Source: Beijerinckiaceae bacterium (GTDB taxonomy: Bacteria; Pseudomonadota; Alphaproteobacteria; Rhizobiales; Beijerinckiaceae). Taken from it: a stretch of DNA of 64,000 nt. The notes beneath the pieces were generated by a model. The model was not told the DNA's origin and searched no databases. It saw only the letters and a program-made list of their open reading frames with translations. How positions within the stretch are numbered: the stretch's first letter is position 1; every line of letters starts with the position of its first letter. The position numbers were made by a program, and so were the translations under genes. Shown piece by piece: positions 1-64,000 of the stretch. Location: positions 124,001-188,000 of the forward strand of contig JAPZTO010000001.1 in assembly GCA_027532775.1 (NCBI GenBank), written 5' to 3'.

Positions 1-342
1 ATCTCGCATATCCTGCGGATGCCGGAAGAGCAGATCGATGTCAGCCGGCCGCTCGGCGAGCTTGGCCTCGATTCGCTGATGGCGCTGGAACTCCAGCTCT
101 CGATCGAGCGGCTCTGCGGCACCGATGTGCCGCTGGTCGGCGCGGGTGATCGTCGCCTCGGTGATATCGCAGCGATGATCCATACCAGCCTCGGCGGTGG
201 CGGGGGTGACGAGGAGGCCGTGGATCCGGGCGCGAATATCGCGCTGGCCATGTCGGGCCTGCATGGCGGCAACATTACCAGCGAGGAAGCGGAAGCCCTT
301 TCGCAGAAACTGAAAATGGCGGGAGGCCGGCGCGGGCCATGA
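1..342 (+). CDS. Acyl carrier protein domain, C-terminal end of a polyketide synthase (partial)
   Basis: The reading frame is open from the first base, so this is the C-terminus of a longer protein. The motif GLDSLMALEL is the phosphopantetheine attachment site, with the serine codon at bases 73-75. Its form is typical of carrier domains at the end of type I polyketide or fatty-acid synthases such as rhizobial RkpA. A glycine- and acid-rich tail of about 60 residues follows the domain. The stop overlaps the next start by four bases (ATGA), so the synthase and the alpha-oxoamine synthase are probably translationally coupled, and the acyl chain on this carrier is a likely substrate for that enzyme. 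The upstream domains cannot be seen, so RkpA identity is inference. Confidence 0.85.
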   Translation: MSHILRMPEEQIDVSRPLGELGLDSLMALELQLSIERLCGTDVPLVGAGDRRLGDIAAMIHTSLGGGGGDEEAVDPGANIALAMSGLHGGNITSEEAEALSQKLKMAGGRRGP

Positions 343-1688
343 GCGGAGCGGCTGGAAAAGACGTCAACGCGCTCTTGTCGATGATGCGCAAGGCGCCCTC
401 TGCCACGACGGCCCGTCCGGACCTGCCGGAGCGCAATTACGACACGCGCTTCGACTCGCTGCCGCAATACCAGCAGATCACCTTCCAGCGCGAATTCGCC
501 AAATTCGCGCGGCTGGAAGTGCCCTATTACCGGCAGCATGACGTGCGCGCCGGCGCCGAGACCATCCTCGAGGGCCGCAAGCTCACCAATTTCGCCTCCT
601 ACGACTATCTCGGCCTCAACGGCCATCCCGAGATTGTCGCGGCATCGGAAGAGGCGACGCGCGAATTCGGCACCTCGGTTTCCGCCAGCCGGATCAGCGC
701 GGGCGAGCGGTCGATCCATCGCCATCTCGAGCGCCTTCTCGCCGAGAATTATGGCACCGAGGATTCCGTGGTGTTCAATTCCGGCCATGCCGGCGGCGTC
801 TCGACGATTGCCAGCCTGATGGGCCCGAAGGACATCATCTTCCACGACGTACTCAGCCATAACTGCATCGTCGTCGGCGCGCAGCTTTCCGGCGCGACGC
901 GGCGGAACTTCGCCCATAACGATCTCGATGCGCTGGAGGCCTTGCTGGAAAGCGAGCGGCATCGTTTCGAGCGGGCGATGATCATCACCGAGGGCTTGTT
1001 CTCGATGGATGGCGACGGGCCGGATCTTGCCCGCCTTGTCGCCCTCAAGAAGAAATTCGGCTGCTGGCTGATGATGGACGATGCCCATGCGCTCGGCGTG
1101 CTGGGCGCACGCGGCCGGGGCATTTTCGAGCATCAGAATGTCGATCCGGCCGGGGTGGATCTCTGGTTCGGCACGCTGTCGAAGACGCTGGTCGGCTGCG
1201 GCGGCTATGTCGCCGGCAATGCGATCGTCATCGACCTGCTGAAATGCCACGCACCCGGCTTCGTCTATTCTGTCGGCATGCCGGCCTCGAATGCCGCCGC
1301 CTCGGCCAAGGCACTGGAGATCATGAACCGCGAACCGGAGCGGGTGGCGAAGCTGCAGGCCAACAGCCAGCTCTTCCTGCGCCTCGCCAAGGCCAGGGGC
1401 CTCGATACTGGCGATGCCTGGGGCTATGCCGTGATTCCGGTGGTCGTGGGCGAGACGGCGCGGACGCTGGTCCTGTCAGAACAGCTGAAGCGCAAGGGCT
1501 ACAATGCCTTCCCGATCCTGCCGCCCGGCGTGCCGGAAAAGTCCTCGCGGCTGCGCTTCTTCATCAACGCCACCCATAGCGAGGCGCAGATTGGCGGGGT
1601 GGTCGAGGCCGTGGCCACCACTTTGGACGAGATCCGCGATGTCTCGGTGAAGGCCATCCTGTCGGGGCAGGTTTCGGTTCCCGGCTGA
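339..1688 (+). CDS. Alpha-oxoamine synthase, PLP-dependent (RkpG / serine palmitoyltransferase-like)
   Basis: This is a fold-type I aminotransferase of the AONS/ALAS/KBL/SPT family, which condenses an amino acid with an acyl thioester and releases CO2. The family landmarks are present: NFASYDYLGL near residue 85, VFNSGHAGG, the Asp-Ala-His motif MMDDAHALGVLG, and the PLP lysine in GTLSKTLVGCGG (Lys282). It carries about 45 extra N-terminal residues compared with typical BioF. It is coupled by an ATGA overlap to the carrier-domain gene, the arrangement of rkpA-rkpG in rhizobial capsule loci. A 3-ketosphinganine-reductase-like SDR is encoded 22 kb away in the same island. The most likely product is a 3-keto amino lipid. 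A biotin role is unlikely because no other bio genes are nearby. The exact acyl and amino substrates cannot be read from sequence. Confidence 0.88.
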   Translation: MSGAAGKDVNALLSMMRKAPSATTARPDLPERNYDTRFDSLPQYQQITFQREFAKFARLEVPYYRQHDVRAGAETILEGRKLTNFASYDYLGLNGHPEIVAASEEATREFGTSVSASRISAGERSIHRHLERLLAENYGTEDSVVFNSGHAGGVSTIASLMGPKDIIFHDVLSHNCIVVGAQLSGATRRNFAHNDLDALEALLESERHRFERAMIITEGLFSMDGDGPDLARLVALKKKFGCWLMMDDAHALGVLGARGRGIFEHQNVDPAGVDLWFGTLSKTLVGCGGYVAGNAIVIDLLKCHAPGFVYSVGMPASNAAASAKALEIMNREPERVAKLQANSQLFLRLAKARGLDTGDAWGYAVIPVVVGETARTLVLSEQLKRKGYNAFPILPPGVPEKSSRLRFFINATHSEAQIGGVVEAVATTLDEIRDVSVKAILSGQVSVPG

Positions 1689-1811
1689 GGCCGCCTCCCC
1701 CTCCGTCGGGCATTGTTAACGCGGCCATCCAGCATTCGAGATACAATGCTGCCGATTTGTTTAAGCCTGACGTGATAGGAATCCGCACCTGTCTGTTCGA
1801 GGATTGCGTCG

Positions 1812-3911
1812 ATGTGTTGGGTTTGCGGTCAGCGTGAAAGCAGCGGCTTCGTTTCGGATGTGCCGGTCTCCGAGGCCGGCAGCGGAGTTTATACTGCTGA
1901 TTCAAGCCTGCCCGTCTACTCGATCGCGCAGATCTCCAACCAGTTGCTCAACGGCTACTGGCAGGACCAGGGCGGCTCGGCCTTCCGCTGGGCGCCCGGC
2001 AACACGACCATCACCTTCAATGTCGCCGGCCTCTCCGCGGGCCGGGCAACTTTGGCCCGCCTCGCCTTCGCGACGTGGCAGGAAGTCAGCGGCCTGACCT
2101 TCCAGGAAACCGGCGGGGCAGCCGAGATTACCGTGGATGACAATTCCAGTGGCGCCTATGCGCAATCCTGGACCTCGGGCGGCAATATCACGACCTCGTC
2201 GATCAACGTCGCCTCGAACTGGGAGGGCGGTGCCAGCGGCGTCGACAGCTACACGTTCGGGACCTTCATCCACGAGATCGGCCACACGCTCGGCCTCGGG
2301 CATGGCGGCAACTACAACGGAAACGCCACCTACGGCATCGACAACCATTACCGGAACGACACGACGCAATACACGGTGATGTCGTATTTCGGCCAGGACG
2401 AGTATGGCGGCGCCTCGTACCGCTACAATTTCACGCCCATGATGGCCGATATCTACGCCGTGCAGAGCGTCTACGGTGCCGGCACGGCGCGCTCGGGCAA
2501 CACGACCTACGGCTTCAACGTGACCGGGCTGGATGCCGCCACCGCCCAGCTCTACACGTTCGGGAACTGGAGCATGGCGCCGGCGCTGACGATCTATGAC
2601 AGCGGCGGCACCGACACGCTGGATGTTTCCGGCTACAGCCAGAGCCAGGTGATCAACCTTGCCGGCGGGGCTTTCTCGAATATCGGCGGCCTGACCGGCA
2701 ATATCGGCATCTACACCACCAGCGTGATCGAGAATGCCGTCGGCGGGAGTGGGAATGACACGATCTACGGGAATGGCGTCGCCAATGTCCTGAGCGGTTA
2801 TCATGGCAATGACATGCTCTATGGCTGGAACGGCGGCGACGTCCTCTATGGCGGTTCCGGCAACGACACGATGATCGCCGAGGGCATCGTGTCCTGGAAC
2901 CCGAATGCCGCCTCGGTGCGGCGGCTCTACATCGCCACCCTGGACCGGGGCCCGGATGATGGCGGCCTGCAGAACTGGACGAATGCGCTCAATGCCGGCC
3001 AGTCGCTCGGCTCGATCGTCACCGGGTTCATCAATTCGGCGGAGTTCACCAATGTCTATGGCGCGCTGTCCAATTCGGCCTTCGTCACCACGCTCTACAA
3101 CAACGTGCTGAGCCGGGCGCCGGATTCCGGCGGTCTGAACAGCTGGGTCTCGCAGCTCAATTCGGGCACCAGCCGAGAATCGGTGGTGCTCGGCTTCTCC
3201 GAGAGTGCGGAATTCAAGAATACCAGCGAGTTCCGCAACATTTCGGGGCAGGTCTTCCGGATGTACGATTCCGCTTTCAACCGCACAGCCGATGCGGGCG
3301 GTTTCGCCGGCTGGTGGGATTCGATGTATGGTGGCACCTCGATCGGCGAGATCGCGAATGCCTTCATCAACTCTGCCGAATTCACTGCAACCTACGGTGC
3401 GATCGGCGGCCTGAGCAACACCCAATATGTCGAGCAGCTTTACCTCAACGTCCTCAACCGGACGGCCGATTCGGGCGGCCTCTCCTATTGGGTGAACGAG
3501 CTGGTCAACGGCATGACGCGGGCCAGCCTGCTGGTGACCTTCTCGGATTCCACCGAGCATGTGAACCTGATGGCATCCGGCCTCGACAGCTTCATGCGCA
3601 ACAACCTGACGGATTGGCGCGACGTGCTGGAGGGCGGGAGCGGCGTCAACCACCTCACCGGCCATCGCGGGTCGGACATGTTCACCGTGACATCCGGCGA
3701 TTCCGGCACGCATTACATCTACGGGCTGGAAATCTTCGATTCGCTGCGGCTGGTCGGCTTCGGCTATTCGACTTCCGGGCAGGCTCTCGCCGCCATGAGC
3801 CAATCGGGCGGGGATGTGCTGTTCACAGCCGGCGCGACAACCATCCGCTTTGTCGATACGCAACTGTCGACGCTGCAGAATCTCGGCAGCGCCGGCTGGT
3901 CGTTCTCATAG
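1812..3911 (+). CDS. Secreted M10 serralysin-like metalloprotease with RTX and DUF4214 repeats
   Basis: The catalytic zinc motif HEIGHTLGLGH lies at residues 154-164, with the Met-turn VMSYF near residue 190, as in serralysins. RTX-type glycine/aspartate repeats (GGSGNDTIYG and similar) follow at about residues 315-355. Four DUF4214-type repeats of about 50 residues then run from about residue 368 to 595, each with the pattern LYxxxLxRxxDxGGL and ending in SAEF or a variant. There is no Sec signal, as expected for type I secretion through a C-terminal signal, but no type I exporter lies in the window. The start is supported by GAGG nine bases upstream. The N-terminus begins with an unusual MCWVCG. 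The gene stands alone between two polysaccharide gene groups. Possible roles are processing of surface proteins or release of the capsule or matrix. This is inference. Confidence 0.9.
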   Translation: MCWVCGQRESSGFVSDVPVSEAGSGVYTADSSLPVYSIAQISNQLLNGYWQDQGGSAFRWAPGNTTITFNVAGLSAGRATLARLAFATWQEVSGLTFQETGGAAEITVDDNSSGAYAQSWTSGGNITTSSINVASNWEGGASGVDSYTFGTFIHEIGHTLGLGHGGNYNGNATYGIDNHYRNDTTQYTVMSYFGQDEYGGASYRYNFTPMMADIYAVQSVYGAGTARSGNTTYGFNVTGLDAATAQLYTFGNWSMAPALTIYDSGGTDTLDVSGYSQSQVINLAGGAFSNIGGLTGNIGIYTTSVIENAVGGSGNDTIYGNGVANVLSGYHGNDMLYGWNGGDVLYGGSGNDTMIAEGIVSWNPNAASVRRLYIATLDRGPDDGGLQNWTNALNAGQSLGSIVTGFINSAEFTNVYGALSNSAFVTTLYNNVLSRAPDSGGLNSWVSQLNSGTSRESVVLGFSESAEFKNTSEFRNISGQVFRMYDSAFNRTADAGGFAGWWDSMYGGTSIGEIANAFINSAEFTATYGAIGGLSNTQYVEQLYLNVLNRTADSGGLSYWVNELVNGMTRASLLVTFSDSTEHVNLMASGLDSFMRNNLTDWRDVLEGGSGVNHLTGHRGSDMFTVTSGDSGTHYIYGLEIFDSLRLVGFGYSTSGQALAAMSQSGGDVLFTAGATTIRFVDTQLSTLQNLGSAGWSFS

Positions 3912-4072
3912 GGCAGGCGCCCGGCGACAAGCTGGGCCCTGTTCCTTCCCGGCAAGATCGTCTATGCCATGCGCAGGACACAATGCCGGGTAAGGCTCAT
4001 CCGGCGGGGTGGACCTTCGCCGGCATGGAGCCGGAGAATGGGGTGCCGGCGGGTGCCGCGGGCAGAGGGTGA

Positions 4073-5275
4073 ATGGACGGTAAACCACTATCGGATCTGG
4101 TCAGGACCCGGCCATCGACGCGCAGTCGCATGGCGTCGGGCGTCTATGACGCGTCCGAGGCCTATATCCTCGCGGCCCGCAAGCGCGCGAGCATGAGCCG
4201 CATCACCTTCCTGCTCTTCGTGATCCTGCCGACCCTGCTCGCCATCGCCTTCTACGGCTTCATCGCTTCGCCGCGCTATGTTTCCGAGGCGCAGTTCATC
4301 GTCCGCTCCGTTTCCAGCCAGAAGGCGAGCGGCCTCGAGATGCTGTTCCGCACCTTCGGTCTCGCCCGCACGGTGGATGATTCCTACGCCATCCAGAAAT
4401 ATCTCCAGTCCCGCGATGCGGTGCGTGCCCTCGAGGAACGCGGTCTGTCGATCGCCGCGATCTACGGCACCTCTAACGCGGATTTCCTGTCACGCTTCCC
4501 GCGGTTCTGGCGCGATCAATCCTTTGAATCCCGCTACGATTACTTCCTCGACCGGGTGACGATCGTGGAGGACAATGTCCGGGGCATCAGCATCCTGAGG
4601 GTCGTATCCTTCGACCCGCAATCGGCGCAGAAGATCAACCAGACCCTGATGGCGCTGGCCGAGGAGATGGTGAACCGGATGAACCATCGCGCCCAGCGCG
4701 ATATTGTCGAGGTTTCGGTCAACGAGGTGCGCGCCGCCGAGGGCCGCATCATCGATGTGCAGGCGGATCTGACGACGTTCCGTAACCGGGAATTGCTGAT
4801 CGACCCGTCCAAATCCTCGCTCGGCATTATCGAGACCATCGCGACCCTGAATGCCGACATCGCCTATTCCTCGGCGCAGCTGAAGGAATTGCGGACGAAT
4901 TCGCCCGTCAGCCCGGCCATTGCGCCGCTGGTAGCGCGGATCAACAGCCTCGAGGAGCGGGTGAAGGTCGAGCAGTCTAAACTGACCGGCAGCGCCAATT
5001 CCCTGTCGGAGAAGATGGCCGTCTACGAACAGATGACGCTGAAGCGTGACCTTGCGGAGAAGAGCCTCGCCGCGGCGATCAAGTCGCTCGATGTCGCGCG
5101 TCAGGATGCCCGGCGCCAGCACATCTATATCGAGCCGATCGTGGCCTCGAACCTTCCCGACCAGGCCACCGAGCCCAGGCGGGTCCGCGGCATCTTTACC
5201 GTGCTGATCCTCGGCTTCTCGGTCTTCGCGGTGCTCTGGATCCTCTCGGTCGGGGCGCGGGAGCACAAGCAATGA
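4073..5275 (+). CDS. kpsE: Capsule export inner-membrane protein, KpsE/BexC/CtrB family (first copy)
   Basis: This is a polysaccharide co-polymerase/periplasmic adaptor. It has a cytoplasmic N-terminus, a transmembrane helix at about residues 43-65, a following PRYVSEAQFIVRS segment typical of this family, a long helical periplasmic part, and a C-terminal transmembrane helix at about residues 372-392. In KpsE-type systems it links the ABC exporter to the outer-membrane OPX channel. AGAGGG just upstream of the ATG supports the start. The stop overlaps the permease start by four bases. A second paralogue lies two genes downstream in the same operon, which is unusual because these loci normally have one. 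Confidence 0.88.
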   Translation: MDGKPLSDLVRTRPSTRSRMASGVYDASEAYILAARKRASMSRITFLLFVILPTLLAIAFYGFIASPRYVSEAQFIVRSVSSQKASGLEMLFRTFGLARTVDDSYAIQKYLQSRDAVRALEERGLSIAAIYGTSNADFLSRFPRFWRDQSFESRYDYFLDRVTIVEDNVRGISILRVVSFDPQSAQKINQTLMALAEEMVNRMNHRAQRDIVEVSVNEVRAAEGRIIDVQADLTTFRNRELLIDPSKSSLGIIETIATLNADIAYSSAQLKELRTNSPVSPAIAPLVARINSLEERVKVEQSKLTGSANSLSEKMAVYEQMTLKRDLAEKSLAAAIKSLDVARQDARRQHIYIEPIVASNLPDQATEPRRVRGIFTVLILGFSVFAVLWILSVGAREHKQ

Positions 5276-6105
5276 ACCCGCATCCGAAAGAAATGCACCG
5301 TCAGGCCCGGGTCATCGAGCGCCAGCGCGGCCTGCGCGAGGCCTCTGCCGTGCAGCTGCGGGTGGTCTCGGCGCTGATGATCCGCGAGGCGCTGACACGC
5401 TACGGCCACGAGAATCTCGGCTTCTTCTGGATCATGGGCGAGCCGCTCGTCCTGACGGTCGCCGTCATGTTCATGGTGTCGATGACGGGCACGGGGCACA
5501 GCCAGCAGCTCGGCATCATCCCCTTCGTCCTCACAGGCTATTCGATGCTGACGCTCTGGCGGCACTGCGTGTTCCGCTCGATCCACGCGATGCGCCACAA
5601 TGTCGGCCTGCTGTTCCACCGGAACGTGCGCTATCTCGACATCCTGATCTCGCGCATCGCGCTGGAGAGCCTCGGTGGCCTGGCCGCATTCTTCGTGGCC
5701 TATGTGCCGCTGTCCCTGCTCGGCGTGTTCGAGCCGATGGATGATCCGCTGCTCCTGCTCGGCGCCTGGTTCCTGATGACCTGGTATGGCTTCGGGTTCG
5801 GCCTGATCCTTGCCGGGATCACCGAGATCTGGGAAGCGACGGAGCGGTTCGTCAGCCCGATGATGTATATCTCGATCCCGATCACCGGCGCCTTCTTCAT
5901 GGTCAACTGGTTGCCGGATACGGCGCAGAAGCTGGTGCAATGGTCGGTGCTTGTGCACCTTTTCGAGATGTTCCGCGCCGGGTTCTTCGGGCCCAAGGTC
6001 ACGACCTACTGGGATCTCGGCTTCATCCTCGCCCATTGCCTGACCGTGACCGCGATCGGCCTGCCGCTGGTCCGCAAGGCGCAGCAGCGCGTGAGCATGG
6101 GATAA
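5272..6105 (+). CDS. kpsM: ABC-2 type polysaccharide export permease (KpsM-like)
   Basis: A 277-residue protein with about six hydrophobic segments and the ABC-2 permease layout of KpsM/BexB/RkpT. The N-terminal amphipathic region ends in LMIREALTRYGHENLGFFW, a familiar signature of capsule export permeases. It forms the membrane channel with the KpsT-like ATPase encoded two genes later and moves finished polysaccharide across the inner membrane. It overlaps the upstream PCP gene by four bases and is separated from the next gene by four bases, so the operon is tight. Confidence 0.9.
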   Translation: MNPHPKEMHRQARVIERQRGLREASAVQLRVVSALMIREALTRYGHENLGFFWIMGEPLVLTVAVMFMVSMTGTGHSQQLGIIPFVLTGYSMLTLWRHCVFRSIHAMRHNVGLLFHRNVRYLDILISRIALESLGGLAAFFVAYVPLSLLGVFEPMDDPLLLLGAWFLMTWYGFGFGLILAGITEIWEATERFVSPMMYISIPITGAFFMVNWLPDTAQKLVQWSVLVHLFEMFRAGFFGPKVTTYWDLGFILAHCLTVTAIGLPLVRKAQQRVSMG

Positions 6106-6109
6106 CGCC

Positions 6110-7354
6110 ATGTCGAAGCTCATGTCCCGGAATGCGGACACACCCCTGTACGAGGATGAATCATCCGGCGCCGTGCCGGTGCCGTTCTCTGTCGCGCTCA
6201 CCCCGGTCACCCGGGGGCAGCTGGCCGACCAGGAGGCCGAGGCCGCCGGCCCGCGTGGGCTGGCCGGATTCTTCGGCCGCTACGGCCTGTTCACCGGGAT
6301 CGTCGCCCTGCCATCCCTCGTGGCCGCCCTGTTCTTCGGGCTGATCGCCGCCGGCCAGTATGCCTCGGAGACCAAGTTCATCGTCCGGTCGGCCTCGAGC
6401 GGTGGCGACAGCGTGCTGTCGATGCTGGGCCAGGCGCCCGGCATGTCGCGCGCGGCAGACGAGACCCATGCGGTGGGCGCCTTCATCCGCTCGCGCGACA
6501 TGGCCTCGGAACTCGAGAAGGAAGGCATTCTCCGGCCGATTCTCTCGCGCCCGGAAGCCGATTTCATCACACGGTTCCCGAACATCTATTCGCGCGACAA
6601 TGACGAGTCGCTCTACAAGGCGTATCTGCGCAAGGTGGATGTCGATGTCGATACGAGTTCCGGCATCACCACGATGCGGGTCTTCGCCTACCGCCCGGAT
6701 GATGCGCAGGAACTCTCGCGCCGGATCATCGAGCGCAGCGAGGCCTTCATCAACCGGCTGAATGTCCGGGCGCACAAGGATGCGATTTCCTATGCGGAAA
6801 TGCTGGTCCGCGAGAGCACGGACAGGCTCGGCCAGACCGAACGGCGCCTCGCGGAATACCGCAACCGGGAGATGATCATCGATCCGGCCAAGGAATCGGC
6901 TGCCTCGATGGAAACGCTCGCGAAGATCTCGACCGAGATCTCGCGGATGGAAGCCGCCCTCGCGCAGCAGGTCGCGCAGACGCCGGACAACCCGACGATC
7001 GGCTCGGCCCGGGAGCGGGTCCGCACCCTGCGGGACGAGCTGGACAAGCTGCGCCGGAATGTGGCGGGGGATGAACGTTCCATCGCCTCGAAACTGGAAG
7101 GGTTCGAGCGCCTGTCGCTGGAGCGCGAATTCGCGGCCAAGGGCCTCGGCGCCGCGCTGATCGAACTCGAGAAAGCCCGCCAGTTCGCCCAGACGCAGCG
7201 GATTTACCTTCAGACGATCGTGGCGCCGAACAGCGCCGACATGCCGACCTACCCGATGCGGCTGCTGATGATCGCCCTGGTGGCGGGGATCGCGCTCACC
7301 ATCTTCTGGACGATCAAGTCGCTGATCGACATCATCCTCGAGCATCAGGCATGA
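6110..7354 (+). CDS. kpsE: Capsule export inner-membrane protein, KpsE/BexC family (second copy)
   Basis: This 414-residue paralogue of the protein two genes upstream keeps the same plan. It has an N-terminal cytoplasmic tail of about 60 residues, a transmembrane helix at about residues 62-84, the conserved GQYASETKFIVRS segment, a helical periplasmic region with YRNREMIIDPAKE (compare FRNRELLIDPSKS in the first copy), and a C-terminal membrane helix near residues 385-405. Its N-terminal tail is longer and proline-rich. It overlaps the ATPase start by four bases. The pair may form a hetero-oligomeric adaptor, or the two copies may serve different polysaccharides. Sequence alone does not decide. 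Confidence 0.87.
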   Translation: MSKLMSRNADTPLYEDESSGAVPVPFSVALTPVTRGQLADQEAEAAGPRGLAGFFGRYGLFTGIVALPSLVAALFFGLIAAGQYASETKFIVRSASSGGDSVLSMLGQAPGMSRAADETHAVGAFIRSRDMASELEKEGILRPILSRPEADFITRFPNIYSRDNDESLYKAYLRKVDVDVDTSSGITTMRVFAYRPDDAQELSRRIIERSEAFINRLNVRAHKDAISYAEMLVRESTDRLGQTERRLAEYRNREMIIDPAKESAASMETLAKISTEISRMEAALAQQVAQTPDNPTIGSARERVRTLRDELDKLRRNVAGDERSIASKLEGFERLSLEREFAAKGLGAALIELEKARQFAQTQRIYLQTIVAPNSADMPTYPMRLLMIALVAGIALTIFWTIKSLIDIILEHQA

Positions 7355-8097
7355 GCATCACGGCGGTTTCCGAAGCCTCGGTGCCGGCGCTGACAGGCGA
7401 CAATTCCTTCCGGCTGCCGCAGGCGATCGAGCCGGACAGCCGGTCGGCGCGGATCCGGATGGACGGCATCGTCAAGGATTACCACACGCCGATCGGGGTG
7501 CGGCGGGTGCTGAACGATGTCTCGTTCGAGGTCGAGGCTGGCGAAAAGATCGCGGTGCTCGGCCGGAACGGCGCGGGCAAGTCAACGCTCGTGAAGATCA
7601 TCGGCGGCGTCGAACCGCCGACCGCCGGCGTGATCGAGCGCGGGCTTTTCATGTCGTGGCCGATCGCCTTTGCCGGCGGGTTCGAGACCACGATGAGCGG
7701 CATCGACAATATCCGCTTTATCGCCCGCCTCTACAATGTGCCGATCCAGGAGACGATCGAACTCGTCGATGACTTTGCCGAACTGGGCAAGCACCTGCTG
7801 CTGCCGGTGAAGACCTATTCCTCCGGCATGCGCGCCCGCCTTGCCTTCGGGCTGACCCTCGCCGTCGCCTTCGAATGCTTCCTGATCGACGAAGTGATCT
7901 CGGTGGGCGACCAGCGCTTCCAGCGGAAATGCCACGAGGAACTGTTCATCAAGCGCAAGCATTGCGCGATGATCCTCGTCAGCCATGACATCAACATCAT
8001 CCGCAATTATTGCGACAAGGCGCTGATCCTGAAGAATGGCCGCGGCCGGGTCTTCTCCGATCTCGACCTGGCACTCGATATCTATCACTCGCTCTGA
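7351..8097 (+). CDS. kpsT: ABC transporter ATP-binding protein for polysaccharide export (KpsT-like)
   Basis: The ATPase motifs are intact: Walker A GRNGAGKST at residues 71-79, signature YSSGMRARLAFGL, Walker B ECFLIDEV, and the switch histidine in LVSHD. At 248 residues it is the short KpsT/RkpS type and lacks the C-terminal carbohydrate-binding domain of O-antigen Wzt proteins. That matters because a WbdD-like chain terminator is encoded downstream; in E. coli O9a the cap made by WbdD is recognised by that missing domain. The gene is last in the four-gene export operon. Confidence 0.92.
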   Translation: MSITAVSEASVPALTGDNSFRLPQAIEPDSRSARIRMDGIVKDYHTPIGVRRVLNDVSFEVEAGEKIAVLGRNGAGKSTLVKIIGGVEPPTAGVIERGLFMSWPIAFAGGFETTMSGIDNIRFIARLYNVPIQETIELVDDFAELGKHLLLPVKTYSSGMRARLAFGLTLAVAFECFLIDEVISVGDQRFQRKCHEELFIKRKHCAMILVSHDINIIRNYCDKALILKNGRGRVFSDLDLALDIYHSL

Positions 8098-9255
<1,158 letters not shown>

Positions 9256-9277
9256 AACCGGTTCCGGGGCGAGAGCG

Positions 9278-10246
9278 ATGCGGGTTTTGCTGACAGGCGG
9301 AGGCGGGTTCGTGGCACGCCACGTGGCCACCTGCCTTGCCGGCATGCTGGGCGACCGGCTCGACCTGATCGTCGCCCGTCGCAGCGAGAGCGAGGCTGCG
9401 CTGCCGCAGGGACGTGGCGTTTTCCTCGACATCACCGACCGGCAGGCGGCCTTCGACCTCGTCGAGTCGCAGCGCCCGTCGGCGATCATCCATCTCGCCG
9501 GCATTTCCGACGTCTCCGTCGCCGAGCGGAACCCCGACCTGACCTGGCAGGTCAACCTGATGGGCACGTTGCACCTTGCCCATGCGCTCAAGGCCCATGT
9601 GCCGGAAGGTACGTTTGTCTTCGCCGGCTCCAGCCAGATCTATGGCAGCAAGCCGGAAGAGGGCCGCCCGTTCAGCGAGCGCGATCTCCTGAAGCCGATG
9701 GGCCAGTATGGCGCCACCAAGGCTGCGGCGGACCTGGCCCTCGGCGCGCTGGCGGCGCAGGGCCTCAGGACGATCCGCTTCCGGCCCTTCAACCATATCG
9801 GGCCGGGCCAGGGGGCAGGCTTCGTCGTGCCCAGCTTCGCGGCGCAGATCGCCCGGATCGAGGCCGGCCTGCAACCTCCGGTTATCAAGGTCGGCAATCT
9901 CGACGCCGAGCGGGATTTCATCGATGTGCGGGATGTCGCCCGCGCCTACAGCCTGGCGGTCACGCGGGCCGAAACGCTGCCGGCCGGCGCGATGATCAAT
10001 CTCGCCTCCGGCCATCCGACGCGGATCGGGCATTTGCTCGACGGGCTGATTGCCCTGTCCTCCGTTCCGATCGCGGTCGAGGTCGATCCCGAGCGCGTGC
10101 GGCCGAACGATATCCGCAGCCTTGCCGGCAATGCCGATCACGCCCGGGAATGCCTCGGCTGGGTGCCGGAAATTCCGCTCGCCGAGACGTTGAGGGATAT
10201 TCTCGACGAACAGCGTCGCGTGGTGCGCGTGGCCGCCCGCGCTTGA
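9278..10246 (+). CDS. rmd: GDP-6-deoxy-4-keto-mannose reductase (Rmd-like), forms GDP-D-rhamnose
   Basis: An NAD(P)-dependent sugar epimerase/dehydratase-family SDR. The nucleotide loop is LLTGGGGFVARH, and the catalytic pair is YGATK (Tyr144, Lys148). RPFNHIGPGQGAGFVVPSFA and VGNLDAERDFIDVRDVARAY are the blocks shared by Rmd reductases of A-band polysaccharide loci. Directly following gmd, it should reduce the 4-keto intermediate to GDP-D-rhamnose. A role in GDP-6-deoxy-D-talose synthesis is possible, since stereochemistry cannot be read from sequence. Its stop lies 12 bases from the stop of the convergent glycosyltransferase gene. Confidence 0.8.
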   Translation: MRVLLTGGGGFVARHVATCLAGMLGDRLDLIVARRSESEAALPQGRGVFLDITDRQAAFDLVESQRPSAIIHLAGISDVSVAERNPDLTWQVNLMGTLHLAHALKAHVPEGTFVFAGSSQIYGSKPEEGRPFSERDLLKPMGQYGATKAAADLALGALAAQGLRTIRFRPFNHIGPGQGAGFVVPSFAAQIARIEAGLQPPVIKVGNLDAERDFIDVRDVARAYSLAVTRAETLPAGAMINLASGHPTRIGHLLDGLIALSSVPIAVEVDPERVRPNDIRSLAGNADHARECLGWVPEIPLAETLRDILDEQRRVVRVAARA

Positions 10247-10258
10247 AAAGCCACGCCG

Positions 10259-11590
10259 TCAGCCGCTGCCGGCCCCTTTCGGGGCGTTGAGCGCGAGCAG
10301 GCGAGACAGGCTGCCCCGGGAAAGGGTTTCCGCCTCGGCAACGACCGCCTCGAAAAGCGCATCCTCCTCGGCCTGTTGCGAAACAGGGGCAGGCTTGGTG
10401 GCAGGTTTGCGCGCCGCGATGCCGCCGATGGCGGCCAGCCCTTCGCGGGCGGAACGCGCCCAGGTGAAATCCGCGGCCCGCGCCAGTCCGTGCCGCGCCA
10501 GCCTCTCCCGGAGATCCGGATCGCGCATCAACGCGAGGATGCGGCCCGCCAGGTCTTCGGGATCACGCGGATCGAAAAGGGCCTCGTCGAGGCCGACAAC
10601 TTCCGGCAGGGCCCCCGCCCGGGCGGCAAGGACCGGCACGCCGGAAGCCATGGCCTCCAGAGCGGTCAGCCCGAACCCCTCCATCAGCGAAGGCTGGATC
10701 ACGAGATCGGCGCGGCGATAGATCGAGACAAGGTCCTCGTCGCGGAAGGAGCCGGCCAGTACCAGCTCCTCCTCCGCGAGGCCGAGGCGGCGGGCCTGGC
10801 TCAGCAGGGCCTCACCTTCCCCCGGCGAATAGGCGCCATGCACCTCGAACCGGAAAGCCGGTCCGCCCTGCTGGCGGACGCGTTGCAGCGCGTCGAGACA
10901 GACGCCAACGTTCTTCCGGGGATCCAGCGCACCAACATAGAGGATGGTGAAGGGGCTGGCCGGCTGGCGCGGCCTGATCGTTCCGGCCAGCCAGTCCGGC
11001 GCGATGCCGGCGGACAGGTTGGTGACGGCTTCGGCGCCGAGGATGGCCCGCGTCTCCTCCGCCGCGAAGGCGGATATGGCGAGGAACCCGTCGAAGGCCC
11101 GGAGGCCGGCGACGAGAGCGCCATAGGCTTCGCGGTCCTTCGCCGTCCTCAGATAGTCATCCGGCATCCGGTGCGGGATGAAATCATAGATGATGGCAAA
11201 GCCGGGCCGGGCAAAGGCCGGGCCCGGGCGGAACGGAACGAACGGGTGCGACATCGCCTCGAAAGGCGACAGGCAAATCGCAGCATCGGGCGCGATCATG
11301 CCGACATGCAGGTCCAGCACCCGCTCGGACACGCGCCGCCGTTCGGTGGCGCCGGTAAAGGCCAGCCCGGCTTCGGCGATGCCATGCCAGTGTCGGATCT
11401 CCAACCCGGGCACATCCCGGAGCAGGGCATCCTCGATGGCCTCGAGATCATCCGGGACAGCGGCATTGAGCGAGAGGACGAGTTCGGCGCCCTCACCGGC
11501 CAAGGCGCGGATCCAGGCAAGGGCATAGCGGCCGATGCCGCGCCGCCGGCTGCTCGACTGGAAACATTGTCCGTCCAGCCAAAGCTTCAT
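10259..11590 (-). CDS. Glycosyltransferase family 4 (group 1)
   Basis: A GT-B glycosyltransferase of 443 residues. The C-terminal nucleotide-sugar domain shows FTILYVGALDPRKNVG, ADLVIQPSLMEGFGLTALEAMA with the EGFG-x5-E motif, and SGVPVLAARAGALPEVVG. The N-terminus begins MKLWLDGQCFQSSSRRRGIGRY, typical of GT4 mannosyl- or rhamnosyltransferases of the WbdB/WbdC type. It probably adds GDP-mannose or GDP-rhamnose units to the growing polysaccharide. Its start overlaps the stop of a small upstream open frame by four bases. The C-terminal 60 residues extend past the GT domain and have no recognisable motif. Confidence 0.88.
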   Translation of the reverse strand: MKLWLDGQCFQSSSRRRGIGRYALAWIRALAGEGAELVLSLNAAVPDDLEAIEDALLRDVPGLEIRHWHGIAEAGLAFTGATERRRVSERVLDLHVGMIAPDAAICLSPFEAMSHPFVPFRPGPAFARPGFAIIYDFIPHRMPDDYLRTAKDREAYGALVAGLRAFDGFLAISAFAAEETRAILGAEAVTNLSAGIAPDWLAGTIRPRQPASPFTILYVGALDPRKNVGVCLDALQRVRQQGGPAFRFEVHGAYSPGEGEALLSQARRLGLAEEELVLAGSFRDEDLVSIYRRADLVIQPSLMEGFGLTALEAMASGVPVLAARAGALPEVVGLDEALFDPRDPEDLAGRILALMRDPDLRERLARHGLARAADFTWARSAREGLAAIGGIAARKPATKPAPVSQQAEEDALFEAVVAEAETLSRGSLSRLLALNAPKGAGSG

Positions 11591-11859
11591 GGCCGGTTGT
11601 TCCGCAGGGCATGGGCTTCGAGGCGCTGCGACCAGTATTCGAGGCTCGCAGCATCGGGAACGCGGTTCCAGACGATGCCTTCGGGATTGTCAGCGGACAT
11701 ATGGGCGCGGGCCTTCTGCCCGGCGATCAGGACAACCACCAGGCGGTCCAGCAGGCGCGACGCTTCCATCCGGGCAACGATCCAGCGCTCGATGCGGGGG
11801 TGGCGCTCGACCCAGCCGACAATTGCCATGGTCAGCCTTGCAAAAAGTGTCCGGACCAT
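11587..11859 (-). CDS. Small hypothetical protein, coupled to glycosyltransferase
   Basis: An open frame of 90 residues from the ATG at 11859, whose stop overlaps the glycosyltransferase start as ATGA. The product begins MVRTLFARLTMAIVGWVERH, has a helix-rich basic N-terminal half, and ends with a region containing EYWSQRLEAH. I do not recognise the family. A start at 12015 (142 residues) is also open but would leave only 48 bases to the divergent methyltransferase gene. The coupling overlap suggests it is translated, and it may help the glycosyltransferase at the membrane. Without a homologue it could still be a chance frame. Confidence 0.45.
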   Translation of the reverse strand: MVRTLFARLTMAIVGWVERHPRIERWIVARMEASRLLDRLVVVLIAGQKARAHMSADNPEGIVWNRVPDAASLEYWSQRLEAHALRNNRP

Positions 11860-11996
11860 TTCTGCCGTTTGGTTGGATGGAAGAAAGCCGCGAAACAAAA
11901 CGAACAGGAGGCCCGGCAAAGCCCGCCGGCCTGCCCTCGATCCGCAGGATCCGGGGACGATAACCCCCGACCCTGTTGATCCTGCAAATTCCCTGT

Positions 11997-12024
11997 TTGC
12001 GTCAGGGGCTTCCATTATCTATAG
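11997..12024 (+). promoter_or_regulatory. Candidate promoter for the methyltransferase-glycosyltransferase group
   Basis: TTGCGT and CTATAG are spaced by 16 bases and sit about 40 bases before the methyltransferase start. Just downstream, AGAGGA is placed correctly as its ribosome binding site. The boxes are only a loose match to the sigma-70 consensus. Confidence 0.3.
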
Positions 12025-12063
12025 CGGGGCCATTGGTCAAAGGGACTGGTAGAGGAATTTCGT

Positions 12064-13311
12064 ATGGCTCCGATGTCGTCGCGTTATCGTCGAATCACCG
12101 AATGCCGGATCGGCGGCGGCAGCGATCTCGTTTCCGTGCTCAATCTCGGCGAACAGACCCTGACTGGCGTCTTCCCGAAGGATCCGAACCAGGCCATCAC
12201 GCGCGGGCCGCTCGAACTGGTCTGGTCGCCGAAGAGCGATCTTCTCCAGCTCGCGCATACGTACGATTCCAGCGAGATGTACGGCGAGAATTACGGCTAT
12301 CGCTCGGGCCTCAACCAGAGCATGGTCGATCATCTCACCCGGAAAATCCGCCATCTCGAACGTCTTGCCGATCTCAAACCCGGCTCGACGGTGCTCGATA
12401 TCGGCTCGAATGATTGCACATCGCTCAAGGCCTACCAGACCAGCGCCCTCAAGCGCATCGGCATCGATCCCACCGGCAAGAAGTTCGCCCAGTACTATCC
12501 GGATGATGTGAAACTGGTGCCGGATTTCTTCTCGGCCGACAATTTCTGGAGCGTCTCGAAGGAAGCAGCGTCGATCGTGACCTCGATCGCGATGTTCTAT
12601 GATCTCGACGATCCGATCGGTTTCGCGCGCCAGATCGAAAAGGTTCTCGCGCCGAATGGCATCTGGCATTTCGAGCAGAGCTACATGCCTTCGATGCTGC
12701 GCCTGTGCTCCTATGACACGATCTGCCACGAGCATCTCGAATACTACTCGCTGGCGGCCGTGGTGCGGATCCTCGATGCCGCGGACATGAAGGTCATCGA
12801 TGTGCAGATGAATGCCGTCAATGGCGGCAGCTTTGCCGTCACGGCGGCGAAGAAATCCAGCTCGGTGCGGCCGAACCGGCCGGTCATCGACTGGCTGCTC
12901 GAGCAGGAAGACCGCATGGGCCTGCGCACGCCGAAGCCCTACCGGGAATTCGAGGAGCGCGTCTATCGCCATCGTGACGATCTGGTGCGGCTGATCAACA
13001 GCCTCGCTGCCGACGGCAAGACCGTCCTGGGCTATGGCGCCTCGACCAAGGGCAATGTGGTGCTGCAGTTCTGCGGGCTGACCGCGAAGCAGATCCCGGC
13101 CATTGCCGAGGTGAACCCGGAGAAGTTCGGCGCCTTCACGCCCGGCACCAACATTCCGATCGTCTCGGAAGCCGATGCCAAAGCCATGAACCCGGATTAC
13201 TTCCTCGTGCTGCCGTGGCATTTCAAGGACGGCATCCTGCGCCGCGAGGCGGAATACATCAATCAGGGCGGCAAGATGATCTTCCCGTTCCCTGAAATCG
13301 AGATCATCTGA
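12064..13311 (+). CDS. SAM-dependent methyltransferase, sugar C-methyltransferase-like
   Basis: A 415-residue protein with the three-part plan of NDP-sugar C-methyltransferases (TylC3/NovU/TcaB9 type). It has an N-terminal small domain, a central Rossmann methyltransferase with VLDIGSNDCTSL at about residue 110, and a C-terminal domain containing VLGYGASTKGNVVLQFCGL and DYFLVLPWHFKDGILRRE. Family members normally bind zinc through several cysteines at the N-terminus. Here only one is visible (ECRIGG), so metal binding is probably lost. AGAGGA precedes the ATG. Neighbours suggest action on the GDP-rhamnose-derived glycan or its nucleotide precursor. Whether it methylates carbon, oxygen or nitrogen is not clear. 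Confidence 0.82.
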   Translation: MAPMSSRYRRITECRIGGGSDLVSVLNLGEQTLTGVFPKDPNQAITRGPLELVWSPKSDLLQLAHTYDSSEMYGENYGYRSGLNQSMVDHLTRKIRHLERLADLKPGSTVLDIGSNDCTSLKAYQTSALKRIGIDPTGKKFAQYYPDDVKLVPDFFSADNFWSVSKEAASIVTSIAMFYDLDDPIGFARQIEKVLAPNGIWHFEQSYMPSMLRLCSYDTICHEHLEYYSLAAVVRILDAADMKVIDVQMNAVNGGSFAVTAAKKSSSVRPNRPVIDWLLEQEDRMGLRTPKPYREFEERVYRHRDDLVRLINSLAADGKTVLGYGASTKGNVVLQFCGLTAKQIPAIAEVNPEKFGAFTPGTNIPIVSEADAKAMNPDYFLVLPWHFKDGILRREAEYINQGGKMIFPFPEIEII

Positions 13312-13348
13312 AGGTCGGCACCGGGGCACGCTCCGGAGCGAGGTTGCC

Positions 13349-15886
13349 GTGAAACGGATCTTCTGGCTTGGAATGCACAAGCTGCTGGTGCGCACCGAAC
13401 TGGTTCGGCTGCGCAAGCTCGGCTACGAGGTGTTCAACCCCCCGTATCTGAGCCCGGTCTATGACCAGTCGGCCAATCTCGACTGGGACAGCCAGCAACC
13501 GACCACCCTGCCCCGGGAGGTTTTCGAGGCGCTCTCGCAGCACAATTTCTTCTACAATTCGGTGCCGGAGCCGATCGCGGAACTGCTCAACACGTATTTC
13601 GATACGGTTGTCGTCACGATCAATCCCGACTGGCTGACCGAGATCCTCAAGGTCTATAAGGGGCGGCTGATCTATCGCACCTATGGCCAGCCCTATCCGC
13701 TTTCGGAATATCTCTGGAACAACGGCGCCGGACGGCTGATCCTCGACCGCCCGGATTTCCTGTTCATGCCGTTCCATGCCCGGTCGGTCGATCTCGAGCA
13801 TGACTGGCTGCTCGACCGGATGCGCGTGGTCCCCTACCAGATCGATGACGACATCCTTGATCTCGCCGGGACCTATGAGGGCCCGCGCGAGACGCGGATC
13901 ATGGTCACCTGTCCGAATATCGACAACCGCTACTATCATGCGCATTACCGGCATCTGAAGCGGCATTTCGGTGCCCCGTATTACAGCTATTACGGCGTCC
14001 AGCCCCGGAAATTCGACGATCCGCAGATCGTCGGCACCATCCCGCGCGCCGAATTGATGCGCCATTACCAGACATCCGCCGGCTCTCTCTACACGCATGG
14101 CGGGCCCATGGTTTCCTATCTGCCGCCGATCGAGATGATGACCATCGGTGGCCCGGTCATCTCCATCCGCCACAACCTGCTGGCGCGGATGCTTCCCAAG
14201 GATGCGCCGGGCCTAGCGGATAACGAGGATATCGCGCGCGATCATTGCCGCCGGCTTGTCGAGAAGGACAAGGTCTTCGCCGCCGAGATCATCGCCAGCC
14301 AGGGCGAGGCCGCCCGGAACTATCACCGGGACTATGTGAACCCGATCTTCGATGCGGCCCATGCGGAATGGATGGCACCGGAACGGGCCAGCCCCGCGCC
14401 GGCGCTGATCATCAATGCGCCGCCGCCTGCCCGGCCGGCATCGGGGCGCAAGCGCATCTACCTCCTGTTCCATTTCCCCGGCAGCATCGTCGGGCGGCGG
14501 GAGAGCGCCTATTTCTCGGCCGAGGGAATCCCCCGTGTGGCCCGGCAGTTCGTCGAGGGCCTCCTCCGGGCGACGGATTACGAAGTGGTCGTGACGACGA
14601 CCTATGGCAATGCACCCTTCACCATGGGCTATTTCGGCGCGAAGGGCGAAAGCCGGGTGAAGGTGCTGGTGGTCGACGATTTTCCGGCCATCCGGAGCCA
14701 TCATGTCCGGACGCCGTCCCTGCCCGAGAAGGCGTTCGACGCGCTCGGCAAGCGCTGGCGCTACTGGTCGTTCCGCCATCTGCCGGTCTTCCTGCGCAAC
14801 CTGCCCGACGATGCCGCCAGGCTGGCCGTCTCCGCCTTCCGCCGGGTCGAATGGCGCCTCGCCCGGCTCCTGCCCCGGAAGCATGTGCCCGTTGCGACCC
14901 CGGTCGATGTCGCCAAGGTTGTCGACAGCGATCCGCATGCCGCCGGCGTGATCGTGCCACATTACTACCTGTTCCCGGAAGCGGCGCGGATGGCCACGCG
15001 GCATGCGCTCTATCTCCCGGATTACACGCCGCATTTCTTCAAGGGCGGCAAGGCCTTCCCCGGGCAGGAGGAGCATGCGCGGATCGGCAAGGCCCTGTGC
15101 CGTTCGGCCAGTGTCATCATCTCCAATTCGGAGTTCACGCGGTCCTACCTGGCCGAGACGGAACTGGAAGTCGATATCGCCAAGCTGCGCGTGTTCCCGC
15201 TGCCGAACCTCAACCTCGCGCCGCCGCCGGATTCGGCAGAGCCGGGCTCGCCGGTCCAGAACCATGTCGCCGTCCTCGCCCGGCAGCGGCCGATCCTGTT
15301 CTACCCGACGCAGAACCGGCCCAACAAGAACATTGCCTTCCTGCTCGAACTGCTCGACGGGATGATCCGCGACTGGGCGAAAATCGGGCCGGAGGGCATG
15401 GAGCCACCGGTTCTGGTCCTGACCTGCAGCCTCGATGACTTCCCGCCTGTCCGGGAAGCCTACCAGCGGCTCGGGATGCAGCCGCATGTCATCCTCGTCT
15501 CGGGATCCTCGGATGCCGATCTGCGCTGGATCTATGCGCGCGCGGCGGCCCTGGTGCTCACCACGACGATGGAGGGCAATTTCCCGCCGCAGGTGCTGGA
15601 GGCCCTGGCCTATGACACGCCTGTCGTGGCGGCGCGGATCCGGCTGATCACCGACGAACTGGGCGACCGGCCGGATGACCTGCTCCTCGCCGAGCCGATG
15701 GACGATGCTTCCTTCCGGGCGGCCCTGCTGCGGGCGCTGACGGACCGGGAAGCGGTGATCGCCAGCCAGCAGAATGCCTACCGTCGGTTGATGGAACGGC
15801 GCTCGCCCGCCTATTTCGGCGAGCAGATGGCCGGAATCGCCGCCATTCTCGACTCCGCACCGGCGCCGCAGGGCCGGGCTGGATGA
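13349..15886 (+). CDS. Two-domain glycosyltransferase, candidate polymerase
   Basis: An 845-residue protein. The C-terminal half (about residues 370-840) is a GT4-type GT-B enzyme with ILFYPTQNRPNKNIAFLLEL and the motif TTMEGNFPPQVLEALAYDTP (about residue 740). The N-terminal third begins MKRIFWLGMHKLL and looks like a second, divergent glycosyltransferase-like module: TYGQPYPLSEYLWN, then YLPPIEMMTIGGPVIS near residue 255. A proline/alanine-rich linker lies at about residues 335-365. The size and two-module plan resemble WbdA, the O9a polymannose polymerase, which fits the WbdD-like gene two frames downstream, but this is inference. The start is GTG, preceded by GGAG and AGG. Confidence 0.75.
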   Translation: MKRIFWLGMHKLLVRTELVRLRKLGYEVFNPPYLSPVYDQSANLDWDSQQPTTLPREVFEALSQHNFFYNSVPEPIAELLNTYFDTVVVTINPDWLTEILKVYKGRLIYRTYGQPYPLSEYLWNNGAGRLILDRPDFLFMPFHARSVDLEHDWLLDRMRVVPYQIDDDILDLAGTYEGPRETRIMVTCPNIDNRYYHAHYRHLKRHFGAPYYSYYGVQPRKFDDPQIVGTIPRAELMRHYQTSAGSLYTHGGPMVSYLPPIEMMTIGGPVISIRHNLLARMLPKDAPGLADNEDIARDHCRRLVEKDKVFAAEIIASQGEAARNYHRDYVNPIFDAAHAEWMAPERASPAPALIINAPPPARPASGRKRIYLLFHFPGSIVGRRESAYFSAEGIPRVARQFVEGLLRATDYEVVVTTTYGNAPFTMGYFGAKGESRVKVLVVDDFPAIRSHHVRTPSLPEKAFDALGKRWRYWSFRHLPVFLRNLPDDAARLAVSAFRRVEWRLARLLPRKHVPVATPVDVAKVVDSDPHAAGVIVPHYYLFPEAARMATRHALYLPDYTPHFFKGGKAFPGQEEHARIGKALCRSASVIISNSEFTRSYLAETELEVDIAKLRVFPLPNLNLAPPPDSAEPGSPVQNHVAVLARQRPILFYPTQNRPNKNIAFLLELLDGMIRDWAKIGPEGMEPPVLVLTCSLDDFPPVREAYQRLGMQPHVILVSGSSDADLRWIYARAAALVLTTTMEGNFPPQVLEALAYDTPVVAARIRLITDELGDRPDDLLLAEPMDDASFRAALLRALTDREAVIASQQNAYRRLMERRSPAYFGEQMAGIAAILDSAPAPQGRAG

Positions 15887-15908
15887 CCATGCCGCCGCTG
15901 CAGGATGC

Positions 15909-16976
15909 ATGGGAACCGCCATGCTGATCGCGTCCTTCGCCAGCGACACGATCTATGGACGGTTCTGCCACGATCTCGTGCGGACCATCGTCGCATCGGC
16001 CAGGCCTGACTTCCTCGCGATCGAGGCGGAATCGGTGCGCGACATGGCCGACCAGGTGGCCGGGCGCCGGGTGCCGGGCATCCTCGTCCTGTCCTGCCGG
16101 CCGGAAAGTGACCTGCTGCAGATTGCGGGGCGGCTGCATGGCCGCACGATCCTGTTCGACGAATATGCCGAGGACCTGGCCGGCAATTTCCTGCGCCAGA
16201 AGCGGTTCACCTGGCCGGTCGCGCTGCAGCATACCTGCGCCTTTTTGTGCACCACGGCCCCGGTGCGCAAGGCAGGCGGGCCAGCCCTGACGGTGCTCCG
16301 CCGGCCAGGGCTGACGCTCCGGATGCTGCTCGCCACGATCCTCCAGGTGCTCGAGATGCCGATGGAACCGGCGAAGCTGGTCGAGGCAGCGGCGCGGATC
16401 GACATCCGCCTCCCGCAGGATCTGGATCGCCTGCTCGACGAGGTCCTGCTCGAACGGGATCCGGCCATCACGCCGGCGGGGGCCGGCATCCAGGAACTGA
16501 CCATGGATGCCGTGGAGTTGATGCGGAACATCTACGAGCCCATCGTCACCCTGATCAATGGCGGCGAGGCACGGCCGATCATCTGGCCGGTCGAGATCTT
16601 CTTCGCCCAGACGGAGAAGAAGGCCGTCAGCGGCGTGCGCCCGGAACCCCAGACGATGCTCGGGCCGGCCCGCTTTCTCTATTTCGGGCCCTATCTCTGC
16701 TTGCCGGCGGGCCGGTGGCAGGCTATGGCCGAGTTCGAAGTGAAGAACAATCTCTCCCGGAACCGGGTGGAGATTGATATATCTCGAAATAACGAAACAA
16801 TTTCATTCAGTCTTGTTGATCTGCCCGAAGAGGGTTTTTTTACCGCTGTCACCGATTTTTTCAATGACCGCGGCGAGTTGCCGATCGAGATGCGGATCTT
16901 CCTTAAGGAAGGCGCCATCGAAGGCCAGTTTGAATTGAAGAAAGTGATGTTGACCCCGATTTCAGAGGGGGTTTGA
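15909..16976 (+). CDS. Hypothetical protein in polysaccharide assembly cluster
   Basis: I do not recognise this 355-residue protein. It begins MGTAMLIASFASDTIYGRF and has a Rossmann-like first 120 residues with hydrophobic strands (GILVLSC, TILFDEY), a helical middle, and a beta-rich C-terminus. It has no signal peptide or clear membrane segment. It sits between the candidate polymerase and the WbdD-like terminator on the same strand, so it may be an assembly partner or a non-canonical transferase. An alternative start is the ATG at 15921. The last 200 bases are much richer in A and T than the rest and contain a run of seven T at 16835. Confidence 0.7.
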   Translation: MGTAMLIASFASDTIYGRFCHDLVRTIVASARPDFLAIEAESVRDMADQVAGRRVPGILVLSCRPESDLLQIAGRLHGRTILFDEYAEDLAGNFLRQKRFTWPVALQHTCAFLCTTAPVRKAGGPALTVLRRPGLTLRMLLATILQVLEMPMEPAKLVEAAARIDIRLPQDLDRLLDEVLLERDPAITPAGAGIQELTMDAVELMRNIYEPIVTLINGGEARPIIWPVEIFFAQTEKKAVSGVRPEPQTMLGPARFLYFGPYLCLPAGRWQAMAEFEVKNNLSRNRVEIDISRNNETISFSLVDLPEEGFFTAVTDFFNDRGELPIEMRIFLKEGAIEGQFELKKVMLTPISEGV

Positions 16977-16980
16977 TTTC

Positions 16981-16996
16981 AGGAGTTTTTATTTTG
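16981..16996 (+). promoter_or_regulatory. Ribosome binding site deciding a TTG start
   Basis: AGGAG at 16981-16985 is followed by eight bases and then TTG at 16994. The frame has no ATG or GTG near the beginning of the methyltransferase domain, so this TTG is the best start. The upstream in-frame TTG at 16973 overlaps the previous stop and has no such site. Confidence 0.65.
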
Positions 16997-18643
16997 ATTG
17001 ATCCATTGCTGGAAGCCGCGGTTGCGGCCTTGCCCGAATTCTATCAACCCATCTATGGCCATACCGAGCGTTGGTCCGCCTCCCGGAAAACCGAGGATCG
17101 CGTCGAAGCGATCCTGCCGGTTGTCGAGGCTTTCGCCACCCTGCATGGCCGGCCGCCACGCATCCTCGATATCGGCTGCGCGCAGGGCTATCTGGCGCTG
17201 CGCCTCGCCGAAAGCGGGGCGCTGGTGCTGGGCATCGACAATGACCCGCGGAATATCCGGGTCTGCACCTTGCTGGCGGAAAGCCATCCGCATCTCGCGG
17301 CGCATTTCGAGGAGGCGGAAGCGATCGAGTTCCTGGCTGACCTGCCGGAGGACCGGTTCGACCTCGTGATCGGCCTGAGCGTCATGCATCATATCTGCCA
17401 CCGGATCGGCCTCGCCGCGACCAGGCGACTCGTTGCCGGGATTGCCACCCGCAGCCCGATGGCCCTGTTCGAACTGGCCCTCCGGGAAGAGCCGCTCTAC
17501 TGGGCGGCAGATCTGCCGGCCGACCCGTATGACCTGCTCGGGGATTTCCGGTTCCTCCGCGAGATCCGGCAATTCCCCACGCATCTCTCGTCCATCGCCC
17601 GGCCGCTGATCTTCTGTTCGAACCCTCTGGCCCTTGTCGGCGACGCCCTGTACCGGATCGATTCGATCCGCACGCAATCCGTGGTGGGGATCCATGACGG
17701 CGAGGCGGCGGGCCAGGCCTATATCGAGTCGGGGCCCGATTTCCTGAAACACGTCACTCTCCGCAGCCTGAACTGGGAAGCCAAACGCGCGGAACTGGCC
17801 CGGGAAGCCGCCTATCTGGCCGGCCCGGACCGGGCGGAGGAGGACCCGATCCTGTTCGGGCACGGGGCGACCGGTCGGGAGGCCTGGCTCCGCCGCAGCC
17901 GGCTTCCCGGCGAGACGCTGGATATCGTGAAGGGCCGGGGCGAGCCGATCGATGCCATCCGCATCACGCGGAGTATCCTGAGGCAACTGGCCCGGCTGGA
18001 GGCGCGCGGCTGGTATCACGGCGATGTCGCGCTGTGGAATGTGGTGCTGGGCCCGGATGGCGATGCGCGGCTGATCGATTTCGGCGCGTTGCGGCGCGAG
18101 CCCGTGAACTGCGTCTGGCCGGAGGACCTGCGCCTCGCCTTCGGGCAGTTCCTGTTCGACCTGACATCCAGCCTGCCGCTGCGGGCCTTTCCGGTCCGCA
18201 GGCCCCGCTTCCGGCCGTCCCACCTGCCCTTTCCCTTCCGCGATGCCTTCGATTCGCTGCTCTCGGAGGTTCCGGAATGGTCGGCGCAGTCCCTGCTGGA
18301 CCGGATCGACCGGGCGCTGCAGCAAGGCCCCGCCGGCACGGTTCCCTCCGTCGAGACCAGTCTTGCGACCGCGCTTGACGAATATGTCGACCGGCTGGGC
18401 GATACGGTGGAAGCCCTTCGCTCCGGCTATGTCCGCCAGCGCGACGGGCTGGAGGGGCATTTCCGGTGGCAGGCCGCCATGGAGGGGGCCCATCACCAGA
18501 CGCGACAACTCGTCGAGATGCTGGACGAGCGGCTGCGTGGGCTCGAACGCGCCCATCACGAGACCCGCCTGATGGTGGATCCGGTCGCCGCCGGCGGTCG
18601 CGCAAGCCTGCCCGCGCGGCTCCGGCGATGGATCGGCTGGTGA
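16994..18643 (+). CDS. WbdD-like methyltransferase-kinase, polysaccharide chain terminator
   Basis: The protein joins a class I methyltransferase (ILDIGCAQGYLALRLAE at about residues 57-73, FDLVIGLSVMHHI) to a protein-kinase-fold phosphotransferase with YHGDVALWN (His342, Asp344) and LIDFGAL (Asp362). This order and these motifs match WbdD, which caps E. coli O8/O9a polymannose with methyl or methyl-phosphate groups and sets chain length. About 100 helical residues follow the kinase domain from residue 450 and end in a basic, tryptophan-containing amphipathic segment. WbdD has a much longer coiled coil there, so this ruler is short. The start is TTG, chosen from its AGGAG. It lies next to glycosyltransferase genes. 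Assignment rests on motif recall, not on an alignment I could run. Confidence 0.82.
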   Translation: MIDPLLEAAVAALPEFYQPIYGHTERWSASRKTEDRVEAILPVVEAFATLHGRPPRILDIGCAQGYLALRLAESGALVLGIDNDPRNIRVCTLLAESHPHLAAHFEEAEAIEFLADLPEDRFDLVIGLSVMHHICHRIGLAATRRLVAGIATRSPMALFELALREEPLYWAADLPADPYDLLGDFRFLREIRQFPTHLSSIARPLIFCSNPLALVGDALYRIDSIRTQSVVGIHDGEAAGQAYIESGPDFLKHVTLRSLNWEAKRAELAREAAYLAGPDRAEEDPILFGHGATGREAWLRRSRLPGETLDIVKGRGEPIDAIRITRSILRQLARLEARGWYHGDVALWNVVLGPDGDARLIDFGALRREPVNCVWPEDLRLAFGQFLFDLTSSLPLRAFPVRRPRFRPSHLPFPFRDAFDSLLSEVPEWSAQSLLDRIDRALQQGPAGTVPSVETSLATALDEYVDRLGDTVEALRSGYVRQRDGLEGHFRWQAAMEGAHHQTRQLVEMLDERLRGLERAHHETRLMVDPVAAGGRASLPARLRRWIGW

Positions 18644-18721
18644 CAGACGGGCAAAGCGTGCCCGGCGGAGGGAAATAGGGGCTTGCTCCAGGGGTGGGCG
18701 CGGCGTAGCACAGGGTTTCCC

Positions 18722-20032
18722 ATGTCCGCCCGCCCCATCGCCTATAATCTCGTCCGCCTTGCGCAGAGTGCCATCCACAATACCCCGCGCGGTGTGGACC
18801 GGGTGGATTTCGGCTATCTGTCGCATCTCTTCGAGACCTGGCCCGGCGAGATCCATGGCGTGCTGCCGACGGCCATCGGGATGCGTTTCTTCTCGCGCGA
18901 GCGTGTGCTGCGCGGGCGTGACCGCCTTGCCGCGCTGTGGCGCGAGCATGGCGGCGCGGGGGATGATGCCGCGCTCGACCGGCTGATCGACCGGCTTGGC
19001 GGGCGCCGGCGCGCCGGCGATCCCTCCGGCTTTGCCCGCCCCGCCGCGACGCAGCCGGGGTTGTTCTCGCCACGATCGATCTACCGCATGGCGCATGTGC
19101 TGCTGGGAGACGGGATCAGCTTCGGGCGGCCGATGCGGGAATTGCCGCCGGAGGCGGTCTATCTCGATATCGGCCATTACGGCATCACCTTCCCCGGCGC
19201 CTTCAAATGGCGGCAGCACCGGCCCGATATCGCACCGGTCTTCCTGATCCATGACGTGATCCCGCTGGATTATCCGCATTTCGTCGCGGAGGAGACCGTT
19301 ACTTCGCATGTGCGGGTGATGAAGAAGGTGGCGCGCCATGCGCGCGCGCTGATCGTACCCACGGCCTCGGCCGGCGAGAGCATCGCGCGGCGCCTGCAGG
19401 ACTGGAAGGCGCCGCCCAAGCCGATCCATGCCGTGCCGTTGCCAATCGACGACCTTTTCCTCAGCCGGATCGCCCCGAACCCGGCCTTGCAGAAGCACCC
19501 CTATTTCGTGATCTGCGGCGCGATCGAACCGCGCAAGAACCACGCCCTGCTCCTCGATATCTGGGACGGGCTGGTGCGCGATTACGGCGCGGCCGCGCCG
19601 CGGCTGGTGATTGCCGGCGCGCCGGGCTTCCGCTCGGACGAGGTGCTGGCCCGGATTGCCGCCTCGCCGCATCTGACGGACCATGTGATTGCCGCTCGCG
19701 GGCTGTCGAGCCCGGCCCTGGCCGAACTCATGGCAGGCGCGCGGGCGGTGCTGATGCCCTCCTTCGCGGAGGGCTTTGGCCTGCCACCTGTCGAGGCGAT
19801 GGCTCTCGGCACGCCGGCTCTCGTCTCCGACATTCCGGCCCATCACGATGCCAATGGCGACTGGGCCCTGTTCCGCGCACCGGATGACCATGCCGGCTGG
19901 AAGCAGGACATTCTCCGGCTGAGCCAGGACGGCGCGGAATATCTCGCGCTGAAGCAGCGGCTGTCGCAGTTCCGCCCTGCCAACTGGCCGACCTACATGG
20001 CCGAGATCGGGCGCATCCTGCAGGATGTCTGA
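18722..20032 (+). CDS. Glycosyltransferase family 4
   Basis: A GT-B enzyme of 436 residues. YFVICGAIEPRKNHALLLDIW begins the nucleotide-binding domain, and VLMPSFAEGFGLPPVEAMALGTP carries the EGFG-x4-E retaining motif. The N-terminal MSARPIAYNLVRLAQSAIHN and a PRGVDRVDFGY segment are typical of mannosyltransferases in ABC-exported polysaccharide loci. I chose the ATG at 18722 because the 13 codons before it read as non-coding (MLQGWARRSTGFP). It probably adds GDP-mannose or GDP-rhamnose residues. Its stop faces the stop of the KpsS-like gene at a distance of 18 bases. Confidence 0.88.
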   Translation: MSARPIAYNLVRLAQSAIHNTPRGVDRVDFGYLSHLFETWPGEIHGVLPTAIGMRFFSRERVLRGRDRLAALWREHGGAGDDAALDRLIDRLGGRRRAGDPSGFARPAATQPGLFSPRSIYRMAHVLLGDGISFGRPMRELPPEAVYLDIGHYGITFPGAFKWRQHRPDIAPVFLIHDVIPLDYPHFVAEETVTSHVRVMKKVARHARALIVPTASAGESIARRLQDWKAPPKPIHAVPLPIDDLFLSRIAPNPALQKHPYFVICGAIEPRKNHALLLDIWDGLVRDYGAAAPRLVIAGAPGFRSDEVLARIAASPHLTDHVIAARGLSSPALAELMAGARAVLMPSFAEGFGLPPVEAMALGTPALVSDIPAHHDANGDWALFRAPDDHAGWKQDILRLSQDGAEYLALKQRLSQFRPANWPTYMAEIGRILQDV

Positions 20033-20050
20033 GCCTCGCCCGGGCCTCGG

Positions 20051-21349
20051 TCAGGCCACGGGATCCCGATCGACCGGCACACCGAGGCGGCGCGCGGCCT
20101 CGATCCGGGGCGGCGGATCGACAAAGCCGCCGGGTTCGTTGACCTTGCGGTCGAGGATGCGGCCAATGACGGTCTCCACCGCCTGCCGGCGTCCTTCGGG
20201 GTGGTAGAACGAGCCCTTGACCTGGATCGTCGCCGCCAGCACGCGGATGAAGGCCTCGACCAGCGCGGCATCGACCGGTTCGGGGTTCTGCCAGAAACTG
20301 TCCAGCGTGCCCTGATGCGTCAGGCCCGGCATGTCGTAGATCGCCATGCCGAGGATCTTGGTCGGGCAGGTCTTGCGGAGCGAGAACAGGCCGACGGTCG
20401 AGTTGATCATCACGCAGCCGCGGGCGCTCGCCAGCAGGCGGCCGAGATCACCGCCATCGATGAAGGAAACCCGGCCGGCCAGGCCATGCCGCCGGGCAGC
20501 ACGGGCGACGAGGCCGGCGAAATCCTCCGCATTGTTGTCATGCGGGTGCTGCTTGACCACGAGATCGGCCCCGGCCGGCGCGTGCCGGGCAAACGAGGCG
20601 AAGACCATCTCGATCATCTCGCCCATATGCGTGAAGGGCGAGTTGTCGCGGATCTGGTAATCGCCCTGCAATTGCAGCGGCAGGACGAAGTAGGGCCGCC
20701 CCGAAGCCAGATGCGCCTCGATCGTCGCCTCGGCCGCCCGGGCGAGCGCCTTCTGGCGCAGCAGGTGCGGAATGCCGACCAGCACTTCGAGAATGGAATT
20801 GTAATGCTTGCCGGATTGCCAGCCCGGATACAGCGCCCGCCAGAAGAAGTTGAACCAGGAATAGGTCACTTCATGGAGGATCTCGGTCCAGAAGCCGACG
20901 GGATAGCGCACGACGAGATCGGGCGGCGGGCATTCCGCGGCGAGCGCGCGGTAGCGCGCCGGGTCGACCGGCATATGCGAATAGGCGCCCATGCCGCCTC
21001 GCTCGAGCGTGATCCAGTCCGGCCGGAGATAGCCGTTCTCGACGGCATAGGCTGGCAGGCCGGCCTCTTCGGCCACCTGCCGGGCCGCAACGTGATAGGC
21101 GAAGCGATCGGCATAATAGAGGATGTCGGTGATGCCCTCGCGCCGGATCAGGCGGCGGAGGAAATCGGGCCAGTTGCGGAGACGGCCACGATAATGGATG
21201 CCGCCGAGGCGCCCCCAGTAGAGAAATTCGCCCAGCGCGAAATGCACCTTGATCACCCGGTGCCCGGCGGCCTCGAACCCCCGGCCCAGTTCACGCCAGA
21301 ACGGGGCGGTCGGGCCATGCAACATCAGGATCACACGGGACGATGACAT
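20051..21349 (-). CDS. kpsS: Capsule polysaccharide transferase, KpsS/LipB/RkpJ family
   Basis: This 432-residue protein starts MSSSRVILMLHGPTAPFWRE and has the Capsule_synth family signatures: YRGRLRNWPDF, YAVENGYLRPDWITLERGG, the block LPLQLQGDYQIRDNSPF, and VVKQHPHDNN. KpsS transfers the first beta-Kdo residue onto a lipid acceptor to begin the poly-Kdo linker of group 2 capsules. RkpJ is the rhizobial relative. Its usual partner KpsC is not in the window. An upstream in-frame start at 21457 adds 36 low-quality residues and is less likely. It shows that the island has a capsule-type lipid-linked step. Confidence 0.88.
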   Translation of the reverse strand: MSSSRVILMLHGPTAPFWRELGRGFEAAGHRVIKVHFALGEFLYWGRLGGIHYRGRLRNWPDFLRRLIRREGITDILYYADRFAYHVAARQVAEEAGLPAYAVENGYLRPDWITLERGGMGAYSHMPVDPARYRALAAECPPPDLVVRYPVGFWTEILHEVTYSWFNFFWRALYPGWQSGKHYNSILEVLVGIPHLLRQKALARAAEATIEAHLASGRPYFVLPLQLQGDYQIRDNSPFTHMGEMIEMVFASFARHAPAGADLVVKQHPHDNNAEDFAGLVARAARRHGLAGRVSFIDGGDLGRLLASARGCVMINSTVGLFSLRKTCPTKILGMAIYDMPGLTHQGTLDSFWQNPEPVDAALVEAFIRVLAATIQVKGSFYHPEGRRQAVETVIGRILDRKVNEPGGFVDPPPRIEAARRLGVPVDRDPVA

Positions 21350-21479
21350 CGGATTCCGGTCGAGCTCCGGTTGAGTGCTGGCTTGCCCGTGGATACCGGG
21401 CCCGCCCAGCCGTTTAGCGCGGATTGCGGCAGGCCGGGAGCCGAAAATGCCCGGCATGCACAGCGCTGGTCAGAGGTGA

Positions 21480-23138
21480 TCAGAGGCGGCCGCGCAGCCT
21501 TTCGACAAGCATGTGGATGCTGAGCCCCTGCTGTTCGGCATGCGGCGCGTGGTTCGAGGCCGGCAAGGTGCCGGCGGCACGCTCGGCGAAGACCATCCGC
21601 ATCGGCATGACAAGGGCCTCGCCGAAGGCAATGGCCTCACGGTTGCCGATGGCGGCGAGGAAACTCAGGACATGGGCCGATGTATCCGGGAAGGCGCTGC
21701 GGATTACATCCTGATCGCGTTCGTTGGCCAGCCGCATGGCGAAGATCGTCGAGCATTGCGAGAAGATGGTCGGATCGAGTTCGCTCGGGCGCTGCGAGAT
21801 CAGGCCGAGATAGCAGCCATATTTCCGACCCTCCTTGGCGATCCGCGCGATGGCACGGCGCACCGGGCCGAAGGCGCTGCGCTCGTCCTGCGGGATGTAG
21901 CGATGCGCCTCCTCGCAGGCGAGGACGATTTCATAGCCGGCGCCGGCATGCATCGCCGTCTCGAAGGCAAAGCGCGCCAGCACGGAAACGATGGCACTGA
22001 CGACATCGGCAGGAACGCCAGCCAGCTGGAGAATGGTGATCCGCCGGGCGGAATCGCCAATGCGGAAGATCTGGCGGAGCAGGTCTTCCAGCACATCGCC
22101 CGATTCGCCCTTGGCAAACATGAACTCGAATTGCGGGTCGTTTTTCAGGCTGTCGAGCCGGGTCTTCAGGCTGCGCAGGTCCGAGCGCTTGTAGCGCGGC
22201 TCGAGGCGGCCGAGATGCTCGTCGATCGAGGCGACGATATCGCCGAGCCGATAGGGCGAAGGCGCATCCACCGAGGTCGCCTGATTCTCGCCGCGCAACT
22301 GGCGCTTGAGAATGCCGCTCTGGAAGGTGCTGGCCTCGGCCCGGGTGGCTTCCTTGGCCTCGGTGATCGCCTCGCGCAGGAACTCGATCTCGCCTTCCGG
22401 CGCCTCGCGGCCGCGGAACAGCACATGCGTGAATTCCTCGAAGCTGAAGAGAAAACACGGAAAGGACAGCTTGCGCAGGTCGAGTACCACGGCGTCCTTG
22501 CCAAAGGCGGCGGCAAATTCGTTATGCGGATCGAGGATCAGCGCCCGGAGGTTCGGGCGGGTGGCAATGGCCTCCGTCATCAGGATCGAGAAGGAGGTCG
22601 ACTTGCCGACGCCGGTCGATCCGACAAGCGCGAAATGCTGGCGCAGCATGGCATCGAGATCGACATGCGCCTTCAGGTCAGGCGCCTGGGCCAGCGCCCC
22701 GATAACGGCGCCATGGCCGGACCGCACGGCATAGATCGCCTCGAGATCATCCTGACGGATGACATGTGCCTTTGCCCCGAGGCCCGGATATTCCCGGATG
22801 CCGCGCCGGAAGACGGGCCGGCCCTCGGCGTTGTCCTGGATCTCGCCGACCAGCTCGATCTGGACATGGGTGCGGGGCGGCAGGCCCGCAGCCGTGCCGA
22901 CACCCTCGGCCTGCATCTCGTAGACGAAGCCGACAATGCGGCTGGCGCGCCCGAGCAGCGTGATCAGGCTGCCAACCGACCAGCGACCGGCGCGTTCGGC
23001 CTGGATCTCCGCCGTATCAGCGAGAATGGTGCCGCGTGCACCGGAACAGGCAACCAGGACACCGAGGCTTCGATCCTGCGTCTGGTCCGCCAGCCTGCGC
23101 TCGATCACATCCAGTTCCCGCGCTACCCGATTCTGCAT
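21480..23138 (-). CDS. HerA-type DNA translocase-like ATPase (DUF87)
   Basis: A 552-residue P-loop ATPase. An N-terminal beta-barrel-like part of about 120 residues precedes Walker A LVGSTGVGKSTS (Lys179). VLACEEAHRYIP is Walker B, and ARIAKEGRKYGCYLGLISQRPSELDPTI carries the sensor/arginine segment; I give these in short form because they are the HerA/FtsK-family markers. HerA proteins normally work with a NurA nuclease in end resection or with SIR2-like or other effectors in defence. No nuclease gene is adjacent here. The gene lies between kpsS-like and SDR genes on the same strand, with gaps of about 120-130 bases each side, so it may be an independent unit. Confidence 0.82.
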   Translation of the reverse strand: MQNRVARELDVIERRLADQTQDRSLGVLVACSGARGTILADTAEIQAERAGRWSVGSLITLLGRASRIVGFVYEMQAEGVGTAAGLPPRTHVQIELVGEIQDNAEGRPVFRRGIREYPGLGAKAHVIRQDDLEAIYAVRSGHGAVIGALAQAPDLKAHVDLDAMLRQHFALVGSTGVGKSTSFSILMTEAIATRPNLRALILDPHNEFAAAFGKDAVVLDLRKLSFPCFLFSFEEFTHVLFRGREAPEGEIEFLREAITEAKEATRAEASTFQSGILKRQLRGENQATSVDAPSPYRLGDIVASIDEHLGRLEPRYKRSDLRSLKTRLDSLKNDPQFEFMFAKGESGDVLEDLLRQIFRIGDSARRITILQLAGVPADVVSAIVSVLARFAFETAMHAGAGYEIVLACEEAHRYIPQDERSAFGPVRRAIARIAKEGRKYGCYLGLISQRPSELDPTIFSQCSTIFAMRLANERDQDVIRSAFPDTSAHVLSFLAAIGNREAIAFGEALVMPMRMVFAERAAGTLPASNHAPHAEQQGLSIHMLVERLRGRL

Positions 23139-23258
23139 CCTTGCCCCCGCAATCCTCTGCCGGCGGCTGCCTCCCGGCATCCGTCATCCAGCCTGTCCGG
23201 CGGAAGCTATCCTGAAATGGTTATGGAAACGCCCTAGAACGCCACCATCCGGGAGATT

Positions 23259-24080
23259 TCACCGGGCAGCATGCCTCCGGAGGATCCGTCGCTGCTGCCA
23301 GCGGAAGACCGGCGCATAAAGCGAATGGAACAGGCCGAGCAGCCGGATCGGCAAGCCGGGCAGCAGCATGAACCGCCCGGCCCGCGCGCCGTCGAGGATC
23401 GACCGCGCCACCGTCTCGGCCGAAAGCAGGCCGCCACCGGACGTGATCTCCCGCGTGGCCGGCGGCTTGGTGCGGTTCTCATGGGCATATTGCGGCGTAT
23501 CGGTATCCGGCGGACAGGCCACGCTGACGGTAATGCCGGCAGCTTCCAGTTCGAGCCGCAGCGATTCCGCGAGGCCGCGCAGCGCGAATTTCCCCGGGCC
23601 ATAGGCGGAATAGCCGGCAATGCCGACAAAGGCGGCTGCCGAGGAGACCAGCGTGACCCGGCTGCCGCGGCCGAGATGGGGCAGTGCCGCATGGACGAGA
23701 TGGAGTGAACCGAAATAGTTCACCTCCATATGCTGGCGATGGGCGGCGAGCGGCATGTCGGCGAAGAGCCCCGGCTCTGCCATGCCGGCCGAGGTGACCA
23801 GCCAGTCGATGCGGCTGCCCTGTGCAGCGATTGCCGCCATGGCCTCGGCGCAGGCGGCGGCATCCGCGACATCGAGGCTATGGATGTCGACGCCGGCGGC
23901 GCCTTCCGCAACGAGCGCGGCACGGGCTTCCTCGAGCAGGGCCGGACGCCTGGCGATCAGGTGAAGGTGCCAGCCCTCGCGGGCGAGAAGCCTGGCCAGC
24001 GCAAGGCCGATGCCGCTCGATCCGCCGGAGATGACCGCGACAGGCTGGCGGGGAACAGGCAGGCCGGTATCGCCGGCCAT
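23259..24080 (-). CDS. SDR oxidoreductase, 3-ketosphinganine reductase-like (RkpH-like)
   Basis: A classical short-chain dehydrogenase of 273 residues. The NADP loop is ISGGSSGIGLALARLLA, followed by the basic LIARRP that favours NADPH. The catalytic pair is YGPGK (Tyr160, Lys164). The segment CPPDTDTPQYAHENRTKP closely follows the block that marks eukaryotic 3-ketodihydrosphingosine reductases (PPDTDTP...ENRTKP). It also has a hydrophobic C-terminal stretch (LLPGLPIRLLGLFHSLY) fitting membrane association. With the alpha-oxoamine synthase it would reduce a 3-keto amino lipid to the amino alcohol. In rhizobia the corresponding gene is rkpH. It is four bases from the export lipoprotein gene, so the two are probably cotranscribed. 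Confidence 0.85.
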   Translation of the reverse strand: MAGDTGLPVPRQPVAVISGGSSGIGLALARLLAREGWHLHLIARRPALLEEARAALVAEGAAGVDIHSLDVADAAACAEAMAAIAAQGSRIDWLVTSAGMAEPGLFADMPLAAHRQHMEVNYFGSLHLVHAALPHLGRGSRVTLVSSAAAFVGIAGYSAYGPGKFALRGLAESLRLELEAAGITVSVACPPDTDTPQYAHENRTKPPATREITSGGGLLSAETVARSILDGARAGRFMLLPGLPIRLLGLFHSLYAPVFRWQQRRILRRHAAR

Positions 24081-24084
24081 GCCA

Positions 24085-25248
24085 TCAGAACCCGCTGGCG
24101 AGGGCCGAGGCGGTCAGGGCCGGCTGGGCCGCCGTGTTGAATAGGGCGAGAACCTTCTGGAGCTCGTTCAGCGGCGCATTCGCAATGTAGACCATGTCGC
24201 GGTTGCGGACATCGATCTTCTGCGCGAGGAAATACGAGCGCGGGTCCCGCATGTTGACGCGGTAGACCACCGGAACGCGGGTATCGTGGGCGGCGAGCAC
24301 GAAAGTCGGATCAAGCTGGCGCGCGATCTGCGCTGATTCGAAGCGAAGCAGGAACACGCCTTCCGGATCGGACCGGAAATCGAGCAGGCCGCCGGCCTTG
24401 GCGAGAGCTTGCTCGAGGGTGATGCCGGCCGCATCGAACGGCACGACAGCATTGCGGCCGGTGGCGCCGAAGGCCGAGAAGGTCTGCGGTTCGCGGATCA
24501 CGGTGAGCACGTCGCTCGGATGGGCGAAGATGTTCTCGGACGGGTTCTGGATCAGCCGCTGCATCGGAACGGTGACCGCGCGGCCGCCGCGCTGCAGGGT
24601 GACGAAGGTTTCATGCGCCGGCGCGCGGATACCGCCGGCCGTGGCCACGACATCGAGGATGCGTTCACCCCGCACCGAAAGCGGCACGCGGGCCCCGGCC
24701 GTGACTTCCCCGAGGACCGTCACGGAATTCGAGAAGCCGCGCGGCACGGTGACGAGCACCTGCGGCTCGATGGCCTTGCCGGTCAGGCGCTCGACGATGC
24801 GGCGCTCGACTTCCGGCGTGGTGAGGCCGGCCACGGCAACGCGGCCCGCATAGGGAACCGTGATCGAGCCATCCCGGGCGACAACCTGCTCGGGAATGAC
24901 GGCCGAGCGCGCGCCGGTGGAATTGCGGTCAATGGCGGGCGAGGAGAACAGGCCGCCGGCTGCGGCTTCCCAGATCGTCACGAGGATCGTGTCGCCAATG
25001 CCGATCCGCTGCGAGGGCGGCGGCCGGCGATCACCGAAGCTGTCGTTGAACGAGCGCGCGCGCGTGCCGGAGAGGATGGTCACGACCTCCTCGTTCACGT
25101 CACGCAGGATGTAGCGGATCTGCGTTTCGTTCGTCGAAGCCATGGTCACTTCGGCCGAAGTCGGACCCGATGACGGCAGGGCCGAACATCCCGCAAGGCC
25201 AATGGCCGCGAGAACAAAGCCTGCCCAAGTCCTGAAGCTGGAAATCAT
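24085..25248 (-). CDS. Outer-membrane polysaccharide export lipoprotein (Wza/KpsD, OPX family)
   Basis: The protein begins MISSFRTWAGFVLAAIGLAGC, a lipoprotein signal with the lipobox cysteine at residue 21. A poly_export domain follows (IGIGDTILVTIWEAA, RDGSITVPYAGRVAVAG, VTVPRGFSNSVTVLGEV), then SLBB-type repeats (PLSVRGERILDVVATAGG; FDAAGITLEQALAKAGGLLD). It forms the outer-membrane channel of the capsule exporter and should pair with the KpsE-like adaptors. An in-frame upstream start at 25281 would spoil the signal peptide, so I use 25248. Directly downstream, four bases away, is the 3-ketosphinganine-reductase-like gene. Confidence 0.93.
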   Translation of the reverse strand: MISSFRTWAGFVLAAIGLAGCSALPSSGPTSAEVTMASTNETQIRYILRDVNEEVVTILSGTRARSFNDSFGDRRPPPSQRIGIGDTILVTIWEAAAGGLFSSPAIDRNSTGARSAVIPEQVVARDGSITVPYAGRVAVAGLTTPEVERRIVERLTGKAIEPQVLVTVPRGFSNSVTVLGEVTAGARVPLSVRGERILDVVATAGGIRAPAHETFVTLQRGGRAVTVPMQRLIQNPSENIFAHPSDVLTVIREPQTFSAFGATGRNAVVPFDAAGITLEQALAKAGGLLDFRSDPEGVFLLRFESAQIARQLDPTFVLAAHDTRVPVVYRVNMRDPRSYFLAQKIDVRNRDMVYIANAPLNELQKVLALFNTAAQPALTASALASGF

Positions 25249-25392
25249 CCGGTCTACCAAACCCAACCCGTCACGTCTCACGCACCCTGACTACACAGTC
25301 GCACGGCGAAAGCAAATGATCCGTGACACGATTGTGGTTCCCTGACGCAATTTCGCAACAGGTTTAATGCCAGCTTAACCATATGAAATTCA

Positions 25393-26277
25393 TCAGGTTT
25401 TCTGGTCAATCGGGGCAATGGAATCGTCGAGGAAGTACCAGCGGGGAATGTTGGCCGCCACAATCGGCTCGACCTCGGCATTGAGGAAGGCGACATCGGC
25501 CAGCCGGTCCGGCCGGGCCCGTTCCGGCAGCGCAAAGGGCATGCCGAAACGCAGCCGGAAGCGGGCTCCGGCCAGACGTTCGCTATGGCAGATCACGAAC
25601 CGCGCGCCGGTATGGCGGGAAAGCCGGGCCGCGATCGAGAGATTGCCCGCCTCGTGTGGCTCCCGGCCGAAAAGCGGGCCCATCGTACGGCCGTCGCGCG
25701 CCTCGTCGGGGAAGATCATGACCACCCGATTCGCGCGCAGCCGGCGCATCGCCTCACGTACGCCGGAGGCATCGGGCCGGAGCAGGTCAACGCCGAATCG
25801 CCGGCGCGTCTTCACGGCCACCTCGCGCTCGAGCAGATCATCCGGCGGCTGGTAGAACGAGGTCAGCGGAATGCCGGCCTGCTGGAAGACCGGGCCGAAG
25901 GTTTCCCAGTTGCCGGTATGCAGGCCGATGGCGATGACCGGCTCGCGGCCGGCCAGGACGCGGAAAGCGTCGAGCCCCTCGACCACCAGCCGCCCCTCTC
26001 GGTGGAAACGGTGGATGACCGAGAATTCTGCCATGATCCGGCCGACCCCGTCGAGAAACTCCTCGATCCAGGCATCCAGTTGTTCCGGTGTCGCGCCGGG
26101 GCGGTGCCGGGCGAGATTGGCCCGGGCATTGGCGATGATCTCCGGCCGGTTGAGCCGGACATTCCGGCGGATGCCGTGGCTGCCGATATTCGAGACCCAA
26201 TCGGTCGGAAGCAGGCCGAGGGCATGAAAGATGGCGCGCTTGGCCCAGTATTCCGCGTTCCGTTCGCCGGTGCTCAT
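25393..26277 (-). CDS. LpxL/HtrB-type lipid A acyltransferase family protein
   Basis: A lysophospholipid-acyltransferase-family protein of 294 residues. GLHTGNWETFGP contains the HX4E catalytic motif. FYQPPDDLLE, RFGVDLLRPDASGVREAMRRL and FPDEARDGRTMGPLFGRE are the downstream blocks of late acyltransferases. LpxL/LpxM members add secondary fatty acids to lipid A on the inner membrane. Only seven bases separate it from the P450 gene, and both are placed beside OPX and sphingoid-type genes. An N- or O-acyl transfer onto the amino lipid built here is therefore an alternative to lipid A modification. Confidence 0.85.
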   Translation of the reverse strand: MSTGERNAEYWAKRAIFHALGLLPTDWVSNIGSHGIRRNVRLNRPEIIANARANLARHRPGATPEQLDAWIEEFLDGVGRIMAEFSVIHRFHREGRLVVEGLDAFRVLAGREPVIAIGLHTGNWETFGPVFQQAGIPLTSFYQPPDDLLEREVAVKTRRRFGVDLLRPDASGVREAMRRLRANRVVMIFPDEARDGRTMGPLFGREPHEAGNLSIAARLSRHTGARFVICHSERLAGARFRLRFGMPFALPERARPDRLADVAFLNAEVEPIVAANIPRWYFLDDSIAPIDQKT

Positions 26278-26284
26278 GCGAGGC

Positions 26285-27697
26285 TCAGCGCGGATGGACC
26301 GTGACGGGCATGCCACCGGCCGGACGCAGCGTGAGCCGGCAGACCGGCTCGGCCACATAGCCCGGGCGCGGCGAAACGCGGAACATCCGGACGAGGATCG
26401 CCAGGCAGAGGATGGCCTCGGACAGGCCGAAATTCAGCCCGGCGCAGATCCGCGGCCCGACCGAGAAAGGAATGAAGGCAAAGGGATTGTAGCGTGCGTT
26501 GTTCTCGAAGCGCTCAGGCATGAAATGGGTGGGATTTTCCCAGATGTCCGGGCAACGCTGGATCAGCCAGGGGGCGATCATCACAAGGCCGCCCTTGGCA
26601 ACGGGCATGCCACCCACCTCGTCCGCCTCGCGCGCCTGACGCGGCAGGAGCGGCACCGGCGGGTAGAGGCGCAGCGTCTCCATGATGACCGAACGGACAT
26701 AATCGAGCTTGTCGAGATCCTCGATCGTCGGCGTGCGGCCGGGGCAATGCGTATCGAGTTCGGCCAGCAGCTTCTGCTCGACCCAGGGCGATTTCGCGAC
26801 GCAATAGAGCGCCCAGGTCAAGGTTGTGGCGGTGGTTTCGTGTCCGGCCATGAAGATCGTGGCGGCTTCGTTGCGCAAAGCCGTGACATCCAGGGCGAGT
26901 TCCGGGTTGCGCTGCTGGCGCTTGATCAGCAGGTCGACCATCGAGCCGGAATCGCCGTCGCCGGCGAGATGGGCGTTGATGACATCCTCGACAACCGAAT
27001 GCACCATCTCGACCGAGCGGCGCTTGCCCGGCCCGTGCAGGACCGGCCAGCCCTCGTCCCAGCCAAGGAAATAGCCGAGATTGAAGTTGTCGATCGACTT
27101 CTGGTAGCTGGTGAATCCCTCGATCACCCGCCGGGCTGCCGCAGCGCCGAGGTTCCGGCCGAACACCGTCTGCGCGATGATCTCGGCTGTCAGTTCGGCC
27201 ATCGAGGCGGTCAGCTCGAATTCATCGTCCGGACGCAGCGTCTTCCAGTGCTCGGCAAAAGCGAGCGTGACCTGCTCCATCGTGACGCCGAAAGCCGGGA
27301 CACGGTTCTTGTGGACGATATCGGCCACCAGAGGCCGGCGGGTCTTCCACGTCTCGCCCTCGGAGATGAAGAGGCCGTCGCCGAGCAGGACCTCGAGCGC
27401 GCGCCGCATCTGCGGGCTCTTGCGCTCGAAATTCTGGTGACGCGTCACCATCACATACTTGATGTGTTCGGGCGAGTTGACCACGACGACCTGCCGGCCG
27501 AGCAGGTCGAACCGGTCGAGCCCGGCGCGGTAGCTGTCCACCATCCAGTTGCCGAGCAGGCTGTGCCGCGCGCCGAGGACGATGGCGGTCAGGCTCGGCG
27601 CATCGCGGCGCGGCTCCGGATGCGGCGCGATGAAATAGCCATCGCCGCATTCCTCGATCACCCTCGGGGGGGTGTAGAGCCGGAAGGCGATCCCCAT
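26285..27697 (-). CDS. Cytochrome P450
   Basis: A 470-residue P450. The I-helix is IFMAGHETTATTLTW, the K-helix ExxR is ETLRLYPP, and the haem loop is FSVGPRICAGLNFG with the thiolate Cys418. Membrane-anchor residues are absent, so it is a soluble bacterial type that needs a ferredoxin; none is encoded nearby. Features such as the PERF motif and the AGHETTA helix recall fatty-acid hydroxylating families. The start at 27697 (MGIAFRLYTPP) is preferred over an ATG 72 bases upstream. It is seven bases from the acyltransferase gene, so hydroxylation of the lipid made by this locus is a reasonable guess. Confidence 0.93.
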   Translation of the reverse strand: MGIAFRLYTPPRVIEECGDGYFIAPHPEPRRDAPSLTAIVLGARHSLLGNWMVDSYRAGLDRFDLLGRQVVVVNSPEHIKYVMVTRHQNFERKSPQMRRALEVLLGDGLFISEGETWKTRRPLVADIVHKNRVPAFGVTMEQVTLAFAEHWKTLRPDDEFELTASMAELTAEIIAQTVFGRNLGAAAARRVIEGFTSYQKSIDNFNLGYFLGWDEGWPVLHGPGKRRSVEMVHSVVEDVINAHLAGDGDSGSMVDLLIKRQQRNPELALDVTALRNEAATIFMAGHETTATTLTWALYCVAKSPWVEQKLLAELDTHCPGRTPTIEDLDKLDYVRSVIMETLRLYPPVPLLPRQAREADEVGGMPVAKGGLVMIAPWLIQRCPDIWENPTHFMPERFENNARYNPFAFIPFSVGPRICAGLNFGLSEAILCLAILVRMFRVSPRPGYVAEPVCRLTLRPAGGMPVTVHPR

Positions 27698-27801
27698 CGA
27701 CGTGCCCCGCTTGCCTTGCCTGTTCGGTGTTCCCGGCCGGTTCTTCCTGCTAACCGGCCCCGAGGTCAAGGGATTCCTGACAGGGCCCCCGGCCCGGCTG
27801 C

Positions 27802-28632
27802 TCAGGAAACCGGCACCCGGTCGGTCACGCGGCGCCAGAGCGCCCCGTCGGAGAAGCAGACCACGGCGCCGCCGGGTGCATCGGTGACATGGATCAGCGC
27901 CCCGGCACCGCTGGTGACAGGATCCGGCAGGGCCGCCCGTGCGACGGCGCCGAGACGGAGCGCGCCGGAGAGATGGAGCGCCGCCGACGGGGCGGTGATG
28001 CCGCCGAGGCCAACGCGGCCATCAGGCTGGATGACCAGAGCCGTCAGCCAGGTCTGACCGTCAGCGGACATCTTGAAGGCCAGCGCATCATTGGCGACCG
28101 TCCCGATCTCGGCCCGGCCGGACCAGCCGGTCTGGAACAGCAGGCTCGCCGTCGCCGCCGCCATCGCCTTGTTGAGCTTGAGCTGATGGCCTTCGCCATC
28201 ATGGGTCAGCAGCGTGGCCATGCCGCGGACGGCGAGCCGGTCAGCTCCCTCCGCCCGGGTTCCGATGCCGAGCCTGTCGATATCCTGAAGCGGGCCGATG
28301 GCCGGCACCCACCCGGCCAGGGTGAAGGCGAGCAGCCGCGCCTCGTCCTCGATCCAGGCGAGCCAGCCCGGCCCGGGCGCAACCAGCACCCAGCCGCCAT
28401 CCTGCCAGGCTGCAACCTGCCCGGCCCGCCCCTGCCAGGCGCCGGTGGCGCCTTCCGGCACCAGAAAGCGCGCGCCTTCGCCCGGATCCTCCGGCGGCAA
28501 GCCGACCACGCGGGACCGGGCGGAGAGCTGGACCAGCATGTCGAGGCGGCGCAGCGATTCATTCAGCGTGACATGCTTCTGGGCCTGGCCGGCGGCCAGA
28601 TAGGGCAAGGAAAGAAGGGGTGTCTCGTCCAT
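27802..28632 (-). CDS. DUF2793 domain protein (phage-tail-like)
   Basis: The N-terminus has the DUF2793 pattern: LLSLPYLAAGQAQKHVTLNE, then DMLVQLSARSR and PPEDPGEGARFLVPEGATGAW. The rest is beta-rich, including SAALHLSGALRLG and ending GAVVCFSDGALWRRVTDRVPVS, reminiscent of phage tail-fibre or tail-tip accessory proteins. The family occurs in alphaproteobacterial prophages and gene-transfer-agent-like regions. Here no other phage gene is present, and the gene sits next to surface polysaccharide and signalling genes. It may be a domesticated carbohydrate-binding surface protein or a phage remnant. Confidence 0.72.
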   Translation of the reverse strand: MDETPLLSLPYLAAGQAQKHVTLNESLRRLDMLVQLSARSRVVGLPPEDPGEGARFLVPEGATGAWQGRAGQVAAWQDGGWVLVAPGPGWLAWIEDEARLLAFTLAGWVPAIGPLQDIDRLGIGTRAEGADRLAVRGMATLLTHDGEGHQLKLNKAMAAATASLLFQTGWSGRAEIGTVANDALAFKMSADGQTWLTALVIQPDGRVGLGGITAPSAALHLSGALRLGAVARAALPDPVTSGAGALIHVTDAPGGAVVCFSDGALWRRVTDRVPVS

Positions 28633-28955
28633 GGCGGTCCTCGTGGTCTGACTGGGATGTCAAGGTTAGGGCCGCCCGTCAGGCCGGGGCGTATTGCCGG
28701 AGCCGCCGGCAGGGCGGTGGCCTGAACGGCCTTCGCTTTTCCCGCCCGGATGCGTCGGGCGTGACGGTCTCGGGACACGGCATTGCGCGGGAAGAGGCAT
28801 TCCTCGGTAAGAGCCCTGCCGACTTCCTGCGCAATTCCCTGAAATCGCGATGAATCGTGAAAACCCTGCCTTAAGCACGTCGGCAACCCGGGGCCTTTGT
28901 CGAAAAATCTCGCCATTTCCCGGTAACCACTCGCGGCCTAGGGTCCTGACGCGCA
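28633..28955. other. Divergent intergenic region, no gene seen
   Basis: The 323 bases separate the DUF2793 gene from the divergent GGDEF-EAL gene. I see no convincing small gene or RNA. TTGTCG near 28900 followed by A-rich sequence could be part of a promoter for the signalling gene, but no good -10 box is visible. Confidence 0.5.
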
Positions 28956-31331
28956 ATGCGGGGGGAAGGCTTGCTTTCAGCGGTTTTCAGAGTGCAGGAC
29001 CGTTTCATCGGCCTGGCGGGACAGGATCCCGAGTTTGTCGGACGGGCCCATGCCGAGCAGATCCGCGCGGTCGTGCGGCTGACGCCAGCCATGATGCTGG
29101 GCAACGTGTTCAGCATTGCCGTTCTGCTCGTCTCGTATTCCACGCATGCCGCGCTGCCCTTGCTCGTGCTGTGGAGCGTGGTTCTCTCCTTCTTCGTCGT
29201 CCGGTCGCTGCGTGCCTGGCGCGCTTTCCGTCAGGCCCCTCCCCGCAACTGGGCCTCGCCCCGGGCCATCCGGCGGGCAACCGTCAATGCCGCCTTGTTC
29301 GGCATCGTCTGGGGCATGATGCCGCTGATTTCCAACCCGGATTCCGGCGACGGACAACGCCTCGTCGTCACGGCGGTCCTGACCGGCATGCTCAGCGCCG
29401 GCAGCTTCGCCCTCTCCGCCCTGCCGCGCGCGACGCTGGTCTTCCTGCTGCCGGCCACGCTCGGCTCGACCTTGGCCCTGCTGGCGCGGATGACCGCCGT
29501 CGACCTGCTTCTCGGCATCCTCCAGTTCGCGCTGGTCGGCGTTGCGCTGCTGGCCTCGCATCATCATGCACGGATGCTGGTCTCCCATCTCCGGGCCGAG
29601 CGGGACGCCCTCGAACAGAAGGGCGTGATCGGGCTGCTGCTCAAGAGTTTCGAGGACCATGCCAGCGACTGGCTCTGGCATCTCGATGGTGCCGGTCGGT
29701 TCCGGCACGTCTCCCAGCGCTTCGCCGATGCGGCCGGGCTGCCGGCGCCCGAGATCGAAGGCATGTCCGCGCCGGCCCATCTCCACCGGGCCGGGGTGAA
29801 GCCGGGCAGCATTGCACGGCTGATCCTCGCCTTCCGGCGGCAAAGGGCGTTCCGGGATGTCGAGATCGGCCTGACGATCGGGGGCAAGCCGCGCTGGTGG
29901 CGGCTTTCGGGCGAACCGGCCTTTGACAATGCCGGGCGGTTCGTCGGCTTCCGCGGCGTCGGCTCCGATGTGACCGAGGCGCGGGAATCCGCTGACCGGC
30001 TCTCCTATCTCGCCCATTACGACAATGTCACCGGTGCGGTGAACCGGGGCCGGTTCGGCGAGCTGCTCTGCGGGCTCGCGGCCGGGGCCTCGCTCCGCCA
30101 GACGCCGTTTGCGCTGGTCTATGTCGATCTCGACTTCTTCAAGGTGGTGAATGACCGGCACGGACACCGGACGGGCGACCTGCTGCTCGCGGCCGTGGTC
30201 GAGCGCCTGCGCGCGCTGGTGCCGGCGGAAGCGATCGTCGCGCGGCTGGGCGGCGACGAATTTGCCCTCGCCCTCGATGCGCCGGGCGGCGAGCCCGAAC
30301 TGGCGGCCCTTGCCGGCCGGATCATCACCCATCTGTCGGAGCCGTTCGAGATCGGCGAGGCGCGCCTGACCATCGGCGCGAGCCTGGGCATCGTGGTGAC
30401 GGAGACACCGAGCGATGCCGAGACCCTGCTGCACCAGGCGGATCTCGCCCTTTACATGGCCAAGGAATCCGGGCGGCGGACCTTCCGGATCTTCCGGCCG
30501 GACATGGAGGACCGCCAGCGCGACCGCGCCCTTCTGGAAGCGGACCTCGCGCATGCCATCACACGGGGCGAACTCGAGCTGTATTACCAGCCCTTTGTCC
30601 GGACCCCGCGGGCAACGGCCGCCGGTTTCGAGGCGCTGCTGCGCTGGAAACACCCCGAACGTGGCATGATCCCGCCGGCGATCTTCATTCCGCTGGCCGA
30701 GAAGAGCAGCCTGATCAACCGGATCGGCGACTGGGTCCTGCGCGAGGCCTGCCGTGCGGCCGCCGCGATGCCGGGAGACATCGTCATGGCGGTCAACCTG
30801 TCTTCGCGGCAATTCGAACCCGGCCATCTGGCAGCCGATATCCGGGGCATCCTCGCCGAGACCGGCCTGGCCCCGCAGCGTCTCGAACTCGAGGTGACGG
30901 AAAGCGTGCTGATCGACAACCCGGACGCGGTGATCGAATGCCTGCGCGAACTGAAGGCGATCGGCGTCCGCATCGCGATGGATGATTTCGGCACCGGCTT
31001 TTCCAGCCTCTCCTATCTCTGGCGGTTCCCGTTCGACAAGATCAAGATCGACGGCGCCTTCATCTCGGCCATGACGCAGGACCGGACCGCGCGGGACATC
31101 GTGCAGGCCATCGCGATGCTGACCCGCCAGCTCGGTGTGGAACTGACGGCCGAGCGCGTGGAAACCGCCGAGGAGATCCGCTTCCTGAAGGAGATCCGCT
31201 GCGATTACCTCCAGGGCTATTTCTTCGCCCGCCCGATGCCACTGGCCGATGCGGCCGTCTACCTGCTCGCCGGGTCGCGGCGCCGCGGACGGACCGCGCA
31301 GCCCGGCCGGCCGAAGCCACTGGCGGCCTGA
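28956..31331 (+). CDS. Membrane PAS-GGDEF-EAL cyclic-di-GMP protein
   Basis: The N-terminal 220 residues contain several hydrophobic helices. A PAS domain follows (about 225-345; DWLWHLDGAGRFRHVSQRF, ending FRGVGSDVTEA). The GGDEF domain has an intact active site (RLGGDEFALA, Gly432) but no RxxD inhibitory site. The EAL domain carries FEALLRWKHP (Glu559), VNLSSRQFEP, LELEVTES, IAMDDFGTGFSSLSYL, KIDGAF and YLQGYFFARP, all metal and base residues present. One position differs, AERVET for the usual AEGVET. It could make or degrade cyclic-di-GMP. Placement between polysaccharide and RTX matrix genes suggests control of surface or biofilm output. Confidence 0.93.
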   Translation: MRGEGLLSAVFRVQDRFIGLAGQDPEFVGRAHAEQIRAVVRLTPAMMLGNVFSIAVLLVSYSTHAALPLLVLWSVVLSFFVVRSLRAWRAFRQAPPRNWASPRAIRRATVNAALFGIVWGMMPLISNPDSGDGQRLVVTAVLTGMLSAGSFALSALPRATLVFLLPATLGSTLALLARMTAVDLLLGILQFALVGVALLASHHHARMLVSHLRAERDALEQKGVIGLLLKSFEDHASDWLWHLDGAGRFRHVSQRFADAAGLPAPEIEGMSAPAHLHRAGVKPGSIARLILAFRRQRAFRDVEIGLTIGGKPRWWRLSGEPAFDNAGRFVGFRGVGSDVTEARESADRLSYLAHYDNVTGAVNRGRFGELLCGLAAGASLRQTPFALVYVDLDFFKVVNDRHGHRTGDLLLAAVVERLRALVPAEAIVARLGGDEFALALDAPGGEPELAALAGRIITHLSEPFEIGEARLTIGASLGIVVTETPSDAETLLHQADLALYMAKESGRRTFRIFRPDMEDRQRDRALLEADLAHAITRGELELYYQPFVRTPRATAAGFEALLRWKHPERGMIPPAIFIPLAEKSSLINRIGDWVLREACRAAAAMPGDIVMAVNLSSRQFEPGHLAADIRGILAETGLAPQRLELEVTESVLIDNPDAVIECLRELKAIGVRIAMDDFGTGFSSLSYLWRFPFDKIKIDGAFISAMTQDRTARDIVQAIAMLTRQLGVELTAERVETAEEIRFLKEIRCDYLQGYFFARPMPLADAAVYLLAGSRRRGRTAQPGRPKPLAA

Positions 31332-31453
31332 CGTCACCCCCCGGCAGCGACGAGGCTTTCCCGGCATCTTTTCCCAAGCAACCGGCTGCGCGAGCCCGCG
31401 GGAGGCTTGTCAGGTGCCGAGGCTTGTGCCTTTAAACGCCGAGGAAATCCTTC

Positions 31454-32887
31454 GTGCAGGTCGTCATGTCCGCTTCTCTCCCTCTCGTCCGCCCGATCAT
31501 CATGTGCGGCGGCTCCGGCACAAGGCTGTGGCCCCTCTCCCGCGAGGCGGTGCCGAAACAGTTCGCGCCGCTTTTCGACGGGCGCTCGACCTTCCAGGAA
31601 ACCATCCTGCGGCTGAAGGATCCGGCTGTCTTCGGCCGGCCGATCATCATTGCCAACCAGAGCCACCGTTTCCTGATCGAGCGCCAGATGGCCGAAATCG
31701 GGGCGGAGGCCGATCTCGTGCTCGAGCCTGTCGCGCGTGATTCCGGGCCGGCCATCATCGCGGGCAGCCTGTTCTGCGAACAGGCCAGCCCCGGCCAGCT
31801 GGCCCTCGTGCTGGCGGCGGACCATCTCGTGCTCCGGCCGGAAGCGTTCCGCGCCGCCGTCGCCGAAGGGCGCGCGGCGGCCATGTCCGGATCGATCGTG
31901 ACCTTCGGCGTTGTTCCCGCCGGGCCCGCCACCGGCTATGGCTATATCGAGCCGGGCGAGCCCATCTCTGGCGCGGTGAAGGGCGTCAAGCGCTTCGTCG
32001 AGAAGCCGGACCTGCCGACCGCCATCCGCTATCTCGAGCAGGGCTTCCTCTGGAATTCCGGGAATTTCCTGTTCTCCCCTGCCACCGTAATCGCGGAATA
32101 CGAGGCCGGCGATGCCGCCAGCGTCGCGACGATCCGGAAGGCCCTGGCGGAGGCCCGGCAGGATCTCGGCATGCCGGTGCTCGATCCCGAGGCCTTCGGG
32201 GCCGCACGGAAGATCTCGTTCGATTACGCCGTGATGGAGAAGACCCGCCGCGCCGCCGTGATCGGCGGGGATTTCGGCTGGTCGGATATCGGCAGCTGGG
32301 ACGCGCTCTGGGATGTCTCGGACCGTGACAGCGCCAACAATGCCACGTCCGGCGAGGCGGTGCTGGTCGATACGCGGAACAGCTATGTCTCCTCGGAGAA
32401 CCAGCTGGTCGCGACGCTCGGCATCGACAATCTCATCGTTGTCGCCACGCGGGATGCGGTGCTCGTTGCCGACAAGTCCCGCGCCGGCGAGGTGAAGCAG
32501 GTGGTGGATACCTTGCGCCAGCAGGGCAAACCGCAGGCCAACAACCATGCCCGCATGTATCGCCCGTGGGGCTGGTACCAGACGCTGGAGCTGCAGGGCA
32601 GGTTCCAGGTCAAGCGGATCGTCGTCTATCCCGGCGGCAAGCTCTCGCTGCAGAAGCATTTCCACCGGGCCGAGCATTGGGTCGTTGTGCGCGGCACCGC
32701 CCGCGTAACGGTCGACAATGACCTGCGCGAGCTCACCGAGAACCAGTCGGTCTATATCCCGCTGGGGGCCGTGCACCGGCTCGAGAACCCGGGCAAGATC
32801 GATGTCGAGATCATCGAGGTCCAGACCGGCTCCTATCTCGGCGAGGATGACATCATCCGCCTCGAGGATGTCTACCAGCGCAGCTGA
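31454..32887 (+). CDS. manC: Mannose-1-phosphate guanylyltransferase / mannose-6-phosphate isomerase
   Basis: A 477-residue bifunctional type II enzyme. The GTP-binding start is IIMCGGSGTRLWPLSREAVP followed by KQF, and FVEKPD is the sugar-phosphate motif. The cupin phosphomannose isomerase domain at the C-terminus holds QKHFHRAEHWVVVRGTARVT. It supplies GDP-mannose, the substrate of Gmd encoded 22 kb upstream. Two starts are possible: GTG at 31454 with GAGG nine bases upstream, or ATG at 31466 with AGGT. The predicted difference is four residues. It is not in an operon with gmd, but no other manC is visible. Confidence 0.95.
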   Translation: MQVVMSASLPLVRPIIMCGGSGTRLWPLSREAVPKQFAPLFDGRSTFQETILRLKDPAVFGRPIIIANQSHRFLIERQMAEIGAEADLVLEPVARDSGPAIIAGSLFCEQASPGQLALVLAADHLVLRPEAFRAAVAEGRAAAMSGSIVTFGVVPAGPATGYGYIEPGEPISGAVKGVKRFVEKPDLPTAIRYLEQGFLWNSGNFLFSPATVIAEYEAGDAASVATIRKALAEARQDLGMPVLDPEAFGAARKISFDYAVMEKTRRAAVIGGDFGWSDIGSWDALWDVSDRDSANNATSGEAVLVDTRNSYVSSENQLVATLGIDNLIVVATRDAVLVADKSRAGEVKQVVDTLRQQGKPQANNHARMYRPWGWYQTLELQGRFQVKRIVVYPGGKLSLQKHFHRAEHWVVVRGTARVTVDNDLRELTENQSVYIPLGAVHRLENPGKIDVEIIEVQTGSYLGEDDIIRLEDVYQRS

Positions 32888-32962
32888 GCCCGGGGTTGGC
32901 CGCTCTGCCGCGCCCATCTCTCCGGGGGCGCGCATGTTCAGGCAGGCCGTTTCCGGCGCGCC

Positions 32963-32984
32963 AGGACGTATACTCATAAATCGG
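32963..32984 (+). repeat. Left terminal inverted repeat of the MITE-like element
   Basis: Twenty-two bases from AGGACGTATAC to AAATCGG, perfectly complementary to the right end. Confidence 0.85.
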
Positions 32985-33034
32985 AGCGATTTTGATGGCA
33001 CCGGGATAGGAAAATGGCCGGAAGCGTCGCGAAG

Positions 33035-33052
33035 CCTTGACGTCCGTCAAGG
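33035..33052. repeat. Internal hairpin of the MITE-like element
   Basis: CCTTGACG and CGTCAAGG are separated by two bases, giving an eight-base-pair stem near the left third of the element. Confidence 0.6.
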
Positions 33053-33206
33053 CGAGCGGCGATTTCGAGTCAGTTTTGCATCCCGATGGCACCGAAGGCG
33101 CGGCAAATCCGGGCCATCTTTTCCGTCTTGCTCCTCGCAAGCCGGACGGCTTCCTTCGGATCAAGCCGAAAACCTGATCGCCGGATTTTCCCGCGTCAAA
33201 ACGCGC

Positions 33207-33228
33207 CCGATTTATGAGTATACGTCCT
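33207..33228 (-). repeat. Right terminal inverted repeat of the MITE-like element
   Basis: Exact reverse complement of the left 22 bases, ending ATACGTCCT. Confidence 0.85.
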
Positions 33229-33294
33229 AGGCGTCGATCCGCACAGGTCCATGCGCGGCGGGCGTTCTTGCCGGTCAGATGCGCGCAAGGGTTG

Positions 33295-33423
33295 AAGTTT
33301 TTGCGTGACACGAATCACGCCTTGCCAATAACGGGGAAATGTTTATTCTTCCTTGAAGTGTTTTTTGCTCGATTACATTCGATTATTTTTTTCTAATACA
33401 TTAATTTTCAAGAAGAGACCGTC
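33295..33423 (+). promoter_or_regulatory. A/T-rich leader before the large RTX gene
   Basis: Composition changes sharply from the GC-rich flanks to long T runs and TAATACATTAATTTT just before the RTX start. This is the likely promoter and leader of the gene. No single pair of -35/-10 boxes is clearly best. Confidence 0.45.
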
Positions 33424-36400
33424 ATGTTCAAGCCCTTTGCTGCGGCCAGTGCCGTTCCGGTTGCCGCGCGCCAGATCAAAGTTGCTTCCCCGGCCGGGCA
33501 TAAAGCGATCGTCCTGCAGGTTTCGCCGGGCGACACGCTCGACCTTTCCGCCGTGGTGGATCGCAAGATCACCGTTGTCCGGCTGGATCACCGGCTGATC
33601 CTGTTGTTCGAGGACAAGGGCCATATCGTGATCGAGGGCGCGCTGACGCCCGACGGCCTGCCCGTCGACGGCATCCTGACCAGCCCGGCCGAGGGCAAGG
33701 TCCTGCCCCTCGCGGATCTGCTCGCCAGCATGGGGCCGCTCCACACGGCCGAGATCCTGACGCAGGCGGGCATCACACCGCCGGTCATCAGCTCCGCGCT
33801 GGCCGCCGTTCCGCCCGCGATCGATTATGATCCGGGGAACCGCCCCGGGCTTGACCTGCTGGGGAACGAGGAATTCGGCTCTTCCCTGCCGCTTCCGGAG
33901 AAGAAGATCGGCGCTCTGGATGAGAAGATGCCCGTCGATTCTCCCGTCATCATCGATCTCGACACGCGGGACGGCACGACCAACGATTACTTTGGCTATT
34001 TTGAAATCGAGGCCGCCGGCTCGGATGCCTTCGCATCGCCCTCGAGCGGTGTCGAGATCGTCCAGGTTTCCTCGGCCGACGGTGTCGCCCATCTCTCGAT
34101 CACCGATCCCGATGGCGGCCCGATGCCCGTCAGGCTGGTCATCGAACTGGGCGATACCCGCATGGGAGATCCGGGCTTCCTGCAGGTCGATCCGGCCGTT
34201 CTGGCGCAATTCGGCGCTTCGGTGACAGGCGACGGCACCGGGCGGATCGTGCTTGAGACCGGCCAGCCGCTCTCGGCCGGCGCGATGACGACGCTGCTGG
34301 CGGCGATCCGCTATTTCAACACGGAAGCGACCTTCCTGATGGACAATGCGGACCGCGAGATCACGGTCACCGCCATTCACGAGAAGGGGCAGATTTCGAC
34401 ATCAACGGCCTTCATCCCCGTGATCGCCTATGTCGAGGACAGCACGAATATCGACGTCTTCGTCGGCACGCGCTTCAGCGACATCATCTTCGGGCTCGAC
34501 GGCGACAATGTCATCGACGGAGGCGCGGGGCATGACTGGATCGAAACCGGGGATGGCAACAACCGCGTCGATGGCGGTCGGGGACGGGATTTCATCGTGA
34601 CAGGCAGCGGTGATGACCGGATCGACGGCGGCGAGGGCAGCGACACCCTCTATGCCGGCGCCGGCGCGGATCAGGTCTCGGGCGGCCGGGGGAATGACGA
34701 GATCGACGGCGAAGACGGCGATGATGCCATTGATGGCGGCGACGGCGACGATACGATCAATGGCGGCGACGGGCGGGACAACGTGGCTGGCGGTGCCGGC
34801 GATGACAGTGTCGATGGCTGGACCGGGGATGACGTTGTTTCCGGCGGGGACGGCGACGATTCAGTGTTCGGCGATGATGGCGACGACATTGTCCGGGGCG
34901 ATGCCGGCAATGACTGGATCATGGGTGAAGCCGGCGATGATATGCTCGAAGGCGGTTCGGGCGACGATTTCCTCATCGGCGGCACGGGGGATGACCGGAT
35001 CGAGGGCGGCGACGGCAATGACGCGATCCTCGTCAGGATCGAAGACGGGTTCGACAGCCACATTGATGGCGGTGCCGGAACCGACACGCTCGCCATCGCG
35101 TCGGATGACCCGCAGACATGGTTCTCCGTCACGCTCGACGGCGACCAGATCCGCGAGATCACGTTGAGCAGCGCGAACTATTTTACCGACGCCATTCTGA
35201 CGGACGCGCAGGGGAACCGGAATGTCCAGGGGGTGGAGCACTTCCATCTGGAGCAATTCGGCTGGCCGGACGGCACACTGGATTTCTCGACCACAATGAC
35301 CGCTATCTCGGTTGATCTCGATGTCCGTTTCGAGCGCATGGTTGTCCTGGGCGAGGCGACCGGTTTCAGCGCCATTGCCGGCTTCAGGGATGTCATCGGC
35401 GGATCGGGCGACGATACGCTGGTGGGGGACCAGCAGGATAACGAGATTGCGGGCAATTCCGGCAATGACCGGATCGATGGCGATGGCGGTGACGACCGGC
35501 TCAGTGGCGGCCGGGGAAATGACGAAATCCTCGGGGGCGACGGGAACGACTCGATCACCGGTGGCCGGGGGGATGACAGGATTGATGGCGGAGACGGGAA
35601 CGATTTCATCCGCTCCAACATCACCGATGGCTTCGATTCGCATATCGATGGCGGGGCTGGCTTCGACTCGATGCTGATCGAATCCAATTCACCCGGCACC
35701 CGCTTCGCCATCACGCTTGATGGCACCGCCATCCGCTCGTTGTCACAGTTCAGCCCAAACGTTTCGCGGGACGCGATCGTGACGGATGCCCAGGGCAAGA
35801 GCAATGTCACAGGGATCGAGAGTTTCGAACTCATCCAGTGGTTCCCGATGGATGGCACGCTCGATTTTTCCGCCACCCAGACCAGCATCTATGTCGATCT
35901 TGACTGGCAGGGGCGCGGCAATGGAACCACGGGATTCGCCACAGGATTCGCCGAAGTCTACGGTTTCCAGCATGTCATCGGCGGAGCCGGGAACGATACA
36001 CTGAGCGGCGATGTGAACCGCAATGAATTCGATGGCGGCACCGGCGATGATCGCCTCTATACCGGAGACGGTGACGACATGGTCATTGGTGGCGCCGGGA
36101 ATGACAGGATCCGCGGCGCCGTCGGGAATGACGATGTCGATGGCGGTGATGGAAATGACCTGATCCTGCACGTCATCGGTGACGGGTTCGATTCAAGGAT
36201 CTCGGGCGGTGCCGGAAACGATGTGATGCGCATCGAAACCGATCTGAACTCGACCTATGCGACAATCCAATTCGACGCGAACGGCGTTTTGACCGGGCTG
36301 ACGCTTGATGCAAACGGCGTCAGCGAGCAGGTGATTGCTGCAGACGCGCAGGGCAACCTCAATGTCGAGGGCGTGGAAGCGTTCGCCCTGCATCATCTGG

Positions 36401-37167
36401 GTGCGGCGGATGGCACGCTCGATTTCTCCGGCGTGACGACAGGGGTGAATGTCGATCTCGATGGCCCAGCCTTCGGCAATGGCAAGGGCACGGCGACCGG
36501 CTTCAGCGAAGTGGTCGGGTTCCGGCATGTTATCGGCGGTGACGGCGACGATTCGCTCTGGGGTGATGATCGGGGGAATACGATCGAGGGCGCTGCCGGC
36601 AACGACTACATCGTCGGGTTCGGCGGCGACGACGTGATTGTCGGCGGCGACGGCGATGATCGCCTGTTCGGGATGGAAGGTACCGACAGGATCTATGGCG
36701 GAGCCGGCAATGACCTTCTGGCAGGATACAAAGGCGATGACATGCTCGATGGCGGCGATGGCGATGACCGGTTGGTTGTGCAGTTCGGCCATAACACGCT
36801 GACCGGGGGCTCGGGCGCGGATCAGTTCCGGATTACCCTCTCGCTGATCGAGTTGGACCCTGCGGCAAACGGCAACCATGTCGTCACGGATTTCAATGCG
36901 GCTGAGGGTGATCAAATCTGCTTCTATTCCAATGGATTTCCCGATTCGATGGGGATCGCTGGTGCGCTCTCCGGCCAGATCGACCCCAACCGTTTCGTGT
37001 CCGGGACCGATTTCACCCGTTCGGATCAGCGCTTCCTGTTCAATACGCAGGACAACACGCTCTATTACGACGCGGATGGGTCGGGCGCTGCATCGGACAA
37101 GATGGCGGTCTGCACGCTGCTGCAGGGCACGCTTGATGCGAGCCTGATCCAGCTGATCGCGCCCTGA
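33424..37167 (+). CDS. Large RTX calcium-binding surface/secreted protein
   Basis: A 1247-residue acidic protein without a Sec signal. The first 110 residues carry KVASPAGHKAIVLQVSPGDT and a stretch resembling phase-secreted RTX proteins. A beta-rich region runs to about residue 340. Nona-repeats of the GGxGxDxUx type begin near residue 365 (for example GGDGDDTINGGDGRDNV). A module of about 190 residues, opening DGFDSHIDGGAG and including LTDAQGNRNVQGVE, DGTLDFS and GFRDVIGGSGDDTL, occurs three times from about residues 541, 735 and 920. A final RTX block and GSGAASDKMAVCTLLQG-like tail complete it. Type I secretion is expected; the exporter is not in the window. It is probably an adhesin or matrix protein, but no catalytic site is seen. 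Confidence 0.88.
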   Translation: MFKPFAAASAVPVAARQIKVASPAGHKAIVLQVSPGDTLDLSAVVDRKITVVRLDHRLILLFEDKGHIVIEGALTPDGLPVDGILTSPAEGKVLPLADLLASMGPLHTAEILTQAGITPPVISSALAAVPPAIDYDPGNRPGLDLLGNEEFGSSLPLPEKKIGALDEKMPVDSPVIIDLDTRDGTTNDYFGYFEIEAAGSDAFASPSSGVEIVQVSSADGVAHLSITDPDGGPMPVRLVIELGDTRMGDPGFLQVDPAVLAQFGASVTGDGTGRIVLETGQPLSAGAMTTLLAAIRYFNTEATFLMDNADREITVTAIHEKGQISTSTAFIPVIAYVEDSTNIDVFVGTRFSDIIFGLDGDNVIDGGAGHDWIETGDGNNRVDGGRGRDFIVTGSGDDRIDGGEGSDTLYAGAGADQVSGGRGNDEIDGEDGDDAIDGGDGDDTINGGDGRDNVAGGAGDDSVDGWTGDDVVSGGDGDDSVFGDDGDDIVRGDAGNDWIMGEAGDDMLEGGSGDDFLIGGTGDDRIEGGDGNDAILVRIEDGFDSHIDGGAGTDTLAIASDDPQTWFSVTLDGDQIREITLSSANYFTDAILTDAQGNRNVQGVEHFHLEQFGWPDGTLDFSTTMTAISVDLDVRFERMVVLGEATGFSAIAGFRDVIGGSGDDTLVGDQQDNEIAGNSGNDRIDGDGGDDRLSGGRGNDEILGGDGNDSITGGRGDDRIDGGDGNDFIRSNITDGFDSHIDGGAGFDSMLIESNSPGTRFAITLDGTAIRSLSQFSPNVSRDAIVTDAQGKSNVTGIESFELIQWFPMDGTLDFSATQTSIYVDLDWQGRGNGTTGFATGFAEVYGFQHVIGGAGNDTLSGDVNRNEFDGGTGDDRLYTGDGDDMVIGGAGNDRIRGAVGNDDVDGGDGNDLILHVIGDGFDSRISGGAGNDVMRIETDLNSTYATIQFDANGVLTGLTLDANGVSEQVIAADAQGNLNVEGVEAFALHHLGAADGTLDFSGVTTGVNVDLDGPAFGNGKGTATGFSEVVGFRHVIGGDGDDSLWGDDRGNTIEGAAGNDYIVGFGGDDVIVGGDGDDRLFGMEGTDRIYGGAGNDLLAGYKGDDMLDGGDGDDRLVVQFGHNTLTGGSGADQFRITLSLIELDPAANGNHVVTDFNAAEGDQICFYSNGFPDSMGIAGALSGQIDPNRFVSGTDFTRSDQRFLFNTQDNTLYYDADGSGAASDKMAVCTLLQGTLDASLIQLIAP
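35044..36600 (+). repeat. Threefold intragenic repeat in the RTX gene
   Basis: Three related modules start at about 35044, 35626 and 36181 (spacing 582 and 555 bases). Each encodes DGFDS, a non-RTX beta-rich insert with DAQG and DGTLDFS, and then an RTX roll beginning VIGG. Recombination between copies could change protein length. Confidence 0.8.
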
Positions 37168-37213
37168 CGATCCAGATCGAATGATCGGCTCTGCTCCTCC
37201 CGGGGCCGGTCCT

Positions 37214-37244
37214 GCCCCGTCGCCGCACGCGGCGGGGCTTTTCT
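37214..37244 (+). terminator. Rho-independent terminator of the RTX gene
   Basis: A GC stem (GCCC plus CGCCGC pairing with GCGGCG plus GGGC, with a three-base bulge) is followed by TTTTCT. It lies 47 bases after the RTX stop. Confidence 0.7.
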
Positions 37245-37327
37245 CCCCCGGTCTTCGGGCTTCCCGCGCGGGAGGCCCGGGCCGGAACCGGCGGCTTCCC
37301 TTGACCTGCCCGCCCCCGACCCGGCGG

Positions 37328-38050
37328 TCAGGCCGGAGAGGCCGGGGCGTGGTGGCTGCCGAGATAGAGCTCGGCCGCGCGGTCATCGGCGAGCAGATCC
37401 TTGGCCGGGCCCGCAAGGGCGACCTGCCCGCCATCGAGGATCGCACCGCGATGGGCGATGGCCAAAGCCTGCCGGGCCCTTTGTTCGATGAGCAACACGG
37501 CCGTGCCCGTCCCGGCAAGGCGGGCAATATGCCGGAAGCTGGATTCCACCAGAGCCGGCGAGAGCGCGGCGGTGGGTTCGTCCAAAACCACCATGCGCGG
37601 CCGGGTCATGAGCGCGCGGGCAAAGGCGAGTTGCTGCCGTTCCCCGCCCGACAGCGAGCCAGCGCGGGCACGCGCCCGTTCAGCGATGGCCGGGAACAGG
37701 GCGAAGAGCTCGTCTATCCGCCGGCGCGCCTCGGCCACGCCCTCGACCACCTCGAGATTCTCGCGGATGGTCAGCGAGGGGAAGACATTCGCCACCTGCG
37801 GCACATAGCCGATGCCGGCGCGGGCGCGGGCCTCGGCCGGCAGTCCGGTGATGTCGCGCCCATCCAGCCGGACGCTGCCGGTGAGGCGCGGCAGCAGGCC
37901 GAGTACGGCCTTGGCGAGGGTGGATTTGCCGGCGCCATTGGTGCCGGCGACGACGAGGATCTCGGCGGGATCAAGCGTCAGGTCGATCCCGTTGAGGATA
38001 TCGACCTCGGAATAGCCGCCACGCAGGTTCTGGATTTCGAGAAGGCTCAT
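37328..38050 (-). CDS. livF: Branched-chain amino acid-type ABC transporter ATPase LivF
   Basis: A 240-residue ATPase with Walker A GTNGAGKSTLAKA, signature LSGGERQQLAFARAL and Walker B MVVLDEP. It is the short LivF type. It pairs with LivG to energise the LivH/LivM channel. Its start overlaps the livG stop by four bases. It is the last gene of the tetR-amidohydrolase-livKHMGF group. The real substrate need not be a branched-chain amino acid, since the family also takes up amides, urea and short peptides. Confidence 0.95.
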   Translation of the reverse strand: MSLLEIQNLRGGYSEVDILNGIDLTLDPAEILVVAGTNGAGKSTLAKAVLGLLPRLTGSVRLDGRDITGLPAEARARAGIGYVPQVANVFPSLTIRENLEVVEGVAEARRRIDELFALFPAIAERARARAGSLSGGERQQLAFARALMTRPRMVVLDEPTAALSPALVESSFRHIARLAGTGTAVLLIEQRARQALAIAHRGAILDGGQVALAGPAKDLLADDRAAELYLGSHHAPASPA

Positions 38051-38820
38051 GCCGCGTCACCCCCGATTGCGCCGCCGAGATAGGCTTCGCGGACCGATGG
38101 GTCGGACAATACGGTGGCTGGCGAGCCCGAGGCGATGATGCGGCCGCGATCCATGACATGCATGGTCGAGACCAGCCGCGAAAGCGCGCCGAGATCATGC
38201 TCGATGATGAGGAAGCCGGTGCCGCGGGCATGCAATTCGCGGATCCGCGCGGAAAGCTGCTCGATCAGGACCGGGTTTACGCCGGCAAAGGGCTCGTCGA
38301 GCAGGATGAGGCGGGCGCCGGTCATCAGCGCGCGCCCAAGCTCAAGGAGCTTTTTCTGGCCACCGGACAGGCTGGAGGCGGCGAGACCGGCCACAGGCTC
38401 CAGCCGAAGGAAGGCCAGCACCTCGTCGACGCGGGCGGCGAGCGCCCGCTCTTCCTCCCGCACACGGGCGGGGCGCAGGAAAAGGCCGGCGAGGCTCTCG
38501 CCGGTCTGGCCCGGCGCAGCGGCAGCGAGGTTCTCGCGCACCGAGAGATGGGTGTATTCGCGCGGAACCTGGAAGGTGCGCACCATGCCGGCCTGTGCGC
38601 GGGCATGGGCGGGCAGCCGGTCCAGAACAGCATCGCCGAGCCGGACCGAGCCGGAATCGGCCTCGATGAAGCCGGTCACAAGCGAAAAGAGCGTCGACTT
38701 GCCGGCGCCGTTCGGACCGATAATGCCGGTCATCCCGTTCTGGGGAATGGCGAGGCTGACGCCATCCACCACTTTCAGGCCGCCATAGGCCTTGGTCAAA
38801 CCATCGAGGATCAAGGTCAT
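38047..38820 (-). CDS. livG: Branched-chain amino acid-type ABC transporter ATPase LivG
   Basis: A 257-residue ATPase with Walker A GPNGAGKSTLFSLVTG, signature LSGGQKKLLELGRAL and Walker B LILLDEPFAGVNP, the LivG form. The C-terminal segment MHVMDRGRIIASGSP is typical. It overlaps both its neighbours by four bases (ATGA), showing a tightly coupled operon. It works with LivF. Confidence 0.95.
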   Translation of the reverse strand: MTLILDGLTKAYGGLKVVDGVSLAIPQNGMTGIIGPNGAGKSTLFSLVTGFIEADSGSVRLGDAVLDRLPAHARAQAGMVRTFQVPREYTHLSVRENLAAAAPGQTGESLAGLFLRPARVREEERALAARVDEVLAFLRLEPVAGLAASSLSGGQKKLLELGRALMTGARLILLDEPFAGVNPVLIEQLSARIRELHARGTGFLIIEHDLGALSRLVSTMHVMDRGRIIASGSPATVLSDPSVREAYLGGAIGGDAA

Positions 38821-39704
38821 TTGCGCCGTGCCTCGCCCATCAGGCCCTGCGGGCGGTAGATCGTGAAAAGGATGAGCGCCAGCCCGACAAGGCCGAGGCG
38901 CACGCTGGCCATTTCAACCTCCGAGATGAAGGGCACGATATCGCGCAGGAAGCGCGAGCCCTCGAGGAAGAGCATCAGGATGAGCGTGCCGGCCAAGGCG
39001 CCCGAGACGCGGCCGACACCGCCCATGATGATGGCCATCCAGATCTGGAAGGTGACGAGCGGCACGAACTGATCGGGCGAGATGTAGCCGATGTAATGGG
39101 CGTAGAAGGCGCCGGACAGGCCGGCCAAAGCGGCACCGAGCATCAACACCTGCACCTTGAAGCGGGCCGGATCCTTGCCCAGCGCCTTCACGGCCTCTTC
39201 GTTGTCGCGGATCGCCTCGATCATGCGACCGAAGGGCGAGGCGACGATCCGGCGCATGGCGAGAATGGCGACAAGGTTGACGAGAACCAGCAAGGCGAGA
39301 ACGGCAGTGCCGTTGGCCAGGCCGACGCCGAAGCCGGCAAAGAGCTTGGGAATGCCGGGAATGCCCTGCACGCCGTTGGTCAGCCATTTCTCGGACGTGA
39401 CGACAAGGCGGACGATTTCCGAAAACCCGAGGCTGACAATGGCGAAGTAATCCTCGCGCAGGCGCAGCGAGATCATGCCGAGCGGCCAGGCGGCAAGCGC
39501 GGCCAGCAGGGCCGCCGCCACGAAACCGACCGGCAGTGGCCAGCCGGCCTGCGCAAAGAGCGCGGTGGCATAGGCCCCGATGGCGAAGAAGCCGACATGG
39601 CCGAAATTGATGATGCCGGTCATGCCGTATTGCAGCGTCAGGCCAAGGGCCAGCAGCACGTAAATGGCCGAGATGATGCCGATGGCGACGAGATAGGCTT
39701 CCAT
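38817..39704 (-). CDS. livM: ABC transporter permease LivM
   Basis: A 295-residue permease with about eight to nine hydrophobic segments. QYGMTGIINFGHVGFFAIGA is the N-terminal LivM/LivH signature, and the cytoplasmic coupling region EAIRDNEEAVKALGKDPARF is characteristic of LivM. It forms the channel together with LivH. Its start codon shares one base with the livH stop (TGATG). Confidence 0.94.
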   Translation of the reverse strand: MEAYLVAIGIISAIYVLLALGLTLQYGMTGIINFGHVGFFAIGAYATALFAQAGWPLPVGFVAAALLAALAAWPLGMISLRLREDYFAIVSLGFSEIVRLVVTSEKWLTNGVQGIPGIPKLFAGFGVGLANGTAVLALLVLVNLVAILAMRRIVASPFGRMIEAIRDNEEAVKALGKDPARFKVQVLMLGAALAGLSGAFYAHYIGYISPDQFVPLVTFQIWMAIIMGGVGRVSGALAGTLILMLFLEGSRFLRDIVPFISEVEMASVRLGLVGLALILFTIYRPQGLMGEARRK

Positions 39705-40570
39705 CAGCGCGCCCCCGCCACGGTGCCGAACAGGCCCTTCGGGCGGACCAGCAGCACAGCCAGCAGCACGATGAAGGACAGGGCGATCTTGTAGGTGAAG
39801 CCAACGAAGGGCGTGGCGATTTCCTGGACGATGCCGAGCGCGATGCCCGCAACGATAGCGCCGCCGGCATGGCCGATCCCGCCGAGAATGGCTGCGGCGA
39901 AGGCCGGCAGGAGCAATTCCCAGCCCATTTCCGGGCTGACCACGGTCTTGATGCCGATGATCGTGCCGGCAAGGCCCGAAACAGCGCCGGCCAGCAGCCA
40001 GAGCGCCATCATCACCTTGTGCGGGGAGATGCCGGAGACGCGGGCCAAAGCCGGGTCATCGGCGACGGCCCGCATGCGGCGGCCGATCGGGGTGAGGTGC
40101 AGCAGCGCGAAGACCGCTGCCAGCGCCAGCAGAACCACGAGGGACAATTTGAGGTCATTCGGATGGATGCGGATATCGAGGATGCGCCACGGCCGGAGCA
40201 GCGGCATCTGGAAAACCTGCTGCTGGTGGCCGAAGGCGACGCCCATAAAGGCGCGGATGACGAAGGCGACGCCGATCGAGGCCAGCAGGGCGGCCACGGA
40301 GGAGCGGCCCGAGAGCCGCCGGAAGACGAGGAGATAGCCGGCGAGGCCGGCCAGGGCGCCCAAGGCCGCGCCGGCGAGGCCGCCAAGGACGAGCGAGCCT
40401 GTCATGCCGGATGCGGCCAGGGCGGCATAGGCGCCGAGGGTCATGACATCGCCCGTTGCCGCATTGGCGAAGCGCGCGATGCCGAAGACGAGCGTGATCG
40501 CCAGCGCGGCCAGGCCGATGACGAGCCCGGAAACCAGCCCGTTGATGAGGAGTTCGGCGAAGGCGGTCAT
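39704..40570 (-). CDS. livH: ABC transporter permease LivH
   Basis: A 288-residue permease starting MTAFAELLINGLVSGLVIG. The sequence FGIARFANAATGDVMTLGAY is the LivH form of the family signature, and MRAVADDPALARVSGI is the coupling loop. The upstream in-frame ATG at 40636 would run through the intergenic stem-loop and add a non-conserved stretch, so the ATG at 40570 is preferred. It forms the pore with LivM. Confidence 0.93.
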   Translation of the reverse strand: MTAFAELLINGLVSGLVIGLAALAITLVFGIARFANAATGDVMTLGAYAALAASGMTGSLVLGGLAGAALGALAGLAGYLLVFRRLSGRSSVAALLASIGVAFVIRAFMGVAFGHQQQVFQMPLLRPWRILDIRIHPNDLKLSLVVLLALAAVFALLHLTPIGRRMRAVADDPALARVSGISPHKVMMALWLLAGAVSGLAGTIIGIKTVVSPEMGWELLLPAFAAAILGGIGHAGGAIVAGIALGIVQEIATPFVGFTYKIALSFIVLLAVLLVRPKGLFGTVAGAR

Positions 40571-40598
40571 GGCAGCCTGACGATCAGGAGGAAGGGAA

Positions 40599-40628
40599 CC
40601 CCGGAGGCGGGAGAGAACACCTCCGGGG
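40599..40628 (-). promoter_or_regulatory. Stem-loop between livK and livH
   Basis: A perfect nine-base-pair stem (CCCCGGAGG / CCTCCGGGG) with a 12-base loop lies in the gap after the binding-protein gene. It lacks a T tract, so it is more likely to stabilise the upstream mRNA or attenuate transcription than to end it. Confidence 0.6.
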
Positions 40629-40639
40629 CCATTCAAGGG

Positions 40640-41860
40640 TCAGATCTTCACAATGTACTTGCGATCGATATTCCCCTTGGACACGACACTGACCGAGAAG
40701 TCGGGCGTCACATCGCCGAACTGGTCGAAATCGAGCACCGACGAGGCGCCCTCATAGTTGATCTTGCCCTTCTTGAGGGCTTCCTTGCCCTCGGCAAAGG
40801 TCGAGACCTTGGTGCCGGCGGGGTTGGCAACCTCGCGGATCTTCGCATTGATCGCGGCAATCGTGGCGCCGGGGCCGGCCGCCTCCATGGCGAGGGCGAG
40901 GGTGACGACCATGTCCCAGGTCATGGCGGCATAGACATTGTCGAGGCCGGGCTTGCCCATGGCCTTCTGATGGGCGGCGTCATAGGCCTTGAAGGCTTCC
41001 GAGCCCTCGTTGGAGATGCTGTCCACCGCGAAGATGCCCTCGGCCACCTCGTTGCCCACGGCCTTGACGAGCTGCGGGTTGGCCGCCCAGGCCGGGATAA
41101 CCCATTTCGTCGTCTCGCCGGTCTGGAACCATTCGCGCAGGATGATGGTCGTATCGGCGAGATAGGAGCCGGTGACGATGACATCCGGCTTGGCGGCGAG
41201 CACCTTCTGCAATTCGGCGCGATAGCTCGGCTGGTTGGGCTCGTAGACCACCGCCTCGACAACCTTGCCGCCCTTGGCTTCCCAGGCCTTCTTGAAGCCT
41301 TCGGTATTGCCGATGCCCGAGGCATTGTTGAAGGCCATGGTGGCCGGGCGCTTGAAGCCTTCCTTCTGGCAGAGTTCGGCGAAGGCGCGGCCGAAGCGGT
41401 CATTCGTGGCCTGGAAGCGGTAGGACAGGCCCTTGGCATTGGCCGGGGGCACCGAGAGGGCCGGCGCGCCGGAGGTGTTCATCAGGAAGATGTTGGCGTC
41501 GTTGATCAGCGGGATCACGGCAAGCGAAACCCCGGAAGACCAGGTGCCGAGCACGGCCTGAACCTTGTTGACCTCGATCAGCTTCTTGGCCGCGAGAACG
41601 GCCGCCTGCGGCGTGGTCTGGGTGTCCTCGGCGAAGACTTCCAGCCGCCGACCGCCCGCCCCACCGGCCGCATTCACCATCTCGACCGCCGCGACGATCA
41701 TCTTCTGCATGCCGGTGCCATAGGGCGAACCCGCACCGGTAATGGGGTTGAGCGCACCGATGCGGAAGGTTTCCGCCTGGGCGAAGGCGCGCTGGCCAAG
41801 CGAGCCGGTCAAGGTGGCGGCGGCGAGCGCCTGAAGGGTGGAGCGGCGAGACAGGTTCAT
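40640..41860 (-). CDS. livK: ABC transporter periplasmic substrate-binding protein (LivK-like)
   Basis: A 406-residue type I periplasmic binding protein. The N-terminus MNLSRRSTLQALAAATLTG is a twin-arginine (Tat) type signal with a cleavage site after AFA. The mature region begins TFRIGALNPITGAGSPYG, and family marks include AVLGTWSSGVSLAVIPLIND. It delivers ligand to LivHMGF. The ligand cannot be read; the neighbouring amidohydrolase suggests an amide- or peptide-like compound. Confidence 0.93.
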   Translation of the reverse strand: MNLSRRSTLQALAAATLTGSLGQRAFAQAETFRIGALNPITGAGSPYGTGMQKMIVAAVEMVNAAGGAGGRRLEVFAEDTQTTPQAAVLAAKKLIEVNKVQAVLGTWSSGVSLAVIPLINDANIFLMNTSGAPALSVPPANAKGLSYRFQATNDRFGRAFAELCQKEGFKRPATMAFNNASGIGNTEGFKKAWEAKGGKVVEAVVYEPNQPSYRAELQKVLAAKPDVIVTGSYLADTTIILREWFQTGETTKWVIPAWAANPQLVKAVGNEVAEGIFAVDSISNEGSEAFKAYDAAHQKAMGKPGLDNVYAAMTWDMVVTLALAMEAAGPGATIAAINAKIREVANPAGTKVSTFAEGKEALKKGKINYEGASSVLDFDQFGDVTPDFSVSVVSKGNIDRKYIVKI

Positions 41861-41915
41861 GGCTTAAACTCCCGGTTGTTGATTGTCGGTTCAGGCGTCT
41901 ATTTTCGGTCTTGCG

Positions 41916-43160
41916 TCAGTTCAGGGCTTTGCGCTTCACGAAGGCGCCGCCGCGCAGGATGACGGGCATGTGCCGGCCCTGTCGCGTCAGCAGCGAGAGA
42001 TCGGCCAGGGGGTTGCCCTCGACCACGACGAGATCGGCATGGGCGCCGGGGGCGATGGTGCCGATCAACCCCTCCATCCGGCAGAGGCGGGCCGCGATAT
42101 GCGTGGCCGAGGCGATCACGTCCTTCGGCTTGAGCACGCGGCCGCGGATGACGAATTCCTCGGATTGGTGACGATGCATCGCACCGAGCAGGTCGCTGCC
42201 ATAGGCCATGGTCAGCCCGGCTTCCTGCATGATCTCGAGGGATTTCAGGCCCGCGAGGCGCACCGTGTCGATCTTGGCGACGGAATCCGCCGGGAAGCCG
42301 AGCGAGGCCCCCTCGCGGGCCAGCATCTCGTAGGTGACCAGCGTGGGCACGGCGACGGCACCGCCCTTCGCGGCAAGACGCGCGGTTTCCGGCCCGATCA
42401 GGTTACAATGCTCGAGGGAATGCACGCCGCATTCGACAGCGCGGCGGATCGCCTCGTCGGTATAGAGATGGGCCGAGACATAGGTGCCGGCCGCCGCCGC
42501 CTCGGCGACGATGGCGGTGATTTCCTCGCGGCTGAAGCCGAAGAAATGGATCGGGTCGGTCGGCGAGGCGACGCCGCCATTCGCCATGATCTTGATGAAG
42601 TCTGCCCCCGCCTTGATCTCCTCGCGCGAGGCTTGCCGGACGGCATCGACCCCGTCGCAGATGCGGCCCAGCGCGCCGAGCGGGAACGGCCCGACGGCCT
42701 GGGGCGGGCGGGAGTCGAACCGGCCGCGGAAATCGGCATGGCCGCCGGTCTGGCTGAGGGCCTTGCCGGAAATGACGAGGCGCGGCATCGGCAGCAGCCC
42801 CTCCTCCGCTGCCAGCTTCACGCCGAAATCCGCGCCGCCGACATCGCGGACGGTGGTGAAGCCACGCATCAGCATGCCCTGCATGATGCCGATGGCCCGG
42901 CTCATCACCAGCGAATCCGGCAGGGCGGCGTTGCGACCGAGATCGGCAAGGCCAGCGACGACATGGACATGGCAATCGATCAGGCCCGGCATCAACGTGC
43001 GGCCACCGAGATCCAGCACCTTCGCCTTCGCCGAGGCGACCTTCGGGCCGACCTCGCGGATGGTGCCGCCCTCGACGAGCACGTTGACCGGATCGCCGGG
43101 ATGGTCGGCCGTGCCATCGACGATGCGGGCATTGGCGAGAAGAAGCATGGCCATATTCAT
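41916..43160 (-). CDS. Metal-dependent amidohydrolase
   Basis: A 414-residue amidohydrolase-superfamily enzyme. DCHVHV gives the first metal histidines, FIKIMANGG the bridging (probably carboxylated) lysine, SAHLYT and VHSLEHCNLI the later histidines, and YGSDLLG the catalytic aspartate. This pattern is the imidazolonepropionase/prolidase-like group of metal-dependent hydrolases. The ATG at 43160 overlaps the tetR stop as ATGA and is preceded by AGGGG, so it is the preferred start over the ATG at 43154. It probably hydrolyses the compound imported by the downstream Liv transporter. Confidence 0.88.
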   Translation of the reverse strand: MNMAMLLLANARIVDGTADHPGDPVNVLVEGGTIREVGPKVASAKAKVLDLGGRTLMPGLIDCHVHVVAGLADLGRNAALPDSLVMSRAIGIMQGMLMRGFTTVRDVGGADFGVKLAAEEGLLPMPRLVISGKALSQTGGHADFRGRFDSRPPQAVGPFPLGALGRICDGVDAVRQASREEIKAGADFIKIMANGGVASPTDPIHFFGFSREEITAIVAEAAAAGTYVSAHLYTDEAIRRAVECGVHSLEHCNLIGPETARLAAKGGAVAVPTLVTYEMLAREGASLGFPADSVAKIDTVRLAGLKSLEIMQEAGLTMAYGSDLLGAMHRHQSEEFVIRGRVLKPKDVIASATHIAARLCRMEGLIGTIAPGAHADLVVVEGNPLADLSLLTRQGRHMPVILRGGAFVKRKALN

Positions 43161-43822
43161 TGTCCCCTGAGCGGAATCGTCACGATGCGCGGGCCGCCCC
43201 GTTCCGGGCGGGCCGCAGCCAACTGGGCGCGGATGCTCGCTTTCCAGAAATCGAGCAGCCGCCGGTAATAGGGCGGGTCGTCGCGCAGGATGGTCTGGGC
43301 GATCATGCCGCGGATCAGGCACATCGTGGCGTTGAGCAGGTCGCGCCCGGCCTCCGGCTTCATGCCATAACGCGCAGTCAGCTCGCCCCAGATTTCATCC
43401 AATGCGGCATGCCAGCGGCTGACCACCGGCACGAGCCGGCTGCGGAACATCGCATTGTGCCGGGCCTCGGGCAGGTATTCGAGCGTAACGTAGAAGAGCC
43501 GGTCCGACATGACGCCGTAGAGAAACTCGATCAGCGCATCGGATGAGCTTTCACCCTCGGCGACGCGGGTGGCGTAGCTCTTCAGCTCGCCGATCACCTT
43601 GTCGAGCATGTCCTCGATGGCCGCGGCGATGAGCTCCTCGCGGCTCTCGAAATGATGCGTCAGCGCCCCGCGCGAGACGCCGGCGGTTTCGGCGATGTCA
43701 TTGGTGGAGGTGCCGGCAAGTCCGCGCTCGTGCATCAGCGTGACGGCGGCATCGAGCAGGCGCTGGCGCGTCTCGGCCGATCGCTCGGCCTGGGACCGTC
43801 TCGGCTTCGGCTGCTGCGCCAT
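43157..43822 (-). CDS. TetR/AcrR-family transcriptional regulator
   Basis: A 221-residue regulator. The N-terminal DNA-binding part runs TRQRLLDAAVTLMHERG, then NDIAETAGVSRGALTHHF, a standard TetR helix-turn-helix. The helical C-terminal ligand domain shows no further family mark. It is the first gene of the amidohydrolase-liv group and overlaps the next start by four bases. An inverted repeat, ACAAAC-N10-GTTTGT, lies 43 bases upstream of its start and is the likely autoregulatory site. The ATG at 43822 is chosen because an earlier ATG would place this repeat inside the coding region. Confidence 0.92.
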   Translation of the reverse strand: MAQQPKPRRSQAERSAETRQRLLDAAVTLMHERGLAGTSTNDIAETAGVSRGALTHHFESREELIAAAIEDMLDKVIGELKSYATRVAEGESSSDALIEFLYGVMSDRLFYVTLEYLPEARHNAMFRSRLVPVVSRWHAALDEIWGELTARYGMKPEAGRDLLNATMCLIRGMIAQTILRDDPPYYRRLLDFWKASIRAQLAAARPERGGPRIVTIPLRGQ

Positions 43823-43864
43823 GCCCTTCCCTCCCCTCGGATGGAGGAAGGCTAGCCGATCAAA

Positions 43865-43886
43865 ACAAACCGTCAAGCCTGTTTGT
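43865..43886. promoter_or_regulatory. Candidate TetR operator
   Basis: ACAAAC and GTTTGT flank a ten-base spacer just upstream of the tetR start. Position and symmetry fit an operator of the tetR-amidohydrolase-liv operon. Confidence 0.55.
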
Positions 43887-43930
43887 AAATGTATGGCTGT
43901 GGAGAAGTCCGGGTCGGCCTTCGCGCGGGG

Positions 43931-46363
43931 TCAGACCTTGTAGCGTTTCGCCGATTGCTGGAGCGTAGCCGAGATGGCGGTGAGATCTCCGGCGCGCTGG
44001 TCGAGTTCCTGCGCCGACCGGACATTCTCGCCGACGGTCTGGCGGATCTGGCCGACGACATGCCCGGTGGTGGAGATGGCCTGGTCGACATCGCTCATAT
44101 AGGTCGCGAGATGGACCACATCGCCCGACATGCGCCCGACCGACTGCGCCACGACGCTGACGCGACCGGACACATCCTCTACCGCGCCATGGACCGAGCC
44201 GGCAACGCGCGCCTGGTTTTCGGACGCATCGGCGATGGCCGTGATGATGCCGCCGATATCTGCAAGCACCGTGCGGAGAGCCTCGAAGCTCTGGCTGGCT
44301 TCGGCGGTGCCGCTGCGCAGGGCGGCCACGCGGGACTTGACCTCCATGGTCGCCCGTTGGGTCTGGAGCGCCAGCGCCTTGACCTCGGTGGCAACGACAG
44401 CAAAGCCACGGCCGGCCTCGCCGGCCCGGGCCGCCTCGATGGTGGCATTGAGGGCCAGCAGGTTGGTCTTGCTGGCAATGTCGTCGATCAGGTCGGCAAT
44501 GGCGTTGATCTGGTCGCTGGCCACGACAAGGCTCGACATCTGCTGCTCGGAGCGGCCGACCAGTTCGCTGGCGGAATGGGAGACTTCCCGCCCCCGGCGG
44601 GCCGATTCCCCGACATCCAGCACCGAGCCGGACAGGGCGCCGATCTGGCGTGCAAGCTCGTTGATGGTCTCGCTCATGCCCATCGCCGCCTCGGCGACGC
44701 GGCCCGCATCATCGCGCAGGTCCTCGGCCTGGCCGGCGCTCTGGCGCGAGCGGCCCTGAAGGTCCTGCGTCGAGCGCCCGACCTCGGCGGTCTCGCGATC
44801 CAGCGTCTCGGAATCACCGCGGAAGCGCTCGGACAGGCCCTTGAGCGAACCCGAGGCTTGGGCGATGCGGCCGGCATCCCGCGCGATCTGCGACTGGAGG
44901 CGATGGAATTCATCGAGGAAGGGGTTGATGATCTTGGCAATCTCGCCCGCCTCGTCGCCCGAGCCGGCATCGAGCCGGCGGGTCAGGTCGCGGTCGACCT
45001 GCGTGATGCGGTAGAGTTCCTCCTGCAACGCGCCGGTGCCGATCTGGGCGCCGTGTTCGGCGACGTTGAGGCCGCGCAGCTCATCCTCGGCGGAAAGCCG
45101 GATGCCGATCGTCTTCTTCATGAGCCAGAACGTGGCGAGGCCTGTGCCGAAGGCCCAGACGAAGGCGGCGGAGACGCCCTTCAGCTGGACAAGGAAGGAG
45201 CCCATCACCGTCAGGTCGCCGAGCTTGCCCGGCAGGGCGAAGAAGGGCACCAGCAGCGTTCCGATCACCCCGGCCGCACCATGCACACCCATCACCCCGG
45301 CGACGTCATCGAGCTTGAGCTGGTTGAGGACGAAATCCTCGACAAAGACCACAGCCACACCACAGCAGAGACCGATGGCGACCGCGCCCTTCAGGCCGAC
45401 GGCATCGCAGCCGGCGGTGATGCCGACAAGGCCGGCCAGCAGGCCGTTGATCAGCCGGTTGGTCTGGTAGCAGCGATCGCGCAAGCGCCCGATCAGCACG
45501 GCGATGATGCCGCCGGCGGATGCGCCCATGAGGGTATTGGCAGCGATCTTCCCGATCGAGGTGCTGGCGGCCACGGTAGAGCCGGCATTGAAGCCGATCC
45601 AGCCGACCAGCAGCAGCATCGCCCCGCTGGCGGTGAGCACATGCGAATGGCCATGGATCGGCAGCGGCTTGCCGTTCGTATCAAAACGGCCGATGCGCGG
45701 CCCGAGCATGATGATCCCGGCCAGCGCGATCCAGGCGCCGACCGAATGGACCACGGTTGAGCCGGCAAAATCGATGAAGCCCTGCGCGGCCAGCCAGGGC
45801 TTGTTCTCTGTGACAAGGCCCGCCCCCCAGGCCCAATGGCCGAAGGTGGGGTAGATGATCAGTCCCACAAGGGCCGCGAGGACGATATAGGCGCTGTAGC
45901 TCATGCGCTCGGCGACCGCCCCGGAAACGATGGTGGCGGCGGTGCCGGCAAAGGCGACCTGGAAGACGAAATAGGTCTGGCCCCAATCATCCAGCCCCTC
46001 ATAGGACCAGACAGGCCCGGGCATGCCGAACAGGCCGCCGATGGAGGGGCCGAACATCAGCATGAAGCCGAACAGCGCGAAACAGAAAGCCGAGACAAAG
46101 AAATCGATCACGTTCTTCTGGGCGACATTGATCGTGTTCTTGGAGCGGACCATGCCGGCTTCGAGCATCAGGAAGCCGCATTGCATCAGCAGGACCAGCG
46201 CGGCTGCCGTGATGACCCAGACATGGTTGAGGCTCGCCTTGAGTGCGGCCAGCTCTGCGGCGAGGTTGGGATCGGCGGCGAGGGCGGGGACCGGCGCGAG
46301 AACAAGACCGCAAAGCAAAGCAGCGACAGCGCTTCGGGCAGCAGGGCGAGCCGGAGTCATCAC
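43931..46363 (-). CDS. Ammonium transporter fused to methyl-accepting chemotaxis domain
   Basis: An 810-residue fusion. After a cleavable-looking signal, the Amt part (about residues 30-440) has 11 membrane segments with the twin histidines in [10 protein letters not shown] (His206) and [10 protein letters not shown] (His361), the gate residues in AFAGTAATI and GFNAGST, and DFAGST. A HAMP-like linker is followed by a cytoplasmic MCP signalling domain, whose tip reads [20 protein letters not shown], then [14 protein letters not shown]. No C-terminal CheR/CheB pentapeptide is seen. The obvious role is an ammonium-sensing chemoreceptor. Amt fused to other outputs (GGDEF, histidine kinase) is known; the MCP version is much less studied. 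Confidence 0.93.
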
Positions 46364-46374
46364 ATTTCCCGTCG

Positions 46375-46445
46375 ATTGAGCACGATCAGACGGAATTTTT
46401 GATTAGAATTGTATAATATATGGTTAAAATATTGAATATATTGGC
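46375..46445 (-). promoter_or_regulatory. A/T-rich upstream region of the Amt-MCP gene
   Basis: A stretch of about 45 bases of nearly pure A and T (46393-46440), including TATTATACAAT on the minus strand, precedes the gene. It stands out from the GC-rich flanks and likely holds the promoter. Confidence 0.4.
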
Positions 46446-46502
46446 TTTTCGAACCCCCGCCCGAAATGGATTGCCGAATCGTCAAGCCGGCGGCCAGACG
46501 GC

Positions 46503-47600
46503 TTACGGAACGGCGGAGATCAGCAGGAAAACCGCGAAGATGACGAGATGGATCACCCCGTGCAGGGCGGTTGTCTTGCCGGTTCCGAGCGTCAGGGTGC
46601 TGACGAAAAGAGTCAGGACAAGCAAGGACATGGCCGAGTTCGACACGCCGAGATCAAGCTTCATGCCCAGCATGACCGAGAGCACGGCGACCACGGGAAC
46701 GGTCAGCCCGATGCTGGCGATGGCGGAACCGACCGCGAGGTTGATCGAGTTCTGGAGGCGGTTCTGAAGCGCAGACTTGACCGCAGCGATGCTTTCCGGC
46801 GCGAGGACGATGGTGGCGATGACCACCCCGACAAAGGCATCCGGCAGGCCGGCATAGGCGACGGCACGGTCAAGCGGGGCCGAGAGCACCTTGGCCAGCA
46901 GGATGACCGCACCGAGCGAGGCCAGAAGCAGGACGAGGCTGACCTGCGCAACCGTACGGGTCGGCCGGTCATGCTGGCGCACTTCCTCGCCCACCGTCGG
47001 CGTATCGAGGAAGTAGTTCCGGTGGCGGATGGTCTGGGTAACGACGAAGGCACACCAGAGCAGGAGCGAGACCGCACCGATCACCAGCACCTGGAAACGC
47101 GAGAAGGACGGACCCGATTCGCTGAGCGTGAAATTGGGCAGGATGAGCGTGATCGCCGCGAGCGTGCCGAGCACGGCCAGGGCCGAGGACGCGCCGAGCA
47201 ACTGGAAGCTCTGCTCATGATGGCGCCGGCCACCGGCCAGCAGGCAGAGGCCGATCACCCCGTTGAGGACAATCAGCACCGCAGCATAGACCGTATCCCG
47301 CGCCACGCCCTCGGATCCGGGCGATCCGGACAGCATGATGGAGACGATCAGCCCGACCTCGATCACCGTGACGGCCACGGCGAGGAGGATGGAGCCGAAA
47401 GGTTCACCGAGCTTGAGCGCAAGGATTTCTGCATGATGGACAGCGGAGAAGACCACGGCGCCAAGCAAAGCGGAGACGAGGAGCAGCACCCAGATCGCAT
47501 CGGCCGGGATGATCCCGCCGAATTTCAGGCCCAGGACCAGCAAAGCCAGCCCGGGGGCAAGCCAAGTCCAGGGAGGATTGGAGGCGGAATGCGCGGCCAT
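46503..47600 (-). CDS. Calcium/proton antiporter, ChaA/CaCA family
   Basis: A 365-residue membrane protein with about 11 hydrophobic segments. The two CaCA alpha-repeats are visible: VAVTVIEVGLIVSIMLSG, with the acidic residue, and LAPESIAAVKSALQNRLQNS followed by INLAVGSAIASIG. This matches ChaA-type Ca2+(Na+/K+)/H+ antiporters. It lies alone between the hyu-racemase operon and the Amt-MCP gene, with a gap of about 120 bases upstream. Confidence 0.88.
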   Translation of the reverse strand: MAAHSASNPPWTWLAPGLALLVLGLKFGGIIPADAIWVLLLVSALLGAVVFSAVHHAEILALKLGEPFGSILLAVAVTVIEVGLIVSIMLSGSPGSEGVARDTVYAAVLIVLNGVIGLCLLAGGRRHHEQSFQLLGASSALAVLGTLAAITLILPNFTLSESGPSFSRFQVLVIGAVSLLLWCAFVVTQTIRHRNYFLDTPTVGEEVRQHDRPTRTVAQVSLVLLLASLGAVILLAKVLSAPLDRAVAYAGLPDAFVGVVIATIVLAPESIAAVKSALQNRLQNSINLAVGSAIASIGLTVPVVAVLSVMLGMKLDLGVSNSAMSLLVLTLFVSTLTLGTGKTTALHGVIHLVIFAVFLLISAVP

Positions 47601-47719
47601 GCTGTTCCTCGTGACGACCAGTCAGAGATAACATCCCGCACGGGAATTACGACCCGGCAGACCGCCTGCACAAGCAACCGCCCACAGGCCGTTGCCGCAG
47701 GGTCACAGGGCGCGGGTGG

Positions 47720-48505
47720 TCAGCCCCGCTGCAGGCGGGAATCGGTGAAGATCCGGCCCCAGCCGGTCAGGCTGTCCGGGCGGAGGCCGATCGCCATCAT
47801 GCAACCCCAGAGCGTGACCGAGACCGAATCCAGCACGATCGGACCCTCGGCGGGTTCAAGCTGCGGCGCGAGCGCGGCGCCGTCCATATTGGTGCAGAGA
47901 ACGGTGATCGCATCCGGCTTCGCGGCGAGGCATTCGCTGATCATGGTGGCAATCGTCGCCGGCGGCACCGTGCCGAAGGCGAAATTGTCCCGGATGCCGA
48001 GATGGCGCTCCACCGGGCAGGCAAAGCCCGCCGCCGCATAGGTAGCGATGATACGGGCCTGAACATCCTCGGTATAGGGCGTGACGAGCGCCTGCGTTGT
48101 TGCGCCGAGGCGGGCGAGAATGTCGAGCAGCGAGAGGATGCAGGTCGTGGCGCGGATGCCGGTGGCGGCCTCGATCCGCTCTACCAGCCGGCGGTCACGG
48201 TCGAAGCCGAGCCAGGAGGCCGATGTGCCGTTCCAGGCGATGACATCCACCTTCGCATGGGCCAGCAATTCGGCCGCGCGCAGGATCTCGCTGTCATCGA
48301 ACTGCGCGAGCGCGGCGGCATCGAGCGCGATCTCGGTGACGCGGAAGCGGCTGAAATGGGCCGTGACATCCGGAAGGCCGGCGAGCAGCTTTGCCGTAAC
48401 CGGCTCGAGCACCGTGTTCGACGAAGGCACCAGCATGCCGATGCGGCGGCGGGGGGTATCAGGCGTCACGGACATAGCTTTCTTGGGCATAGCCTTGTTG
48501 GACAT
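47720..48505 (-). CDS. Asp/Glu racemase superfamily enzyme (maleate isomerase/EutA-like)
   Basis: A 261-residue protein beginning MSNKAMPKKAMSVTP. Core motifs are IGMLVPSSNTVLEP, AWNGTSASWLGF and VLCTNMDGAALA. The second catalytic cysteine (LCTN) is present, while the first position reads GTSAS with no cysteine, as in EutA/maleate-isomerase-like members. It lies downstream of hyuB on the same strand and overlaps it by 47 bases. The start at 48505 is fixed by GGGAGG six bases upstream. Two further in-frame ATGs lie in a 15-base tandem repeat. It may racemise or isomerise the product of the hydantoinase reaction. Confidence 0.82.
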   Translation of the reverse strand: MSNKAMPKKAMSVTPDTPRRRIGMLVPSSNTVLEPVTAKLLAGLPDVTAHFSRFRVTEIALDAAALAQFDDSEILRAAELLAHAKVDVIAWNGTSASWLGFDRDRRLVERIEAATGIRATTCILSLLDILARLGATTQALVTPYTEDVQARIIATYAAAGFACPVERHLGIRDNFAFGTVPPATIATMISECLAAKPDAITVLCTNMDGAALAPQLEPAEGPIVLDSVSVTLWGCMMAIGLRPDSLTGWGRIFTDSRLQRG

Positions 48506-50138
48506 AGCCTTCCTCCCGGTCAGCGGCGATGGCGGCGGGGTCGCGCTCGGCGGGCGGGCCGAACCCGCCCCCGCCGGAGGTGACGAGCTGGACGATGTCA
48601 CCCTTCCTGAGCGGCATGTTGGCGACTTTGGAGGGAAGGTCGCGCAAATCGCCGTCGCGCGTCAGCGTGAGGCGACCAGCCGCGCCCGCGCCGCCACCCT
48701 GCAGGCCGAAGGGGGTGAAGCGGAACCGGTCCATCTGCGCGGTGAAGGTGGCGGCCTCGGAATCGATCCGCCAGATCCGCGTCAGGCCGAGGCCACCGCG
48801 CTGCCGGCCCGCCCCGCCCGAACCGGGCGCGAGGCCATAGCCGAGATAGGTGACGGGCACGTCGCTCTCTATCATCTCGATCGGAATGGCGGCATTGTTG
48901 TGCATGCCGAAGGAGAGCGCATTGGCGCCATCGCCGCGCGGATGGGCGCCGCAGCCGCCGACCTCGATCTCGACCAGCACCTTGCGGGTGCCGTCGGACG
49001 CGCGGGTCTGGAAGGAGCAGACATAGCTCACCGCGTAATAGGCGGCGGGCATCCGGTCCGGAATGGCCTGCGAGAGCGCGCCGAACACGACATTGAGCAG
49101 CACATGGCAGGGCGCGATGCGATGGGCCACCGGCGCAGGGTGGCGGGCGGAGATGATCAGCCCTTCCGGCGCGATGATCTCGATCGGGCGGTAGCAGCCG
49201 GCATTCGGCACGATCGGCCTGTCGGCCGCCGCCATGATCGCGAAATAGACTGCAGAGCTGGAGGAGCCGAGCGTGGCATTGATCGGCCCGGCCGCCTCGG
49301 GCGCGGAGCCGGAGAGATCGACGACCAGCCGGTCGCCCGCCACGGTGATTGCCGCATGGATGCGGACCGGCCTGTCCGGCGTGATGCCGTCATCATCGAG
49401 GAAATCCTCGAATTCATAGGTGCCGTCGGGAATACGGCTGATGCAATCCCGCATGGCCGCTTCGGACAGGTCGAGCAGGCGCGTTGCCGCCTTCTGCAGC
49501 GTGGCGCCGCCATAGCGCCGGGCAAGGCGGGTGATCGCCTCGACGCCGACGCCGAGCGAGGCCACCTGCGATTGCAGATCGCCCATCACGGTCGCGGGCT
49601 GGCGGACATTCTGGCCGATCATCGCCCAGAGCGCCTCGTTGCGCCGGCCCGCCTCGAACAGTTTCACCGGCGGGATGCGGAGGCCTTCCTGGTAGATCTC
49701 GGTGGCCGTCGCGGCATAGGAGCCGGGCGACATGCCGCCCATATCAAGGTGGTGGCAGAGCGTGCCGACAATGGCGATGCAGCGGCCGGCCTCGAAGACC
49801 GGGCGGAAGGAGAGGATGTCCGGCAGGTGCTGGCCGCCGCAATAGGGATCATTGGTGATGATGACATCGCCATCCTGCCATTCGGCGGCCGGGATGAAGC
49901 GCTCGAGAATGGCGCGGAGGCCATAGCCCATGGAATTGAGATGCTGCGGAATGCGGGCGGATTGCGCGATGTTGTTGCCGGCGGCATCGAAGATCGCGGT
50001 CGAGTAATCCAGCATCTCGCGCACGATGGTGGAGCGGCTGGTTCGCCACATCGTGACATCCATATCCGCCGCCGCCGCGGTGAGCGCGTTGCGGATGACC
50101 TCCAGTTCGATCGGATCGATCGCGCCCGAAACGGCCAT
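48459..50138 (-). CDS. hyuB: Hydantoinase B/oxoprolinase family subunit
   Basis: A 559-residue subunit. MAVSGAIDPIELEVIRNALT and ITNDPYCGGQHLPDI, followed by GTLCHHLDMGGMSPGSYA, are the HyuB marks. With HyuA it forms an ATP-dependent cyclic amide hydrolase (N-methylhydantoinase, 5-oxoprolinase or acetophenone carboxylase type). The ATG at 50138 shares one base with the hyuA stop (TGATG). The C-terminus carries a short GYVQQ-type repeat that overlaps the next gene. Confidence 0.93.
   Translation of the reverse strand: MAVSGAIDPIELEVIRNALTAAAADMDVTMWRTSRSTIVREMLDYSTAIFDAAGNNIAQSARIPQHLNSMGYGLRAILERFIPAAEWQDGDVIITNDPYCGGQHLPDILSFRPVFEAGRCIAIVGTLCHHLDMGGMSPGSYAATATEIYQEGLRIPPVKLFEAGRRNEALWAMIGQNVRQPATVMGDLQSQVASLGVGVEAITRLARRYGGATLQKAATRLLDLSEAAMRDCISRIPDGTYEFEDFLDDDGITPDRPVRIHAAITVAGDRLVVDLSGSAPEAAGPINATLGSSSSAVYFAIMAAADRPIVPNAGCYRPIEIIAPEGLIISARHPAPVAHRIAPCHVLLNVVFGALSQAIPDRMPAAYYAVSYVCSFQTRASDGTRKVLVEIEVGGCGAHPRGDGANALSFGMHNNAAIPIEMIESDVPVTYLGYGLAPGSGGAGRQRGGLGLTRIWRIDSEAATFTAQMDRFRFTPFGLQGGGAGAAGRLTLTRDGDLRDLPSKVANMPLRKGDIVQLVTSGGGGFGPPAERDPAAIAADREEGYVQQGYAQESYVRDA
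48474..48513. repeat. 15-base tandem repeat across hyuB/racemase overlap
   Basis: About 2.7 copies of ATAGCYTTSTTGGRC on the plus strand (units begin at 48474, 48489, 48504). Each copy brings one ATG of the racemase-like gene, and in the hyuB frame it encodes a five-residue repeat ending the protein (GYVQQ, GYAQE, SYVRD). Confidence 0.75.
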
Positions 50139-52213
50139 CACCCGCCCTCCCCTTCAAAATCCGCGACGAGATGCCCGCCTGCCGCGCGGCGCAGCCGCCA
50201 GCCCGGCGCGAGATAGATTGTCGTATAGGCTTCCTCGATCATGGCCGGGCCGGTGATCTCGACGCTGGCATCGATCGCCTCGCGGCGCCAGACGGCCGCC
50301 TCGCCCCAGCCATCGGCGAGATAGACCGGGCGGCTGCCAAGCGGCTTGCCCCCGGCGGAAGCGGGGCTCTCCACCGCAGCCGGGCGCGGCAGCAGCCCCT
50401 TCGCGGCGAGGCGGAGCGTGACCATCTCCACCGCGTCGCCCGGGTTGCAATAGGAGAAGCGCTGCTCATGCTGGGCGTGGAACCGCCCGGCAATGGCGGC
50501 GATGCCCGCCGGGTCGAAGCCGGAATCGAGGCAGGGCACGGTGAGTTCGAAGGCCTGACCGCGATAGCGCAGGTCGATGGCGAGCTGGGCGCGGCGGCGC
50601 TCCGGCGGGATGCCATCCGCGGCCAGCTGCGCCTCGGCCTGGGCCTCCATCTCCGCAGCCAGCCGGGCGAGAGTTTCGCCTGCCTCGACATCGAAACGGC
50701 GGATCAGCGAACGGGCGAAGGCATGCTCGATATCGGCCTCGAGGATGCCACGGGCGGAGAGCGTCGAGGCATCGACCGGAAAGACGATCCGGCGGATCGC
50801 CAGTTCCTCGGCGACGGCGCAGGCATGGACCGAGCCCGCCCCGCCGAAGCTCAGGAGGGTAAAATCGCGCGGGTCGAGACCCTTCTCGAACAGGCTGACG
50901 CGGATGGCCGCCGCGAGGCTGGTATTGGTGAGCCGGAGGATACCGGCCGCGGCGGCATCCTCGGCGAGGCCGAGCGGCGTGCCGACGCGGTTCCGGATCG
51001 CCGCGCGGGCGCCGTCAAGGTCGAGCGCCATCTTGCCCCCGAGGAAGAAGGCCGGATCGAGCCGGCCGAGCGCGAGATTGGCATCGGTGACGGTGGGTTC
51101 GGTGCCGCCGCGGCCATAGCAGACCGGGCCCGGCCGGGCGCCGGCGCTTTCCGGGCCGACGCGGAGCCCACCGCCGGCTTCCACCCGGGCGATGGAGCCG
51201 CCGCCGGCGCCGATGGTGCGGATATCGATCATCGGCACGCGCACCGGCAGGCGCTCGATCTCGCTCTGGGTGACGATTTCGAGCCGGTCCTCGCGGACGA
51301 CAGAGACATCGTAGCTCGTGCCGCCCATATCCACCGCGACGACATTCGCCTCGCCGAGGATGCGCGAGAGGCCGAGCGCCGCCATGGCACCGCCGCTAGG
51401 GCCGGAAAGCAGCAGCCGAACCGGCTCGGCGGCGGCCGTGGCCGGGGCGCAGACCCCGCCATTCGACTGGACAATCAGCAGGCGCGGCGTGAAATTCTCG
51501 GCCGCGAGCCGCCGTTCGAGCCGCTCGAGATAGGAGCGGACAACCGGCTGGAGCAGCGCATTGAGCACCGTGGTGCTGGTGCGCTCGTATTCGCGGATTT
51601 CCGGGCTCACCGTCGAGGAACAGGAAATGGCGAGGCCGGGCAGGCGTTCGGCGATCCGCGCTGCCAGCCGGGCCTCATGCGCCGGATTGGCATAGGCATG
51701 GAGCAGGCTGATCGCCACGGCCTCGATATCGAGGGCCGCGAGCCGGGAGATGATCGCCTCGAGATCAGCCTCGCCGGGCACGATCTCGGCGAGGCCATCG
51801 GCCTTCATCCGCTCGCGGAGGCCGAGCCGCCGGCTGCGCGGCACCAGAGCGGGAACCGGGCGCGGCCAGGTGGCGTAGATGTCGCGCCGGTTATGGCGGC
51901 CGATCTCCAGCACATCCTCGAAGCCGGCGGTGGTGACAAGCGCGCCGCGCGCCAGCTTGTTCTCGAGCACCGCATTGGTGGCGATGGTCGTGCCGTGGAG
52001 GATGTAGCCGACCTCGTCGAGGCGGAAACCATCCCGCGCAGCGGCGCCGTGGATGCCCTCCATCAGGCCGAGGGAGGGATCCTCCGGCGTGGTGGGAACC
52101 TTGAAGGAGCGGATCGTGCCCGAACGGGAATCAAGGATCTGGAAATCGGTGAAGGTCCCGCCGATATCGACGCCGATCCGGACGGGCTTGCCGTCATGGC
52201 TGCCTGCTGACAT
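50138..52213 (-). CDS. hyuA: Hydantoinase A/oxoprolinase family subunit
   Basis: A 691-residue ATP-binding subunit. RIGVDIGGTFTDFQIL is the N-terminal ATPase motif, VDMGGTSYDVSVV the second actin-like phosphate loop, and GAGGGSIARVEAGGGLRVGP and FGGAGSVHACAVAEELAI are family blocks. The frame is open far upstream, but the start at 52213 gives the family N-terminus (MSAGSHDGKPVR) and lies two bases after the dctM stop. It probably couples ATP use to hydrolysis of a cyclic amide brought in by the TRAP transporter. Confidence 0.94.
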   Translation of the reverse strand: MSAGSHDGKPVRIGVDIGGTFTDFQILDSRSGTIRSFKVPTTPEDPSLGLMEGIHGAAARDGFRLDEVGYILHGTTIATNAVLENKLARGALVTTAGFEDVLEIGRHNRRDIYATWPRPVPALVPRSRRLGLRERMKADGLAEIVPGEADLEAIISRLAALDIEAVAISLLHAYANPAHEARLAARIAERLPGLAISCSSTVSPEIREYERTSTTVLNALLQPVVRSYLERLERRLAAENFTPRLLIVQSNGGVCAPATAAAEPVRLLLSGPSGGAMAALGLSRILGEANVVAVDMGGTSYDVSVVREDRLEIVTQSEIERLPVRVPMIDIRTIGAGGGSIARVEAGGGLRVGPESAGARPGPVCYGRGGTEPTVTDANLALGRLDPAFFLGGKMALDLDGARAAIRNRVGTPLGLAEDAAAAGILRLTNTSLAAAIRVSLFEKGLDPRDFTLLSFGGAGSVHACAVAEELAIRRIVFPVDASTLSARGILEADIEHAFARSLIRRFDVEAGETLARLAAEMEAQAEAQLAADGIPPERRRAQLAIDLRYRGQAFELTVPCLDSGFDPAGIAAIAGRFHAQHEQRFSYCNPGDAVEMVTLRLAAKGLLPRPAAVESPASAGGKPLGSRPVYLADGWGEAAVWRREAIDASVEITGPAMIEEAYTTIYLAPGWRLRRAAGGHLVADFEGEGG

Positions 52214-52215
52214 CG

Positions 52216-53517
52216 CTAGCCGCGCATATAGGTCGGCAGCCAGGTGGCAATGGCCGGGAACAGGATGAGCAGCACGGCGAAGAGCATCATGATCGCCGCA
52301 TAGGGCAAGGCACCGCGGATGACATCGGAGACCGGGCCGCCATCGGTGCGGATGCCCTGCACCACAAAGAGATTCATGCCCACGGGCGGGGTTATCAGCC
52401 CGAGTTCGCACATGAGCACGATGAAGACGCCGAACCAGATCGGATCGACGCCAACCGAACTGACGACCGGGAAAGCGAGCGGGATCGTCGCCACCATCAT
52501 CGAGAGCGTGTCCATGAACATGCCGAGGACGAGATAGAACAGGATCAGCACGAGCAGAAGCTGCACCCGCTCCAGCCCGAAGCCGGTAACCCATTTCGTC
52601 AGCGCTTCGCCGATGCCGGTCAGGCTCAAAGCCAGGTTGAGGATGAAGGCGCCGAGCACGATCAGCAGGATCATGCCCGTAGTGCGGGCGCTGGACAGGA
52701 AGCAGGTCTCGAGCAGCGAGAGCGTCAGCCGGCCCTGCAGCGCGACGAGGATGAAGGCCGTGACGAGGCCGAGCGCGGCACTTTCGGTGGCCGTGGCGAT
52801 GCCGGAATAGAGCGTGCCCATGACGAGGCCGAAAACGAGCAGCGGCTCGATGAGGTAGCGCAGCAGGCGGATGCGCTCGGCCAGCGGCACATGGATCGGG
52901 ACCATCTTCTCCTTCGCGAAGCGATGGCGGAGTGCAATCCAGAGCATGAAGCAGCCGGCCAAGGCGAGACCGGGAATGATGCCGGCAATGAAGAGCTTGC
53001 CCACCGAGGTATTCGTCATCGAGCCATAGATGATGAAGTTGATCGAGGGCGGGATCATGATGCCGAGCGTGCCGCCGGCGGCGAGCGAGCCGAGGGAATC
53101 CGGCATCGGGTAGCCGTTTTTGCGCAGCGACGGCAGAGCCACCGTGCCGATGGTCGCTGCCGTTGCCACCGACGAGCCGGAGGTGGCGGCAAAGAGCGCG
53201 CAACAGCCGATATTGGTGTGCAGCAGGCCGCCCGGCAGCCGGCCGAGCCAGGCCGCGAAGACCGTATACATGCGGTCGGCGATTCCGGAGCGCAGCAGCA
53301 CTTCGCCGAGCATCACGAAAAGCGGAATGGCCGTGAGGTTGTATTCGCTCATCACGCCCCAGGCCACGGAGGCCGAGGAGGAGAAGAAGGCAAAGCCATA
53401 GGCCATCATGCCGCCGACAAGGCCGAGCAGCAGCATGACCGCCGCGATCGGCATGCCGACCAGCATCAGCCCGACCATGACGAGGAAGCCGAGGATCCCG
53501 ACAGCGACCGTGCTCAT
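52216..53517 (-). CDS. dctM: TRAP transporter large permease (DctM)
   Basis: A 433-residue membrane protein with about 12 hydrophobic segments. The DctM signatures PSLRKNGYPMPDSLGSLAAG, MIPPSINFIIYGSMTNTSVG and ILFYLVLGMFMDTLSMM are clear. It uses the sodium or proton gradient to import a carboxylate-like solute handed over by DctP. Its start overlaps the dctQ stop by four bases. Confidence 0.96.
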   Translation of the reverse strand: MSTVAVGILGFLVMVGLMLVGMPIAAVMLLLGLVGGMMAYGFAFFSSSASVAWGVMSEYNLTAIPLFVMLGEVLLRSGIADRMYTVFAAWLGRLPGGLLHTNIGCCALFAATSGSSVATAATIGTVALPSLRKNGYPMPDSLGSLAAGGTLGIMIPPSINFIIYGSMTNTSVGKLFIAGIIPGLALAGCFMLWIALRHRFAKEKMVPIHVPLAERIRLLRYLIEPLLVFGLVMGTLYSGIATATESAALGLVTAFILVALQGRLTLSLLETCFLSSARTTGMILLIVLGAFILNLALSLTGIGEALTKWVTGFGLERVQLLLVLILFYLVLGMFMDTLSMMVATIPLAFPVVSSVGVDPIWFGVFIVLMCELGLITPPVGMNLFVVQGIRTDGGPVSDVIRGALPYAAIMMLFAVLLILFPAIATWLPTYMRG

Positions 53518-54107
53518 CGGGCTGCTCCGCCGCCGGGCGGTTCGGCAAGGCCGCCGCGCGCCTTGAGGTCGGCCAGTTCCTCTTCCAGCTCATCCTGTGC
53601 ACCGCGCGGACCGTAATGCCGGTCAATCTCGCGGAAGCGGCCGGAAAGGGCGAGGCCGATGACCTTGAGCGCCTCGACCAGCGCGAAGATCACGAAAACC
53701 GCCAGCGCAGCCAGCCATGCGCCCTGCGGGTATTTCAGCGGCGTGGCCCAGGGCGTCTGGGCAACGGAACCGAATTCGATCGTTTCCCGGAAGGCGAACC
53801 AGGCCATGACAAAGACCGCCATCGCGGTGAGGGCGAGGGCCGGGTAGGCAATCAGGTTGAGTGCGACGCGGAGGGCGCGGGGCAGCCGGTCATGCACGAC
53901 ATCGATCCGGATATGCGCCCGGGAGCGGAGCGCCAGCGCGATGGCGAGGGCCGCGCCGATGGCGAGAGCGTAGCCGCCGAATTCATCAACCCCCTGCAGC
54001 GAGCGCACGAAGACGCGCCGCATGATGGTTTCGACCGCAACCAGCAAGGCCAGGACAACAAAGGCCAGGCCGAAGACCCACGCGGCCAGACGCTCGAAAA
54101 CAGGCAT
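53514..54107 (-). CDS. dctQ: TRAP transporter small permease (DctQ)
   Basis: A 197-residue protein with four hydrophobic segments and the DctQ pattern FVRSLQGVDEFGGYALAIGA. The C-terminus (about 50 residues, hydrophilic and acidic) is longer than usual, ending AEPPGGGAAR. It assists DctM. Confidence 0.93.
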   Translation of the reverse strand: MPVFERLAAWVFGLAFVVLALLVAVETIMRRVFVRSLQGVDEFGGYALAIGAALAIALALRSRAHIRIDVVHDRLPRALRVALNLIAYPALALTAMAVFVMAWFAFRETIEFGSVAQTPWATPLKYPQGAWLAALAVFVIFALVEALKVIGLALSGRFREIDRHYGPRGAQDELEEELADLKARGGLAEPPGGGAAR

Positions 54108-54127
54108 GTTCGCCCCCGCAATCGCGA

Positions 54128-54156
54128 GCCCGCACGTCCCGAAGGAGCATGCGGGC
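54128..54156 (-). promoter_or_regulatory. Stem-loop between dctP and dctQ
   Basis: A seven-base-pair stem (GCCCGCA / TGCGGGC) with a 15-base loop lies in the short gap after the binding-protein gene. It lacks a T tract. Confidence 0.45.
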
Positions 54157-54168
54157 CGGCAGGATGGT

Positions 54169-55224
54169 TCAGTTCATGCCGACGATCGGGCCGACCTTGG
54201 CCTTCCAGCTGGCCGAGCAGGTCGGGTTGACCTTGTCGCAGGCTTCCGCCCAGGCCGGGAACGAGATTTCCTTCACGGCGGCTTTGACGAACTCGATATC
54301 CTCGGGCTTCACCTCGACCGTCTTGAGCTTGTACTTCTTGCCGGTGGTGCAGGGATCGGCGCCGGCATTGCAGCGCATGCCGTCATCCCAGAGATCCTTC
54401 GAATAGGCCCAGATATCGTCGGTCAGCTTTTCGATCGCGCCCTGGAGCTTCGTCTGCTGGTCCGGCGTCAGCTTCGCCCAGGCGCCATTGGTGATGGCAT
54501 AGCCCTGCACCGCCACCTGGAGGGCGAGCGGATAGACATGCGTCGCGCTTTCGGGCCAGCCTGCCGAATTGGCCGAGGACGGGCCCGTCACGGCGCAATC
54601 GATCGTGCCGAGCGCGAGGCCCTGGCTCACTTCGCCGAAGGCGAGCGTAACCGGGGTGGCGCCGACCTTCTCCATCACCTTGGCCATCACGCCATCGAGG
54701 ATGCGGACCTTCTTGCCCTTGAGATCGGCGAGGCCGGAAATGGCGGGCTTGCAGAAGATGAGCTGCGGGCCGAAGGGCCAGACGCCGAGCAGCTTCATGT
54801 TGAACTGCTTGTCGAGCCGCTCTGCCACCGTGCCCTGGAAGGCGGTGACGACTTTTTTCGCCGTGTCGTAATTGGTGTTCAGGCCGACAAGGTCGAGGCC
54901 GAGGATGGTCGGCTCATCCCGCGAGACCTGACCGAGGCGCAGGCCGATAATGTCGAACAGGCCCGACTTGCCGATGCGGAGCTGCTCGAATTCCTTGATG
55001 CCGGTCTGGTCGAGGACCTTGTAATCGGCCTCGATGCCGGTGGTGCCCTTGAGCTTCTCGAAGAAGGGCTGCTCGCGGTTCTTCTGGATGTTGCCGGTGG
55101 CGAGGGGCATGCCCATCACCTTCAGCTTCGGCGCCTCCTGCGCTGCCGCATGGCCCGAAGCCAGCCCCAGAAGGATGGCGGCCGCGATACCTGCTCTGAT
55201 TGCGTTGCCTGCATTGTTCGTCAT
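54169..55224 (-). CDS. dctP: TRAP transporter substrate-binding protein (DctP)
   Basis: A 351-residue periplasmic protein. The Sec signal MTNNAGNAIRAGIAAAILLG ends at SGHAAAQ. DLKGKKVRILDG and ALAFGEVSQGLALGTIDCAV-like segments (TLAFGEVSQGLALGT) are the DctP family marks. Two cysteine pairs near the C-terminus (RCNAGADPC, EACDKVNPTC) could form disulfides. It captures the solute for DctQM. The upstream frame is open but non-coding. The adjacent hyu genes suggest a hydantoin-like or cyclic amide ligand. Confidence 0.94.
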   Translation of the reverse strand: MTNNAGNAIRAGIAAAILLGLASGHAAAQEAPKLKVMGMPLATGNIQKNREQPFFEKLKGTTGIEADYKVLDQTGIKEFEQLRIGKSGLFDIIGLRLGQVSRDEPTILGLDLVGLNTNYDTAKKVVTAFQGTVAERLDKQFNMKLLGVWPFGPQLIFCKPAISGLADLKGKKVRILDGVMAKVMEKVGATPVTLAFGEVSQGLALGTIDCAVTGPSSANSAGWPESATHVYPLALQVAVQGYAITNGAWAKLTPDQQTKLQGAIEKLTDDIWAYSKDLWDDGMRCNAGADPCTTGKKYKLKTVEVKPEDIEFVKAAVKEISFPAWAEACDKVNPTCSASWKAKVGPIVGMN

Positions 55225-55412
55225 GCGCTGAACTCCCTGCCCTGCATACAGCACGCTATCACAAGAACCGTGCCAAGGAAGCGCGATGTCCGGACGGCCG
55301 CCCCACCTGTGGAAAGGGCTCCGGCGGGCCGATTCCGGGGTCCCGGCGCCGCATCGCGCCAGAGCCCTGCCCGGAAAAGCGGCAACCCGCCCGGAAATCG
55401 GGCCGGGCCCGG

Positions 55413-57596
55413 TCAGGCGGGAAGGTCGAGCCGGACCGGCGCACGAACCCGCCAATCCGCCGTGACACCGTCATCCCGGTAGAGCATGCAGAAAGGCTGC
55501 GCAGGCGGGCCGAAGGCACGGGCTTCCACAGCGCCATCCGGGCCGGCCAGCGGCAGGACAGCGCCGCTGCGCACGAAAAGCGGCAGCCGCCCCATCGGAC
55601 CGGGCACATCATGCGTGGTGCCACCCGGATAGGCCTTGCCGTCATGGAAATCGATCCATCCGCCGGGATGGGCGGGGAAATAGACCTGCCGCGTTGTGGC
55701 CCCCTCCTCGAGCACCGGCGCGACCAGCACATCCGGGCCGAGCAGGAACACGTCATCGGCGTCGATGGCGGCGGGATCGTCCGGCCAGTGCCAGAGCAGC
55801 GGCCGGATGGCCGGCTCGTCGGTCATCGCGGCCTGCCACATCAGGGTGTAGATCAGCGGCATGAGCCGCTCGCGCAGCGCCATTGCGGCGCGGATCTGCG
55901 GCAGGACTTCCGGATAGAGCCAGGGCACCGTGGTGACGCCGTCATCGTTCCAGGAATTCATGACGAAGCGCGGCCAGAGGCAGCAGAATTCAGCGAAGCG
56001 GACCAGCAGTTCCGGCCCCGGCCGGGGGCCATGGAAGCCGCCGACATCATGGCCGGTATTGTACATGCCGCTCAGCACCATCGTCAGCCCCTGGCTGAGA
56101 TTGAAGCGCAGCGTCTTCCACGCGGTGGCATTGTCGCCGGACCAGGTCTGGCCATAGCGCCAGATCCCGGCAGAGCCGCCGCGGGTGATGTTGTAGGGCC
56201 GCTCGCCGGGGGCGCGGGCCCGGTGGGCTTCGTCGGCGAGCTTGGTCATCAGCAGGGCCTGGGCCGGGCGGGCCAAAGCCTGCGCGAAGGGCCGGCCATC
56301 TCCGGTGCAGAGAGCATCCTCGTCCCAGATCTCGAATTCGTTGTTGTCGTTCCAGATCGTGGTGACGCCATGGGCAAGCAGGGTCCGCTCCATGCCTTCG
56401 CGCCACCAGGCCCGGCCTTCCGGGCTGGTGAAATCGAGATGGAAGCCGAGGCCGTCCCAGAACTGCGCCGTGGCCGGCGCGCCGGTGGCGCCATCGCGCA
56501 CCAGACCGGCCTGCCGGATCTCGCCGAGGCGCGGATGGTCATCCAGCAGGCAGGGCTTGAGATTGGTGATGGCCCGCATGCCCGCGGCTTCTATCCGGGC
56601 GATGGTGGCGGCGGGATCGGGGAATTTCTCATGGTTCCAGCGGAAGGCATAGCGCTTGCCGTCATGCATGGAATAGCCCGAGCCGAAATGGAAGCTGCGG
56701 CAGGGAATGGCGTGCTCGTGGCATTTCGCGAGGAAAGCAGTGATCTGCGCATCGGCATCCGGCGCATCGGCGATGGCCATGCTGGTCATGCCGAAGCCGA
56801 GCGACCAGAGCGGCGGGAAGGCCTGTCCGCCCGTCAGCCAGGAGAAAAGCCGCGTGACATCGGCCACGCGCGGCCCGGCGAAGACGTAATAATCGAGATC
56901 GCCGTCATCGGCAGAATAGGAACGGAAAAGCCCGTGGTAATTGTCGAGCGTCGCGCCGAAATCCACCGAGGCGGTGGCGAGATTGTCATAGAAAAGGCCA
57001 TGCGCGCCGGCCTCGCCCTCGACAATGTAGAACGGGATCATCTTGTAGAGCGGGTCGCTCGTCTCGGCATCGTAGCCGCAGGGATCGACGGCATCGATCC
57101 GGAAGCGACGGCCGGTCTTGTCGAGGCGGCCGGTCTTGTCACCAAGGCCATAATGCCGGTCGCGGCCCTTGCGGGCCAGGAAATGGGCGAAGGCGCCGCT
57201 CTTGCGCGAGACGAGATAAGCCTGCGTTCCACGATCCTCGAGGAAGGGCGTGGTTTCACCGTCCCGCCGCCAGGTGAAGCCGAAAGGCGAGAGCCGGACC
57301 GTGACGGAGAGCCCGGCCCCGGTGATCTCGATCGCACCGGAAGCGGTGTCGGCTGAAGCCTGTGGCAGGGCAAAGCCGGAGAGATCGTCGCGCGGGCGAC
57401 CCTCGAAGGGAGGCTCTTGGCGATCGGGGGCAATCGCCCAGCCGCGATCGAGCCGGTAGCCGCCCTCGCGACGGAAGACCACCCGGGCCAGCCCGGTTTC
57501 GAGCAGGGCCAGCCTCGCCTCGAATCCGTGATCGAGGCCGAAGCGGAACCAGGCGCCCTCCCGGCCGAGATAGGTTGCGTCAACGAGGGCTTTCAT
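55413..57596 (-). CDS. Glycoside hydrolase family 31 (alpha-glycosidase)
   Basis: A 727-residue GH31 enzyme. TTIWNDNNEFEIWD holds the nucleophile Asp, and IWRYGQTWSGDNATAW holds the acid/base Asp. LWSLGFGMTSM and HFGSGYSMHDGKRYAF are catalytic-barrel blocks. The beta-sandwich N-terminal domain and C-terminal domains fit the family. No signal peptide is present, so it acts in the cytoplasm on imported oligosaccharides. It is the last gene of the sugar ABC operon, so it probably breaks down its substrate. Whether the specificity is alpha-glucosidase, alpha-xylosidase or another cannot be determined. Confidence 0.93.
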   Translation of the reverse strand: MKALVDATYLGREGAWFRFGLDHGFEARLALLETGLARVVFRREGGYRLDRGWAIAPDRQEPPFEGRPRDDLSGFALPQASADTASGAIEITGAGLSVTVRLSPFGFTWRRDGETTPFLEDRGTQAYLVSRKSGAFAHFLARKGRDRHYGLGDKTGRLDKTGRRFRIDAVDPCGYDAETSDPLYKMIPFYIVEGEAGAHGLFYDNLATASVDFGATLDNYHGLFRSYSADDGDLDYYVFAGPRVADVTRLFSWLTGGQAFPPLWSLGFGMTSMAIADAPDADAQITAFLAKCHEHAIPCRSFHFGSGYSMHDGKRYAFRWNHEKFPDPAATIARIEAAGMRAITNLKPCLLDDHPRLGEIRQAGLVRDGATGAPATAQFWDGLGFHLDFTSPEGRAWWREGMERTLLAHGVTTIWNDNNEFEIWDEDALCTGDGRPFAQALARPAQALLMTKLADEAHRARAPGERPYNITRGGSAGIWRYGQTWSGDNATAWKTLRFNLSQGLTMVLSGMYNTGHDVGGFHGPRPGPELLVRFAEFCCLWPRFVMNSWNDDGVTTVPWLYPEVLPQIRAAMALRERLMPLIYTLMWQAAMTDEPAIRPLLWHWPDDPAAIDADDVFLLGPDVLVAPVLEEGATTRQVYFPAHPGGWIDFHDGKAYPGGTTHDVPGPMGRLPLFVRSGAVLPLAGPDGAVEARAFGPPAQPFCMLYRDDGVTADWRVRAPVRLDLPA

Positions 57597-57631
57597 GGGC
57601 CGTGGCTCCGGAAGCAGGGGAAGGACATGCG

Positions 57632-57679
57632 GGTTCTTGGGAATGCCGGTTCTTGGGAAGGCGGGTTCTTGGATCAGGG
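57632..57679. repeat. 16-base tandem repeat in the gap between GH31 and ugpC genes
   Basis: Three units start at 57632, 57648 and 57664, each beginning GGTTCTTGG and with a 16-base period. The third unit runs into the stop codon of the ATPase gene. Confidence 0.7.
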
Positions 57680-58741
57680 GCGGATGGCGAGGCCGGCCGC
57701 ATCGAAGAGATGCAGGCGCTGGCGCTCGAAGCGGATCGGCAGGCTGTCGCCGCGGCGGGCCGGATCCTCCAGCGGCGAGCGCAAGGTCAGGGCGGTGCCA
57801 TCGGCGAGCGTGCCGTAGAGATAGGCTTCGCTGCCGAGCTTCTCGACGAGATCGACCGTGAGGATGGCGTCGGGTGCCTCGCCACCGGCTGGCAGAACAT
57901 GTTCCGGCCGGATGCCGAGCGTGATCTCCGCCCCCGGCGCGTGGCCTGCCGGCAGGGGCAGCGTGACCTTTCCATCCGGCGTGACCAGCCTGCCCTCCGG
58001 CGTGACCTGACCGCGAATGAAATTCATGCGCGGCGAACCGATGAAGCCGGCGACGAAGAGATTGGCCGGGCGGTTGTAAAGCTCCAGCGGGGTGCCGACC
58101 TGCTCGATCCGGCCCTTGTTGAGCACGACGATCCGGTTGGCGAGGGTCATCGCCTCGACCTGATCATGGGTGACATAGATCATCGTACCGCCGATCTCGG
58201 CATGCAGGCCCGCCAGTTCCTTGCGGGTGGCGACGCGCAGTTCGGCATCGAGATTGGAGAGTGGCTCGTCGAAGAGGAAGATCTTCGGATCGCGCACCAC
58301 CGCCCGCCCGATCGCCACGCGCTGGCGCTGCCCGCCCGACAGCGCGCCGGGCTTGCGGTCGAGATAATCGGTCAGGCGCAGCATCGTTGCGGCGCGGCGC
58401 ACGCGGGCCTCGATCTCGGCCGGCGGCAGCCGCATGTTCTCGAGCGCGAAGGCGATGTTCCTGTAAACGCTCATATGCGGATAGAGCGCATAGGACTGGA
58501 AGACCATGGCGAGGCCGCGCTCGGCGGCGCGCTCGGTCGTGACATCCTGCCCGTCGATGAGGATCGTGCCGGAGGTCACCTCCTCCAGCCCGGCAATGAC
58601 GCGGAGCAGGGTGGACTTGCCGCAGCCGGACGGGCCGACAAAGACCACGAATTCGCCATCGGCCACATCGAGATCGATGCCCCGGAGCACCTCGACCGGG
58701 CCGAAAGACTTGCCGATCCCCTTCAGGACAAGACCTGCCAT
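57674..58741 (-). CDS. ugpC: Sugar ABC transporter ATP-binding protein (UgpC/MsmK/MalK type)
   Basis: A 355-residue ATPase with Walker A FVGPSGCGKSTLLR, signature LSGGQRQRVAIGRAV, Walker B IFLFDEPLSNLDAELR, and a C-terminal TOBE-like domain of about 120 residues. This is the form that energises carbohydrate ABC importers with two permeases and a binding protein. It is one base from the upstream permease stop. The downstream 16-base tandem repeat begins at its stop codon. Confidence 0.94.
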   Translation of the reverse strand: MAGLVLKGIGKSFGPVEVLRGIDLDVADGEFVVFVGPSGCGKSTLLRVIAGLEEVTSGTILIDGQDVTTERAAERGLAMVFQSYALYPHMSVYRNIAFALENMRLPPAEIEARVRRAATMLRLTDYLDRKPGALSGGQRQRVAIGRAVVRDPKIFLFDEPLSNLDAELRVATRKELAGLHAEIGGTMIYVTHDQVEAMTLANRIVVLNKGRIEQVGTPLELYNRPANLFVAGFIGSPRMNFIRGQVTPEGRLVTPDGKVTLPLPAGHAPGAEITLGIRPEHVLPAGGEAPDAILTVDLVEKLGSEAYLYGTLADGTALTLRSPLEDPARRGDSLPIRFERQRLHLFDAAGLAIRP

Positions 58742-58742
58742 C

Positions 58743-59798
58743 TCATTTCATCCCTGTATTGGCGATGCCGGTGGTGATGAAGCGCTGCAGGAACACGAAG
58801 ACGAGGGCCACCGGCGCCAGCGTCATCACCGTCATGGCCAGCAGGTAGTGCCATTGCGTCTGCAATTCGCCCTGGAAGGCGTTGAGGCCGATCTGCAGCG
58901 TGTAGACCTCGCTCTTGGTCAGCACCGCCAGAGGCCAGAGGAACTCGTTCCAGCGCCACATGATCGAGAAGATCGCCAGCACGGCGAGGGCCGGCAGGGT
59001 CAGCGGCATGACGATCCGTGAATAGATCTGCCATTCCGAGGCCTTGTCCATGCGGGCGGCCTCGATCAGATCGCGCGGGAGGGTCAGCATGTATTGCCGG
59101 AGCAGGAAAACGCCGGTCGGCGTGGCTGCGCCGGGCAGGATGACCGCCCAGAGCGAGTTGTTGAGCCCGAGCTGGGTGACAACGAGGAAAACCGGCACGA
59201 GCACGATGGTGATCGGGATCATCAGGGTGCCGATCACCATCAGCAGGGCCGCGTTCTTGCCGCGGAATTCGTAGATCGCCAGCGCATAGGCGGCCATGGA
59301 GTTGATCAGCAGGGTGATGATCGTCGCGGCAATGGTCACGACCAGCGAATTGGCGAAATAGCGGCCGAAGGCGAATTGCTTCAGCGGCTCGGTATAGTTC
59401 GACCAGGCGAAGGCAACCTCGCGGATGGGTTCACGCGCCTCGATCGGCACGCGGATCGCCGGCGCGGCCGGGTTGGCAGGGTCGATCATCGTCGCCTGGA
59501 TGCCGATGCGACGGACCTGTGCCAATTCCTTCACCGAGCCATCCGGCAGGCGGACGCGATGCAGTTCCAGCGGCTGGGCATGGCCGGGGACGGAGATCGT
59601 CTTCTGCGTGAGCGGCAGGAAGGAAGGCGGGAATTCCAGGAGGGCGGCCGGCGTCTTCAGCGAGGACAGGACAAGCCAGAGCACCGGCCCGAACATCAGT
59701 ACCACGCCGAGGGCGAGATAGGCATAGGAGAGGATGTCGGTCCAGCCGAGACGCCCGGGCCGGCGGGTCTGGCGGAGGAGCGAGGCGACACGGTTCAT
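58743..59798 (-). CDS. Sugar ABC transporter permease (MalG type)
   Basis: A 351-residue permease starting MNRVASLLRQTRRPGRLGW. Six hydrophobic segments are interrupted by a long periplasmic insert of about 100 residues (about 50-150), larger than usual for MalG. The coupling motif EAARMDKASEWQIYSRIVMP (the EAA loop) is present. It shares four bases with the neighbouring permease gene (ATGA). The longer 592-codon frame around it is an antisense extension and is not used. Confidence 0.93.
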   Translation of the reverse strand: MNRVASLLRQTRRPGRLGWTDILSYAYLALGVVLMFGPVLWLVLSSLKTPAALLEFPPSFLPLTQKTISVPGHAQPLELHRVRLPDGSVKELAQVRRIGIQATMIDPANPAAPAIRVPIEAREPIREVAFAWSNYTEPLKQFAFGRYFANSLVVTIAATIITLLINSMAAYALAIYEFRGKNAALLMVIGTLMIPITIVLVPVFLVVTQLGLNNSLWAVILPGAATPTGVFLLRQYMLTLPRDLIEAARMDKASEWQIYSRIVMPLTLPALAVLAIFSIMWRWNEFLWPLAVLTKSEVYTLQIGLNAFQGELQTQWHYLLAMTVMTLAPVALVFVFLQRFITTGIANTGMK

Positions 59799-60808
59799 GC
59801 AGCCTTCCTCCTCGCGATCCAGAGCTGCAGCATCGTCAGCGCAAAGAGTACCGAGCCGAGCAGCATCGAGGCGGCGGCGGCGAGGCCGAAATTCTGGACC
59901 TGATTGGCGAAGGCGGTCTCGTAGATGTACTGCACGACCATCAGCGTCGCCGTGCCCGGCCCGCCGCCTGTCAGCACGAAGACCTCGTCGAAGGTCTGCA
60001 CGGCCTTGATCAGCACGAGGACCAGCACGACGACAAGGTTCGGCCAGAGCAAAGGCAGGGTGATCCGCGTCAGGACGCGCATCGGCTTCGTGCCGTCCAT
60101 TTCCGCCGCCTCGTAAAGATCGGCCGGGATGGCCTGCAAACCGGCGAGCAGGATGAGCGTGTAGAAGCCCATATGCGCCCAGACCGAGACGAAGACGGCC
60201 CAGAACATCGCCCAGCCGGGCTCGACGAAGAAGAGGATCTTCTCGCCGCCCGCAAGCGTGATCGCGCCGTTGAGGAGGCCGTCGCGCTGGAGGATCCATT
60301 TCCAGATCAGCGCCACCACGACCGGCGAAAGCAGGACGGGGAAGAAATAGACGGCCCGGAAAAAGCCCCGACCACGGATCTTCCGGTTGAGCACAAGGGC
60401 CGTCACCAGAGCCGTGCCGACCATGGCCACCATCTGGAAAAGCGTGAATTTCAGCGTGTTCGAGACGCCCTTCCAGAAATGGTCCTCCCGGCAGGAGGCC
60501 GGGTCGAGATAGGAGCCGCATTGCATCAGGCTGCGATAATGGTCACCGCCGATGAAGGGTCGCTCGGAGAGGAAGAGATTGGTGCCCCCGGTCAGCGACA
60601 TCGCCATGTTGATGCCGATCGGCAGGAAAACGAAGAGCCCGAAAAACAGGATGTTCGGCCCAAGGAACACATAGGCCATGCCGCGCCCGCCCACGGCGTG
60701 CTGGATCCACGCCATCGGCCGGTCAGCGAGGCCCGCAATGCCCTGGATCAGGCGCGAGGCGAGGCTGTCACGCGGGATGGCGCGAGGCGGGGAGCCGGTC
60801 TGGGACAT
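59795..60808 (-). CDS. Sugar ABC transporter permease (MalF/UgpA type)
   Basis: A 337-residue permease with six hydrophobic segments and the coupling loop YEAAEMDGTKPMRVLTRITL. A short cysteine-bearing periplasmic loop (MQCGSYLDPASCREDHFW) is unusual and may form a disulfide. It partners with the MalG-like permease encoded directly downstream. Confidence 0.93.
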   Translation of the reverse strand: MSQTGSPPRAIPRDSLASRLIQGIAGLADRPMAWIQHAVGGRGMAYVFLGPNILFFGLFVFLPIGINMAMSLTGGTNLFLSERPFIGGDHYRSLMQCGSYLDPASCREDHFWKGVSNTLKFTLFQMVAMVGTALVTALVLNRKIRGRGFFRAVYFFPVLLSPVVVALIWKWILQRDGLLNGAITLAGGEKILFFVEPGWAMFWAVFVSVWAHMGFYTLILLAGLQAIPADLYEAAEMDGTKPMRVLTRITLPLLWPNLVVVLVLVLIKAVQTFDEVFVLTGGGPGTATLMVVQYIYETAFANQVQNFGLAAAASMLLGSVLFALTMLQLWIARRKAA

Positions 60809-60873
60809 GCTGGATTTCCTGGCAGGGCCTTTGGGGACCTTTTGCGGCCGGGGTTCCGGAAGTGGAAGGCGGA

Positions 60874-60901
60874 GGGCGCGCGGCGGGACAACCGCGCGCC
60901 C
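60874..60901 (-). promoter_or_regulatory. Stem-loop between sugar-binding protein and permease genes
   Basis: A perfect ten-base-pair stem (GGGCGCGCGG / CCGCGCGCCC) with an eight-base loop and no T tract. Confidence 0.6.
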
Positions 60902-60907
60902 TGCACT

Positions 60908-62185
60908 TCACTTCTTGTTACGCTCGGCGACCTGCTGGGCAACATCCGAATCGATGCGCTTGATGGCATCGTCGATCGTGATCTCGCCGGCCACAGCCTG
61001 GCCGATCCGGCTGATCGCCGCGTTGAAGACGATGCGGCTATAGGCATTGCCCTGGATGCGGTAGGCGGCGGGGTCAAGCGCGGCGACGGCATCGCCGAAA
61101 ACCTTCAGCGCGGCAGCGGCCTGCGGCGAGGCGCCCTGATAGGCGACGCCCTTCTTCGCGATGCCGATATGGCCGGGCACGAACAATGTGCGGGCATAGA
61201 ATTCCGACAGGATCGGCTCGCTGGCGAGGAAATCCATCACCTTGGCGACTTCCGCCGGATGCTTCGTCGCCTTGATGCCGATCACGCCGGCGCCGCCCGG
61301 CATGCCGGAGCAATTGGCCGGGCCGCAGGGCGTGGGCGCGGCGATCCAGTCAAAGGCATTGCCGACGGTCTTGTCGAACTGGGCGATCTGCCAGGAACCG
61401 GAGAGATAGAACGGCACCTGCGCGTTCTTGAATTCCTCGTTGGCGCCGCGATAGGCGGTACCCGAAACCGAGCCCCAGAGCTCCTTCGACATCACCCCGG
61501 CCTTGTGCCAGTCGACGATGAGCTGCGCGGCGCGGCGGAACCCCTCATCGGCCGGGGTGGGCAGGCCATCGGCGCCGATCATCTTCGCGCCCTGCGAGAC
61601 AGCGAGGCCGAAGAAGCGATGGCCGGACCGGTCAAAGGCCACCGGATACGGCGCCTTCACCTTGTCGGCGACGGCCTTGGCGACCTTGGCCCAATCATCC
61701 CAGGTCGCCTTCGGACCGGGGATCGCCACGCCGGCCTGCTCGAACAGGGTCTTGTTGACCAGCGGGCCGGTGACGGTGAGCTGCGTCATGTAGCCGGGAA
61801 TGGCGGTGGTGTTGCCGGGCTCGCGCATCCATTCGAGGAAGGGCCCGAAATTCTGCTCCCAGTAGCCGGCATTGGCGAGATGCGGCCGCAGGTCGAGCGC
61901 GAATTTGGCGAGGCCGCCGAAATCGACGATGCGGGCCATGTCCGGCCCCTGCCCGGCCGCGAGCTGCACCGGCAGATTCTCGTTGATCGCCTTGAAGGGC
62001 ACCGTGTCGAGAACGACCTTGATGCCCGGATTGCCGGCCTCGAACCGGTTCAGGAGGTCACGCATCACCTCCCCTTCATTGCCATCGGAATACCAGGTCA
62101 TGCGCAGGGTCGTCTGCGCCGCAACAGGGCTCGATACCAGCGCGGCCGCAACCAGCGCACCCGCGAGCCAATGCCTGCGATTCAT
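60908..62185 (-). CDS. Sugar ABC transporter substrate-binding protein
   Basis: A 425-residue family 1 extracellular solute-binding protein starting MNRRHWLAGALVAAALVSSP, a twin-arginine-like or Sec signal ending VAAQ. RMTWYSDGNEGEVMRDLLNR and GIKVVLDTVPFKA are typical family starts. A cysteine pair (PCGPANCSG) lies in the middle of the mature protein. It feeds the MalF/MalG-like permeases. The substrate is likely an oligosaccharide that the GH31 enzyme can cut. Confidence 0.93.
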   Translation of the reverse strand: MNRRHWLAGALVAAALVSSPVAAQTTLRMTWYSDGNEGEVMRDLLNRFEAGNPGIKVVLDTVPFKAINENLPVQLAAGQGPDMARIVDFGGLAKFALDLRPHLANAGYWEQNFGPFLEWMREPGNTTAIPGYMTQLTVTGPLVNKTLFEQAGVAIPGPKATWDDWAKVAKAVADKVKAPYPVAFDRSGHRFFGLAVSQGAKMIGADGLPTPADEGFRRAAQLIVDWHKAGVMSKELWGSVSGTAYRGANEEFKNAQVPFYLSGSWQIAQFDKTVGNAFDWIAAPTPCGPANCSGMPGGAGVIGIKATKHPAEVAKVMDFLASEPILSEFYARTLFVPGHIGIAKKGVAYQGASPQAAAALKVFGDAVAALDPAAYRIQGNAYSRIVFNAAISRIGQAVAGEITIDDAIKRIDSDVAQQVAERNKK

Positions 62186-62285
62186 GTCGTTTCCTCCAGG
62201 AAGGGCAGCCGGTTCGTCCAGCGCCATGCTCTCGTTTGCCGGCAGCCAGACGCAAGGCCCTCGCGCTGTTCACCGGGAATTCAAG

Positions 62286-62305
62286 CTTGGCAAACGTTTG
62301 CCAAG
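62286..62305. promoter_or_regulatory. LacI-type operator, perfect 20-base palindrome
   Basis: CTTGGCAAACGTTTGCCAAG is a perfect palindrome in the divergent gap between the binding-protein gene and lacI-type gene. A further half-site TTGCCAAG follows at 62315-62322. The centre CG and position match LacI-family operators. Confidence 0.8.
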
Positions 62306-62366
62306 ACGTCAATCTTGCCAAGCGGGATTTTTTGGTGATCGTTCTTCGAAAAATGCAGGTCAGACG

Positions 62367-63374
62367 ATGCCGGGTATGAGAAGACCGGGAGCCCCTCCCT
62401 CGCTGAGCGATGTTGCCCGCACGGCCGGCGTTTCGGCTTCGACGGTCTCGCGCATCGTCAACGGCGATTTCGGCCGGGCCTCGAGCGTGACGATCCGCAA
62501 GGTGCAGGACGCGATTGCCGGGCTCGGCTACCGGCCGAACCATGCCGGACGGAGCCTGCGCCGCCGCGAGAGCCAGATCGTGGCGATGCTCTCGCCCAAT
62601 CTCGACAACCCGGCCATGGCTGCGATCGCCGCCTCGACCGAACAGGCCCTGCGCGATGCCGGTCATGTCATGGTCCTGTGCGACACGCATGACCGGCCGG
62701 AATTGCAGGACGAGTATCTCGAAGCCATGCGCGCGCAGCTGGCACGCGGCTATATCCTCGTCTCTGCCGTGCCGAGCCCGGGCCTGCGCGCCGCCATGGC
62801 GCGGGGCGAGGCGATTGTCTGCGTCAACCGGCGCAACCCGCTCGGCCCCTCCCCCTTTGTCGGCATCGATAACCGGAAGGCCGGGGCGGACGTGGCAGAC
62901 CGGTTCCATGAACTCGGCATCACCGGGCTCGCCGCGATCCGGCCGGAAATCATGTCGTCCTCCATCGCGGAGCGGATCGAGGGTTTCCTCGACCGCTGCG
63001 GCCAGCATGGCCTGCCGCGCAATGCGATTCCCGTCGCAGCGGGTGCAGGGCCGGACCACCTGGCCATGGGCTATGCGGCGATCCAGGCGCTGGTGGCGCA
63101 GCATGGCTGGCCGGCCGGGCTGCTCTGCCCCAGCGACCTGATGGCCTATGCCGCCTTCCGCCATGCCAGCGAGACCGGGCGCGCGGTGCCGGACGAAACG
63201 CGGATCATCGGCATCGACAACAATGCCTTCAACCAGTGGATCGCGCCATGGCTGAGCTCGATCGAGATTCCCTACCGGGATTTCGGGCCCGTCGTGGTGG
63301 AGCAACTCCGGGCCTGCTGGGAGGGCGCGGCGGTCGCGGACCGGATCCTGCCGCACCGGCTCATCCGACGATAG
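62367..63374 (+). CDS. LacI-family transcriptional regulator
   Basis: A 335-residue regulator. LSDVARTAGVSASTVSRIVN is the helix-turn-helix and YRPNHAGRSLRRR the hinge helix. The periplasmic-binding-like core has SVFIGIDN-like elements (FVGIDNRKAGADVADRF) and a C-terminal IIGIDNNAFNQW. The upstream frame is open, but the ATG at 62367 is preceded by CAGGT and matches the family length. It faces the sugar transporter operon across a 181-base gap holding the palindromic operator, so it most likely controls that operon and itself. Confidence 0.94.
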   Translation: MPGMRRPGAPPSLSDVARTAGVSASTVSRIVNGDFGRASSVTIRKVQDAIAGLGYRPNHAGRSLRRRESQIVAMLSPNLDNPAMAAIAASTEQALRDAGHVMVLCDTHDRPELQDEYLEAMRAQLARGYILVSAVPSPGLRAAMARGEAIVCVNRRNPLGPSPFVGIDNRKAGADVADRFHELGITGLAAIRPEIMSSSIAERIEGFLDRCGQHGLPRNAIPVAAGAGPDHLAMGYAAIQALVAQHGWPAGLLCPSDLMAYAAFRHASETGRAVPDETRIIGIDNNAFNQWIAPWLSSIEIPYRDFGPVVVEQLRACWEGAAVADRILPHRLIRR

Positions 63375-63385
63375 GTTGCCGGCAC

Positions 63386-63420
63386 ACGGGAACCCTGCCC
63401 TGCGGCAGGATTCCCGTTTT
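63386..63420 (+). terminator. Rho-independent terminator after the LacI-type gene
   Basis: ACGGGAA, a mismatch, then CCTGCC pair with GGCAGG, a mismatch, then TTCCCGT, followed by TTT. The stem is 13 base pairs with one internal mismatch. Confidence 0.85.
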
Positions 63421-63423
63421 CGG

Positions 63424-64000
63424 TCAGGCCGGTTGGCCCGCAGCGGCTCGGGCTGCCTGCCGTCGCCTGAGCCAGATCGGCACGAGGACAATGGCGATGG
63501 CCATGATCCAGAGGATGATCGAGAGCGTGCTCGAGAAGAAGATCCCGAATTCCCCGCCCGAAAGCGCGAGGGCGTTGCGGAAATTCACTTCCATGACCTT
63601 GCCGAGCACGAAGCCGAGCACGATCGGCGCCATGTCGAAGCCGAGCTTGCGCAGCAGATAGCCGATGATGCCGATGCCGAACATGATCAGCACGCTCATC
63701 ACGCTCGCATAGGCCGTGTAGACGCCGAGGATCGACAGGGCCGTGATGCCGGGGATCAGGATCCAGTTCGGCATGAGCAGCATCCGGGCGAAGACCTGGA
63801 CCATCGGCAGGTTCATGATCAGCAGCAGGATATTGCCGATATACATCGAGGCGATGAGGCCGCCGACCAGCTTGGGCTGCTCGACGAAAAGCTGCGGCCC
63901 CGGCTGGATATTGTAGAGCATCAGCGCCCCGAGCATCACCGCCGTGGTGCCCGAACCCGGCACGCCGAGGGTGAGCATCGGCACGAAGGCGCCCGTAGCC
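63424..64000 (-). CDS. tctA: Tripartite tricarboxylate transporter permease, TctA-like (partial)
   Basis: The frame runs off the right edge, so this is the C-terminal 190 or so residues. MLTLGVPGSGTTAVMLGALM is the TctA signature, followed by GGLIASMYIGNILLLIMNLP and GYLLRKLGFDMAPIVLGFVLG, all family marks. Five or six hydrophobic segments are visible. TctA is the large permease of the TTT systems that import citrate-like or other carboxylates with a TctC binding protein. Confidence 0.93.
   Translation of the reverse strand, partial: ATGAFVPMLTLGVPGSGTTAVMLGALMLYNIQPGPQLFVEQPKLVGGLIASMYIGNILLLIMNLPMVQVFARMLLMPNWILIPGITALSILGVYTAYASVMSVLIMFGIGIIGYLLRKLGFDMAPIVLGFVLGKVMEVNFRNALALSGGEFGIFFSSTLSIILWIMAIAIVLVPIWLRRRQAARAAAGQPA

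Follow-up and report, generated by a model that had tools for sequence, protein, structure and literature searches.

A WbdD-type chain terminator candidate in a KpsM/T/E/D-type export locus of a Beijerinckiaceae bacterium

In Escherichia coli O9a, the cap that WbdD places on the glycan is needed for export because the carbohydrate-binding domain (CBD) of the ATPase Wzt reads it. Group 2 KpsMT exporters have no cap reader. The stretch of 64,000 nucleotides from a Beijerinckiaceae bacterium that we analysed (the window) holds a WbdD-like methyltransferase-kinase gene in a locus with a KpsM/T-type exporter, which raises the question of what a chain-end cap would do there. The preliminary description offered two answers, namely that capping only stops elongation, or that the cap is read by another protein such as one of two adaptors or an unknown neighbour.

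The open frame of the WbdD-like gene (P0006) spans 16973-18643. The TTG at 16994 is likely the start, giving a protein of 549 aa, because AGGAG lies 8 nt 5' of it and the homologous frame of locus L014, from a congener, has its first start codon at the corresponding place; the limits given earlier, 16994-18643, were thus right. P0006 residue numbers count from 16973, and the number in the real protein is the P0006 number minus 7. The gene is divided as follows.

16994-18643, plus strand: WbdD-like methyltransferase-kinase, 549 aa (TTG start, AGGAG at 16981-16985)
17105-17638, plus strand: methyltransferase domain (P0006 about 45-222, borders approximate)
17639-18292, plus strand: kinase domain (P0006 about 223-440, borders approximate)
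18293-18640, plus strand: C-terminal region with a short heptad-like stretch (459-494), AHHxTR repeats and a basic aromatic tail

In a phmmer search of solved structures, P0006 residues 14-445 align to E. coli O9a WbdD (4uw0) over both domains with E 3.9e-77, and 4uw0 ranks first, the best non-WbdD chain reaching only 3.4e-07. At an E-value of the order of 1e-77, chance is no explanation for the match. The methyltransferase profiles above cut-off all fall within residues 45-143, and the kinase part carries HGDVALWN and DFG motifs. This match bears out the preliminary description's reading of a WbdD-type protein, methyltransferase first and kinase second.

The catalytic residues tested are also kept. 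Y24 (O9a Y16) lies just upstream of the methyltransferase domain, H139, H140 and R210 (O9a H132, H133 and R203) lie within it, and the kinase domain retains K259, E274, D351, W355, N356 and D369. Across an alignment of 61 WbdD-like rows (60 from the genome scan described below, plus the window), the O9a columns H132, D351, N356 and D369 are invariant (61/61), Y16 and R203 are kept in 60/61 (one gap each), H133 in 58/61 and E274 in 56/61; all eight of these tested residues are present in the window and in a homologue from Caldimonas. O9a WbdD mutants in Y16, H132, H133 or R203 show no detectable methylation and retain phosphorylation, and N356, D369 and E274 bind metal-ATP (PMC3482155). Given that R203 and the two histidines are kept, conservation suggests phosphate as the methyl acceptor. 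Two pocket residues, N34 and Q35, are replaced by E and D in the window (E in 22/61 rows, D in 46/61), and O9a Y230 by V (V in 3/61).

Purifying selection acts on the gene in two species pairs. The window and L014 enzymes are 87% identical, with a whole-protein dN/dS of 0.154 (methyltransferase 0.152, kinase 0.115, C-terminus 0.245), and the whole-protein value against the enzyme of L015, a 3.1-kb contig of another congener, is 0.246 (Nei-Gojobori throughout). These values bear on the possibility that WbdD was transferred in and serves no purpose, leaving a non-working hybrid. The rarity of the gene would fit such a history: WbdD is found in 3 of the 17 genomes of the genus, and in 1/297 sampled genomes of the order and 1/385 of the class, both hits being the window's own (E<=1e-20). 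Within the family it is found in 5/397 sampled genomes (E<=1e-15), three of them of the genus and two divergent. However, selection in both species pairs and the retention of the tested catalytic residues make a purposeless gene extremely improbable. The two divergent Beijerinckiaceae genes end soon after the kinase, and no kps-type genes were recognised in the 15-16 kb around them.

The other genes of the locus are listed here.

4073-5275, plus strand: KpsE-like inner-membrane adaptor 1 (PCP-3; TIGR01010 E 1.2e-80, 271.3 bits, cut-off 437.5)
5272-6105, plus strand: KpsM permease (NF050053 65.6 bits, cut-off 300)
6110-7354, plus strand: KpsE-like adaptor 2 (34% identical to adaptor 1; TIGR01010 254.5 bits, cut-off 437.5)
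7351-8097, plus strand: KpsT ATPase, 248 aa, without a C-terminal domain
8170-9255, plus strand: GDP-mannose 4,6-dehydratase (GMD; 441.8 bits, above the cut-off of 415)
9278-10246, plus strand: SDR, probable GDP-4-keto-6-deoxymannose reductase (RMD-like), named from the adjoining GMD; best match galE, far below cut-off
10259-11590, minus strand: family 4 glycosyltransferase
12064-13311, plus strand: C-methyltransferase (PF08421/PF08484), sugar-modifying, not the cap enzyme
13349-15886, plus strand: 845-aa protein with a C-terminal GT4 domain, candidate part of a polymerase
15909-16976, plus strand: unknown neighbour P0008, 355 aa
16626-16973, plus strand: predicted C-terminal jelly-roll domain of P0008, carbohydrate-binding-like fold (model mean pLDDT 78.4)
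18683-20032, plus strand: family 4 glycosyltransferase
20051-21457, minus strand: PF05159 protein, KpsS-like (226.6 bits, below the cut-off of 600)
24085-25281, minus strand: KpsD-like outer-membrane export protein (Poly_export, SLBB)

KpsM, a short KpsT, PCP-3 adaptors and an OPX protein are all present, at scores that do not reach the NCBIfam cut-offs of the named subunits. The count of two KpsE-family adaptors made earlier stands. The label "group 2" holds for these components and not for the Kdo linker: a KpsC and KpsS pair was not found, the window genome having a single PF05159 match. With no KpsC found, the lipid anchor is uncertain. Both WbdD-bearing genomes tested, G000 and G689, have a PF05159 protein that is strongly KpsS-like (20051-21457 in the window); among WbdD-less congeners the family is absent at E<=0.001 from G082 and G690, and G684 has a weak match (E 7e-6) in a protein some 700 aa long.

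By sequence, the solved structure closest to the window KpsT is StKpsT (8tsi/8tsh, E 4.1e-52). R43, W53, R97 and R102 of KpsM align to Arg35, Trp45, Arg89 and Arg94 of StKpsM, with the chain numbering of the aligned structure taken as the paper's plus 3, an offset that we infer, and the Caldimonas KpsM keeps the same residues (4/4 in both). The lining residues Gln181 and Arg187 are not kept, being A and S in the window. In StKpsM the four residues are reported to be essential for export and to line the canyon in which the lipid end is bound; the same study finds KpsMT broad in its specificity, with data pointing to the lipid as the place where transport begins (PMC11041684).

A reader of the Wzt type was sought throughout the window genome, which is 99.73% complete. 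No match to Wzt_C (PF14524) was found in it, none of the Wzt-type CBD is present on KpsT, and there is one KpsT/Wzt-type match at E<=1e-20 (150 of the 176 first-look candidates scored). The genome scan thus agrees with the earlier claim, the only KpsT/Wzt-type ATPase that it found being the 248-aa KpsT without a CBD; a second Wzt elsewhere in the genome was considered and none was found. Wzt_C matches occur in 2 of 11 genomes searched, those of the controls L017 and L018, whose WbdD loci have full-length Wzt. The profile is silent in the other nine, namely the window genome, two congeners, Caldimonas and the genomes of L016, L021, L027, L029 and L031, most of these last five being MAGs, and those reached through named loci carrying no completeness figure. 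In characterised terminated O-polysaccharides the cap is required for export and a CBM is attached to the ATPase in all (PMC11231755). Wzm-Wzt transporters no longer export their capped substrates once they lack the CBD (PMC9445017), and cap-free export would therefore be a novelty for a system of the WbdD type. The CBM-less O1/O2 transporter of Klebsiella can export O3a in a recombinant (PMC11231755).

The cap could instead be read in trans by P0008, whose jelly-roll domain would bind capped ends and hand them to KpsM/T, replacing the CBD of Wzt. Its gene ends 17 nt 5' of the wbdD start. No Pfam family, PF14524 included, and no NCBIfam family matches P0008 at E<=0.1, its profile reaches a best E of only 1.6 against the PDB, and the full-length model has a mean pLDDT of 45.5. 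The C-terminal domain is the best-conserved part of the protein, and the domain model of residues 240-355, built from three close sequences, is the one that scores 78.4. Among the best 50 of 1882 Foldseek matches of this domain in the PDB are the EclA sugar-binding domain, CBM4, CBM6-bearing xylanases, CBM16, CBM61 and CBM70 (E 6e-5 to 1e-3 for EclA, CBM4, CBM16, CBM61 and CBM70). The fold is a generic one, however: the top match is a jelly roll from the pore of a clostridial toxin, the scores of TNF-like and C1q-like proteins are close to those of the CBMs, and no Wzt CBD is among those best 50 of 1882. P0008 is probably not the cap reader because WbdD stands alongside in only 3 of its 7 loci. 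Its homologues occur without WbdD in three congeners and in G335, a genome of another family with P0008-like genes beside a KpsT (61% identical) and KpsE-like and KpsD-like genes, and no homologue was found in the retrieved Caldimonas DNA. We consider such a reader distinctly unlikely. As a WbdD-specific reader P0008 was rejected, since its distribution tracks the exporter and not WbdD, and its modelled fold would suit an accessory of such exporters that binds glycans.

The congeners bear on whether the exporter depends on the cap. A KpsT-type match is present in 12/17 genomes of the genus, and six share the KpsT type of the window (at least 83% identical; the G686 copy is partial, at the end of a contig). 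The same six genomes, and no others of the genus, have a P0008 homologue; WbdD is present in G000, G689 and G686 and absent from G082, G690 and G684. The three WbdD-less congeners have the gene order alpha-oxoamine synthase, kpsE, kpsM, kpsE, kpsT, GMD, RMD-like (kpsM is masked by an overlapping frame in the G082 gene listing), with KpsE copies 60-68% and KpsT 83% identical to those of the window. Since the order of the block is kept, the exporter and the D-rhamnose-type precursor genes presumably function in the absence of WbdD. Lack of WbdD need not mean lack of a cap, given that G690 encodes a 1612-aa protein (L083:11685-16520) with an FkbM methyltransferase, two GT4 domains and one GT2 domain, possibly another kind of terminator-polymerase.

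These congeners also weigh on the idea that the exporter itself reads the cap through adapted surfaces of KpsE, KpsM or KpsT. Two KpsE copies would offer a spare surface, and in the terminated O-polysaccharide systems known so far cap and exporter are, as a rule, linked (PMC11231755), but the WbdD-less group keeps both KpsE and KpsT in the same order, and no extra domain was seen that separates it from the WbdD-bearing group. We regard this reading as highly improbable. The N-terminal extension of KpsT was rejected as a cap reader, as its sequence varies and is not conserved.

We suspect, at a probability of roughly 0.55, that the locus places a WbdD-type chain terminator inside a KpsM/T/E/D-type pathway, in which capping stops elongation and export ignores the cap. 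In this scenario, the kinase would phosphorylate, and the methyltransferase would then methylate, the non-reducing end of the growing glycan, and elongation would stop. The capped glycan would probably contain D-mannose or D-rhamnose (6-deoxy-D-mannose). Between sister species the C-terminal coil varies in length by a unit of 21 residues, and this coil may set how far the chain grows before it is capped. The lipid (reducing) end would be recognised by KpsM/T, so that the cap would not be needed for export. The first of the two answers offered at the outset fits best with the same exporter in three WbdD-less congeners, the four KpsM residues and the published broad specificity of KpsMT, with its suggested loading from the lipid. 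The second keeps the carbohydrate-binding-like jelly roll of P0008 in its favour and is weakened because both adaptors and P0008 also occur without WbdD.

The idea of a ruler comes from the coil. AHHxTR occurs at 18488-18505 and 18551-18568, a spacing of 21 residues, and this 21-residue unit has two copies in the window, two in L014 and three in L015; the coil of the window enzyme may thus have a role as a chain-length ruler. The C-terminal tail is also kept in L014. By a crude heptad scan the coil of the window enzyme consists only of the short heptad stretch and the 21-residue repeats, and the residues after DFG number 189 in the window, 318 in an O9-type reference and 380 in Caldimonas. The ruler study is reportedly that of Hagelueken 2015. 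Alternatively, the enzyme may only modify the end of the chain, or the primer, and have no influence on length, like the terminal pyruvate of Klebsiella O1. The shortness of the coil is what one could cite for decoration. Against it, L014 retains both unit and tail, L015 carries more copies of the unit, the C-terminus of the Caldimonas enzyme is long, and coiled-coil members of known systems act as rulers in O9a and O12 (PMC11231755). Decoration alone seems to us unlikely, and we retain length-setting capping as the preferred reading.

How often a WbdD accompanies a KpsT was examined in a named genome collection, scanned in one pass with two short peptide patterns from five WbdD-like proteins, so that the 68 WbdD-like loci found are those that carry at least one of them. 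Their ATPases were sorted by length after the ABC signature motif. A tail of CBD length is present in 45/68 loci, and 6/68 were unsortable by this rule; for three of these six (L026, L038 and L050) the alignment with the reference Wzt covers the CBD and runs nearly to the end. In 14/68 there is no KpsT/Wzt-type ATPase in the stored DNA, some of these loci, such as L015, being on short contigs. Loci without such an ATPase in the stored DNA include L016, L021, L027, L031, L037, L067, L070 and L072; the neighbour of the L027 enzyme is a Polysacc_synt (flippase-type) protein, and in the L031 genome a KpsT-like match, containing one TGA, lies at another place. Only three loci have a short ATPase: L014 from the congener, L032 from Caldimonas caldifontis and L029 from an Afipia MAG.

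Caldimonas caldifontis provides a second case, in a distant lineage, of a kpsE-M-T/kpsD locus with WbdD. Its locus holds ManC-like, phosphomannomutase, kpsE, kpsM, kpsT (217 or 239 aa depending on the start), glycosyltransferase and kpsD genes. It also encodes a WbdD-like enzyme of 748 aa with a heptad-rich C-terminus, a glycosyltransferase of 1073 aa, GMD, epimerase-like and RMD-like genes and two further glycosyltransferases. PF05159 is found in two open frames, one of them KpsS-like (440.9 bits, cut-off 600). In the order of Caldimonas, WbdD was found in 2/300 sampled genomes (E<=1e-30), the second of which has a 436-aa Wzt.

The pairing of WbdD with KpsT may have arisen once or twice, as the enzyme trees, made from rows with at least 330 matched residues, are compatible with both. 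A quick tree of 60 rows separates the KpsT-linked enzymes, but the alternative that unites them is better by 19 log units (p-AU 0.898). In a careful tree of 44 rows, from which 16 near-copies and long-branched rows were left out, they are united at only 66/76.

Two further features of the locus concern the glycan and its anchor. GDP-D-rhamnose is a likely sugar precursor, given that GMD scores above its curated cut-off and is followed by a gene that is RMD-like by position. GMD is matched at 45% identity or more in 30/68 WbdD-like loci, and 28 of the 30 also have an RMD-like match at the weak threshold of 28% identity. Methylated rhamnosyl and mannosyl caps are reported from Aquifex (PMC9445017). 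An alpha-oxoamine synthase gene (BioF/serine palmitoyltransferase type, 339-1688) precedes the exporter block in the window, and type I polyketide synthase modules also precede the block in G689 and G684 (L085:1-2877, L106:12634-19899). Other genes of the window encode an SDR (23259-24080), a lipid A-type acyltransferase (25393-26358) and a P450 (26285-27769). Together, the oxoamine synthase, polyketide synthase, SDR, acyltransferase and P450 suggest a special lipid, perhaps a glycan anchor that replaces the missing KpsC product. Between the oxoamine synthase and kpsE lies a gene (1812-3911) for a protein that combines DUF4214 and RTX repeats with a C-terminal domain of serralysin type, and a gene of similar length or look stands at the same place in the congeners inspected.

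From the perspective of capsule biology, a WbdD that stands in a KpsM/T locus offers a concrete candidate for the length-control factor of ABC-dependent capsules, in which length control is described as an open question (PMC12220298); the Hib capsule has no chain-terminating residue (PMC11231755). Some KpsM/T/E/D exporters may be served by a dedicated WbdD-type terminator, the enzyme and its coil setting the length (the factor that a 2025 review called yet to be identified) and export being blind to the cap. In the Beijerinckiaceae form the lipid anchor may differ from Kdo-phosphatidylglycerol and be a special product of the polyketide synthase and alpha-oxoamine synthase encoded nearby. We hold this broader view tentatively, at somewhat under even odds. 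The pairing separates two roles that are tied together in O9a, the chain stop and the export licence, and offers a way to test how surface sugar chains get their length. The Caldimonas case has a practical side, as it belongs to the genus from which a KpsM/T-KpsE complex was solved, Schlegelella thermodepolymerans, the source of that complex, being listed as Caldimonas thermodepolymerans.

The WbdD-type terminator itself is already known, and the pairing with a KpsM/T-type exporter would be the new part. A bioinformatic census of terminators is said to have been made by Mann et al. in 2019; a literature search, outside which that census and most subscription papers lay, found no paper describing a WbdD-KpsT pairing. 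Among the kps genes annotated with a function, none is a methyltransferase in E. coli 536, of capsule type K15 (group 3), or in two other strains. Full novelty is tempered by a 2026 report that, in many group 3 clusters of E. coli, putative methyltransferase genes contain coiled-coil regions that vary in length (PMC13171606).

Among known systems, E. coli O9a and Klebsiella O3 WbdD with Wzm-Wzt share with the window the order of methyltransferase and kinase, the catalytic residues and a C-terminal helical extension, whereas the window has no CBD on its ATPase and no Wzt_C in the genome, works with KpsE and KpsD partners and has a shorter C-terminus. The KpsM/T/E/D capsule exporters (8tsh/8tsi) share the short KpsT, the four KpsM residues, the PCP-3 adaptors and the OPX protein; the window differs in its chain terminator, the single PF05159 protein found and its two KpsE genes. 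The Afipia locus L029 is alike in that a WbdD-like enzyme, there fused to GT4 domains in a protein of 1608 aa (L029:9941-14764), lies near a CBD-less ATPase, but its ATPase and permease best fit galactan Wzt and Wzm (287.7 and 269.2 bits, below the cut-offs of 400 and 380). The CBM-less Klebsiella O1/O2 transporter exports without a cap reader, as is proposed here, although the pyruvate on part of the O1 chains is not a WbdD product and Wzm/Wzt there serve LPS O-antigen (PMC11231755). The E. coli group 3 kps methyltransferases, described with no stated link to a kinase or WbdD, resemble the window enzyme in carrying a coil of variable length within a KpsMT locus (PMC13171606).
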